Shown here in pieces: positions 1 to 39,459 of a stretch of 39,459 nucleotides of DNA (positions are counted from its first letter, which is position 1; the number at the start of each line of letters is the position of its first letter). Made by a program: the position numbers and the translations under genes. The notes under the pieces were generated by a model. It made no database searches and had not been told where the DNA came from. It saw only the letters and a program-made list of their open reading frames with translations. This DNA is from Acidobacteriaceae bacterium (lineage in GTDB: Bacteria; Acidobacteriota; Terriglobia; Terriglobales; Acidobacteriaceae), in contig PMWW01000199.1 of NCBI GenBank assembly GCA_003165795.1, positions 1 to 39,459 of the forward strand. The letters run 5' to 3'.

Positions 1-464
1 GATGAGAGTTTGGGGGCAGGTCATACTTGCGAGGGGAATCGACTGGAACCCCCAGCCAAAACTGCCTAATTAATCGAAAGCACAAAATTGTCTCGAAAGT
101 CTTCGGCGGAAAGCGACGGCCTTTTCTATATTTCATTTCTGTTCAACGTTGGTCCCACCGGCACTTTCATTACCTACCGACCAAAACTGACAGTCAATGG
201 CTTGTTGACAAATCTGTGACAATTAAGAAGAAATTGTTGGAGTGCCATCGGAAGCCTAAATGGGTTTGTTGTAAAGCTGGCGATTCGTGGGTAGCGATTG
301 CCCAGGCAAGCCTAGGCTTACTGTTGAAGTGGGTATAACACAGTACCAAACCTTTGAAATGAAGAGCGCAATTACGGAGAATTATTGTCGTGAAGCTACG
401 GCCTCCGGTGGGACTAAAGTCGCGGTGGAAAGCAACCATTTGTCGCGGCCGGGGGCCTGCGCTT
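1..464. other. Gap before def, no gene recognised
   Basis: No convincing gene was found. Short open frames exist on both strands (for example 27-338 plus and 194-439 minus), but they lack a good ribosome site, resemble no family I know and overlap one another. A TGGGGG block near position 10 and a CCCCCA block near position 51 could pair over a long loop, but I cannot assign a known RNA. The stretch is less GC-rich than the genes that follow. Confidence 0.4.
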
Positions 465-1055
465 CTATGGGGTGTTGAGCTTTTCCTTCACCGCTGACAC
501 GGGTAGGTCCTTCCACAGGCGATCTAAGTTTTCGAGGGTTGAAAACGTGCGGGCATACATTCGGTCAGTGTACAGAATTCCGGAAAGATGATCAATCTCG
601 TGCTGTAGGATGCGCGCGTACCAACCAGAGGCCTCAACCCGGACCAACTCCGCTCGTTCATTTAGAAACTCAACTGTAACCGTGCGCGAGCGGGGCACAA
701 TTGCCGAATATCCGCTAATACTAAGACATGCTTCGAAGAATTCTATGGAAGCCCCTTTCGCTGAAACAATTGTGGGGTTGATGATGACGTGGAATGGGAC
801 GGGTCGCCGTTGCCTTTCCGTCAATTGCTCTTGGCTCAGTTTGCTGTGATACTCCGGGCGGTCCTCGATGACGGCCAATCGCAACGGAATACCTACCTGT
901 GGCGCGGCCAGCCCAACGCCGGGAGCGTCCCGCATAGTATCTGTCATGTATTCGATCAGCCTCTGCGTTTCCTCAGCCAATATTTCATCGCGGGACAATG
1001 CACCAGCCTGCCGCCGTAGCACCTCTTCTCCGGCTTGGACAATTTTCAAACGCAA
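465..1055 (-). CDS. def: Peptide deformylase
   Basis: This metalloenzyme removes the formyl group from the N-terminal methionine of new proteins in the cytoplasm. All three family motifs are visible in the 196 residues: GVGLAAPQVG near residue 46, EACLSISGY near 110, and QHEIDHLSG near 150. These supply the Cys and two His metal ligands and the catalytic Glu. The second motif reads EACLS where most family members have EGCLS, but the metal-binding Cys is kept. The start is taken as TTG at 1055, because GAGGTGA lies about seven bases upstream and the protein then begins in register with the family. The gene is divergent from the small basic protein at 1273 and has no operon partner in the window. 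Confidence 0.95.
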   Translation of the reverse strand: MRLKIVQAGEEVLRRQAGALSRDEILAEETQRLIEYMTDTMRDAPGVGLAAPQVGIPLRLAVIEDRPEYHSKLSQEQLTERQRRPVPFHVIINPTIVSAKGASIEFFEACLSISGYSAIVPRSRTVTVEFLNERAELVRVEASGWYARILQHEIDHLSGILYTDRMYARTFSTLENLDRLWKDLPVSAVKEKLNTP

Positions 1056-1272
1056 TCTTTAGTCACCTCTGGTATATTCGTGCCCATGATCTTACATTAG
1101 TGAGGGGTCCCTGGATTGCCTCGGCTACTCCCAAAGGAACGCGATTGTTCAACAAGTCGAGCGGGAGTGGCTTACTGCTTGAGTAAGGTCACATTGCCGG
1201 GAAGGGCACATGATTCGATTGCACCACGGTTGCTGCAACACTATTCAAGCCTAATCTTTGCGAAGGATAAAC

Positions 1273-1629
1273 ATGGATATTCAAGGTACTTTAGAACAAC
1301 TTAGACAAGAGCTTGACCGTATTGATCACGCCATCGCCGCTCTTGAACAGCTAGGCCAGACCTCACCTCGCCGTGGCCGTCCACCCAACGTGACCCAGGC
1401 TGTCCCAGCCGGCGGACGAAAGCGCCGCACGATGAGCGCGGCGGCACGAGCCAAAATAGCCGCCGCACAACGCGCACGCTGGGCAAGACAGAAGGCGAAT
1501 GCCGCGCCAAAGCAGGCTAAGTCAACACAGAAGAAGTCTTCTGGCCGTCGTCCCATGAGTCCTGCGGCCCGCAAGAGATTGTCGGCGATCCTGAAAGCAA
1601 AATGGGCAGAGCGGAAGAAGGCAGCGTAG
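1273..1629 (+). CDS. Small basic protein with duplicated RR-MS-AAR-RWA motif
   Basis: A 118-residue protein of unknown function. Residues 1-30 look like a short helix or coiled coil (MDIQGTLEQLRQELDRIDHA). An RRGRPP patch near residue 33 resembles an AT-hook core. Then come two copies of a roughly 22-residue basic unit: RRTMSAAARAKIAAAQRARW near residue 50 and RRPMSPAARKRLSAILKAKW near 90, joined by a Lys/Ala/Gln linker. Known: similar basic tandem units occur in small bacterial proteins thought to bind nucleic acid. Inference: a nucleoid-associated or regulatory DNA-binding protein with an N-terminal oligomerisation helix. The ATG at 1273 follows GAAGGAT. An alternative upstream start at 1258 would add only five residues. 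Confidence 0.75.
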   Translation: MDIQGTLEQLRQELDRIDHAIAALEQLGQTSPRRGRPPNVTQAVPAGGRKRRTMSAAARAKIAAAQRARWARQKANAAPKQAKSTQKKSSGRRPMSPAARKRLSAILKAKWAERKKAA

Positions 1630-1703
1630 GAACCCCGGTTTGGGGTGTTCGATTCGAGAGCGCCGGAGCGCCGCGTAAGCGCTGACGGCGGCGAGCCACG
1701 CCC

Positions 1704-1829
1704 CTAATCCGCTCGCAGCGTGATCGACGGATCGACCTGGGCGGCGCGCCACGCGGGTACGCTGCACGCGACCAGCGACACGCCTACCAGTAGCACGATC
1801 ACGCCGAGATAGGTGATAGCGCCAGTCAT
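1704..1829 (-). pseudogene. C-terminal remnant of a MacB/ADOP-type ABC permease
   Basis: The last 41 codons read as the end of a FtsX/MacB-type permease: a hydrophobic segment (ITYLGVIVLLVGVSLVAC) followed by VPAWRAAQVDPSITLRAD, the usual PARRAARVDPxxALR tail of acidobacterial permeases. The same frame stays open upstream to 2333 but overlaps nagA antisense and shows no other permease domain. The periplasmic and N-terminal parts are missing, so this is a decayed relic. The rest of the 1630-2145 gap, before nagA, holds nothing else I can name. Confidence 0.55.
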
Positions 1830-2145
1830 CATCATGATGATTGTCAAGATGTGACGACCAAGCTGAGTTGACTTGGGCCATGCCCATCGGCATGCCTCAG
1901 GGCTGGCTCCGATGACCAGCACGACCAGAACGTGGGCGGCTTCACCGCGAAGAATGTAGCAGGAAAGGGACTCCGGCACCGGTTGGATCATTCCCAGGCC
2001 CGCGACCCGAACCGGCCAGCCGGATGTAGAACATGCCGCCATCCATCGTCGGCCAAGGACCGGCCTGTCCCTCTTGCAAGCGTCAGATGGCTCAGCAACG
2101 TGCGACTGCTCTAGAATCCAGTCAGCGAACAATTGAGGCCTAACC

Positions 2146-3315
2146 TTGGCGACAGTGCTTCTAGCCCGGCAACTGCTGACTCCGCTCGAGCGCATTGATG
2201 ATGCCGCGCTTGTGATCGAGGACGGGATCATTTCGGCGATCGGGTCGCGCGATGCCGTTCCCCTTCCTGCGAATGCCCGAACCATCGACTTCGGTGACTC
2301 CATCCTTACGCCGGGAATGATTGACATCCACATTCATGGAGGGGCGGGACATGACGTGATGGAAGGTTCTGGCGAGAGCTTGACGGCCATTGAGCGGTTG
2401 CTGGTTCGCCATGGTGTGACAAGTTATTGTCCCACGACGGTCACTGCGCCGATGGATGAAACCCTCACGACACTGGCGGCCCTGGCCAAAGCCATCGAAG
2501 ACCGGGAGAGCCATGGTTCTGCTGATCCTCACCGTGCCCGCCCGCTGGGAATCCATCTGGAGGGTCCGTTTCTGAGCCATGCGCGCCGCGGCGTGCATCC
2601 GTCCATGTTTCTGCAGCCAGCTTCGACGGAGATCTTCAACCGCATGTGGGATGCCGCCGAAGGACGCATACGGATGCTCACCATCGCCCCCGAGTTGGAG
2701 GGCGCGCTGGATCTCATTACCGCCGTTTCACAACGCGGCGTGTGCGTCAGCATTGGTCATTCCAATGCCACTCTCGCGCAGGCAAACGCCGGCATCAAGG
2801 CGGGGGCGTGTCACGCGACCCACACCTTCAATGCGATGCGGCGGCTCGATCATCGCGACCCCGGGCTGCTCGGCGCAATTCTCACCGACCGAAGCCTCAC
2901 GGCCGACATGGTGGTTGACGGAGTCCACGTCGAACCGGTCGTGGTCGATCTCTTCCTGCGGGCGAAAGGGGTCGACGGCGCGGTCTTGATCACCGATGGC
3001 ATCAGCGCCACCGGCATGCCCGATGGGACCTACCGCCTGGGTTCGTTCGAAGTCGAGGTGCGCGCTGGCCGCTGTGAGTCGCATGGAAAGCTCGCGGGGA
3101 GTGTGCTGACCCTCGATCTCGCGGTGCGCAACGTGATGGCCTTTGCCAAAATGAGCCTTCAAGACAGCATTCGCATGGCCACGCTTAATCCTGCCCGGGT
3201 CCTGCGTATCGAACCCCGCAAAGGTGTTTTGCGGGCGGGCGCCGACGCCGACATCGTTGTCTGCTCTCCGGCCGGCGAGGTGCAACGGACTATCGTGGGC
3301 GGCATGCTGCAGTAA
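2146..3315 (+). CDS. nagA: N-acetylglucosamine-6-phosphate deacetylase
   Basis: This cytoplasmic amidohydrolase converts N-acetylglucosamine-6-phosphate to glucosamine-6-phosphate and acetate, in amino-sugar use and cell-wall recycling. The 389 residues match the normal NagA length. Amidohydrolase landmarks appear in order: LTPGMIDIHIHGG near residue 54 (metal-site HxH), HLEGPFL near 138 (Glu ligand), SIGHSNA near 203 and HTFNAM near 227 (His ligands), and ITDGISATG near 283 (catalytic Asp). The ADADIV segment near the end is also typical. TTG at 2146 is chosen because GAGG lies seven bases upstream and no in-frame ATG gives a full N-terminus. No nagB or transporter is adjacent, so it appears to be a lone gene. 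Confidence 0.95.
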   Translation: MATVLLARQLLTPLERIDDAALVIEDGIISAIGSRDAVPLPANARTIDFGDSILTPGMIDIHIHGGAGHDVMEGSGESLTAIERLLVRHGVTSYCPTTVTAPMDETLTTLAALAKAIEDRESHGSADPHRARPLGIHLEGPFLSHARRGVHPSMFLQPASTEIFNRMWDAAEGRIRMLTIAPELEGALDLITAVSQRGVCVSIGHSNATLAQANAGIKAGACHATHTFNAMRRLDHRDPGLLGAILTDRSLTADMVVDGVHVEPVVVDLFLRAKGVDGAVLITDGISATGMPDGTYRLGSFEVEVRAGRCESHGKLAGSVLTLDLAVRNVMAFAKMSLQDSIRMATLNPARVLRIEPRKGVLRAGADADIVVCSPAGEVQRTIVGGMLQ

Positions 3316-3424
3316 TCCGGCAATCTTTGCGGAACGTTCTGCCCCATTCGTCTATCACCTCTTCAAGTGACCCCAATCACTGCTCTGGTGACCATTCTGA
3401 GCGAAGGTCAAAGAGGAGAGCTAG

Positions 3425-4510
3425 ATGCTCCTCCCAGCCTTCCTGGATGGCCGCCGTTGGACCGCACGCTGCGGTAGGCAGCGTGTTTCGTCGTGGCGCA
3501 CCCTGTTTCCATTCTTACTTGTTCCGTTGCTGTTGTCTGCCGAACCCAACCCTGCGAATTCAACGTTCCATGGCAATGGCGGATTCGGCGGCGGAATCCT
3601 GCTCGGCCTGGTGCTGGCGATGCTGGTGGGCGGGTTCGCGCGGACCCGATTCAAAACCGCAGAGCGCGCATCGGCGACCTGGAAGGAACTGGCCGATCAT
3701 CGCGAGTACGAACGCAACCTGGCCCAACAGGAGTTAGTGGGCAGGCTGGAGGAAGAGCGCGAGCTGGCCAAGGAGAAAATGCAGTTCGAGTCGCAGCTCA
3801 CGGAGTATGAAAAGTATGCCTCACTGGCCCAACTTGCTCTGGGCGCGGCGCACGAGATCAACAATCCACTACTGGGCATCCTGTCGCATCTCGAACTCGA
3901 GTGGAGAGAGGCCACCGACGAACGTCGCGACGAAATCGAACAGTGCATCGAGGGCGCCAAGCGTATTTCCGCGGCGGTGCGAGGCTTGCTCGACTATGCG
4001 CGACCCGGACCGTTGACGCTTAGCAAAGTCAACCTGCAGCGGCTTACCAGCGAGACGCTGAAGTTCCTGGAGCATCAGCCCATGTTCCGGCAAATCGAAT
4101 TGCAGAACTGCGTCCCCCACGACCTGCCCAACCTGAGCGCCGATGCCAACCAGTTATCGCAGATCCTGATGAACCTGCTTCTCAATGCCGCCCAGGCGAC
4201 CTCGCCAGGTGGAAGCATCACCATCCTGGCTGACAAAGTGAAGTTCGCCGAAGTCATCGAGCTGCGCGTACGTGACACGGGTTGCGGAATTCCAGCTGAC
4301 ATCCTGCCTCACGTCTTCGAGCCATTCTTTACTACCAAGCGCGGCAAGGGAACTGGCCTGGGGTTGAGCATAACCCAAAGTTATGTGCGCAGCCACGGTG
4401 GCGACATTTATGTGGAAAGCATACCGGGCGCAGGCACCACGGTGCGGGTCACTCTGCCGGTTCGCCAGGTGGGCAAAGTTGTGCGGCCCAGCGAGGAAGT
4501 CATCGCTTAG
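3425..4510 (+). CDS. Membrane-bound sensor histidine kinase (NtrB class)
   Basis: A 361-residue sensor kinase. Hydrophobic segments at about residues 24-38 and 55-71 suggest membrane anchoring with only a small external loop. A Lys/Glu-rich coiled coil (about 84-130) leads to the dimerisation domain with the phospho-acceptor in AAHEINNPL (His 143). The ATPase domain has an N box (QILMNLLLNAAQA), a G1 box (DTGCGIP), FEPFFTTK and a GTGLGLS G2 box, so it should be active. GAGGAG precedes the ATG. The gene ends two bases before the NtrC-type regulator, so the two form one operon and almost certainly a cognate pair. The signal is unknown. With so little outside the membrane, sensing may be in or near the membrane. 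Confidence 0.93.
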   Translation: MLLPAFLDGRRWTARCGRQRVSSWRTLFPFLLVPLLLSAEPNPANSTFHGNGGFGGGILLGLVLAMLVGGFARTRFKTAERASATWKELADHREYERNLAQQELVGRLEEERELAKEKMQFESQLTEYEKYASLAQLALGAAHEINNPLLGILSHLELEWREATDERRDEIEQCIEGAKRISAAVRGLLDYARPGPLTLSKVNLQRLTSETLKFLEHQPMFRQIELQNCVPHDLPNLSADANQLSQILMNLLLNAAQATSPGGSITILADKVKFAEVIELRVRDTGCGIPADILPHVFEPFFTTKRGKGTGLGLSITQSYVRSHGGDIYVESIPGAGTTVRVTLPVRQVGKVVRPSEEVIA

Positions 4511-4512
4511 CC

Positions 4513-5898
4513 ATGGCCCACTCCATACTGATTGTCGATGACGAAGCTCTTACGCTGCTCACCATTGGGCGCGCCTTGGAGACCGAGGGCTACGAAGTAC
4601 TGCTCGCCTCCAGCGGAGAGGAAGCACTGCAGACCATCGCCGAACAGAAGCCCGACCTCGCGCTGCTCGATGTAGTTTTGCCGGGCATTAACGGAATCGA
4701 AGTCTTGCGCCAGGCGAAAAAGTTTTCACCCGCGACGATCGTGGTAATGATGAGCGCCTACCACTTGGTAGACCGCGCCGTCGAAGCCATGAAGCTGGGC
4801 GCCTACGACTATCTCATCAAGCCTTTCCGCATTGCGGACATGGTCAACGCCATCCAGCGTGCCACCGAGATGCTGGCGTTGCGGGTGCGGGTTCACGATA
4901 CGGTGGAAAGCGCCAAGGGTCGCTACGATTTTGGGCGGGTCGTCACCCAAAGTCGGACCATGCGCGAAGTGCTGGAGATGGCGCGCCGGGCCGCCGACAG
5001 CGATCACACCACGATCTTGATTCAGGGCGAGAGCGGAACCGGTAAAGAGGTGCTGGCAAAAGCCATTCATTACAACAGTTCGCGGGCCCAGGCGCCGCTG
5101 ATTGCGCTCAACTGCGCGGCCTTGCCCGACACGCTGCTGGAGAGCGAACTTTTCGGCTTCGAGCCAGGAGCGTTTACCGACGCCCGCCGGCGCAAAGAAG
5201 GACTGATCGAGAAAGCCTCGGGCGGTACTCTTTTCCTCGACGAGATTGGCAATACGTCGTTCAGCCTGCAAGCCAAGCTGCTGCGCGTTTTGGAGGAGGG
5301 GATATTTCTCCGCTTAGGTGGAACCAAGCCCATTCAGGTGAACGTGCGCATCATCACCGCGACCAACAAAGTCCTGAAGGAAGCCGTCACTAAAGGCGAG
5401 TTTCGCGAGGACCTTTACTACCGTCTGAATGTGCTGCCGCTGTTTATTCCGCCCTTGCGCGAGCGTCGCGAAGACATCTTGCCCCTGGCGCTCGATATCA
5501 TGCAATTCTTCAACAAGGAACTGAAGAAGAGCTTCGTCGGATTTACCCCGTCCGCCGCCGAATTGCTGCAACGGTATCCCTGGCCGGGAAACATCCGCGA
5601 ACTGCGAAACGTGATCGAGCGCACCATGATCCTCTCGAAGGAGACGGAGATCGACGAAGAAGCTCTGCCCGAGGAAGTCCGCGACTACCACGACGAGCCG
5701 GCGCACGAGGAGATACTTTCGTCCTTCGAACTCTCGCCGACCGGCAATCAATTCGTAAGCTTGCGGGAACTGGAAGACCGCTACATCCACGAAGTGTTGA
5801 ACGCTACCGGCCAGAACAAAACTCATGCCGCCCGCATCCTGGGCATACATCCTACTTCGCTCTTGCGCCGTCTGAAGAAAACGCTCGAGCTGGTTTAG
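4513..5898 (+). CDS. NtrC-family sigma-54-dependent response regulator
   Basis: A 461-residue activator with receiver, AAA+ and Fis-type HTH domains. The receiver has acidic residues at 10-11, phospho-acceptor Asp 53 and the conserved Lys 103 in LIKPF. The AAA+ domain has Walker A GESGTGKE (172-179), Walker B GGTLFLDEIG and the sigma-54 contact loop GAFTDA (219-224), a variant of GAFTGA that keeps the critical Phe-Thr. The C-terminus THAARILGIHPTSLLRRLKK is the DNA-binding helix-turn-helix. Known: such proteins bind enhancer-like sites and drive RNA polymerase-sigma-54. Inference: its likely target is the GcvH-like/HybA/HybB operon that starts 300 bases downstream, whose upstream region carries repeated palindromic motifs. 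Confidence 0.95.
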   Translation: MAHSILIVDDEALTLLTIGRALETEGYEVLLASSGEEALQTIAEQKPDLALLDVVLPGINGIEVLRQAKKFSPATIVVMMSAYHLVDRAVEAMKLGAYDYLIKPFRIADMVNAIQRATEMLALRVRVHDTVESAKGRYDFGRVVTQSRTMREVLEMARRAADSDHTTILIQGESGTGKEVLAKAIHYNSSRAQAPLIALNCAALPDTLLESELFGFEPGAFTDARRRKEGLIEKASGGTLFLDEIGNTSFSLQAKLLRVLEEGIFLRLGGTKPIQVNVRIITATNKVLKEAVTKGEFREDLYYRLNVLPLFIPPLRERREDILPLALDIMQFFNKELKKSFVGFTPSAAELLQRYPWPGNIRELRNVIERTMILSKETEIDEEALPEEVRDYHDEPAHEEILSSFELSPTGNQFVSLRELEDRYIHEVLNATGQNKTHAARILGIHPTSLLRRLKKTLELV

Positions 5899-5920
5899 CA
5901 CTCAGCCGGCACGGCCTCAC

Positions 5921-6044
5921 TACTGCAAAGTGCAACAGTAACCCCTGCAAAACGCAGTGGTTCGAAGTCCCTAATCGGCACTCCCTCGCATAACCCCTTT
6001 AGAACTCCAGCCCCTTTCGGGAAGCGGTTTGCACGCCACGTGCA
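5921..6044 (+). promoter_or_regulatory. Palindromic motif cluster, probable activator sites
   Basis: The 302-base gap (5899-6200) between the NtrC-type regulator and the GcvH-like gene has no gene. It holds two related motifs, CTGCAAAGTGCA at 5923 and CTGCAAAACGCA at 5945, whose starts are 22 bp apart, about two helical turns. The first lies inside a TACTG/CAGTA inverted repeat (5921-5940). A third palindrome, TGCAC-N5-GTGCA, lies at 6030-6044. Inference: binding sites for the neighbouring regulator. A weak sigma-54-like GG-N10-GC match occurs at 5913-5926, but it overlaps the first motif. Another near 5976 has only nine bases between GG and GC. The promoter itself is therefore unresolved. 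Confidence 0.45.
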
Positions 6045-6200
6045 CGTCTAAGAGCGGAGCATGATGCCATGACGACCTGCCCAACCTCGACCAGCCAAGC
6101 ATTAGCCAGCCAGATCGGGCGGCGCTCGTCGCATCGCGCTTCAAGACTCCGCGCAACCATCGCACTTTCAGAGATCGCGCGGAGCAGGTAAGGAGGCCTT

Positions 6201-6866
6201 ATGTCGATCCTATTTGTCCTGCTTACATTTCTTCTGATTCTTACTGTCATGTACTTCCGTCGCCCACAGGATGCGGTGAATGGACTGCAAGTCGCGCCGG
6301 TCAAGCGCATCCATTCTCCTGTCATGCTGAAGAAAGCCGGCTTCGAAGTCCCCGAGGGATATTGCTTCCATCCCGGACACACCTGGGTGATCGATGAAGG
6401 CCGGCAGAATGCGCGCGTCGGCATCGATGCGTTCGCCGGCAACTTGTTTGGCAAGATTGACTCCATCGAACTGTCTGACCTGAATCGTTGGGTGCGGCAG
6501 GGACAAAAACTGTGTACGGTCACGCGCGAAGGGCAGAGCACCGATCTGCTCTCGCCTATCGAAGGCGTGCTGACGTCGGTCAACCACGAAGTTCTCAAGA
6601 ACCCTAACCTCGTTATCGATGACCCCTACAAGAATGGCTGGCTGTGCGTGATCAAAGCTCCGGAGATGGCGACCAACGTAAAGAACCTTTTGCAGGGACC
6701 GCTCGTGTTGTCGTGGATGCAGAACAGCCTGGCCCGCATCGGAGCGATGGTTCAGCAACTCACTCCCGCTTTGGCGCAAGACGGTGGCCTGCCGATCAAA
6801 GGTCTGCTCTTCCAGGTCGATGAGGGTGCCCGGGAGCAGCTGGTGAGGGAATTCTTCCTGACGTAG
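6201..6866 (+). CDS. Membrane-anchored GcvH-like protein lacking the lipoyl lysine
   Basis: A 221-residue protein. Residues 1-19 form one hydrophobic anchor (MSILFVLLTFLLILTVMYF). Residues about 50-150 match the glycine-cleavage H-protein fold: HPGHTWV, ARVGIDAFAG, the LSPIEG turn, and a VIDDPYKNGWL segment like the SEPYxxGW motif of GcvH. The lipoylated Lys of GcvH (ESVKAASD) aligns with Gly 111 in TREGQSTD, so lipoyl attachment looks impossible. There are no other glycine-cleavage genes nearby. AAGGAGG precedes the ATG. It is the first gene of a run with HybA-like and HybB-like membrane redox proteins. Inference: a structural or assembly part of that complex, not a glycine-cleavage carrier. 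Confidence 0.85.
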   Translation: MSILFVLLTFLLILTVMYFRRPQDAVNGLQVAPVKRIHSPVMLKKAGFEVPEGYCFHPGHTWVIDEGRQNARVGIDAFAGNLFGKIDSIELSDLNRWVRQGQKLCTVTREGQSTDLLSPIEGVLTSVNHEVLKNPNLVIDDPYKNGWLCVIKAPEMATNVKNLLQGPLVLSWMQNSLARIGAMVQQLTPALAQDGGLPIKGLLFQVDEGAREQLVREFFLT

Positions 6867-6896
6867 CGCGGATCGGACACGGACACGGAGACCGTC

Positions 6897-7670
6897 ATGG
6901 CACAAGAAAAAGCGTTACTCATCGACATCAAGCGCTGCATCGGTTGCCTGAGCTGCGAGACGGCATGCAAGCAACTCCACGGATTCGGCACGGAACCTGA
7001 ACCAACTCTGTCTGACACGGCTTTCACCGTGGTCGAGGCGCGCGGCGATAAGTTTGTTCGGAAGATCTGCATGCACTGCGAAGATCCGGCCTGCGCCTCG
7101 GCCTGCCCGGTGGGAGCCATCAGCAAGACCGCACTCGGCCCGGTGGTGTACGACGCCGGCAAGTGCATCGGTTGCCGCTATTGCATGCTGGCCTGCCCTT
7201 ACCAGGTACCGCGCTATCAGTGGACCAAGCTGGCGCCGTTCGTGAAGAAGTGCGACCTGTGCTCGGACCGCATCAAAGCCGGCAAATCGACCGCCTGCGC
7301 CGAGGCCTGCCCGGTGCGAGCTACCGTCTTCGGCAATCGGGACGATCTGATTAACGAGGCCTGGAACCGCATTCGCGGCGACAAGTCCTACGTCCCTCAC
7401 ATTTGGGGAGTGGAAGAACTCGGCGGCGGCAGCGTGCTGTTTGTCTCCGACGTTCCCTTCGAGAAGCTGGGATTCAAGCCTGCTCCCAGCGGCAATCAGC
7501 CGATGCCTACGCTCACAGCCAGCGCGCTGGGCGACTCGCCCAAAGTTGTCATCATGGGTGGCACTATTCTCTCGGCGCTGTACTGGGTGACGCAGCGGCG
7601 GCGCGAAGTTGCGCTGGCTGAAGCCGAAGAGAAGGCCACCATCGCCAAGATCAAAGGGAAAAGGACCTAA
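6897..7670 (+). CDS. HybA-like four-cluster 4Fe-4S electron-transfer protein
   Basis: A 257-residue ferredoxin-like protein with four cysteine clusters: CIGCLSCETACK near residue 15, CMHCEDPACASACP near 60, CIGCRYCMLACP near 90, and CDLCSDR...CAEACP near 118-135. This is the usual 16-Cys pattern for four 4Fe-4S clusters in HybA/DmsB/NrfC-type subunits. A single hydrophobic segment near residue 218 (VVIMGGTILSALYWV) followed by basic residues suggests a C-terminal membrane anchor, as in HybA. I see no Tat signal peptide, so either the protein is cytoplasmic-facing or it is exported with a partner. It is 30 bases after the GcvH-like gene and two bases before the HybB-like gene. No catalytic hydrogenase or molybdoenzyme subunit is adjacent. 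Confidence 0.93.
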   Translation: MAQEKALLIDIKRCIGCLSCETACKQLHGFGTEPEPTLSDTAFTVVEARGDKFVRKICMHCEDPACASACPVGAISKTALGPVVYDAGKCIGCRYCMLACPYQVPRYQWTKLAPFVKKCDLCSDRIKAGKSTACAEACPVRATVFGNRDDLINEAWNRIRGDKSYVPHIWGVEELGGGSVLFVSDVPFEKLGFKPAPSGNQPMPTLTASALGDSPKVVIMGGTILSALYWVTQRRREVALAEAEEKATIAKIKGKRT

Positions 7671-7672
7671 TC

Positions 7673-8854
7673 ATGATCGCGCGAATTAAGTCAGAAATTA
7701 CATTATGGCGCGTCATTGTAGCCATCATCTTTGTTACCGGCATTTATGCGACTTACCTGCGGTTCTTCGAAGGATTCAGGGCCAGCACGAATCTGAGCGA
7801 CCAGATGCCATGGGGGCTCTGGGTTGGATTAGGCACGCTGTGCGGCGTGGGATTGTCGGCGGCTGGTTTCGGCATCAGCGCCGCGGTCTATCTGCTGGGC
7901 ATGGAGCGCTACCGGCCCATCCTGCGCGCGTCAATTCTGATTTCTTTTCTCGGCTACCTGACGGTTTGCGTCGGATACCTCTACGAGATCGGCTTGCCCT
8001 GGCGCTTCTGGTATCCCATCGTGATGTGGAACCACAAGTCGGTGCTGTTCGACGTGTGCGTCTGCATCATGACCTACACCACCGTACTGACCTTTGAGTT
8101 TGCGCCGGCGGTCATCGAGAAGCTGCCGTGGAAGCGCTTCCGCGAGACCGTCCTCCGCTATCACCACAAGATCCTGATCGGCGTTGTGCTGGCGGGCGTA
8201 CTGCTATCGTCGATGCACCAGTCTTACCTCGGCGGACTGTACCTCATCGCCCGCGGCAAGGTTCATCCTCTCTGGTACTCGCAGTACATGCATGCCATGT
8301 TCTATCTGTCGGCGATACCGGCAGGCCTGGCGCTGACGGTGATGGCGATCTACCTCTGCATGCGTTCTCTTAACGTGCGGATCGATTTCAGCATTCTCAG
8401 CGACTGCGGCCGGATGATTCAGCTGCTGCTTATCGTCTACGCCTTCTTCAAGGTGCTGGATCTGATTGCCAATCAGGCTCTCGGCTATGCCTTTCAACGC
8501 ACCAATGAAGCGGGATACTTCTGGCTGGAGGTCGTCCTCTTCTTGGCCATTCCTATTACGCTATTGAGCTTCGAGAGTGTGCGTGCCAATCCCGAGAAGC
8601 TGTATTGGGCGTGTGCATTCGTGGTCGCCGGATTCATGGTCGACCGGCTCAACGTGTCGATTAATGCTCTGCAAACCGCCATGGGGACGCACTACGTGCC
8701 CAAGTGGAGTGAGCTGGCGTCGAGTGTGCTGATGATTGCGGCCGGCGTGATGGCCTTCCGCTACGCCGTCATCTATCTCGACATTCTTCCCAAAGCACCG
8801 CGGCCGCCGGTGAACCGCTGGATGGCGAACGGCGGGCTGGCGGCGCAAGCGTAA
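7673..8854 (+). CDS. HybB/NrfD-like quinone-reactive integral membrane protein
   Basis: A 393-residue polytopic protein, almost the length of E. coli HybB, with roughly ten hydrophobic segments. Family features include SDQMPWGLWVG near residue 42, the W-W-P segment around LPWRFWYPIVMWNHKSVLFD near residue 105, and HHKILIGVVLAGVLLSSMHQ near 165. Known: NrfD-superfamily members pass electrons between a 4Fe-4S partner and the quinone pool without haem. With the HybA-like protein two bases upstream it should form a quinone oxidoreductase module. No hydrogenase, nitrite reductase or molybdopterin subunit accompanies it here, so the electron donor or acceptor is unknown. Overlapping or near-touching genes indicate one transcript from 6201. 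Confidence 0.93.
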   Translation: MIARIKSEITLWRVIVAIIFVTGIYATYLRFFEGFRASTNLSDQMPWGLWVGLGTLCGVGLSAAGFGISAAVYLLGMERYRPILRASILISFLGYLTVCVGYLYEIGLPWRFWYPIVMWNHKSVLFDVCVCIMTYTTVLTFEFAPAVIEKLPWKRFRETVLRYHHKILIGVVLAGVLLSSMHQSYLGGLYLIARGKVHPLWYSQYMHAMFYLSAIPAGLALTVMAIYLCMRSLNVRIDFSILSDCGRMIQLLLIVYAFFKVLDLIANQALGYAFQRTNEAGYFWLEVVLFLAIPITLLSFESVRANPEKLYWACAFVVAGFMVDRLNVSINALQTAMGTHYVPKWSELASSVLMIAAGVMAFRYAVIYLDILPKAPRPPVNRWMANGGLAAQA

Positions 8855-8881
8855 TCGACGCACGACTTTCCTCCAGTTGAT

Positions 8882-8906
8882 GGGGCCTTGCGCTGGGCAA
8901 GGCCCC
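8882..8906 (+). promoter_or_regulatory. Nine-bp perfect hairpin between hybB-like and GDH-like genes
   Basis: GGGGCCTTG at 8882-8890 pairs perfectly with CAAGGCCCC at 8898-8906 across a seven-base loop. There is no T run after it, so it is not a classic intrinsic terminator. It may be an mRNA-stabilising or processing element that sets the level of the downstream gene. It lies just upstream of the preferred start at 8918, which argues against the longer reading frame beginning at 8888. Confidence 0.55.
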
Positions 8907-8917
8907 GGGGATTTGCG

Positions 8918-10183
8918 ATGACCGCCACGGATCTTCGAGAGCTGGGACTGGGAACTTCGGATCCTTTCGACGAATTGGCACGGAATCCTTCGCTGGCGTT
9001 GGAAGAAGCGGCGGTCGCGCTCGACCTGGAATCCTGGATCGTAGAGCGGCTCCGCCATCCGGTCGAAGAAACGATCTCCTACCTGCAACTGGTGCGCGAT
9101 TCCGGCGATGTCGTAAGTGTGCCTCTGTTTCAGGTACAGCACAGCGCATTGTTTGGATCGACCATGGGGAGTCTTTCGCTGCGGCCCGATCTCCAGCTCC
9201 ACACCTGCGAAGCCATCGCGATGGAGCGCACCTGGCAGGCGGCGTTGCTCGGGTTGCCCTTTGGCGGCGCGTCGTATGGTTTGGTCTGCGATCCGGATGA
9301 ACTGAGCGAAAGAGAACTGCTGCGGTTGTTCACCTGCGCAGCCCAGCGCTTGCGATTCCAGCCGGGAAGGCAAGCGATCATTTTTCCTGGCGGCAGCTGC
9401 CGGCGTGAGTGCATAGCGAAGCTGTTTGCCGAGACTCGCGAGAGTGGCAACTTGATCGTGACTGGCAAACCCGATTGTCTCGCTGGGCTGAATCTTGATC
9501 GCTTCCAAGCGGAAGGCCTCGCGGCCATCGTTTCTGGGGAACTTCGGCGCATCGGCAAACAGCCAGCAGCTGCGAAGGTTGCGATTCAGGGCTTCGGTCC
9601 TCTCGGACAAGCCGTCAGCGAGCGGCTGGCGAGCGAAGCACTCGTGCTGGTCGCGCTTAGCGACAACTCGGGAGGACTGTATCGCGCCGACGGCCTCATC
9701 TTCGATGACATTCGCTCCCGCTATGACCGCGAACCAGTCCTGTTTGGGTATTCCGAAGCGGAAGCCATTAGCCGAGCCGACCTGTTGCAAGTGAAGTCTG
9801 ATGTCCTGGTTCTCACCTCGGGCTCGAATGAAATCCACGGCAAGAACTGTGGCGCAATTTCTGCGCCTTTAGTTATCGAAACTCGTTGGAACGGCGTGAC
9901 CGCCGCTGCCAAGCGTAACCTGGCAGCCAGGAACATTCAGGTCATTCCCTGGTCAATCGCGACCAGTGGCGCACTGCTGGGAGCTTGCTTCGAAAGTTGC
10001 CAGAGTCAGATTACCGATAGTCTGCGAGACTTACTCTTCAAGACACATGCGTGCGTCGAAAGGACCTTGGGCGCAGTCGTTCGTTACGCTCGAGACAATG
10101 AAGAATCGGTGACCCAAGCGGCGCGACAAATCGCGCTGGAACGTGTAGCCAGTTGCGCGCGCTTGTGTGGTCGGGGAAACTAA
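8918..10183 (+). CDS. Glutamate-dehydrogenase-like protein without catalytic lysines
   Basis: A 421-residue protein with the two-domain Glu/Leu/Phe/Val dehydrogenase layout: substrate domain to about residue 200, then a Rossmann domain with VAIQGFGPLG (221-230) and LSDNSGGLYRADGL. The three lysines that line the family active site are all replaced: KGGLRF-type Lys by Met 83 (STMGSLSLRPD), TWK by Gln 107 (ERTWQAAL), and GGAKGG by Ser 119 (PFGGASYG). The PAPDxGT segment with the catalytic Asp is also not recognisable. The nucleotide fold is kept. Inference: not an amino-acid dehydrogenase, but perhaps a sensor or regulatory protein linked to the upstream redox operon. The ATG at 8918 lies after a hairpin and follows GGGGA. 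The start at 8888 lies inside the hairpin. Confidence 0.85.
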   Translation: MTATDLRELGLGTSDPFDELARNPSLALEEAAVALDLESWIVERLRHPVEETISYLQLVRDSGDVVSVPLFQVQHSALFGSTMGSLSLRPDLQLHTCEAIAMERTWQAALLGLPFGGASYGLVCDPDELSERELLRLFTCAAQRLRFQPGRQAIIFPGGSCRRECIAKLFAETRESGNLIVTGKPDCLAGLNLDRFQAEGLAAIVSGELRRIGKQPAAAKVAIQGFGPLGQAVSERLASEALVLVALSDNSGGLYRADGLIFDDIRSRYDREPVLFGYSEAEAISRADLLQVKSDVLVLTSGSNEIHGKNCGAISAPLVIETRWNGVTAAAKRNLAARNIQVIPWSIATSGALLGACFESCQSQITDSLRDLLFKTHACVERTLGAVVRYARDNEESVTQAARQIALERVASCARLCGRGN

Positions 10184-10321
10184 TTGATAGGGAAAAAACT
10201 CGGAGCACAAAAGGGTGCTGGTAGCGAAAAATTTAGTAGTGTCCTAATTTCAAGTCCCAAAAAATCAACCCTAATAATACTTACGACAACAAAAACTTCG
10301 GGCTCTTCGGAAATCCGGCGC

Positions 10322-10363
10322 GGAAACCATAGCGGCCTTTCCCTGGCCTATGTAAAAGTTTCC
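10322..10363 (+). other. Structured stem in the A/T-rich gap 10184-10487
   Basis: The 304-base gap after the GDH-like gene is unusually A-rich near its start and holds no credible gene. At 10322-10363 an extended imperfect hairpin can form: GGAAAC with GTTTCC, then CATA with TATG, then GGCC with GGCC around a seven-base loop. That gives about 14 pairs with two bulges. It lies about 125 bases before the receiver gene at 10488 and could be a leader RNA element or a terminator for the upstream operon. I do not recognise a known riboswitch. Confidence 0.4.
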
Positions 10364-10487
10364 TTCTGCATCATTCACCCAATCGCTTAAGCCCCATGTT
10401 TTCTGTCCCCAAACGTTTGGCTAGAACCGTGCAATCTATAGGGCAGGGACACGGAAATGCAGTCCGATTAGCGGACAGAGGGTGTTT

Positions 10488-10916
10488 ATGACAGCTGCGA
10501 TTAGTCCGGGGATGCACATGCGGGAACGCCGTAAAGCTATTCTCTGTTTGTGTTACGACACAGATGTACTGCTGGTTCGCCGAATGCTGCTGGAGCACTT
10601 TGGCTACAAGGTGTTACCGACTAGCTCCGTGGAGGAGGCGAAAACCGTTGCAGAAGGCTCGTGTCCTGACATGTTGCTGATGGACAACAGCCATCCGGGC
10701 ATTGCCTCCGAGCAAGTAGCGGAACAGGTTAAGAAGGTTTGCCCCACCATGCTCGCCGTTGTGCTATCTCCTTACTTCGGGGTTTGGCCGGGATCTCTTG
10801 GCTGCGTAGACGGGTTCGTCGCCAAGGACGACGGTCCCAACGTCCTGATTGCCCAGATTGAGGAATTGTTCGAGCAACGAGCGAGTGGCGAGGAGGCAAG
10901 TCCGGCAATCATGTAA
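10488..10916 (+). CDS. Atypical single-domain receiver (CheY-like) protein
   Basis: A receiver-like protein of 142 residues without an output domain. Phospho-acceptor Asp 66 is present in PDMLLMDNSHPG and a Lys in FVAKDDGP fits the conserved Lys, but the usual N-terminal acidic pair is changed to YDTD. The region around SPYFGVWPGSLG departs from the normal alpha4-beta5 face. The fold is supported by alternating strands and helices. ATG at 10488 is preferred over GTG at 10482 because AGAGGG sits about five bases upstream. It lies between the redox operon and the flagellar genes, and its partner is unknown. Confidence 0.75.
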   Translation: MTAAISPGMHMRERRKAILCLCYDTDVLLVRRMLLEHFGYKVLPTSSVEEAKTVAEGSCPDMLLMDNSHPGIASEQVAEQVKKVCPTMLAVVLSPYFGVWPGSLGCVDGFVAKDDGPNVLIAQIEELFEQRASGEEASPAIM

Positions 10917-11052
10917 CCGAATTTTCTGCTTCGGGTGGTCCTTCACGAATATCAACAATGTATGAGTGCGGAGGGACGGACCTCGGGGCCGCCCACCGGC
11001 TTTAGCGAGACTGCAAAGAGGATCTACCTGCGAAACCGGCCGGCTTTGGAGG

Positions 11053-11235
11053 TCAACTTTCCCGCTTGGCTCGGATCATGAACCGTTGTTCTTGCCGATC
11101 GAAAAGGACCACGATGACGTTGGGCTGGCAACAGACTTGACAGTCTTCTACGTAGCTTTGCAATGTCCCCGCCGATTCGTCGACCTCGGTAGTGTTCCAC
11201 TCACCGCAATAACTGCACTGAAATCCGGAAGGCAC
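11053..11235 (-). CDS. CPXCG-family cysteine-rich small protein
   Basis: A 60-residue protein with CSYCGEW at residues 7-13 and CQVCCQP near 33-39. These flank TEVDESAG and QSYVEDC, the hallmark pattern of the Cys-rich CPXCG family, here with Ser instead of Pro in the first knuckle. Four of the Cys probably bind zinc. The family has no defined biochemical role. The start is GTG at 11235 with only a distant purine-rich site, so the exact start is uncertain. It stands alone on the minus strand between two plus-strand receiver genes. Confidence 0.8.
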   Translation of the reverse strand: MPSGFQCSYCGEWNTTEVDESAGTLQSYVEDCQVCCQPNVIVVLFDRQEQRFMIRAKRES

Positions 11236-11371
11236 AAAGAAATCGTAACCTGAAACTGGGCGGACGGTTTCCCAAATCAGATCACCAAATAAGGAATCAC
11301 CCTGATTCGGAACGGCGTGAAGGGCCCTATGCTTTCGCTTTTCATTCGCATGTCACTGAATTGCTACGGGT

Positions 11372-11398
11372 TAAACATGTGGCCTTCTCTGCCGATAA
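11372..11398 (+). promoter_or_regulatory. Sigma-28 (FliA) promoter before receiver gene
   Basis: TAAA at 11372-11375, a 15-base spacer and GCCGATAA at 11391-11398 match the FliA/sigma-28 promoter consensus exactly in sequence and spacing. It points toward the receiver gene, whose start is 66 bases downstream. This links that gene to late flagellar or chemotaxis expression. Confidence 0.8.
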
Positions 11399-11463
11399 GT
11401 TGGTAGCGCAGTTGCATTTCTTGGTCGTGCTGGCCTGCAGAGCAACACGAACGAGGGGCTGGC

Positions 11464-11940
11464 GTGGTGGAACCAATGAAACTTCCCGCAAGCAAGTTGC
11501 AGTCTCCCCCTAATTCGCAGGCGGCAACGCCTTCACCGGTTATTTTATTGGTGGAAGACGAATCGATGGTGCGTGAGGTCACCAGTGAGGTATTGCAGCT
11601 GGCTGGATATCACGTGCTGCAGTCCAGCGGACCGGAGGAAGCTCTCCGGGTGGCAAAAGAGCATGAAGGACAGATCGGACTGCTCTTAACTGACGTGATC
11701 ATGCCGGGAATGAATGGCGCTGACCTGGCCCACCACCTGCAAGTCATGCAGCCCGATCTGATCACCGTCTTCATGTCGGGATATGCGGAGAATGATGTTC
11801 TTCGCAACATGCGGCGGCAGTCAGTCATTCATATCCAAAAGCCGTTTACTGTCGATGTGCTGCTGTCGCGGGTCGCCGAAGCGCTGGGAGCGGATGCAAC
11901 AACGCGTCCGAACACAAATCTATCAGGTCTTTCCGCCTAA
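11464..11940 (+). CDS. Single-domain response regulator, probably motility-linked
   Basis: A 158-residue protein: an approximately 25-residue Pro/Ser/Gln-rich leader, then a standard receiver. The acidic pocket is at ED 31-32, phospho-acceptor Asp 77 lies in LLLTDVIMPGMNG, the switch residue in VFMSGY, and the Lys in IHIQKPF. There is no output domain, so it acts by contact with another protein. The start is GTG at 11464 or 11467, with GAGGGG about five bases upstream. An exact sigma-28 promoter lies upstream and motB-motA lie downstream on the other strand. Its last 18 bases overlap the end of motB convergently. Inference: a CheY-like or motor-control regulator. Confidence 0.9.
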   Translation: MVEPMKLPASKLQSPPNSQAATPSPVILLVEDESMVREVTSEVLQLAGYHVLQSSGPEEALRVAKEHEGQIGLLLTDVIMPGMNGADLAHHLQVMQPDLITVFMSGYAENDVLRNMRRQSVIHIQKPFTVDVLLSRVAEALGADATTRPNTNLSGLSA

Positions 11941-12813
11941 GCCATTTTCCGCCGCAGCTTTCCCAAGGTTGGGTGCCGGACCTGGAATTTTCGCTGGGGC
12001 TGCGGGAACCGGCTGGTTCGCCACCCGCGGGGGGAGGGGGGTCGTCAGGATCACCACGTCCACTCGTCGATTAAGCTGCCGCCCTTTGGCGCTGTCATTG
12101 CTGGCGACGGGATGGAACTCCGCATAACCCGAAGCCGACAGCCTCTCAGCCGAAACGCCGTGATTCTCAATCAGGGTCTTGACCATTTCGGTGGCCCGGG
12201 CGGTCGACAGCTCCCAGTTGGAGGCAAATTGCGAAGTGTGGATCGGCACGGTGTCGGTGTGACCCTCAATCCGCACCGCACAAGGGTGTTCTTGCAGGAT
12301 TAGAGCGACGCGGGAAAAAGCATCCTCCGCCCCTGGTTTGATGGTAGCTGAACCGCTGTCGAAGAATCCCGCCTCGCGCAGGCTGAGCACCAGCCCATCG
12401 GATTCCATATGAAGCGCAACTTCATTGCGCTTGATCTCGGCGGCCAACGCCTTCTCCAATTCGGCTCGAATGGCGTCGAGGTTTTCCTTCTTGCGAACCA
12501 TGTCCGGCTGACCCTGAGCTGGGCCTGGCAGGCGCGACAGGTTTTGCGCAGGACCGCTACCGGGACTGGCCTCGGCTGGCAAAGCTCCGTTGGCGGGAAT
12601 CTCCGCCTGCCCCCGAAGCTCATTCTGGAAGACGCCAAGATGCTGAAAGGCGTCCTCAATCGCTCCCGAAAGCTGTATCGCCTTTTTTTTGTCGATCTGC
12701 GCCGAGGCGTAAAGAACCACGAAGAAGGCAAACAGCAAGGTCACGAAGTCGGCATAGGACACGAGCCATCGTTCATGACTGATGTGGGGGGCCGGCCGGC
12801 GGCGATCTTTCAT
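11923..12813 (-). CDS. motB: Flagellar motor stator protein MotB
   Basis: A 296-residue stator subunit that anchors the motor to peptidoglycan and forms the ion channel with MotA. It has a short basic cytoplasmic tail, one membrane helix with the proton-accepting Asp (SYADFVTLLFAFFVVLYAS, near residue 22), a Pro/Ala-rich linker, and an OmpA-type peptidoglycan-binding domain (IEGHTDTVP near 180, ELSTARA, LSASGYAEFHPVASN). The start ATG overlaps the motA stop by four bases (ATGA), indicating translational coupling. Its 3' end overlaps the convergent receiver gene by 18 bases. Confidence 0.95.
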   Translation of the reverse strand: MKDRRRPAPHISHERWLVSYADFVTLLFAFFVVLYASAQIDKKKAIQLSGAIEDAFQHLGVFQNELRGQAEIPANGALPAEASPGSGPAQNLSRLPGPAQGQPDMVRKKENLDAIRAELEKALAAEIKRNEVALHMESDGLVLSLREAGFFDSGSATIKPGAEDAFSRVALILQEHPCAVRIEGHTDTVPIHTSQFASNWELSTARATEMVKTLIENHGVSAERLSASGYAEFHPVASNDSAKGRQLNRRVDVVILTTPLPPRVANQPVPAAPAKIPGPAPNLGKAAAENGLGGKT

Positions 12814-13589
12814 CGCGAATCTCCCACCGCCGTTGTTGCCTTGGGAGCGTCCTGCAGAAATCCAAATAGTTTGCTCTCCAGCATCCGGGGATTCATTCCC
12901 TCGAGGATCGAGACCACTCCCTCCAGCGTCATCTCGCGCATGATCTGCTCTTCACGGATACGCAGCCGCAGCTTGCCGGAGCTGGGCAGGAAGAATAGGT
13001 TGGCGGATCCAACTCCGTAGACGGTGGCGACAAATGCGACGGCGATACCTTTGCCCACCTCGTTGATGTTGTCCAGGTGCTGCATGACCTGGATGAGGCC
13101 CAGCACCGCTCCGATGATGCCGATGGTGGGAGCGAACCCTCCGGCCGACTCGAAGACCTTGGGTATGTTGTCTTCATACTCGGATTGGTTGTCGATCTCC
13201 AACTGCATCATCTTGCGAAGCTCCTGTGGCTCAGTACCATCCACTGCCAGCATCAAGGACTTTCTGAGAAATGGATCTTGGACGCCCGGCAAGTCGGCAT
13301 CCAGCGAAATCATTCCATTGCGGCGCGCCTTGTTGGCAAAAACTACGAGTTGCTTTATGACTTGCTGCGGGTCGAGTTTCGGCTCGAAGAAGACGTGGAT
13401 CAGGCGGCGGAAGGCCGAGGCGACGACGGGCATGGGATATTGCAACAATACCGCGCCCAAGGTTCCGCCAAAAACGATAATGGCCGCCGTGGGCTGCAGA
13501 ATCTGGGAAAGCTTGCCCCCTTCCAGTAACAGTCCGGCGACGATGCCGCCCACGCCGACGATAAGCCCAGCAAAGCTGCTCTTATCCAC
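12810..13589 (-). CDS. motA: Flagellar motor stator protein MotA
   Basis: The ion-channel partner of MotB. Four hydrophobic segments are visible: LIVGVGGIVAGLLLEGG, IIVFGGTLGAVLL, and the pair around GFAPTIGIIGAVLGLIQVM and GIAVAFVATVYGVGSAN, with the large cytoplasmic loop between the second and third. I prefer the GTG at 13589 (VDKSSFAGL): GGAAGAG lies about eight bases upstream, it gives 259 residues, the normal length, and it overlaps flbD by only eight bases. A longer frame from 13661 would overlap flbD by 80 bases and add a Pro/Ala-rich leader. Order flbD-motA-motB is classical. Confidence 0.93.
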   Translation of the reverse strand: MDKSSFAGLIVGVGGIVAGLLLEGGKLSQILQPTAAIIVFGGTLGAVLLQYPMPVVASAFRRLIHVFFEPKLDPQQVIKQLVVFANKARRNGMISLDADLPGVQDPFLRKSLMLAVDGTEPQELRKMMQLEIDNQSEYEDNIPKVFESAGGFAPTIGIIGAVLGLIQVMQHLDNINEVGKGIAVAFVATVYGVGSANLFFLPSSGKLRLRIREEQIMREMTLEGVVSILEGMNPRMLESKLFGFLQDAPKATTAVGDSR

Positions 13590-13857
13590 GGTCTGGCTCT
13601 TCCGCACTCTGCCTGCGGGGGCAGGAACTGTGGCTGGCGCCAAAGCCGGGTTCGGGAACACGCGAAGGACCGCCGCCGGTCAAGATCGAACGGCGAAAGT
13701 CACGAACCCGCTCGATGACCTGTTCGGTGGTTTCGCGCACCAGCAACTTCTCCCCGCTCAGCAGGGTGATGACGGTGTCCGGCGACTGCTCAACATACTT
13801 TATGAGGTCGCAGTTGACCGCTAAACGTGAATTGTTCAAGCGGGTGAGCTGGATCAT
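13582..13857 (-). CDS. flbD: Flagellar protein FlbD
   Basis: A 91-residue protein. Its first 60 residues match the small FlbD family: MIQLTRLNNSRLAVNCDLIK, then TVITLLSGEKLLVRETTEQV. The family is found next to motA in many flagellated bacteria, and its exact role is not settled. The C-terminal 30 residues are Gly/Pro/Ser-rich and lie in the part that overlaps the upstream reading frame of motA, so they are probably unconserved. GGAGGAG precedes the ATG. It is the first gene of the flbD-motA-motB transcript. Confidence 0.9.
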   Translation of the reverse strand: MIQLTRLNNSRLAVNCDLIKYVEQSPDTVITLLSGEKLLVRETTEQVIERVRDFRRSILTGGGPSRVPEPGFGASHSSCPRRQSAEEPDRG

Positions 13858-13890
13858 AGAGACTCCTCCGCCGGGGGTACATCAGTCAAC

Positions 13891-13917
13891 CCATCGGCAA
13901 AATTTGCCGGGTGCTTG
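13891..13917 (-). promoter_or_regulatory. Probable sigma-28-like promoter for flbD-motA-motB
   Basis: Read on the minus strand: CAAG, a 15-base spacer, then GCCGATGG. The -10 box equals that of the fliC promoter and the spacing is exact, but the -35 box matches TAAA in only two of four positions. The spacer contains the palindrome GGCAAAATTTGCC (13896-13908), which may be an operator. The flbD start is 34 bases downstream. Confidence 0.5.
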
Positions 13918-13944
13918 AGAGTTAGACCCTCGCGCACCTAATGA

Positions 13945-14859
13945 CTAGCCCCAAGTTCGATTTTCCGCGGATTGAATCATGATGGTTTTTTGGGATGCCA
14001 GATGAAAAGCGGCGGCGGCCACGTCATCCCTGAGGTAATCGGTAAGCCGTGGAGGGTGGGTGCCAAGAATCGTTTCGTCGGAGAACCTTCCTTCCACTTC
14101 TAGATTCTGAGGTCCCAAAAGTTCCTGGAAGATGACCGGAACATGCCCGATTCCTTTTTCCAGGAGGGCGAGCGATCGGTGATAGCCATCCTTAAGAAAG
14201 TACCTGCCTCGATACAAAACAACCTGAACAAAGGAAGGGGGAAGAGCAACGCAAAATCCATACCCCATCCCGAATAGACCGGGGGCCAGTTCGACCCGGG
14301 CGCTGAAATGTCCCACGATTCGGGTATCCGGATTTCCCGACTGGAGGATCCAGGCATTCTTCTTCTGATCGAACTGCATGGGCAGCTCGAGCGGCGTGGG
14401 GATCGGCAAAGTTATCTTGATTATAGAAAGCATGTCGCTCGGGGCCGCTTGTTGAATGAGCTTTCTAAAGTGATCTGAATGGTGCAAATAATCCGCATGC
14501 ACTATAGGTTGTAAGGCGCAGATTTCGTTCAGGTTTGCAATTCTGATGGTGCAACCGCTAGCAATATATGGTTTACAGTTTGGGTGTTCTTTGAATTTAG
14601 TTAAATAATCACGCAACTCATCGCCGGTATCCGAAAGCACCTGCGTCTGATCCATACCAGTCGGCCTGGATCTGACGGCTGCTTGGGCTTCCTGTACGCG
14701 TCGCACATGTTCGGGAAGCGGCTTTCCTGGGGCCAGTGGAATCGCGAGCATGATCTGTGCCTCCCGCTCGGGCATCCATCCAATCAGCGCCCTGGCTGGC
14801 CTGGTTTTCAGTCCAACGAGGTTTCCATCTTTTAGCAGTTTCTCCACTAGATCATTCAT
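13945..14859 (-). CDS. Unrecognised protein with ParB/Srx-like signature
   Basis: A 304-residue protein that I do not recognise. No signal peptide or membrane segment is seen. Near residues 220-245 the run YFLKDGYHRSLALLEKG followed by VPVIFQE resembles the DGxHRxxAxxxxG...VPV motif of ParB/sulfiredoxin-fold proteins. Other notable stretches are TKFKEHPNCKPYIASGCTI near 95 and the PIVHADYLHHSDHF region near 120. AGGTGA lies about ten bases before the ATG at 14859. It sits between the flagellar flbD operon and fliC, on the minus strand, and its codon use is more A/T-rich in the middle than its neighbours. Function is unknown. It may be a cargo gene, not a flagellar gene. Confidence 0.75.
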   Translation of the reverse strand: MNDLVEKLLKDGNLVGLKTRPARALIGWMPEREAQIMLAIPLAPGKPLPEHVRRVQEAQAAVRSRPTGMDQTQVLSDTGDELRDYLTKFKEHPNCKPYIASGCTIRIANLNEICALQPIVHADYLHHSDHFRKLIQQAAPSDMLSIIKITLPIPTPLELPMQFDQKKNAWILQSGNPDTRIVGHFSARVELAPGLFGMGYGFCVALPPSFVQVVLYRGRYFLKDGYHRSLALLEKGIGHVPVIFQELLGPQNLEVEGRFSDETILGTHPPRLTDYLRDDVAAAAFHLASQKTIMIQSAENRTWG

Positions 14860-15241
14860 TGTCGGCCCATCACCTGCGATTGGTTAGCCACAATTTCGAA
14901 AGCCAGGCATTGTCCATGATTATTAAGACCCTCCAATGGCTCGACGCGGCGCCAAGCTTAGAACCCTGACTGCGACAAGAGTGGTTTCGCCGCAGCCTGC
15001 GGCTGAACCTTCGCGCGCGTCCCGGCGCCCGCGTGCCGACATGTTTTCTTCTCTGTTCATCCAGCCACTTCAACCGCCAAGCTTTTCGTCGAACCTGGTT
15101 ATGGGCAAGACTCTTATCTGGAGACCTACATGCAGGTCACGGAGTGAAGGCGACTGCCGGGCCATTGGCATGAGAGGTTGCTAATGCGGCGGGGCATTTA
15201 GGCGGAAACTATGTTCCTGAATGGGAATATTGCACCGGAAT
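14860..15241. other. Gap upstream of the fliC promoter
   Basis: I see no gene in this stretch. Short frames on both strands lack ribosome sites and known motifs. A TTGGCATGAGAGGTTGCT segment at 15165 resembles a sigma-54 promoter, but GG and GC are 11 bases apart instead of 10. The sigma-28 promoter of fliC follows at 15242. Confidence 0.4.
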
Positions 15242-15268
15242 TAAAGCGCTGGATGACCGGGCCGATGG
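15242..15268 (+). promoter_or_regulatory. Sigma-28 (FliA) promoter of fliC
   Basis: TAAA at 15242-15245, exactly 15 bases of spacer, and GCCGATGG at 15261-15268 match the FliA consensus in both boxes and spacing, with GG instead of AA at the end. It would give a 5' leader of about 105-110 bases before the flagellin ATG at 15383. Confidence 0.8.
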
Positions 15269-15382
15269 AATGGGTGAATAGAAAGTAGGTTCCGCCGGTC
15301 AGAAAAACCCCGGCAGCGCACCTGCGGGAACGAACTCCAGTCGAGCTCGGGCAAGGTGGAACCATGTGAGAGGAGCTATCCC

Positions 15383-16546
15383 ATGGCAATTAGTATTCTG
15401 AACAACATTCCGGCCCTTGCCGCGGAAAACCAGTTATCGATCACCCAGGCCAACCTGGAAAATACCTTGCAGCAGTTGTCCTCTGGTTCCCGCATCAACA
15501 GTGGAGCTGACGATCCGGCCGGCTTGGCTATTGCCGACGGCCTGCAGGCCAACGTCACTGCTCTGACCCAGTCTTCGCTGAATGCCAATGAAGGTGTGGG
15601 AAAACTGCAGGTTGCCGATGGCGCCCTGTCGCAGGTCACAACCCTGCTGAATCGCGCCGTCACCCTGGCCACGGAATCGGCCAACGGAACCGTCAGCGAC
15701 GGCTCGCAGCGCGAGGCGTTGGACTCCGAGTTCCAATCAATCAAGTCGGAGATCGATAACATCGGCCAGAGCACAACCTATAACGGCTCTGCGATCTTCG
15801 CCGGCGGCTCCACCAACTTTAATCAGATCAACTCGGCCGGCACCGCCGCTGGGTTGGCTACCGCAGTCAGCGGGACCCTGGCCATCAAGACCACCGGCGG
15901 CGCGACCATCTACACCACCAGCGCCAGCGACACCACCGTAGGCGACGTGGTTAACGACATTAACGGCGCCGGCAAAGGGCTGGTGGCTGCACTGAGCAGC
16001 ACTGGGACACTCATGGTTACCGACGCCCAGAACCGCGGCACCAGCGCGGCCAACGAACTCGAGGGCGATGCCGCCACCGGCACCTTCAAAATCGGGAGTG
16101 ACGCCAGCGAAACCTTCACCAACACGGCCAACTCCAGCACCATGAACGTGTACCTGAGCGACTCGACGGAGGCGGGCAGCTATTCGATTGGGGTCACGCT
16201 GGGACAGTTCAACAGCGGCAACATGAACGGCATCAGTCTGTCCAGCGACAATTTGCAGACGGCGACCAGTTCTCAGACGGCCCTGATGGACATCAACAAC
16301 GCTATTTCGCAGGTAGCGGCACTGCGCGGCTCGATCGGCGCCGGGGTCAACCAGCTGCAGGCGGCAAGCAATGTTATGGCCAACCAGACGCAGAACCTGT
16401 CTTCGGCTCAGAATGGTATTCAATCGGCCGACATTACGCAGACCGTAGCCAACCTGACTCAGTATCAGATCCTGGCCCAGACCGGCATTTCGGCCTTGGG
16501 ACAGGCGAACCAGATGCAGCAGAACGTGCTTAAGCTGCTCCAGTAA
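15383..16546 (+). CDS. fliC: Flagellin
   Basis: The 387-residue filament subunit. Both conserved ends are present. The N-terminal D0/D1 has LENTLQQLSSGSRINSGADDPAGLAIAD (residues about 29-57) and ends in a TTYNGSAIFAG region. The C-terminal D1/D0 has SSAQNGIQSADITQTVANLTQ and ends QANQMQQNVLKLLQ, the export and polymerisation segment. The middle 200 residues are Thr/Ser/Ala/Gly-rich and carry the variable surface domain. The ATG at 15383 follows GAGAGGAG. An upstream frame from 15356 would add nine residues not seen in flagellins. A FliA-type promoter lies upstream, and two hairpins follow the stop. Confidence 0.97.
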   Translation: MAISILNNIPALAAENQLSITQANLENTLQQLSSGSRINSGADDPAGLAIADGLQANVTALTQSSLNANEGVGKLQVADGALSQVTTLLNRAVTLATESANGTVSDGSQREALDSEFQSIKSEIDNIGQSTTYNGSAIFAGGSTNFNQINSAGTAAGLATAVSGTLAIKTTGGATIYTTSASDTTVGDVVNDINGAGKGLVAALSSTGTLMVTDAQNRGTSAANELEGDAATGTFKIGSDASETFTNTANSSTMNVYLSDSTEAGSYSIGVTLGQFNSGNMNGISLSSDNLQTATSSQTALMDINNAISQVAALRGSIGAGVNQLQAASNVMANQTQNLSSAQNGIQSADITQTVANLTQYQILAQTGISALGQANQMQQNVLKLLQ

Positions 16547-16563
16547 TCGGGATGGCGCTGCCG

Positions 16564-16647
16564 GCGGCGGGTAACCGCCGCTCCTTTCCGGCAGACTCCA
16601 AGTTGCACGGGGGAGAAGGTGGGGCTTTCGGGTCCCCCTTCTCTCCC
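16564..16647 (+). terminator. Two hairpins after fliC
   Basis: GCGGCGG-GTAA-CCGCCGC (16564-16581) is a perfect seven-pair stem with a GTAA tetraloop, followed by a T/C-rich stretch without a long T run. A second, imperfect stem spans 16611-16647: GAGAAGG pairs with CCTTCTC, plus a GGGG/CCC block. Together they probably end or attenuate the abundant fliC transcript before fliD. Confidence 0.55.
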
Positions 16648-16719
16648 AGCAGATTCTGAATTGGGGGTGGCAGGCACGGACGTTGAAAGGATTCTCGGGA
16701 AAGGAGCCGTGGCTAGGTC

Positions 16720-18141
16720 ATGAGCACTTCCGGAAGCAGCCTCTATAGCAGTACCGTCAGCAGCATCCTGGGCAATATCAACGATGCCTTTAGCGGCAAG
16801 ACCGCGGGCATCGATGTATCCAGTATTGTCAATGAGCTGATGCAAGTGGAAGATCAGCCTGAAACCCAGTGGCAGGACGAGCAAACTACCATCAGCTCGC
16901 AGGTCAGCGCACTGACCACCATGAACACCCAGCTGTCCACCCTGAATGACAGCGTCGACAGCCTGACCGACATCCTGGGCGCTCTCAGCCAGATGACCAC
17001 CGGATCCAGCGACAGTACGGTGGTGTCCGCCAGCGCTGACAATACCGCCGTGGCCGGCACTCACTCCATCGTAGTTAGTAATTTGGCCACGACCTCCAGC
17101 AGCTATTCCGGCTATATTCCCTCGGGCAGTTCGCTGGCGGGCGCTGAAATCACCGTCGAGTATGGCAATCCCAATAACCCTACGTCCACCGACAACATCG
17201 ACATTCCAACCACCGACACGACCTTGCAGCAGGCGGCCAGCTACATCAACGGCGGTGGCTACGGGGTCACGGCAAGCGTGGTGACCGATTCGCAGGGATC
17301 GCGGCTGGTTCTGGGCAGCAATACCTCCGGCGCAGCGGGCAATCTGACGGTCAGCAGCTCGGCCACCAACTTCACCAGCACGGCGGGCGTAGATGCGCAG
17401 TTGACCGTGGACGGAGTGCCGGTCGACAGCAGCACCAACACCGTGACCGGAGCTATCTCCGGAGTGACTCTCAGCCTGGGAAGCGCCGACCCCAACACGC
17501 CGGTGTTGATCAGCGTGCAGCCCGATACCACTCAGGCTTCCGATGCGATCCAGAGTTTTGTTACCGCCTATAACGCCATAATCGGCTCGATCAACAGTCA
17601 ATACACGGTGAACCCGACAACCGGAAGCGAGGGCGTTCTGGCAGGCGACAGCATGTTACGGACCCTGCAAAGCCAATTGCTGAGCATGGTGTCGGGCTCG
17701 ACCAGCGCCGCCGGGCCGTACGTCAATCTGCAGTCGATGGGGATCGAGATGCAGAACGACGGCACGCTGCAGATCAACGCTTCGGCCCTGAGCACCGCGC
17801 TCAGCAGCAATTATTCCGATGTCCAAAGTTTTTTCCAATCCACTTCACCGGCAGGTTGGGGCGAAACGGCCAGCACGCAACTGCAACAACTGACCGATCC
17901 TACGCTGGGTCCGGTCTCGGCCGACATTGCCGGCTTGAATCAGACGAGTAACAGCTTAACCAGTGAAATCAATGACTTTGAAGCCAATATGACAGGGGTA
18001 CAGCAGCAATTGACCTCGCAGTACGACGATCTCAACACCTTACTGATGCAGTATCCCATGCAAATGGAGGAAGTGTCGTCGCAGCTGAGCAGCCTACCCA
18101 ACGCTACTACAACCAGCAGCAGCACCAGCAGCAGTATTTAG
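16720..18141 (+). CDS. fliD: Flagellar hook-associated protein 2 (filament cap)
   Basis: A 473-residue cap protein that sits at the filament tip and helps flagellin polymerise. The N-terminal region has GKTAGIDVSSIVNELMQVED (residues about 27-46), the usual FliD start of a helical domain. Central repeats contain QAASYINGGGYGVTASVV and GAISGVTLSLGSADPNTPV, characteristic of the flagellar hook domain. The C-terminal part has a QSFVTAYNAIIGSINSQYT segment and long helices. The composition is Ser/Thr-rich. GGAG lies about 12 bases upstream of the ATG, so the site is weak but the N-terminus fits the family. fliS follows after six bases. Confidence 0.95.
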   Translation: MSTSGSSLYSSTVSSILGNINDAFSGKTAGIDVSSIVNELMQVEDQPETQWQDEQTTISSQVSALTTMNTQLSTLNDSVDSLTDILGALSQMTTGSSDSTVVSASADNTAVAGTHSIVVSNLATTSSSYSGYIPSGSSLAGAEITVEYGNPNNPTSTDNIDIPTTDTTLQQAASYINGGGYGVTASVVTDSQGSRLVLGSNTSGAAGNLTVSSSATNFTSTAGVDAQLTVDGVPVDSSTNTVTGAISGVTLSLGSADPNTPVLISVQPDTTQASDAIQSFVTAYNAIIGSINSQYTVNPTTGSEGVLAGDSMLRTLQSQLLSMVSGSTSAAGPYVNLQSMGIEMQNDGTLQINASALSTALSSNYSDVQSFFQSTSPAGWGETASTQLQQLTDPTLGPVSADIAGLNQTSNSLTSEINDFEANMTGVQQQLTSQYDDLNTLLMQYPMQMEEVSSQLSSLPNATTTSSSTSSSI

Positions 18142-18147
18142 GGGCCT

Positions 18148-18606
18148 ATGAAACCCATGGTTGATCCCAGGCGAACGTATCAAGACAACGCGGTGCTCGG
18201 GGCCTCTCCGATTGAATTGGTGGTTATTCTCTACGATCTGGCAATCGAGGACATGCGGCGCGCGGTGGCGGCCATGAAGAACGGTGAAGTCGAAGTGCGA
18301 TCGGCGGGAGTGGGCCATGCGCTCATGGTGCTCAATCAGTTGCAGGGCACCCTCGACTTTGAGCACGGGGGCGCCTCGGCTAAGCAGTTCGAACAGTTCT
18401 ACAACCTCATCCGGGCGAAGCTTTTGGAGGCGCAGATGAGGGGCTCATCGGACCTGATGCAGCAGCAGATTCGTCTTATGTCCGAGGTGCGAGACTGCTG
18501 GATCCAGGCCAAGCGAGCACAGCCCCCGCCGAGTCCGGCAGCGGTGCTGGTGTCCGCCGGCACTCCAACCGAAGAGGGAGGTAATAGGAGCGAATGGGAC
18601 GCGTAG
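18148..18606 (+). CDS. fliS: Flagellin export chaperone FliS
   Basis: A 152-residue cytoplasmic chaperone that binds the C-terminus of flagellin and stops it polymerising before export. The N-terminal TYQDNAVLGASPIELVVILYDLAIEDMRRAV is the FliS signature (YQ...SPxELxxxLYDxAI), and four helices can be traced. The last 25 residues are a Pro/Ser-rich extension not usual in the family. AGGGG lies close upstream of the ATG. It follows fliD after six bases and overlaps the next gene by 13 bases, so fliD-fliS-18594 is one operon. Confidence 0.93.
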   Translation: MKPMVDPRRTYQDNAVLGASPIELVVILYDLAIEDMRRAVAAMKNGEVEVRSAGVGHALMVLNQLQGTLDFEHGGASAKQFEQFYNLIRAKLLEAQMRGSSDLMQQQIRLMSEVRDCWIQAKRAQPPPSPAAVLVSAGTPTEEGGNRSEWDA

Positions 18607-18959
18607 AGAATGACGGGCCTCTGGAGTTGCTGCGCCGGGCCAATGCCCACTTCGGAGGTTTTTTCGAGCGCTTCGCTGCCGCTCCGGTCATGGGATCGTA
18701 CGAAGAGGTCGAGGCGCTCCTGCAAGTGGAGTGTACGCTGCATGCGGTCGGCGGCTGGCTCGATGGGCGGCTACAGAAGAGCGCAGACCACGAGGTCCGC
18801 CAGGAACTGGCCCGCTATCGCGAGAACCTTCTCCGCCTGCGCCGCGAACTCGCCAACATGCAGGAGTCGGCTGTCGGCTGCCGAGCGCGCTTATACTCCC
18901 GCCAGAAGCATCTGCACGCGGCCCAAGCCTGGTGTGCCGCCTCGCGAGAGACTAGTTGA
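18594..18959 (+). CDS. Small helical protein in the FliT position
   Basis: A 121-residue, mostly helical protein with no family I can assert. Arg, Glu, Leu and Ala dominate. Its start overlaps the fliS end by 13 bases, with GGAG four bases before the ATG, so it is translationally coupled. Known: fliT, a small helical chaperone of FliD and regulator, follows fliS in many bacteria. Inference: a diverged FliT-like chaperone. It could equally be a lineage-specific flagellar protein. Confidence 0.7.
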   Translation: MGRVENDGPLELLRRANAHFGGFFERFAAAPVMGSYEEVEALLQVECTLHAVGGWLDGRLQKSADHEVRQELARYRENLLRLRRELANMQESAVGCRARLYSRQKHLHAAQAWCAASRETS

Positions 18960-19315
18960 ATTCGGCAGGGCCGAAGTAGCTAGATTTTGCGATGAATCGC
19001 CGCTCACCTGCGGCTGGCGCCAAAGACCTTCTATCTCACCGCATTCTTTGCTACGAACAAGTGTGTCCCTGATCCAAACCGATTAGGCGCTCGAAATTGT
19101 CCAGCGGTGGACAACCGATTCTGAAAGCGGACGCGGGAGCCCCAGTCCCGGGGTCCGTTGCGGTCGATAAACACTTATCCTCTAGGCACTTGGCGAAGGT
19201 GCACGATGGCCTTCGACGTGTACTTTATGGTCCCGACGTAGGTGCAGCTGCAGTTAATCCCAAGATCTCTATCCAAGCAGTTGCTCTCACGTCTTAACGG
19301 GTATGAGGAGGCAGT
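18960..19315. other. Gap after the flagellar operon with two hairpins
   Basis: I see no gene here. TTCGGC-AGG-GCCGAA at 18961-18975 forms a six-pair stem directly after the last flagellar gene and may aid termination. TTGTCCA-GCGG-TGGACAA at 19097-19114 is a perfect seven-pair stem with a tetraloop. Neither is followed by a clear T run. Confidence 0.45.
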
Positions 19316-19525
19316 ATGGAGCGCAGATACTTGGTTGCGGCCTTGGTAATCATAGCCACCTTTACGGGGTTTTCCCGCGGCTTCCAATCGCTGCAGCACA
19401 TTTCCTTCCTACACGCCGAACACTTAGGGGCTATGGCGAAGGCGAAAAATGATGCGGATTCTACTGCGCGTGCGGCGGCAAAAACGATCTTGAACGGCGC
19501 GTTGAGGTCAGCACTGCCTTTCTAG
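19316..19525 (+). CDS. Small membrane or secreted peptide, unknown
   Basis: A 69-residue frame with an excellent ribosome site (GAGGAGG five bases before the ATG). The N-terminus MERRYLVAALVIIATFTGFS reads as a positively charged start and a hydrophobic helix, that is a signal peptide or single membrane anchor. The remainder is Ala/His-rich and resembles no family I know. No neighbour is close. The strong ribosome site is the main reason to believe it. Confidence 0.55.
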   Translation: MERRYLVAALVIIATFTGFSRGFQSLQHISFLHAEHLGAMAKAKNDADSTARAAAKTILNGALRSALPF

Positions 19526-19931
19526 CGAGGCGGCTCGCGACTCAGCGGGTAAAACTGGAGATTGCCGCCAGTAGGCCACAGGCAAGCTTCGCTGCCAATC
19601 GACAATTCCGACGTGTCGGTCATCGACGCCGATGATGCTGATCAGGACTCAAGCAGCGTACCGATTCACGTCCGCTGTAATGGCAAAAGTTCCTGGCAGC
19701 GGCGAACGGAACGTTCCGCTCGCGAAGCCGCTGGTGACGCCATGCGTCAGATCGAATACTCCTTCAGCTCCAAGTAGCGAATTCGCTCGAGGAGGAAGCA
19801 CAAGCGAAGTGTGATGGCTGTTGCGCCCTCAGTGCTCCGCTTCCTCTTCTCGACCGAATCCCATTGCCTCTGCCCCGCACTTTCACCGGCAAGACGGACA
19901 AGCGACTGCCGACCCCCTATAATGTTGCTCC
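19526..19931. other. Gap before the putative-Ig protein
   Basis: Short frames on both strands (such as 19562-19777) have neither ribosome sites nor recognisable domains. A TATAAT at 19918-19923 lies about ten bases before the next ATG, too close to give it a normal leader, so it is not called a promoter. Confidence 0.35.
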
Positions 19932-20591
19932 ATGCGCATTCCCCTGGCAGCTTCGGTTGTTCTCTTGTGGCTCGCGAATGGTCTTGCAGTTGGCCAGACG
20001 CTGCAGATTCCCGCAGTGCCTCCGCAAAGCGCCATCGTCGGACAGACCTACACCTTGCCTCTGCAGGCAAGCGGTGGGTCGTTGCCTTACACCTGGCAAG
20101 TGGCGGCTGGCAACCTTCCCCCGGGACTCACGCTGCACCCGCACTCCGGCAAGATCACCGGGGTGCCGACCACTCCGGGCGAATATCACATCACGGTAGT
20201 GCTCGTTGACTCCAGCGTTCCAAAGATGCAAATACAGCGCGACGTCATCATTCAAGTGGTCGCCGGGCTCACCATCGACTGGAAAGAGCCTCCCGGAGTT
20301 CATGGCACAGCCATCTCCGGCTCGGCCATGGTGACCAATCAAACCGCCAACGATTTTGATCTGACCGTGGTCATCGTTGCCGTGAATAAGATCGGTCGCG
20401 CCACGACCCTGGGATATCAGCACTTCATGCTGGCTGCCCACGCCACCAGTCCGGTCATTCCTTTTGGGTCGAGTCCGGGCCCGGAAACGTATTATGTTCG
20501 GGCTGACGCCGTCGCGCATCGCCCGGGACATCAACATATCTATCGCGCCAACAAGCAAACTTCGGATGCGATCAAGGTGACCCAGTTCTAA
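19932..20591 (+). CDS. Secreted protein with putative Ig (He_PIG) domain
   Basis: A 219-residue exported protein. Residues 1-22 form a signal peptide (MRIPLAASVVLLWLANGLAVGQ), with likely cleavage after Gly-Gln or Ala-Val-Gly. Residues about 25-105 match the putative-Ig repeat: IVGQTYTLPLQASGG, LPYTWQVAAGNLPPGLTL, GKITGVPTTPGEY. Known: this cadherin-like fold is frequent in acidobacterial surface proteins. The C-terminal half is beta-rich and unassigned. It starts a run of plus-strand genes and ends 43 bases before the M24 peptidase. Confidence 0.85.
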   Translation: MRIPLAASVVLLWLANGLAVGQTLQIPAVPPQSAIVGQTYTLPLQASGGSLPYTWQVAAGNLPPGLTLHPHSGKITGVPTTPGEYHITVVLVDSSVPKMQIQRDVIIQVVAGLTIDWKEPPGVHGTAISGSAMVTNQTANDFDLTVVIVAVNKIGRATTLGYQHFMLAAHATSPVIPFGSSPGPETYYVRADAVAHRPGHQHIYRANKQTSDAIKVTQF

Positions 20592-20633
20592 GCATTCCGC
20601 CAGCATCTCGCGATCACAATCAGGACCGGAGTA

Positions 20634-21710
20634 ATGATGGACCATCGATCCCGCCAGAACCAGTTTCAGCAAACACTCGCCGATGACGAGCTCGACGGGT
20701 TCGTGGTCACCCATCCCGCGAACCTGCGTTACCTGTGTGGCTACACCGGGAGCAATGGTCTGCTGCTTTTTTTCGGTGGAAGCCGAATCTTCTTCACCGA
20801 CGGCCGCTACACCCAGCAAGCGCGTGAGGAAGTACAAGATGCGCGAATCGTCATCACTAAGGGCCCGCTTCTCAATGAAGCCGCGAAGCAGTTTGGCCGC
20901 CTGAGATCGGCCATCGGTTTCGAAGCTGACCACACTACGGTCACGGTCGCCGCCGATATGCGCAAGCTGGTCCGCAAGAAAACCGCGTGGAAGCCGACCT
21001 CGGGACTTATCATGCATCAGCGAATGCGGAAAGACGCCGAGGAGCTGCGGATCATCCGTGATGCCGTCAAGATGGGAGCAGCCGTCTATGAGCAGGCGCT
21101 GCCGTCGATTCGCGCTGGGGTCAAAGAGTCCGAAGTCGCCGGCAGATTGGAATTTGCCGCGCGCGAAGCGGGCGCCGATGGCATGTCGTTTGACACCATC
21201 GTGGCTGCCGGTAGGCGCTCGGCGCTGCCCCACGGACGCGCCTCCAGCCAGGCCATCCCCAAGCGCGGATTCGTGGTGGTAGATTCAGGTGTCGCGTGGC
21301 GTGGCTATTGCTCAGACATGACTCGCACGGTGCATGTAGGGCCGGTAAGCAGGGAAGAGCGACGCTGGTACGAAGCCGTCTTGGCCGCGCAGTTAGCGGG
21401 TATTGCCGCCGTAAGGCCGGGCACGACTGCTGGCGAAGTGGACCAGGCTGCGCGGCACGTCCTGCGCAAAACCAAGCTAGACAGGTTCTTTACCCACTCT
21501 ACCGGCCACGGTGTGGGACTGGAGATTCACGAACCGCCGCGCCTGGGGAAGCAGCAGGAGGAACGGCTGGAAGCGGGCATGGTGATCACCATCGAACCGG
21601 GAGTTTACATTCCCGGCAAGGGTGGCATTCGCATTGAGGACATGGTGGTGGTCACGGCAAAAGGCTGCCAAGTCCTGACTCCGGTCACCAAAGAACTCAT
21701 AGAGATCTAG
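20634..21710 (+). CDS. M24 metallopeptidase, Xaa-Pro aminopeptidase/dipeptidase type
   Basis: A 358-residue cytoplasmic peptidase that cleaves next to proline. The N-terminal creatinase-like domain (to about 125) contains NLRYLCGYTGSNGLL and IFFTDGRYTQQA. The catalytic pita-bread domain has metal-binding Asp in VVVDSGVAWRGYCSDMTRT, His in FTHSTGHGVGLEIHE, and Glu in ITIEPGVYIPGKGGIRIEDM, all five ligands being present. The length matches the short PepQ/YpdF type, not the longer PepP. There are two adjacent ATGs at 20634 and 20637, and the first is used here. No efp or acc genes follow, unlike in many firmicutes and acidobacteria. Confidence 0.93.
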   Translation: MMDHRSRQNQFQQTLADDELDGFVVTHPANLRYLCGYTGSNGLLLFFGGSRIFFTDGRYTQQAREEVQDARIVITKGPLLNEAAKQFGRLRSAIGFEADHTTVTVAADMRKLVRKKTAWKPTSGLIMHQRMRKDAEELRIIRDAVKMGAAVYEQALPSIRAGVKESEVAGRLEFAAREAGADGMSFDTIVAAGRRSALPHGRASSQAIPKRGFVVVDSGVAWRGYCSDMTRTVHVGPVSREERRWYEAVLAAQLAGIAAVRPGTTAGEVDQAARHVLRKTKLDRFFTHSTGHGVGLEIHEPPRLGKQQEERLEAGMVITIEPGVYIPGKGGIRIEDMVVVTAKGCQVLTPVTKELIEI

Positions 21711-21763
21711 CTGCCGGGAAATTCGTATAGCTTACGGCGAAACTTGAAGGGGTAGAGATCGAC

Positions 21764-23470
21764 ATGGGAAAAGCCGAAGATGGCGACCAATCTCCATCCG
21801 ACACGGCCAAGATCCGTCTGCAACCCGTTCGAGCACTCCTTATTGCTCTGGCTCTCGTAATCGTTACGGTTGCGCTGTACTCGCCGGTAAACCGTTACGA
21901 CTTCGCTGACGTCGACGACGCGGCCTACCTGACCGACAACCTGCATATCAAGTACGGTCTGGACTGGGACGGCGTCAAGTGGGCGTTCACCACATTCTAT
22001 GTGTCGAACTGGCATCCCGTGACCTGGCTTTCCCACGCCTTGGATTGCGAGTTTTTTCGCCTGAATCCTGGCCGCCATCACAACATGAACGTCCTGCTGC
22101 ACGGACTGGACGCGGTGCTGCTGTTCTGGGTCTTGCTGCGCGCGACGGGATACATTGGCCGGAGCGCGATGGTGGCGGGTCTCTTCGCTCTACATCCCAT
22201 CAACGTCGAATCGGTAGTTTGGATTGCCGAGCGCAAGAATGTCCTGAGCATGTTGTTCTTCCTGCTGGCGCTGGCGGCTTACCGCTGGTATGCGGTCCGT
22301 CCTCGCATCGGCCGGTACTTGCTGGTCGCGTGCCTGTTTGTCTTAGGATTGATGTCGAAACCGCAGGTGATCACACTGCCGTTTGTCCTCTTGTTGTGGG
22401 ACTACTGGCCGCTGCAGAGAATGTTCGCCGGAACTCGGGAAGGTCCTTCGGGAGCGAACACAACGGCAGTGAAGATTCCACCGAGAAAACTTTCCTGGCT
22501 GTTAATGGAGAAGTTGCCGCTGCTGGCGCTGTCCGCCGCCAGCGCGATCGTCACCATGAAAGCGCAACAGGCGGGCGGTGCGATCAATCCTCTTAACTCG
22601 TACGGGCTTGCCCTTCGTATTGAGAACGCAGTCGTCTCTTACGTCTTGTATATGGGAAAGGCAGTTTGGCCGACTCGCTTGTCAGCTTTTTATCCGTATC
22701 CTACTGGGTCTTTCACCGCCTGGCAGATATTGGCAAGCTCGCTTTTCTTGCTTGCGGTGACGGCGCTAGTCATCGCAAACCGCCGCCGCCGCTATCTCGT
22801 CGTCGGCTGGTTTTGGTTCCTGGGAACATTGGTCCCGATGATCGGGGTGGTGCAGGTGGGCGACCAGGGTATGGCGGACCGGTATGCCTATCTGCCGTTT
22901 CTCGGATTGTTCATCATGATCTGCTGGGGCATTGCCGACTTGTGCCCCCAGCGAGTCAGCATAGGAAAGTCCCAGGGGTGCGGAACGGTTTCCGAATCGA
23001 AGGATATTTCTAGTGTCTGGTTGACTGTTGCCGGCATTGTGGTACTGGTGGCGCTGGCGGCGCTTACGCATCGCCAGATCGGATACTGGAGAGACGACGT
23101 CACGCTGTGGTCGCACGCCGTGCAGGTCACGACCGGAAACCATGAGGCGGAAACGTATCTGGGGCAGGCCCTGGTGCGCCGGGAAAATCCGCAGGCCGCC
23201 ATACCGCATTTTCAGACGGCGATTGCCATGTATCCCGCCGGCCCCACGGCCTATTTGTTCCTGGGTTATGCTGAGCAGCAACGCGGCCACTTGCGGGAAG
23301 CTATCGCGCAATATCAAAAAGCGCTGGACGTCACCCAAAGCTATGGCCGCTCGGCTGCCCGGGTGCGCTCGGCCGCATTCGAGAGCATGGGCTATTCGTA
23401 TCGCGCTCTCGGTGACTACGCGCGCGCCGCACAGTGCTTACAGGCCGCGCAAGAATTGAGCCGTCCCTAG
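21764..23470 (+). CDS. Polytopic membrane protein with C-terminal TPR repeats
   Basis: A 568-residue protein with about ten hydrophobic segments, then soluble tetratricopeptide repeats from about residue 450 (AETYLGQALVRRENPQAAIPHFQTAI and the following units). The N-terminal part has DVDDAAYLTDN, a GT-C-like Asp-Asp loop, and ALHPINVESVVWIAERKN, typical of TMTC-like or protein-mannosyltransferase-like TPR proteins common in acidobacteria. Inference: a GT-C fold glycosyltransferase using a lipid-linked sugar. The substrate is unknown. GGGG lies about ten bases before the ATG. Confidence 0.85.
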   Translation: MGKAEDGDQSPSDTAKIRLQPVRALLIALALVIVTVALYSPVNRYDFADVDDAAYLTDNLHIKYGLDWDGVKWAFTTFYVSNWHPVTWLSHALDCEFFRLNPGRHHNMNVLLHGLDAVLLFWVLLRATGYIGRSAMVAGLFALHPINVESVVWIAERKNVLSMLFFLLALAAYRWYAVRPRIGRYLLVACLFVLGLMSKPQVITLPFVLLLWDYWPLQRMFAGTREGPSGANTTAVKIPPRKLSWLLMEKLPLLALSAASAIVTMKAQQAGGAINPLNSYGLALRIENAVVSYVLYMGKAVWPTRLSAFYPYPTGSFTAWQILASSLFLLAVTALVIANRRRRYLVVGWFWFLGTLVPMIGVVQVGDQGMADRYAYLPFLGLFIMICWGIADLCPQRVSIGKSQGCGTVSESKDISSVWLTVAGIVVLVALAALTHRQIGYWRDDVTLWSHAVQVTTGNHEAETYLGQALVRRENPQAAIPHFQTAIAMYPAGPTAYLFLGYAEQQRGHLREAIAQYQKALDVTQSYGRSAARVRSAAFESMGYSYRALGDYARAAQCLQAAQELSRP

Positions 23471-23566
23471 AATCCAAGCCGGTCAAGAAAACGCAGTACG
23501 GCGAAGCGCCGGTGCTGCCCCCTTGCATCCAACCGCCGAAACCCGGAAACTGTAGCAACGGCCTGC

Positions 23567-24286
23567 ATGAATATCGCATTGTTCGGCGGTACCTTCGATC
23601 CCATCCATCGCGGACACGTTATCGTGGCCCGCGCCGCAGCTGCCAAGTTTGGCCTCAAGCAGATTTGGTTTATCCCCGCCGACATTCCGCCCCACAAACA
23701 GAAGGCGCCGATCACGTCGTTCTATCATCGTTATGCCATGGTCTCGCTGGCGCTGGCGGGCGAGAGGGAATTTGTACCCTCGTTGCTGGAGGCGGCCGAT
23801 CCCGCGATCGACGGCGGCCAGCACAAGCCGAGCTATTCTATCGACACCGTGCGCCGGGTAAAGCAGACGCTGGGCAAGAGCGACCGCTTGTATTTTCTGA
23901 TCGGAATGGACGCTTTCCAGGACATCGCCAAATGGAACGAGGCGGACGAGCTGCTGGCGCAATGCGATTTCATCGTGGCCGCGCGACCGGGATTTTCGCT
24001 GGCCGACGTGGCGTCGTCGCTGCCCGAGAAGCTACGCCCGCCGCCGGCGGTGACAAAATTGTTCCGCAAGCAGAAGATGGAAGGGCCGCTGGTGTTGCCG
24101 GGCGTCACCCTGCACATGCTGCCGGAGACTCACGAGAACGTTTCGGCCACGCAGATCCGCGCGGCCGTAGACCGCGGCAGCGCCCTTAAGCGGCTGGTGC
24201 CCGACGCCGTCGCCGAGTATATCCATAAAGAACGTCTGTATCGCAACTCTGCAACTAGGAAGGTAGCCACTGGAAAATCGAACTGA
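23567..24286 (+). CDS. nadD: Nicotinate-nucleotide adenylyltransferase
   Basis: A 239-residue enzyme that adenylates nicotinate mononucleotide to deamido-NAD in NAD synthesis. The nucleotidyltransferase signature GGTFDPIHRGH (residues 7-17) includes the H-x-G-H motif. IWFIPADIPPHKQ near 41, FLIGMDAFQDIAKWNEAD near 109-126, and the C-terminal SATQIRAAVDRG (usually ISSTxIR) fit NadD. It begins a compact run: rsfS starts four bases after its stop and rlmH follows rsfS, an arrangement seen in many bacteria. Confidence 0.96.
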   Translation: MNIALFGGTFDPIHRGHVIVARAAAAKFGLKQIWFIPADIPPHKQKAPITSFYHRYAMVSLALAGEREFVPSLLEAADPAIDGGQHKPSYSIDTVRRVKQTLGKSDRLYFLIGMDAFQDIAKWNEADELLAQCDFIVAARPGFSLADVASSLPEKLRPPPAVTKLFRKQKMEGPLVLPGVTLHMLPETHENVSATQIRAAVDRGSALKRLVPDAVAEYIHKERLYRNSATRKVATGKSN

Positions 24287-24290
24287 TCGC

Positions 24291-24785
24291 ATGAAGAAAA
24301 ATGAGTTGAAGTCGCAGGTCGCCCGCACGGTGCGCGCTTGCGAAGAGAAGAAGGCCACTGACATCAGCGTGCTGCAACTGGACGCGCAAGCCAGCGGCTT
24401 CACCGACTACTTTGTCCTGTGCTCGGGCGGCAACCCGCGCCAGGTGCAGGCCATCGCCGACCAAGTCGACCAGCAGCTGAGCGCCATAGGCGTCGAGCCC
24501 AAGCACATCGAAGGCAAGACGCAGGCCGAGTGGGTGCTGATGGACTACGTCGATTTCGTGGTGCACATCTTCTCCGAGAGTGCCCGCAAGTTCTACGACC
24601 TGGAGCGGCTATGGAAGACTGCCACTCGCATCCAACTCGCGGACTTGGAGAAACCTGCCCGCAAACCGGCCGCGAAGAAAGCAGTTAAGCGCGCGGCGCC
24701 GGCGGCCAAGTCGTCCACTAAGTCACCGGCCAAGAAGGCGGCAAGCAAGCGCGCTCCAGCCAAGCGCCCGCGCAAGAGTTCCTGA
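24291..24785 (+). CDS. rsfS: Ribosomal silencing factor RsfS with a basic tail
   Basis: This protein binds ribosomal protein L14 and blocks joining of the subunits when nutrients are scarce. Residues 1-115 form the family domain: KKATDISVLQLDAQASGFTDYFVLCSGG, then WVLMDYVDFVVHIFSE and FYDLERLW. The last 45 residues are an unusual Lys/Ala/Pro/Ser-rich tail with repeated KKA and KRA units, resembling histone H1-like tails. RsfS normally ends near residue 115. It lies four bases after nadD and three bases before rlmH. Confidence 0.95.
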   Translation: MKKNELKSQVARTVRACEEKKATDISVLQLDAQASGFTDYFVLCSGGNPRQVQAIADQVDQQLSAIGVEPKHIEGKTQAEWVLMDYVDFVVHIFSESARKFYDLERLWKTATRIQLADLEKPARKPAAKKAVKRAAPAAKSSTKSPAKKAASKRAPAKRPRKSS

Positions 24786-24788
24786 GCC

Positions 24789-25232
24789 GTGAAACTTCAC
24801 ATCGCCTGGATTGGCCGGACCAAGAGCGCGCCCATCCAATCGTTGACGGCGGAATACCTGAAGCGGTTGTCGCGCTTCACCGCCTGCGACGCGCAGGAAT
24901 TGCTCTCGGAGAGCGCGCTGCTTAAGCTGGTAAAGAAGAGCGCTGGACGCACCCAGCCAGTGCTGGTGCTGCTGGACTCCCGTGGCCGCCAGCTCGACTC
25001 GCAAGAGATCGCTAACTTCCTTGAGTATCACCAGTCTCACGATACGCAAGAGCTGCTGTTCGCCGTAGGCCCGGCGGATGGCTGGAGCGACTCGATCCGC
25101 GCCGCAGCCAAGAGCATTCTGTCGTTTGGCAAGATCACCCTGCCGCACGAGCTGGCGCGAGTGGTGTTGCTGGAACAGCTCTATCGCGGCTTCACGATAC
25201 TGCAAGGCCATCCCTACCACGGGGGGCATTAG
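24789..25232 (+). CDS. rlmH: 23S rRNA pseudouridine-1915 N3-methyltransferase
   Basis: A 147-residue SPOUT-class methyltransferase acting on helix 69 of 23S rRNA. Landmarks are an N-terminal KLHIAWIGRTK start, LLDSRGRQLDSQEIA near residue 60, the S-adenosylmethionine knot LFAVGPADGWSD near 94, and the C-terminal LPHELARVVLLEQLYRGFTILQGHPYHGGH. The last residues fit the family exactly. The gene begins three bases after the rsfS stop. Confidence 0.97.
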   Translation: MKLHIAWIGRTKSAPIQSLTAEYLKRLSRFTACDAQELLSESALLKLVKKSAGRTQPVLVLLDSRGRQLDSQEIANFLEYHQSHDTQELLFAVGPADGWSDSIRAAAKSILSFGKITLPHELARVVLLEQLYRGFTILQGHPYHGGH

Positions 25233-25250
25233 CTTCAGGAGTTGCACCTC

Positions 25251-26105
25251 ATGAGGTTTCGCTTCGTTTATCTGTTACTCGGCCTCGCCTTCCTTCCGTC
25301 TCACATTGTGGGACAAGTGGCGAAGTCCGCCGGGTTTCCTCCGCTGGAGCAATGGAAGACTGCGGTGATCGCCGGCAACGCGGCCATGCTCAAGACTTTA
25401 TACAGCGCCGATCCCCCCGCTCGAATCGTGACCGTCGCCGGCGAGAGCAATACCGACGCCGCGGTTGCGTTCTGGACTGGCCTCAAGGCGCGTCGCATCA
25501 AGCTCGACATCATCCAGTCCGAGTCGCCGCAAGCGGGAGTCCAGCAAATCGTATTTCAGGCGGAGATTCTCTCCGCTGCGACTTCGCCGCCGCGCACGGT
25601 ATATGTCACTGAAGGTCAGCTCTGGCAGCAACAAGCGGGGCAATGGCGGCTGGCGGCAACCAAGCGCAGCGAGCCCACGCGGCTGCAACAGCCTACCTCG
25701 ACCAGTAAAGTCATCTACGCTCCCGGCCTAGATGCTCACGCTGAAATCAAAGAGGCTCTGGCGCAAGCCGCCCAGCAACACAAGCGCCTCATCGTCGTCT
25801 TCGGCGCCAACTGGTGTTACGACTGCCACGTCCTCGATCTGGCGTTTCATCGCACTGATGTTGCCGGCGTCCTGCAGCACTACTACGTTGTGGTACACAT
25901 CGACGTGGGCGAAGGCGACAAGAACCAGGACATCATGCAGCAATATCAGGTGCCGATGAAGAGGGGCATTCCCGCGCTCGCCGTGCTCGACAGCAACGGC
26001 AAACTGCTGTACAGCCAGCAGGGCGGCGAGTTCGAGAAGGCGCGCTCGCTAGCGCCGGAGGACGTGCTGGCCTTCCTCAACAAATGGAAGCCGGCCACGC
26101 CCTGA
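25251..26105 (+). CDS. Secreted protein, NTF2-like domain plus thioredoxin domain
   Basis: A 284-residue protein with a signal peptide (MRFRFVYLLLGLAFLPSHIVG). The first half (WKTAVIAGNAAMLKTLYS and then VYVTEGQLWQQQAGQWRLAAT) resembles an NTF2/SnoaL-like cup fold. The second half, from about residue 150, is a thioredoxin-like domain with GANWCYDCHVLD, giving a C-Y-D-C active site, and KRGIPALAVLDSNGKLLYSQQGG with the cis-Pro. Inference: a periplasmic thiol-disulfide protein. ATG at 25251 is chosen since AGGAG lies nine bases upstream. The TTG at 25242 touches that site. It follows rlmH after 18 bases. Confidence 0.85.
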   Translation: MRFRFVYLLLGLAFLPSHIVGQVAKSAGFPPLEQWKTAVIAGNAAMLKTLYSADPPARIVTVAGESNTDAAVAFWTGLKARRIKLDIIQSESPQAGVQQIVFQAEILSAATSPPRTVYVTEGQLWQQQAGQWRLAATKRSEPTRLQQPTSTSKVIYAPGLDAHAEIKEALAQAAQQHKRLIVVFGANWCYDCHVLDLAFHRTDVAGVLQHYYVVVHIDVGEGDKNQDIMQQYQVPMKRGIPALAVLDSNGKLLYSQQGGEFEKARSLAPEDVLAFLNKWKPATP

Positions 26106-26186
26106 GCGGATTGCCAGTGACCCAGAGGTTGCCCCCACAAAACGCCGGCGTGGGAAGCTGCAGAGCGTTGCCCTGGAGGTAGCGCT

Positions 26187-28553
26187 TCAGCGGTCCTGAT
26201 TGGCCTGCAGGGATGAAGCGTGCGCCCTGGCACGGCTGGCGTCTGCCGTGCGTCCTAGCCGCTGGTACAAGTTGGCCAGCTGCCGCCACGGCTGGGGATT
26301 GTCGGGCCTCAAATTTGCCGCTTGTTCCTGATAAGTAGTCGCCTTATCAAGCTCGCCAAGCCCAGCCCAGGCGCTCGCTCGCCCTTGCGCCATCTTGAAC
26401 TCGAATTGTCCGTTATCGGAGGGCTTCATGTTCCAGAAAGCGCTTCGGTCTGCCTTATCGAAGGCCGCCAGCGCGCTTTCTGGCTGTCCGACATCGAGGT
26501 AAAGGTCCCCCACCTTGAGCAACGACAACCAAGGCGTCATGGAGTAGCGGGCGGCGTGTTCCTCGGCGTCAATCGCCGCGGTGATCCGTCCTCGTTTAGC
26601 GTACGACTGCGCCAGTGAGTCCCAGGTGCTGTCATTGGGGTTGAGGGCGATCGCGACTAGATATTCCTGCTCCGACGCATCGAGGTGGCCGTCGGCAAAC
26701 AGCAGGTTGGCGCGCGACCAGTGCAGGAACGGGCTATCGGGGAAGATGGCAAGGCCTTTTTCGGTTGCGGCCAGCGCCTCGGCATTGCGTCCCAATGCAC
26801 CCAGAACCGAGGCAGCATTCGCCCAGGCATTGAACGCCTCTGCGCGATTGCTTCCCGGCGGTCGCACAGGCAAGGGCGCGGTGGCACAGTTCAGCGGAAA
26901 ACGCTGAATCAGCGCTTCCGTCTCCGGAGTGTGGCGCACGAATACTGCGGACACCTCGTCCAGGTAAACCAAGTTCCACAATTTACTGTTGCAAAAATCC
27001 GGGAGACGGATGAACTGAGTGCCTTGATAGCGCGCAATCGGCAGGATTACGGTGTTGATGTTGTAACGGCTTACTTCCTCTTGCCAGATCGCCGACTCCG
27101 GCGGGCTCTGCCGCAACTGGATTTCCCGCTCAATGCGTTCCAATCCGAACGGTATGCCGCGGCCATCGATATAATCGCGCCGCTGCGGACCGAGTCGCCA
27201 GCTCAGATAGCCGCCCAGGGTATAAGGGTTGAACACTTCTCCGGGAAGCTGCTCGCGTTCGATGAATTCAGCCGCTCGTTGCGGAAACCACCAGCCCAAG
27301 CCGGCGCCGAAGGTGCTTTCTTCCTGGGTGCGCAGGTAATAACGATTGGTGACCAAATCGAAGCAGCGCACCAAAGCGAGCACTACCAGTAGCCCAGCCA
27401 AAGTAGTCGCGAGAATCGAACGGGTTCTGGCCCGCCCGATCCAGGAGGCAATACCCGGCACCACTTCGGCGATAACGTATCCGCCAACCACTACGACCAC
27501 GCAGGAAAATACGCCGTCCATGCGGACGTAGCGTACCGCCGGAATCGTTGCTCCCAGCAGCAAAAGGCCTGCTCCTGGACGGTCGCGCAGCAACGCGATT
27601 CCGCCTGCGACCACGGCGAGCACCAGCAGCACATAAATCATGCCTCCGGGATCGCGCAGTGGAAGCGAATGGACGAGGTTCCAACTGAGAGGCAGGCTTT
27701 GCCACTCCCGGAACCAAGCCTGGTGGTAAGGCACGACGCGTTCTTGCCGCACCAGTGCCCGGTAAACGTCCCAACCCCAGGGATTCACCAGCGTCGCCAG
27801 CGCCGTACCCAGCAACCATGGGAATGCTCGACGAAGCCGTTCCAAGGCTGCGCGACGGCGCTCGGCGCCGAACAGCGATTCCAGCAGTTCCGTAACTACA
27901 TACATCCCGACGAGGGCCAGCCCCGCCGAGAAACCTAAATGAAGATTGACCCACGCCACCATGAGCAGTGGTAGCAACCACAGGCGGGCGTGGCCAGTTT
28001 CATAGTTCTCCCACAGCAGAGAAAGAAATGCGGCAAAGAGTACAACCGTGAACATGTCAGCCCGGGGAGCGGTGCGCCAGGCAATCAGCGGGACTGCGAC
28101 GATGGCAATGGCGGCGCTGACTGCCGAGCCTCGACGAAGCAGCAACGCCACCGAGCCACAGCACGCTGCGGCCCCAATCCAGGAAATAAGGGCAAATCCG
28201 CCAAGCAAATAAGCGGCGTAAAAAATCACGCCTGCGCCCAGCGGATAAATCCAATTGCCCTGCGCAATATAGGAGAAAGCTTCGACCGGCGGAGCGTGAT
28301 GATGCTGCAGCACCCAACGTCCGGTGGCCATTTGCCAGCCGAGATCGTAGTCCTTAATGGTTCGCAGGCCGGCCAGAAATGCGTAGATGAGCGCGGTGGC
28401 GGCAAGCACGTAAAACAGTCGCCGTTGTAGGGAAGAACGCTGAAGGCTTTCCGGCTGCGATGTGGTCGCGCCCGACAACCCGTCTACCGAATCGGCTGGC
28501 ACAACAAAGGACAAGGTCGAGGGTCGTAGGAAACGGCCGAGCGCGGAAGGCAT
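26187..28553 (-). CDS. Large polytopic membrane protein with TPR repeats
   Basis: A 788-residue protein with many hydrophobic segments in its first 420 residues (about ten to eleven), a middle extracytoplasmic domain with FNPYTLGGYLSWRLGPQRRDYIDGRG, and tetratricopeptide-like repeats from about residue 600 (AEALAATEKGLAIFPDSPFLHW and following) to the C-terminus. The layout suggests a GT-C-like or unassigned envelope protein of a type common in acidobacteria. No catalytic motif is asserted. It is convergent with the thioredoxin-like gene and alone on the minus strand. Confidence 0.85.
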   Translation of the reverse strand: MPSALGRFLRPSTLSFVVPADSVDGLSGATTSQPESLQRSSLQRRLFYVLAATALIYAFLAGLRTIKDYDLGWQMATGRWVLQHHHAPPVEAFSYIAQGNWIYPLGAGVIFYAAYLLGGFALISWIGAAACCGSVALLLRRGSAVSAAIAIVAVPLIAWRTAPRADMFTVVLFAAFLSLLWENYETGHARLWLLPLLMVAWVNLHLGFSAGLALVGMYVVTELLESLFGAERRRAALERLRRAFPWLLGTALATLVNPWGWDVYRALVRQERVVPYHQAWFREWQSLPLSWNLVHSLPLRDPGGMIYVLLVLAVVAGGIALLRDRPGAGLLLLGATIPAVRYVRMDGVFSCVVVVVGGYVIAEVVPGIASWIGRARTRSILATTLAGLLVVLALVRCFDLVTNRYYLRTQEESTFGAGLGWWFPQRAAEFIEREQLPGEVFNPYTLGGYLSWRLGPQRRDYIDGRGIPFGLERIEREIQLRQSPPESAIWQEEVSRYNINTVILPIARYQGTQFIRLPDFCNSKLWNLVYLDEVSAVFVRHTPETEALIQRFPLNCATAPLPVRPPGSNRAEAFNAWANAASVLGALGRNAEALAATEKGLAIFPDSPFLHWSRANLLFADGHLDASEQEYLVAIALNPNDSTWDSLAQSYAKRGRITAAIDAEEHAARYSMTPWLSLLKVGDLYLDVGQPESALAAFDKADRSAFWNMKPSDNGQFEFKMAQGRASAWAGLGELDKATTYQEQAANLRPDNPQPWRQLANLYQRLGRTADASRARAHASSLQANQDR

Positions 28554-28703
28554 GCAGAAAATATACTAGAACCTATGACATAAATCGTTTTGTATCAGGG
28601 CTCGGCAGGCTTGGCCTAATGTCCCGTCAGATTGACGAATCGCTTTCATTACGTAACCCTGATCCGCCTGCTTCAAGTCCAAAGCCAAACTCCACGCCCG
28701 CTC

Positions 28704-29009
28704 GACGGCTATGTGCCCGATTCGAATTTGGCGAGCCAATTGAACGGCAAGCGGCAGGCCGAAGACAGTGATCGTAGGCCGGTGCTGCATGCCGGGTTGC
28801 AGCGTATGCGGCAGACGCTGCGCACGGCGGAGGGCCGGCAGCGATATCAACGACGCAAAGAGTTGGTGGAACCGATGATCGGCAGCTTGAAGGAACACGG
28901 CGGCATGCGTGACTTCCAACGGCGTGGTCTCGCCAACGCGGCGGTGGAGTTCGTGCTGGCGGCCATCGCCTTGAACCTGAAACGTTGCTACCGGGTGCGG
29001 CAGCTCTGA
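28704..29009 (+). pseudogene. C-terminal fragment of an IS1182-like transposase
   Basis: This is the tail of a DDE transposase: DGYVPDSNLASQLNGK, then GLQRMRQTLRT, GRQRYQRRKELVEPMIGSLK (with the third catalytic Glu in VEP), and GMRDFQRRGLANAAVEFVLA, ending ALNLKRCYR. This order fits IS1182/IS5-type enzymes. The N-terminal two-thirds with the two Asp are missing, so it is inactive. No clear terminal inverted repeats or target duplication were found. The 28554-29307 gap otherwise holds repeats but no gene. Confidence 0.75.
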
Positions 29010-29147
29010 GCCCGCCGTGTAGTGAATCGGCCATCGAGTGACCTAGGGCCACCAAGGGCCAGTGTCGCAACCGTAACCCAATTTTCAAGTGGAACAAAAT
29101 CGCGCGAAAGCAGCTCCATCAGCCGCAACGCGGCGGAATGCTGTTAG

Positions 29148-29301
29148 CCGGGCCATAAGGCCCCGGTAACGCGGGAATTAGTCCGAGCCGCAGAGCGGCG
29201 ACACGGGTTGCGACCCAGTCTCTGAAGGCCGTGCCCCTTCAACGTACCGACTTAGTCAGAGCTTGCTTAGCTGAAGGCTGAAGGCTGATAGCTGACGGCT
29301 G
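29148..29301. repeat. Cluster of short hairpins and a 7-bp tandem repeat
   Basis: GGGCC-ATAA-GGCCC (29150-29163), TGAAGG-N7-CCTTCA (29223-29241), and four tandem 7-bp units of the form CTGANRG (29271-29298) sit between the transposase remnant and the end of pyrH. Similar tetraloop hairpins recur in the ribosomal cluster at 36134-36194 and at 37437, which suggests a dispersed repeat family. Confidence 0.6.
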
Positions 29302-29307
29302 TCCCGC

Positions 29308-30027
29308 TTATCCCTCGTTGACCAGCGAGCCTATGCGCTCGCCCATGACCACCCGCTGAATATTGCCACGCCGGTTCAGATTGAAGATCACGATGGGCAG
29401 GTTGTTCTCGCGGCAAAGCGCGATCGCCGTCGCATCCATCACTCGCAGCCCCAGCCGCAGCACATCCATGTAACTGATGGTCTCGAACATGGTCGCCTCT
29501 TTCACCAGCACCGGATCGGCGGTGTAAATGCCGTCGACCTTGGTGGCTTTGAGGATGGCGTCAGCCTTGATCTCCATGGCGCGCAGCGAAGCGGCCGTGT
29601 CGGTGGAGAAATACGGATTGCCGGTACCGCCGGCAAACACCACCACCCGGCCTTTCTCCAAATGGCGGATGGCGCGGCGGCGGATGAACGGCTCGGCCAC
29701 CTGGTTCATCTCGATGGCGCTCATCACCCGGGTGAAAACGTTTTGCTTCTCCAGTGCATCCTGCAGCGCTAGCGCGTTAATCACCGTGGCCAACATGCCC
29801 ATGTGATCGGCGGAGACGCGGTCCATCAGCTTGGCTTGCTCGGCGACGCCGCGGAAGAAGTTGCCGCCGCCGACTACGATTGCGATCTCGATTCCCAGGC
29901 GATGTACCTCGCCAATTTCGGCGGCGATCTCGTGCACACGTTGGTTGTCGACGCCAAACCCTTGTCCTGCGGCCAGTGCCTCGCCGGAAATTTTTAGCAG
30001 GATGCGTTTGTAAACCGGAGTGCTCAT
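29308..30027 (-). CDS. pyrH: Uridylate kinase
   Basis: A 239-residue enzyme that phosphorylates UMP to UDP. Motifs: [11 protein letters not shown] near residue 7, [13 protein letters not shown] near 50, DHMGMLAT near 73, [18 protein letters not shown] near 133, and [12 protein letters not shown] near 164. All are standard for bacterial UMP kinases. The ATG at 30027 is preferred. The longer frame to 30198 adds a leader unlike the family and runs under recQ. In most bacteria pyrH follows tsf directly, but here recQ and the RT-protease gene, both on the plus strand, separate them. frr, the usual next gene, is absent downstream. Confidence 0.96.
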
Positions 30028-30187
30028 GCTTGGCAGATACCTAACTGGGGATTGCCCATTCAGTTTAGCAGGCTCTTCGTCAAGAATAGGCAGATTGCAG
30101 CAGTGGAGAGTCTTCAGGATAAGCCCTTTGTAGATTGCCGGACTTTCATCCCAGCCGACTACGATACAGTAGATTCGAGACCCAATC

Positions 30188-31732
30188 ATGGACAGCATCG
30201 ACGATCTCCTGCAACGGGTCTTCCAGCTTGCGCAGTTTCGTCCTCATCAGCGGGAGATTATCCAGGATGTCGTCGCAGGCAACGATGTCGTATGCGTAAT
30301 GCCGACGGGCGCGGGCAAGAGCCTGTGCTTCCAACTTCCAGCGTTGATGCTGCAAGGCCTTACCGTCGTAGTCTCTCCTTTAATCTCGCTGATGGCAGAT
30401 CAGGTGAAACAACTGCAGCGGCTGAATGTTCCCGTTCTATTCATGAATAGCTCGCAGAGCCAGGAGGAGCAGCGCGAAGTTTTTTCCGAACTGAAACAAG
30501 GTTTTTCGGGACTGCTCTACGTGGCGCCCGAGCGATTCCCGACACCATCGTTCCAGCGCATACTCCCAGAGCTGAAGACACGACTTTTTGTCGTGGACGA
30601 AGCCCATTGTTTGAGTTTTTGGGGACATGATTTCCGTCCGGAATATATGCGCCTGGCCGAGGTGCGCGAGCGACTGGGATCGCCGGTCACCATGGCGTTG
30701 ACTGCGACGGCCACCCCGCAAGTCCGTGACGACATAGTAAGAATGCTCAAGCTGCGCAGTCCCAAGCTACATGTGACTGGCTTCGATCGTCCCAACCTCA
30801 CCTACGCCTGCCGCCGCATGGATACGGAGGCCCAAAAGGATGCGGCGCTGCTGAACGGTCTTTCCCGGCAATTGGGCAGCGGCATCGTCTACTGTTCGAC
30901 TCGCCGGATGGTCGAACAACTGGCGGCACTGTTCGCAGAGCGCTTTCCTACTCGCACGGTGCGCGCGTATCACGCCGGCATGAACGCTGACGCTCGCAAG
31001 CAGAGCCAGGAAGACTTCATGGCGAACGCCGGCGCGGTGGTGGTGGCGACCAATGCGTTTGGCATGGGGATCAATAAGACTGACATACGCTTTGTGGTGC
31101 ATTACAACATTCCCGCCAGCCTGGAGGCGTACTACCAGGAGGCTGGCCGCGCAGGTCGTGACGGTCGCTCTGCGCAGTGCATTTTGTACTGCAGTCCGCG
31201 TGATCGCTTTACCCAGGAGTACTTCATCGACAAAATTGGCGAGAACAACTCCGTGCTTTCGCCCGAGCAAATTACAACTCTGCAAGCCTATGCCCGGCAG
31301 AAGCTGGATCAGGTATTTCAGTATGCCTATCGATCGCGCTGCCGTCGCCGCGCGATTCTCGACTATTTTGGCGACAGCACTCCGGTTGCGCAATGCGCCT
31401 GTGATGTTTGCCGCGGAGACGTTCGCTCTCCCCCGGCCGGGGTCACTGTGGCGACACGGCGTGTTGCCAAGCCGAAGCCTAAGCGGACCCTTTCAGATGA
31501 CGACCATCTTGATCCGGCCGCCGAGCTACGATTCGAGCGCTTGCGGAAAGTGCGAGCAGAATTGGCGGCGGAAAATAAGTGGCCAGCTTTCTGTATCGCG
31601 CATGATTCGGTCTTGCGCGAAGTGGCACGGGTCGCGCCGAAATCGCTGGATGCGCTGTCGGAAATAAGCGGAATAGGCGCGAAGAAGCTGAAGAAGTTTG
31701 GAAACGCTCTTCTCAAGGCAGTCCGGGATTAG
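30188..31732 (+). CDS. recQ: RecQ-type ATP-dependent DNA helicase without winged helix
   Basis: A 514-residue 3'-5' helicase. Motif 0 ([10 protein letters not shown]) precedes Walker A MPTGAGKS (38-45), then [17 protein letters not shown] (137-153, where most RecQ have SQWGHDF), [49 protein letters not shown], and [11 protein letters not shown] zinc knuckle with C-R...CACDVC follows near residue 380-420. After a short Lys/Pro-rich linker comes an HRDC domain ([31 protein letters not shown]). The winged-helix RQC domain of longer RecQ proteins appears to be missing. It is 240 bases upstream of the RT-protease gene, same strand. Confidence 0.93.
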
Positions 31733-31972
31733 TGTGGCGCGTTGCTCTGCCGTCCGGGCTCCTTCGAGCTTCAGGAACTATGTTGTAAACACATCGCGAG
31801 GGTGTATTGGCAAACAATGACGTGCGCATTATCACAAGTGGATTGACTTGCCATATATGATGTAGTCGGCTGCATTGGCTTGCGCCGATTGGCACTGGTT
31901 GTTTATCGTGCAACCGTATTGACAATGTGTGCAGAAACGACCGCGCGCGACTCATAAGGTTGGCGTCTGGTC
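31733..31972 (+). ncRNA. Candidate retron msr-msd RNA region
   Basis: The 240-base leader between recQ and the RT-protease has no reading frame and is unlike the flanking GC-rich coding sequence. It holds stacked stem-loops: AATG-CATT with a CG extension (31816-31830), CAAGT-N6-ACTTG (31835-31850), TCGGC...GCA-N6-TGC...GCCGA (31866-31888, eight pairs with one bulge), and GGTTG-N9-CAACC (31897-31915). Known: retron RTs are preceded by an msr-msd RNA. A long a1/a2 repeat was not found (best six pairs: ACACAT at 31790-31795 with ATGTGT at 31925-31930), so the exact RNA ends are unknown. Confidence 0.4.
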
Positions 31973-33631
31973 ATGTCGCAAAGCGAGAATCGGTCAGGCC
32001 AAGCAGCCACCCTAGGAATGTGCTCGACAACTCATCCACCGCCCCGCACAAACGGCGACCTAGCGCGTTTGCTTGACGTATCTGAACGATATCTCAAATT
32101 GGTTCTGCGTTCGGGTCTCCGGTATTCGGTTTTTCGGATTACCAAGAAATCCGGAGGAACCCGCGAAATAGCAGCGCCAAGCGATCCAATTAAGCAATTG
32201 CAGCATAGATTGCTTCATTATCTCGAAACAGTGTATACCGGTCGAAGCTCTGCCCATGGGTTCATTAAGCAGCGATCGATCAGAACAAATGCTGAACCGC
32301 ATTCCCGGACTCGCTATGTATTTAATCTCGACCTAGAGAACTTCTTCCCATCCATTCACTTTGGACGGGTGAGAGGTCTACTGATGGGGAAACCTTACTT
32401 CTGGGGTAAGAAGGCGGCAACATCCGCGGCCAATCTTTGCTGCAGGGATACCGTCTTGCCGCAGGGTGCCCCAACGTCCCCTATCATCGCCAATATGGTA
32501 TGCGCAAAGTTGGACAGCGAGCTGAAGACCCTCGCAAAGAAGTTTCACGCTACATACACACGCTATGCTGACGACATAACTTTCTCGACGATGTCGCAGA
32601 GTTTTCCGAAAGTTCTTGCTGTACACGCAGGAGAATTGACTCGGCAGGTTGAGGTTGGCGACGAACTGAGAAAGATAATCGAGTCGAATGGTTTTAGTGT
32701 GAACACGAAGAAGACCCGTCTAGCCCGCCATGAGCGTCAGGAGGTAACGGGCCTAACCACTAATCGGTTCCCGAATGTTCAGCGCCGATTTGTTCGTCAG
32801 ATTAGGGCAATGATACATGCGTGGCGAAGGCATGGACTCGACAAGGCTCAGAGTGAGTACTGGACCAAGTTCGACCACCGCAATCGCCAAGGAAAGCGTC
32901 CATCCTTTGCCCGTGTAGTTAGGGGAAAGATTGAGTTTGTCGGCAGCGTGCGTGGGAAGACTGATCCGATTTATTGGCGACTGCTTCGGCAATATGCCGA
33001 TCTCTACGTCCGGGATGTGGACCGTAATTATCAGCTTCGTGAGCCAGACGGGTTCGTGGAGTACGATTTTCGAGAACTCAAAAAGGCCATATGGGTGCTG
33101 TTCGACAAGACCACCCTTCAGCAGAGCACAGCGTTTTGCCTGAAGAATGTTGGCCTAGTAACATGCGACCACGCGATCGGAGATCCCGGGAGTCTGGTCG
33201 TATTCCAGTCGCGAGACCCATTGATGACCGAATATCCCGTGCGCTTGTTGAGCCGAGATCAAAAACTAGACCTTGCGATCCTCGAAGCCCCATTCCAAGT
33301 TCCGAAGTGGTTGTTGGCCGGCGACGATGACGCCATCAAGCAACGCGACCTTGTACGCCTCCTAGGCTTCCCGCAGCATCACAATGGTGCGGACGTTTCC
33401 ATCTCCGAGGGATACGTCGTGCATGAATATAAATTCGAAAACGTTCGCCGTTTTCACATTAGTGCCTCAATCATTCATGGCAACAGTGGGGGACCTGTGC
33501 TTAATTCGGAGAACCGGGTCATTGGTGTTGCCATAAAGGGTGGCCAAGACGAGCTTAACGGAGTCGTCCCAATTAGTTACGCTTCCCGACTATCCCTATC
33601 AACTGCCCCAACACCTAGCGACCAAGCATAA
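31973..33631 (+). CDS. Retron-type reverse transcriptase fused to trypsin-like protease
   Basis: A 552-residue fusion. RT domain (about 25-350): NAEPH (106-110, the retron NAxxH motif), FNLDLENFFPSI with catalytic Asp 120, LPQGAPTSP (162-170), YADD (198-201), SVNTKKTRL (242-250), and VTG (258-260, the retron VTG motif). Protease domain (about 365-540): His 400 in VTCDHAI, Asp 433 in KLDLAIL, and Ser 505 in GNSGGP, a complete triad of trypsin type. No signal peptide or membrane helix, so it is cytoplasmic. The composition is more A/T-rich than the flanks, suggesting transfer. AAGG lies about 12 bases before ATG 31973, a weak site. Inference: the RT makes an msDNA that gates the protease, a defence-like toxin. 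Other protease-fused RTs exist, and I do not assign a retron type. Confidence 0.9.
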   Translation: MSQSENRSGQAATLGMCSTTHPPPRTNGDLARLLDVSERYLKLVLRSGLRYSVFRITKKSGGTREIAAPSDPIKQLQHRLLHYLETVYTGRSSAHGFIKQRSIRTNAEPHSRTRYVFNLDLENFFPSIHFGRVRGLLMGKPYFWGKKAATSAANLCCRDTVLPQGAPTSPIIANMVCAKLDSELKTLAKKFHATYTRYADDITFSTMSQSFPKVLAVHAGELTRQVEVGDELRKIIESNGFSVNTKKTRLARHERQEVTGLTTNRFPNVQRRFVRQIRAMIHAWRRHGLDKAQSEYWTKFDHRNRQGKRPSFARVVRGKIEFVGSVRGKTDPIYWRLLRQYADLYVRDVDRNYQLREPDGFVEYDFRELKKAIWVLFDKTTLQQSTAFCLKNVGLVTCDHAIGDPGSLVVFQSRDPLMTEYPVRLLSRDQKLDLAILEAPFQVPKWLLAGDDDAIKQRDLVRLLGFPQHHNGADVSISEGYVVHEYKFENVRRFHISASIIHGNSGGPVLNSENRVIGVAIKGGQDELNGVVPISYASRLSLSTAPTPSDQA

Positions 33632-33656
33632 CAGGGCGGGAATGATCCCCGCCCTG
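33632..33656. terminator. Bidirectional hairpin between RT-protease gene and tsf
   Basis: CAGGGCGGG (33632-33640) pairs perfectly with CCCGCCCTG (33648-33656) across a seven-base loop, directly after the RT-protease stop and 26 bases from the tsf stop. T-rich bases follow on the plus side (CCTTTAAC). It would stop the two convergent transcripts. Confidence 0.7.
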
Positions 33657-33682
33657 CCTTTAACTGGTGACTTGGAGCTCAT

Positions 33683-34339
33683 TTACTCCCCGGCCGTATC
33701 GCCAACCTTGCTGACCGCGATGGTCTCGCCTATGTCGCCAACCTTGAAGCGGGCGAAGCGGCGGATGGAAATGTTTTCACCCAGCTTGCCGATGGTGGTG
33801 GCGATCAGTTGCGCGACAGTGATGGTCTGCTCTTTGATGAAGGGCTGCTCGTACAGACACACCTCCTCGTAGAACTTGGCCATCTTGCCTTCGACGATCT
33901 TCTCGATCACCGGAGCCGGCTTGCCGGTCGCGCCCGCCTGCGCGCGATAGATGTCCTTCTCCTTTTCGAAAGCTTCGGGAGTGACATCTTCCTTGCGGAC
34001 GAAGCGCGGATCGGTAGCTGCGATGTGCATCGCGATATCGTGTACCAGGCCCTTGAAGTCGTCGGTGCGGGCGACGAAATCGCTCTCGCAATTCACCTCA
34101 ACCAGCACGCCGATCTTGCCTCCGGCGTGGATGTAGCTGGCCACCGAGCCTTCGCTGGTGGCGCGGGTGGCCTTCTTGGCGGCCGTGGCAATGCCCTTCT
34201 TGCGCAGGATGACGATGGCACCTTCAACGTCGCCCTTACTTTCGGTAAGGGCGTTCTTGCAATCCATCATGGGTGCATTGGTTTTGTCGCGAAGCTCTTT
34301 AACTTGTGCGGCGGAAATGTTCACGGATGTAGTGCTCAT
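33683..34339 (-). CDS. tsf: Translation elongation factor Ts
   Basis: A 218-residue nucleotide exchange factor for EF-Tu. The N-terminal UBA-like domain has [29 protein letters not shown], then the two dimer-like EF-Tu-binding subdomains with [15 protein letters not shown], a short form lacking part of the longer E. coli domain. ATG at 34339 gives the conserved start, with GAAAG close upstream. A longer frame to 34432 adds unlike residues. It belongs to the rpsB-tsf unit, but a strong terminator and a large inverted repeat lie between them. Confidence 0.96.
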
Positions 34340-34358
34340 CTTTCGGGAAAACCCTTTC

Positions 34359-34488
34359 GCTATTCGCATTTCGCTCTTCGTTGTTCGCCAGAGAACGAAA
34401 CACGGCCGTATAAAATCTATGTCCCTATTCATCTTTCACCGCCTCGCTCAACCTTCTGGCGAAGAGCGAACGGCGATAAGCGAATAGC
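34359..34488. repeat. Large imperfect inverted repeat between rpsB and tsf
   Basis: Two 34-base arms, 34359-34392 and 34455-34488, are inverted relative to each other. Both outer nine-base blocks (TCTGGCGAA and GCGAATAGC, reading the right arm) match perfectly and the middle portions differ. The 62-base centre is A/T-rich. This may be a small mobile or interspersed element or a structured RNA. It lies in the leader of tsf. Confidence 0.7.
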
Positions 34489-34494
34489 GGCTGT

Positions 34495-34525
34495 AAAAAC
34501 GCCCGCGCTGCATTGACGCGCGGGC
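34495..34525 (-). terminator. Intrinsic terminator after rpsB
   Basis: On the minus strand GCCCGCGC pairs with GCGCGGGC (eight pairs, 34501-34508 and 34518-34525) around a nine-base loop and is followed by G then five T (34495-34499). This is a standard Rho-independent terminator between rpsB and tsf, so tsf may have its own promoter or be made by read-through. Confidence 0.85.
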
Positions 34526-34556
34526 CAGGAAACTACTCGTTGTCTCGACCGATTGC

Positions 34557-35435
34557 TTAGGCGTTGGTGCTCTCTGCGGCAGCGCGCCGGCCGCCCTTGC
34601 CCAGCACTTCTTCCATGCTGACTTCTTCGGAATCGTCGATGCTCGACACGGGAGCGGCGGCGGTTTCCTCGCCTTCGGGACTGGCCGCGGCTGCTTCGGC
34701 AGCCTCGCTGTACTGCACGCCGGCCGAGAGGTCGGCCATCTGCTTGTCGGTAGCGGCCTGCGAGCCCTCGACCACCGAGTCGGCAATCTTGGAGGCGAAC
34801 AACCGAATGGCGCGCAGCGCGTCGTCGTTACCGGGAATCACGTAATCCACTTCAGTTGGATCGCAGTTGGTATCGACCACGGCGACCACCGGAATGCCCA
34901 GCTTGCGCGCTTCCTTTACCGCGATCTGCTCCTTGTTGGAGTCGATCACGAACAGCGTGTCCGGCAAGCGGTTCAGGTTCTTGATGCCCGCCAGGTTGGC
35001 TTGCAAGTGCTTGCGCTCGCGCTCCAACTTCACAACTTCTTTTTTCGGCAGCAGCTCGTAGCGGCCATCGGTGGCCATCTCGTCCAGTTCCTTCAGCCGC
35101 TTCACCGATTTCTGCACCGTCACCCAGTTGGTCAGCAGCCCGCCCAGCCAGCGCTGGTTCACGTAGAACATGCCGCAGCGGGTCGCTTCTTCCGCGATCG
35201 CATCCTGCGCCTGGCGTTTAGTGCCGACAAACAGCACTAGCTTGCCTTCGGACGCCATGTCCTGCACGAACTTCGACGCTTCCTTGAACATCTTCAGCGT
35301 CTTCTGCAGATCGATGATGTAAATGCCATTGCGTTCGCCAAAGATGAATTCCTTCATCTTCGGGTTCCAGCGTTTCGTCTGATGCCCGAAGTGAACGCCC
35401 GCTTCGAGCAACTCCTTCATCGTAATATTTGCCAA
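34557..35435 (-). CDS. rpsB: 30S ribosomal protein S2
   Basis: S2 binds near the head of the small ribosomal subunit. The 292 residues have the family core: [81 protein letters not shown], and [12 protein letters not shown]. It extends about 60 residues past the core with an Ala/Glu/Ser-rich acidic tail. The start is TTG at 35435 since AGGAGG lies five bases upstream. A later ATG at the MKELLEAG position is possible. Confidence 0.97.
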
Positions 35436-35598
35436 GCTACCTCCTAGGTTGGCTTGCATCCTTTGCGGCGGCTTTGGTCAGCCGGTCGCTCGGGATTGCT
35501 TTCCCCGTCACCCGCTCTGTTGAGGATGCGGGAAGATTTCGTTCCGGTTGATGTTGTGTGCCTCGCCCCCGGAACCAAAAGGCGAGAATAGGGGGTCA

Positions 35599-35651
35599 GG
35601 GACTAGGTTCTAGGGGTTAGCGATTGAGCCTAGCCCCTAAAACCTAGTCCC
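35599..35651 (-). repeat. Near-perfect 53-base hairpin between rpsI and rpsB
   Basis: 18-base arms (GGGACTAGGTTCTAGGGG and its complement) pair with a single mismatch, and an inner CTAG adds more pairs. The hairpin lies 12 bases after the rpsI stop and 164 bases before the rpsB start, on the shared transcript. It could be an interspersed palindromic repeat or an attenuator/processing site that separates the two messages. No T run follows. Confidence 0.75.
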
Positions 35652-35662
35652 TAGTCCCTTCT

Positions 35663-36058
35663 TTATCTCTTCGAGAACTGGAAGCGCTTACGAGCGCCCT
35701 TCTGACCGTACTTCTTGCGCTCTTTCTCGCGAGCATCGCGGCGCAGGAAGCCTTCAGCTTTCAGCTTGGGGCGCAGCTCAGGATTAAACTCCTGCAACGC
35801 GCGCGCAATTCCCATACGCACCGCACCGGCTTGGCCGTTCACGCCACCGCCCTTGACGGTGCAGGTGATGTTGAAGGTGCCGCTGGTCTCGGTCAGCACT
35901 AGGGACGACTTCGCCATGATGCGCTGCGCCTCGGTGACAAAGTGCTCGTCAAAGGCTTTGCCGTTGACCTTGAACTCGCCGCTGCCCGGGCGAAGGAACA
36001 CGCGAGCCACGCTCGATTTGCGCCGACCCGTACCGTAATACTGAACCAATTCTGCCAT
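35663..36058 (-). CDS. rpsI: 30S ribosomal protein S9
   Basis: A 131-residue ribosomal protein whose C-terminal tail reaches the P-site tRNA. It has [20 protein letters not shown] at the start, [27 protein letters not shown] in the middle, and the invariant C-terminus ending RFQFSKR. ATG at 36058. It is cotranscribed with rplM upstream, a universally conserved pair. Confidence 0.98.
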
Positions 36059-36133
36059 CGTTATCCGTCGGGAGCCTGGCTCCCTTTGATCCTTCCCAGA
36101 AAATTTGATGGGTCCTTAATCAGGACCTGAAGG

Positions 36134-36194
36134 GGCGTGCCTTCAGGCACGCCGAATCCGCTTCTCAAATAACTCCAGCGGGCTTCAGCCCGCT
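36134..36194. repeat. Two perfect tetraloop hairpins between rplM and rpsI
   Basis: GGCGTGCC-TTCA-GGCACGCC (36134-36153, eight pairs) and AGCGGGC-TTCA-GCCCGCT (36177-36194, seven pairs) share the same TTCA loop. They lie in the 139-base space between rplM and rpsI. Both look like units of a dispersed repeat family that also occurs near 29150 and 37437. Inference: mRNA processing or stability elements. Confidence 0.75.
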
Positions 36195-36197
36195 TGC

Positions 36198-36632
36198 CTA
36201 CTTGGCAACTGCGGCCAGCGCTTCCGGCTTCTGCGCCGAGTGAGGATGCTTGTCGTCGCGATAGACCTTCAGCTTGCCGGCCATGGCGCGCCCCAGCTTG
36301 GTGTGGGGCAGCATTCCGGTGATGGCCTCTTCCACAATCCGCTCCGGCTTGCGAACCAGCCGCTTCTTGTACTCCTCGGACTTCATGCCACCGGGGTATC
36401 CGGAGTAGTTGTAATAAACCTTGTTGTCGGCCTTGAGTCCCGAAATGTGGATCTTGGCCGCATTGATCACAATGACGTGATCGCCGGTGTCCATGAACGG
36501 AGTGTACTTGGGGCTGTCTTTGCCAGAGAGGATGCGCGCCACACGACTAGCCAACCGGCCCAGAATCTGGCCGTCGGCATCAATGACAAACCACTTGCGC
36601 GCAATTTCCCCCTTGGGGAAATAGGTTGACAT
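36198..36632 (-). CDS. rplM: 50S ribosomal protein L13
   Basis: A 144-residue ribosomal protein. It contains [17 protein letters not shown] near residue 13, [23 protein letters not shown] near residue 35, and the [12 protein letters not shown] signature near residue 108. The start ATG at 36632 has GAGAG upstream. It heads the minus-strand transcript with rpsI, rpsB and tsf. Confidence 0.98.
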
Positions 36633-36877
36633 CTCTAAACTCTCCCAGTATTTGAAAAAACCGCGAAAGAGCCGCTTGGTTCAGGCGCTGGACGCGCAGA
36701 GACCTTCAGGCGGGCAAACGCAGGACTACGAAAGATTTAAGAATAAACCACGGGCGCTGCGCTTGTCAATAAAACGGCGGCACAGGCCCTCGCGGGTAGG
36801 ATTCGTCGTTGCCGTCTACCTCCGATGGCTTTCACCCTCCATCGTCGGCTTACCGCTCAGCGCCGCGTCCCGCGCGC

Positions 36878-37399
36878 CTAGCCACCATATCTCCTGGCGA
36901 TGAAAACTCCGAAGACGATGTGGAGCAGGCCGAAGCCGACCCCCAGCACGACGTTCGCCCAAAACCAGGGCAAAGGCAGTGCGACCGCGCCCATCACAAC
37001 GAAAGCCGCTCCCATGGCGGGTACGGCGCGAACCGAGAATGCTCCCGCCTGCATCACTGCGACTCCGTAGAGCACCAGCCACACGCCGGGAATCAGCCGC
37101 AACGGCCCACTCCACATCAAGGCGATGGTCAGCAAACCGCCGGCAGCTAGCGCCGGCAGCAATCCGACGAACAGCCGTCGTCCCGAGATCGACAGCATCT
37201 TATTCCGCAGCCGGATCGTCTTCCGATGCATGGTGGCCAGCGCGATCGTCACCGCGACCAATGCTTCGGCGAGCCAGACCGCCAGCCATCCATCGGGCGT
37301 GACCTGCCTCAGTGCGATGGGAGCGGCAATGAGTGCCGTCACTCCCATGGCGCACAATCCCCAGCCGGGCACGGCGGTAAATGCTGAACTGCGTTCCAT
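36878..37399 (-). CDS. Polytopic membrane protein, unknown
   Basis: A 173-residue protein with about five hydrophobic segments (LCAMGVTALIAAPIAL, LAVWLAEALVAVTIALA, LLPALAAGGLLTIALM, VWLVLYGVAVMQAGAF, VVMGAVALPLPWFWANVVLGVGFGLLHIVFGVFIA) and no catalytic motif I recognise. Between the second and third segments lies a basic stretch, HRKTIRLRNKML. It lies between clpB and rplM on the minus strand with space on both sides, so it is likely a single gene. Confidence 0.75.
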   Translation of the reverse strand: MERSSAFTAVPGWGLCAMGVTALIAAPIALRQVTPDGWLAVWLAEALVAVTIALATMHRKTIRLRNKMLSISGRRLFVGLLPALAAGGLLTIALMWSGPLRLIPGVWLVLYGVAVMQAGAFSVRAVPAMGAAFVVMGAVALPLPWFWANVVLGVGFGLLHIVFGVFIARRYGG

Positions 37400-37436
37400 G
37401 GTCTGGCGGATTATACCCAGATTGTCGACCGTTCGA

Positions 37437-37456
37437 AGCCAGCCTAAAGGCTGGCT
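37437..37456. repeat. Perfect eight-pair hairpin after clpB
   Basis: AGCCAGCC-TAAA-GGCTGGCT lies 30 bases beyond the clpB stop. It has the same design as the hairpins at 36134 and 36177 (7-8 pairs and a four-base loop). It may act as a terminator-like 3' end for clpB, but no T run follows. Confidence 0.7.
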
Positions 37457-37485
37457 CTACCGCGCCTTTTCGAATCGGAGTCCGT

Positions 37486-39459
37486 TTACTTCACCGCCGC
37501 CGCTTTCGCCGGTTCGCCCACCCGCTTGGCCACCTTGAAGGTCAGCTTGGGTTGCTTTTTGTCGGCATCGACCACGATGTGATCGCCGTGCAGCACTTCG
37601 CCATCGAGAATCTTCATCGCCAGCGGATCCTGTACCAGCTTTTGAATGGCGCGCTTCAGCGGACGCGCTCCATAATTCGGATCGTAGCCTTCAGTGAAGA
37701 TCATCTCCTTCGCCGCCGCCGTCAGCTCCAGGCTGATCTTGCGAGCGGCCAGCAGCTTCCGCAAATCTTCCAGCCGCAGGTCAACGATCTTCGTCAACTG
37801 CTCCTTGCCCAGCGGGTTGAAGATGATGATGTCATCCACGCGGTTGAGGAACTCGGGCTTGAAGTGCGCGCGCAGCGCTTCCATCACCCTCTGATGCGCT
37901 TCCGTAATCTGCTCGGCGTCGTGATGTAATCCCATGTCTTGCAGATACGCCGATCCGATGTTCGACGTCATGATCAGGATCGTGTTCTTGAAGTCGACCA
38001 CGCGGCCCTTGCCGTCGGTCAGGCGGCCATCGTCCATGATCTGCAGGAAGATGTTGAATACATCCGGATGCGCTTTCTCGATTTCGTCGAATAGCACCAC
38101 GGCGTACGGCCGGCGGCGAATCGCTTCGGTCAACTGCCCGCCTTCGTCGTAGCCCACATATCCCGGAGGCGCGCCGATCAGCCGCGACACCGAATGCTTC
38201 TCCATGTACTCCGACATGTCGATGCGCACCATAGCATGCTCATCGTCGAACAAGAACTCGGCCAGCGCTCGCGCCAACTCGGTCTTGCCCACGCCGGTCG
38301 GTCCCAAGAAGATGAACGAGCCAATCGGCTTGCGCGGATCGCTCAATCCCGCGCGTGAACGCCGTATCGCATTGGCGACATGTTGCAACGCGTCGTCCTG
38401 CCCAATCACGCGCTCCCGCAAGCGTTCTTCCATGGTGACCAGCTTCTTCACTTCGCCTTCCAGCATCTTCGACACCGGAATGCCGGTCCACTTGCTGACG
38501 ATCTTGGCGACGTCTTCCTCGTCGACCTCTTCCTTCAACATGCGCGACTGCTTGCCGTCCATGGCTGCGCTCAGCTTCGCCACCTCGGCCTCAAGCTGCG
38601 GCAGCTCGCCATACTTGATCTGCGCCGCGCGATTGTAGTCACCCTTGCGTGTCGCTTCCTGCTCTTCCAGCTTCAGCCGCTCGATGCGCTCCTTCGCCTC
38701 GCGCACTTTGGCGATAGCTTCCTTCTCCTGCTTCCAGCGCGCTTTCAGGGCATTGGCATCTTCCTTGATATGCGCCAGCTCTTTTTCCGCGATCGTCAGC
38801 CGCTCGCGCGAGTTGGCATCGTCTTCACGCTTCAACGCCTGCCGCTCGATCTCAAGCTGCGTGGCGCGCCGTTCGAGCTGGTCGATCTCGGTCGGCATGG
38901 AATCGATCTGGATGCGCAGTGACGCCGCGGCCTCGTCGATCAAGTCGATTGCCTTGTCCGGCAGGAAGCGGTCGGAGATATAGCGATGCGACAGGGTCGC
39001 GGCCGCCACAATCGCTGAATCCTTGATGCGCACGCCGTGATGCACTTCATACTTCTCGCGCAGGCCGCGCAGAATCGCGATGGTGTCTTCCACGTTGGGC
39101 TCGCCCACAAATACGATCTGGAAGCGGCGCTCCAGCGCTGCATCTTTCTCGATGTACTTACGGTATTCGTTCAGCGTGGTGGCGCCAATCGCGCGCAACT
39201 CACCGCGGGCCAGTGCCGGCTTCAGCATGTTCGAAGCATCAATCGCGCCTTCAGCCGCGCCGGCTCCCACCAGCGTGTGCAGCTCGTCGATGAACAGAAT
39301 GATCTGTCCCTGCGACTGCTCAATTTCTTTCAACACCGCTTTCAGGCGGTCTTCAAATTCGCCACGATACTTCGCGCCCGCCAGCATCGCGCCCAGATCG
39401 AGCGACACCACGCGCTTGTTCTTCAACTGCTCGGGAACGTCGCCGGAAATGATGCGCTG
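37486..39459 (-). CDS. clpB: ATP-dependent chaperone ClpB, 5' end beyond window
   Basis: A protein disaggregase that works with DnaK. The visible 657 or so residues run from within the first AAA+ domain to the end: [14 protein letters not shown] and the sensor region with [12 protein letters not shown], then a helical middle domain rich in Glu/Lys/Arg (about residues 190-310 of the visible part), and the second AAA+ domain with [38 protein letters not shown] and [10 protein letters not shown]. The middle domain distinguishes ClpB from ClpA and ClpC. The N-terminus and first Walker A lie beyond 39459. No sign of decay is seen. Confidence 0.97.

Follow-up and report, generated by a model that had tools for sequence, protein, structure and literature searches.

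The stretch of DNA analyzed here (the window) comprises 39,459 nt, namely positions 1 to 39,459 of the forward strand of contig PMWW01000199.1 from an Acidobacteriaceae bacterium (assembly GCA_003165795.1). Between its recQ and tsf genes lies an inserted piece made up solely of a leader and a gene coding for a reverse transcriptase (RT) fused to a protease, in which we recognize the following features:

31868..31890, + strand: a1 arm GGCTGCATTGGCTTGCGCCGATT, forming 21 bp with a2 and covarying in 26 relatives
31888-31890 with 31988-31990: ATT at the inner end of a1 and AAT, a conserved mini-helix
31891, + strand: candidate branching (priming) guanosine, from alignment to rG15 of Retron-Eco2; G31887 is the alternative
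31897..31915, + strand: putative msr stem-loop GGTTG-TTTATCGTG-CAACC, a homologous covarying hairpin in 26 relatives that is included in the covariance model match
31917..31987, + strand: short single strand and then the putative msd template (~60-65 nt), from its position between the msr hairpin and a2
around 31939-31970, + strand: hairpin in the RNA within the msd part
within 31917..31987, + strand: 3' element AAGCGAGAAT, which runs into a2 and is conserved in relatives
31988..32008, + strand: a2 arm AATCGGTCAGGCCAAGCAGCC, inside the over-extended ORF starting at 31973
32018..33631, + strand: RT-protease gene from its likelier start, ATG 32018 (the mechanical ORF start is 31973)
32138..32758, + strand: reverse transcriptase domain RVT_1 with NAxxH, YADD and VTG motifs
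33128..33529, + strand: trypsin-like protease domain Trypsin_2 with the triad H400, D433, S505 (numbered from 31973)

The protein is recovered by the PADLOC RT-Protease_XI profile (E 7.5e-168 over residues 26-538) and is classed as a retron RT by PADLOC, NCBIfam and PDB matches alike. Both its RVT_1 and Trypsin_2 (E 1e-20) domains lie in intact open frames with all catalytic residues present: the protease triad and D120, D200, D201, N106, H110, T259 and G260 are invariant in 44 type XI proteins, with A107, A199 and V258 being nearly so. In the AlphaFold model (mean pLDDT 89.9, pTM 0.72), structure comparison matches residues 15-354 to Retron-Eco2 (Ec67, type I-C, RT-Toprim; Z 31.9), with the match ending at 354-362, and residues 363-547 to the Deg/HtrA proteases (Z about 24). 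Eco2, which is the nearest solved RT in sequence too (E 2.3e-52), has a Toprim effector, whereas the C-terminal domain of the window protein, where type I-C would call for Toprim, is Trypsin_2. Likewise, type XII (RT-TIR), which gives the next-best PADLOC score for the RT core (E 7e-120), carries a TIR effector, in place of which the window has the protease. The fusion of a retron RT to a trypsin-like protease with its catalytic triad in a single gene is the architecture of type XI (RT-protease; Mestre classification in PADLOC), whose loci across many phyla possess, as in the window, a leader with a1/a2 and an msr hairpin; the window protein shares no more than about 31-41% identity with the type XI relatives that we fetched.

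A first-pass annotation had described the 240 bases from 31733 to 31972 as a structured leader devoid of genes, with four stem-loops in a row (31816-31915), and had proposed it as the retron ncRNA of the RT-protease. The absence of a gene is borne out: the sole ORF of at least 80 aa there, an 80-aa frame on the minus strand (31713-31955) overlapping the end of recQ and the leader, is not credible. The structure stands only in part. As a whole, the 240 bases are unremarkable (z +0.91; 162 of 200 shuffles at least as well folded), and 31816-31915 contains two hairpins with perfect stems of 5 bp or more (31835-31850 and 31897-31915), as against a mean of 0.74 in dinucleotide shuffles, 14% of which reach two. 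Both hairpins that had been called strong exist; however, the one at 31866-31888 (-10.9 kcal/mol, one bulged base) is formed largely by the a1 arm, in competition with the a1/a2 pairing, whereas that at 31897-31915 is the msr stem-loop. The stem-loop at 31835-31850 and most of that at 31866-31888 fall outside the conserved fold.

The picture changes with the borders: the 141 nt from 31868 to 32008 fold with a z of -3.76 (about -3.8), unequalled by any of 500 shuffles, and 31863-32017 with a z of -3.41. Here, GGCTGCATTGGCTTGCGCCGATT (31868-31890) and AATCGGTCAGGCCAAGCAGCC (31988-32008) form a 21-bp helix in which two bases are bulged. Thus, the long a1/a2 repeat that had been reported as missing is present; it was overlooked because the stretch ended at ATG 31973, with a2 lying beyond it. 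The accompanying guess that the RNA ends might be in the flanks was therefore right, and there is no need to suppose that this clade uses another RNA lacking a long a1/a2: the earlier finding identified the right kind of element but set the wrong borders. The helix is equalled in 1 of 300 shuffles of the region and ranks second among 231 tiles over the whole window; strict scoring was used in the helix scans, as lenient gap costs gave long meaningless helices. By itself, a1/a2 is hence unlikely to be due to chance, yet not overwhelming, and the case rests on the relatives. The same holds for the msr hairpin, which, when the RNA is folded without constraints, lies 0.8 kcal/mol above the optimum and forms only a minor state (pair probability 0.135); it is therefore asserted on homology. 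Taken as DNA, the presumed msDNA strand folds no better than shuffles (z +0.70, with guessed strand borders). No Rfam family matches the window at either gathering or permissive thresholds, and ten related loci yielded only a tRNA and chance matches; a scan for sigma-70 promoters and terminators gave background levels only. By eye, there is a TATGAT at 31856-31861, 6 bases ahead of a1, missed by the promoter scan and accompanied by no convincing -35, which might be a -10 element placing +1 at ~31868.

For the comparison of leaders, related RT loci were gathered from plasmids, genome contigs, viral contigs and genomes of the phylum; as a lone query against the genome contigs the window protein found no close relatives, and an alignment query was needed. 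The leaders of the relatives display strict a1/a2 helices immediately before the RT gene, with those of several cyanobacterial loci lying farther upstream, where they were found after extending the search in that direction. Across 48 non-redundant type XI leaders (the window included), the best helix scores a mean of 33.6 versus 20.8 in both shuffles and coding stretches of the same loci, and in 38 of them an a1/a2-like helix beats all 20 shuffles. In the type XI relative L039, GGTCG-TTGATCCTG-CGACC occupies the position of the window's msr stem-loop. We then took the sequence group that most resembles the window leader, aligned its 26 leaders without that of the window, and scored a structure of 12 a1/a2 pairs and 7 hairpin pairs. 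It is paired in 89.9% of the cells and attains a covariation of 0.700, as against 0.313 in shuffled alignments (0 of 500 as high) and at most 0.235 when slid; the slid control favors the structure since the latter was fitted to these leaders, whereas the compensatory counts are independent of the fitting. RNAalifold recovers the same structure unprompted from the 26 leaders. The three branch-proximal pairs are ATT/AAT in nearly all of them, with the compensatory variants GTT/AAC and ATC/GAT, and the column aligned with G31891, directly after a1, is G in 19 and another base in 7.

The covariance model built from this alignment (R1), and hence blind to the window, has a single match there at E<=10: positions 31865-32012 on the + strand, 21.1 bits, full length, with all 19 model pairs standard and none broken, at an E-value (0.01) that is modest and rests on a rough calibration. 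With filters off, the next best score in 25000-39459 is 7.7 bits. A search with R1 of 506 kb of retron loci (74 sources) gave 19 matches at E<=1, every one of them directly upstream of an RT and on the same strand. Thus, the check with homologous leaders that the first-pass annotation had suggested bears out its proposal of a retron ncRNA: a model made without the window matches exactly here, and the relatives share the covarying fold.

The ORF from 31973 reads through a2. ATG 32018 is the likelier start of the gene, because: it lies 10 nt after a2, a spacing comparable to the 3-12 nt in many type XI relatives; residue 26 is the first to align with the PADLOC RT-Protease_XI profile, at position 8 of the latter; in an otherwise confident model, pLDDT is below 50 over residues 1-13 of the long ORF; and residue 2 of the Eco2 protein aligns to model residue 15. 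A parallel is seen in E. coli S10 (L204, 436 onward), where the RefSeq start of the Eco2 RT gene falls within the msr-msd RNA of that retron, which is the same annotation artefact as that of the window. As a separate observation, in the leaders of the alphaproteobacterial-type type XI loci L017, L070, L081, L086, L094, L101, L109 and L111 a GTG start sits inside the a2 arm or at its very edge, a placement that could couple translation of the RT to the folding of the RNA.

The layout of the leader recalls that of Eco2, in which a1 is followed by the branch rG15, four single-stranded bases, the msr stem-loop rG20-rU42, a short single strand (PMC12405507), a 67-base msd and then a2 (PMC12405507; the order was also read from the E. 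coli S10 DNA). In the window, the order is a1 (31868-31890), G31891, a few bases, the stem-loop (31897-31915), ~70 bases with the msd and a2; moreover, the five pairs GGTTG/CAACC of the msr stem are identical in the two, although R1 does not find Eco2. Three marks of a retron are in place: an RT of retron type with YADD, NAxxH and VTG; an RNA gene beside it with complementary a1 and a2; and, by homology, an msr stem-loop (31897-31915) with predicted recognition by the RT. Hence, we consider it very probable, on sequence grounds, that 31868-32008 (+) is the msr-msd RNA of a type XI retron, whose partner is the single RT-protease gene at 32018-33631. The sequence supports a 21-bp a1/a2, a conserved msr stem-loop, a template of msd length (candidate borders about 31925-31987) and an RT joined to a protease of the HtrA/DegQ kind, the catalytic residues being intact.

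Retrons are a kind of bacterial anti-phage system. By analogy, we infer that msDNA would be produced here and would restrain the protease until infection, along the following lines. Going by retron biology, transcription of the RNA would accompany or immediately precede that of the RT message, and the RT would bind the msr stem-loop and the a1/a2 end. It would then prime at the 2'-OH of the guanosine beside a1, with G31891 as the candidate, and synthesize from the msd (about 31925-31987) a short DNA that stays attached to the msr RNA. Within the complex so formed of RT-protease and msDNA, the protease might be held inactive; damage to or sequestration of the msDNA by a phage might then free it, with the infected cell ceasing to grow (abortive infection). 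Such an abortive-infection scheme, with its own effector, has been proposed for the sister RT-Toprim system Eco2 (PMC12405507). A trypsin-like protease is also part of a defence system in the nuclease-protease antiviral pairs, as in the window; there, however, the protease activates a neighboring nuclease (PMC12799240), whereas the window insert holds only the leader and the RT-protease.

Three other explanations deserve to be weighed against this. What separates recQ from the RT might be no more than a 5' leader or intergenic spacer of the ordinary sort, with stem-loops arising by chance or serving local translation control only; a2, being next to the start codon, could mask the ribosome site. 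The chance-level folding of 31733-31972, its hairpin count and the lack of an Rfam match would all fit such a spacer, but the shifted region 31868-32008 folds far better than chance and a model derived from other leaders matches it with every covarying pair kept. To this may be added two sister genomes of the same genus that lack leader and gene together: in one (L199, around 3020-3200), the recQ-tsf interval is about 150 bases long, and in the other (L200, 837-1432), it has a ParE-type toxin and putative antitoxin instead. As the element is missing whole from both, leader and gene were gained or lost as a unit, with no other partner gene accompanying the retron; on sequence comparison, what lies between recQ and tsf varies within the genus. 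Hence, the spacer explanation is, in our estimate, highly improbable.

To a use of the RNA other than that in retrons, e.g., as a structural cofactor in template-free or protein-primed synthesis of the type seen in some DRT systems, we assign an even slighter probability. It draws on the msDNA of the RT-protease being derived here from retron biology, and two reports (PMC13275509, PMC12483538) describe some defence RTs as working in this manner; against it, the RT scores as a retron RT with the NAxxH and VTG motifs of retrons (motif list in PMC12405507), and the RNA has the Eco2 layout of a1/a2, msr hairpin and msd length. Finally, this could be a decayed retron with a recognizable RNA that has lost its function, as the absence of the RT from all eight other genomes of the genus that were searched and the weak msDNA fold with its guessed borders might suggest. 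The intact RT and protease frames with all catalytic residues, and the retention of every modelled base pair, make this too very improbable, albeit the least so of the three. We accordingly retain the type XI msr-msd RNA as the best explanation of the leader.

The window leader belongs to a group with a UUGAUCCUG-like msr loop, which it has in common with cyanobacterial and Chloroflexota retrons, unlike most proteobacterial type XI leaders. Further, four RTs that are 47-51% identical to the window RT core have very similar msr leaders but other C-terminal parts: a Schlafen AlbA_2 domain in L033 and a Toprim_I-C profile match in L020, whereas L018 and L021 have a separate unnamed gene and an ATPase. 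Effectors thus appear, from the sequences, to have been swapped on a conserved RT and msr. This leads to a broader proposal, which we advance tentatively and regard as rather doubtful at present: the leaders of type XI, cyanobacterial and Chloroflexota RTs may constitute one RNA family outside Rfam, in which the msr module is kept while the effectors are swapped and gene callers hide a2. It would be defined by a covarying a1/a2, a single msr hairpin whose loop resembles UUGAUCCUG and, right beside the priming guanosine, a clamp of three pairs (ATT/AAT), and its effectors would include protease, Schlafen-like, Toprim-like and unnamed ones. If this family is real, gene callers mask a2 by placing the start of the RT gene within the RNA.

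PADLOC catalogues type XI retrons and also employs msr-msd covariance models (PMC9252829). Our literature search, beyond whose reach lay the founding retron classification papers, found no report of an RNA or mechanism for an RT-protease retron. The present analysis provides exact, testable borders for the RNA of such a retron and a corrected start codon for its gene. It also points to a general trap, in that an over-extended RT gene can hide a2, which searches restricted to "intergenic" sequence then miss. A defined msr-msd opens the way to a test of msDNA restraint on a protease effector, and the RT may serve as a DNA-writing tool. Elsewhere in the window, a shortened transposase fragment (28632-29009, + strand; DDE_Tnp_1_6, E 2e-14) adjoins a pyrH-like gene at 29308-30198.

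Follow-up and report, generated by a model that had tools for sequence, protein, structure and literature searches.

A seemingly complete type XI retron with a trypsin-like protease and a probable msr-msd RNA in an Acidobacteriaceae bacterium

Gene organization of the locus

The stretch of 39,459 nucleotides analysed here, called the window, carries on its forward strand an uninterrupted open reading frame of 552 amino acids (31973-33631), which begins with ATG, ends with a TAA codon at 33629-33631 and encodes a reverse transcriptase (RT) followed by a trypsin-like protease. Its neighbours, which were named from their translations and from synteny, are pyrH, recQ, tsf, rpsB and rpsI. The ATG at 31973 falls within a candidate non-coding RNA (ncRNA) that extends to 32008, and the ATG at 32018 is in frame and corresponds to Met16 of the 552-residue reading. 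Because the candidate RNA spans the first ATG and the second lies just past the a2 repeat of this RNA, the gene probably comprises 32018-33631 and encodes 537 residues, not 552 from 31973. An in-frame ATG is located 0-24 nt past the best a2 in 20 of the 32 type XI relatives collected. Residues are numbered below in the 552-residue reading, so the catalytic triad of the protease, His400, Asp433 and Ser505, becomes His385/Asp418/Ser490 in the shorter protein. The terminator-like repeat behind the gene sits outside the probable insertion described below, and a comparable GGGCGGG...CCCGCCC repeat is found between recQ and tsf in a related stretch that has no retron (L108).

Table 1. Coordinates of the features of the retron locus in the window
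Feature	Position	Strand	Basis or remark
a1 repeat of ncRNA (5' arm), probable	31868..31890	+	pairs with 31988-32008
Branching guanosine, predicted (G of GATT at the a1 end)	31887..31887	+	position only
msr hairpin SL1, stem TGGTTG/CAACCG, 9-nt loop	31896..31916	+	covariance model R1
Expected msd stretch (template of the DNA part), borders approximate	31917..31987	+	between SL1 and a2
a2 repeat of ncRNA (3' arm), probable	31988..32008	+	inverted repeat with a1
RT-protease gene, likelier start	32018..33631	+	537 aa; ATG 9 nt past a2
RT domain (RVT_1)	32138..32758	+	Pfam; AlphaFold model versus retron Eco2
Trypsin-like peptidase domain (Trypsin_2), HtrA-like fold without PDZ	33128..33529	+	Pfam, alignment, AlphaFold model
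His400 codon	33170-33172	+	protease triad
Asp433 codon	33269-33271	+	protease triad
Ser505 codon	33485-33487	+	protease triad
Terminator-like inverted repeat between retron gene and tsf	33632..33656	.	read in sequence

Reverse transcriptase domain and retron type

The motifs and the triad quoted in an earlier sequence-only reading are all found at the residues given there when the frame is translated: NAEPH (106-110) and VTG (258-260), which we take to be the retron-specific NAxxH and VTG motifs, NLDLENFF (118-125), LPQGAPTSP (162-170), YADD (198-201), and the three triad residues, of which Ser505 lies in GNSGGP. The two halves that it had described were searched against Pfam, and both exceed the cut-offs within one protein: RVT_1 matches residues 56-262 (2.5e-20, 73.5 bits, cut-off 29.6) and Trypsin_2 matches residues 386-519 (1e-20, 75.4 bits, cut-off 27.6). 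Among the aligned RT-proteases, window counted, N106, H110, D120, A199, D200, D201 and T259 are present in 33 of 33, and A107, V258 and G260 in 32 of 33.

Two RT-Protease_XI models of PADLOC match residues 26-538 with 557.6 and 555.3 bits, the better of them (PDLC02960) over model positions 8-501 of 506. The next type, RT-TIR_XII, matches residues 26-346 only (399.1 bits), and RT-Toprim_I-C reaches 369.7 bits; both are confined to the RT half. Since the match to the RT-Protease_XI models runs over nearly the whole length and that to the other types over the RT half only, the locus is, by its profile matches, of type XI retron architecture. The NCBIfam retron models, which describe other retron types, all stay under their cut-offs (341.5 of 600, 312.7 of 450 and 201.8 of 235 bits). 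The name of type XI reportedly comes from Mestre et al. 2020. The locus had been put forward as a candidate for a new system, a claim that is rejected here: PADLOC already holds the architecture as RT-Protease_XI, and protease-fused retron RTs are mentioned in section 5 of the available text of PMC12405507.

A sequence search of the PDB places retron Eco2/Ec67 nearest to the RT (2.3e-52). In the AlphaFold model, which was built from 32 aligned sequences (27 RT-proteases among them), the RT part (residues 1-348) superposes on Eco2 (9lm3_A) with Z 32.1, rmsd 2.8, 335 aligned residues and 34% identity. The model has a mean pLDDT of 90.8 and a pTM of 0.68, each domain being confident and their mutual arrangement not. 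By profile scores, PDB sequences and structure alike, the RT stands nearer to those of retrons than to any of the other classes compared, as the sequence-only reading had proposed, and Ec67/Eco2 are the nearest. That the RT is of the group II intron or DGR-like kind and carries a protease by chance is hardly credible: a group II maturase model does match, but weakly, with 51.7 bits against a cut-off of 300, while retron models reach 557.6 bits and the structures nearest to the RT part are retrons.

Protease domain

The triad, claimed to be intact from the sequence, is complete and is kept across the aligned relatives. His400 and Asp433 occur in 33 of 33 aligned RT-proteases and Ser505 in 31 of 33, window counted; the two exceptions, L061, which runs off its contig, and L010, which overlaps an IS3 element, are without that part of the protein. 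The whole triad is found in 30 of the 32 collected relatives. In the AlphaFold model, the C-terminal part resembles the HtrA/Deg proteases, with Deg2 (4fln_B) at Z 24.1, rmsd 2.4, 176 aligned residues and 23% identity, and DegQ at Z 23.5. The window's protein shares the predicted protease fold and the triad with these enzymes, but it is fused to an RT and ends shortly past the protease, and there is no PDZ domain among its Pfam matches at E≤1.

In a PADLOC search with the protease domain, the best models after type XI are HamA (35.2 bits) and LmuA (28.5 bits), so the domain is detectably akin to both. Ordinary HtrA proteases match it likewise, and a descent from defence trypsins is for this reason not established. 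In a tree of protease domains the window groups with L017 (support 87/85). The nuclease-protease pairs of Hachiman, AVAST and Lamassu resemble the window's protein in that a defence trypsin-like domain is fused to another defence protein, according to the available text of PMC12799240. Unlike in those systems, the protease is C-terminal in the window, and the [TS]HxHxDH motif, which serves as a proxy for an MBL nuclease, is absent from 1199 ORFs (≥80 codons) of the 33 type XI loci, whose flanks extend at most about 4 kb.

Candidate msr-msd RNA

The a1 and a2 arms form the best inverted repeat of 31733-32075, with a score of 39.0 that 2 of 300 dinucleotide shuffles reach; the stricter scoring and the reach to 32075 were chosen after the candidate had been seen by eye, so this is not a blind test. 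A general repeat search has part of the later candidate among its four pairs, and a first, too permissive scoring gave a different best pair, which was equalled by 13 of 60 shuffles. The stretch 31868-32008 folds with -62.5 kcal/mol (z -4.12), as low as in none of 200 shuffles. Because a2 lies beyond it, the stretch 31733-31975 on its own shows no such excess of folding, with z +0.91 and 166 of 200 shuffles equally good. The G at 31887 is the predicted branch point because it is placed like rG15 of Eco2, as described in the available text of PMC12405507, and like the G after a1 in the Ec67-family locus L118. The expected msd stretch finishes with GCGAGAAT at a2, and several relatives carry AGAAT or a similar run at the msd end, as seen by eye.

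A conserved stretch bearing a1 and a2 lies directly 5' of the RT start in several relatives. The upstream repeat exceeds the best of 20 shuffles in 24 of the 32 type XI relatives and does not in the other eight (L007, L038, L042, L049, L052, L056, L060 and L063). In a Bacteroidota clade only 3 of 28 rows (L076, L077 and L091) have a repeat above shuffles, so this clade may have another RNA arrangement.

A hairpin after a1, often with a loop of 9 nt, is common to many relatives. From 42 relatives with the repeat, 34 were aligned (L045, L022, L048, L057, L061, L063, L084 and L008 were left out) and 29 were kept after removal of near-copies and rows with an unclear hairpin (L031, L032, L055, L090 and L009); these are 15 type XI loci and 14 other members of the clade. 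In these 29 rows, which do not include the window and were chosen partly for pairing, so that the pairing counts lean upward, 90.2% of the cells pair against 71.7 ± 2.0 in shuffles, and 34 cells carry double changes against 8.5 ± 2.9. The covariation of the hairpin is 0.618 against 0.238 ± 0.036 in shuffles, and it is destroyed by sliding one partner.

A covariance model (R1), built from these 29 relatives without letters of the window but after the window's hairpin had been seen, has in both strands of the window a sole match at E≤10, at 31888-31940 (13.6 bits; E 0.38 for the whole window and 0.0033 for the 343 bases of 31733-32075). As a control, R1 was applied to three Ec67-family loci, which are AT-rich. 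It found the msr in one of them, where the top match (14.2 bits) lies on the msr just past a1; other matches in these control loci reach up to 12.3 bits. In the control locus L121, in which the RT and TIR genes are split, its best match is at 818-869 with 11.5 bits. No retron family is among the four Rfam matches in 28500-37500 at E up to 5. This silence is uninformative, because six loci searched at 0.5 give no Rfam match, and three of them belong to the Ec67 family.

These observations indicate that an msr-msd RNA is probably present at 31868-32008, upstream of the RT: the tests are moderate one by one, yet repeat, hairpin and start codon coincide. In the alternative that the RT is a scaffold or the maker of another product, the RNA candidate would be a chance arrangement, for which the computational nature of the RNA evidence and the moderate single tests leave some room. 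It is improbable, since the RT catalytic and retron residues are kept in 32-33 of 33 proteins and the hairpin covaries in relatives, in addition to the coincidence of the three elements.

Genomic site

The RT gene has a GC3 of 54.9, against 65.4-79.3 in the five neighbours measured. The relative with the closest tsf (95% identical; recQ 80%) has its recQ and tsf matches 151 nt apart, and the RT-protease was not found in its genome, which is 74% complete. Within a set of 21 near relatives, the RT-protease is confined to its own genome (E≤1e-30). Of 200 genomes of the order it occurs in one, again its own, and of 396 genomes of the phylum in 2, its own and one more (both at E≤1e-60). Because of this sporadic occurrence, the deviating GC3 and the empty site in the relative with the closest tsf, the retron looks like a horizontally acquired insertion between recQ and tsf.

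The ten syntenic stretches contain no match to the RT-protease. The recQ gene lies between tsf and pyrH in two of them (L108 and L112), and tsf adjoins pyrH in three (L113, L115 and L116). RecQ was considered as a partner of the retron, a link that had been hinted at from the sequence, and was rejected: recQ is at the same place in two retron-less stretches and so follows the site rather than the retron, and no RecQ is found in the other 32 type XI loci, whose flanks are at most about 4 kb and often less. A conserved neighbour as substrate of the protease was rejected as well, as the RT-protease itself is the only protein cluster common to all 33 type XI loci. Ten smaller clusters cover 3 to 7 loci each; for nine, the example is an ORF that lies across the RT-protease gene in a different frame, and the remaining one (L008, L037 and L049; 1578-3407 in L049) lies upstream of the RT-protease.

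In L112, from the relative G553, the gap between tsf and recQ (2405-3000) contains a gene for a ParE-type toxin and, upstream, a small ORF with no match in Pfam. In the window this interval is occupied by the retron, so defence or toxin-antitoxin genes may have a small hot spot between recQ and tsf. Not far from pyrH, the window also contains a short transposase fragment (DDE_Tnp_1_6; 28632-29009, forward strand), which points to earlier activity of mobile elements close to the retron site. A long near-perfect hairpin is found between rpsB and rpsI (35587-35663). It has no second copy in the genome, where it matches only itself and its own other arm, and is thus not a dispersed repeat; Rfam microRNA matches at this position are under their gathering scores. 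The host genome (G000) has four more RVT_1 matches, on contigs C159, C186, C84 and C30.

Relatives and RT tree

At least 33 RT-proteases are known from this analysis, the window included: 26 from genome contigs, 5 from plasmids, 1 from a further genome and the window itself. They come from a profile scan of genome contigs, of which the best 80 of 578 matches were used, and from plasmid, phage and phylum searches. A first scan of the genome contigs gave no relatives, and viral contigs contained no RT-protease relative. Among the matches listed, the named RT-proteases of genome contigs belong to Pseudomonadota, Bacillota, Acidobacteriota and Gemmatimonadota.

The window shares with other type XI members a single gene for a retron RT with a C-terminal trypsin-like protease and its triad, and an upstream RNA with a1 and a2, which is present in most of the relatives collected. 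Compared with the 32 type XI relatives collected, its RT is 36-46% and its protease 17-38% identical. It differs from them in that its closest RT among the matches listed, with 52% identity, is a cyanobacterial retron RT without a protease (L009).

In an RT tree of 61 rows, the rows with a protease need 9 changes, at least 3 of which are forced by well supported branches. L014, L015, L058 and L074, which are partial or split, and L011, which is the same record as L027, are not in the trees, and 27 more rows (Bacteroidota or near-copies) were left out of this one. A single protease clade is rejected by the AU test (p 0.00134; 30 protease rows against 31 others), although one label is doubtful: L050, counted as having no protease, has a tblastn match over 29-527 and an ORF that stops after 322 aa, so it may be a broken RT-protease. 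For the protease rows from Acidobacteriota and Gemmatimonadota, five in all, a single clade is not rejected (p 0.359). The branches of the tree are long, and the window's own place has no firm support. The check on retron placement that the sequence-only reading had proposed is answered in part, by profiles and structures. Because a single protease clade is rejected, the protease-fused retrons do not appear to form one RT lineage, and type XI is better taken to denote an architecture, not a clade. Descent from one RT lineage is a criterion set here and is not known to belong to the published definition of the type.

The sister RT proteins have other domains in Pfam: TIR (L045 and L059), AlbA_2 (L023), Mrr (L033 and L036) and AAA_5 (L013). 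For L031, the match to a Toprim fusion model spans the full length (462 bits), though a TIR fusion model scores slightly higher (478.7). At E up to 1e-60, PADLOC gives for L013, L009, L012, L023, L033 and L036 only RT matches to other types. In L013 the fusion of the retron RT to AAA_5 occupies 2905-5166, and in L009 (4064-6930) and L012 (4007-6979) a retron RT is followed by a hypothetical gene and then by an ATPase gene. The actinobacterial retron RT of L035 (3893-5461) has a C-terminal part of ~190 aa without a Pfam match at E up to 0.01, which by eye looks like a PD-(D/E)xK nuclease. That the protease-fused RTs are not one lineage suggests that effectors have been exchanged on a common RT-ncRNA sensor.

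Proposed mechanism

The nearest retron types resemble the window in their RT. Eco2/Ec67 (RT-Toprim, PADLOC type I-C) shares the RT fold, a fused C-terminal effector and an RNA directly upstream, with the order a1-GATT-hairpin also present in the Ec67-family locus L118. Its effector is a Toprim domain, which is an RNase when isolated from Eco2 (available text of PMC12405507), while that of the window is a protease. The retron-TIR proteins (PADLOC type XII) share the RT domain and the single-gene plan, and their effector is TIR instead of a protease. According to the same part of PMC12405507, Eco2 forms a trimer of RT-Toprim and msDNA that is described as self-inhibitory, and phages that escape Eco2 are mutated in the nuclease gene denB, the trigger role of which could not be assayed directly. 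Titles and abstract openings among the matches listed point to no characterisation of a type XI retron or of its ncRNA, which does not imply absence from print, and the literature matches listed contain no characterised retron that acts by proteolysis.

The reading considered probable is that of a horizontally acquired type XI retron, composed of the ncRNA at 31868-32008 and the fused gene, whose protease is inhibited by msDNA and freed by phage. By analogy with Eco2, the msDNA would most likely silence the HtrA-like protease as long as no phage factor disturbs the msDNA. The RT would copy the msd from the branching G and stay bound to the msDNA, and the RT-msDNA particles would form an inhibited oligomer as in Eco2, in which the fused protease domains are held inactive or away from each other. 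This oligomer would break up when the msDNA is cut or bound by a phage product; the freed protease would become active and cleave at least one host protein, and the cell under infection would halt before phage release.

The main rival is activation by assembly rather than release: the locus would be a real type XI retron, but the msDNA or the RT-msDNA oligomer would switch the protease on, and phage DNA or proteins would complete an oligomer of mutually activating HtrA-like domains. The HtrA fold of the protease and its best matches to HamA and LmuA after type XI agree with such a switch, as does the trypsin of Hachiman: in the available text of PMC12799240, the HamA-fused protease cuts an MBL pro-nuclease and requires oligomerisation to be turned on, and the like is cited for AVAST and Lamassu. 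Eco2, the nearest solved retron, is however described as self-inhibitory with msDNA bound (PMC12405507, as available), and activation by assembly is considered unlikely.

Release of an msDNA-inhibited protease can tentatively be set in a wider frame. One RT-ncRNA chassis, shared with the Toprim-like, TIR, AlbA_2, Mrr-like and AAA versions, may have acquired an HtrA-like protease, or swapped one in, on more than one occasion. Its sensor would turn msDNA damage into proteolysis, and the released protease would kill or arrest the cell by cutting host proteins directly, without the pro-nuclease on which other defence trypsins act.

Significance

To judge from its sequence, the locus in the window is a seemingly complete member of a known retron type. 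Its probable ncRNA, the corrected start codon, the triad positions and the relatives from several phyla make it a testable unit. If effector exchange is true, domain swaps would directly test how retrons gate their effectors.
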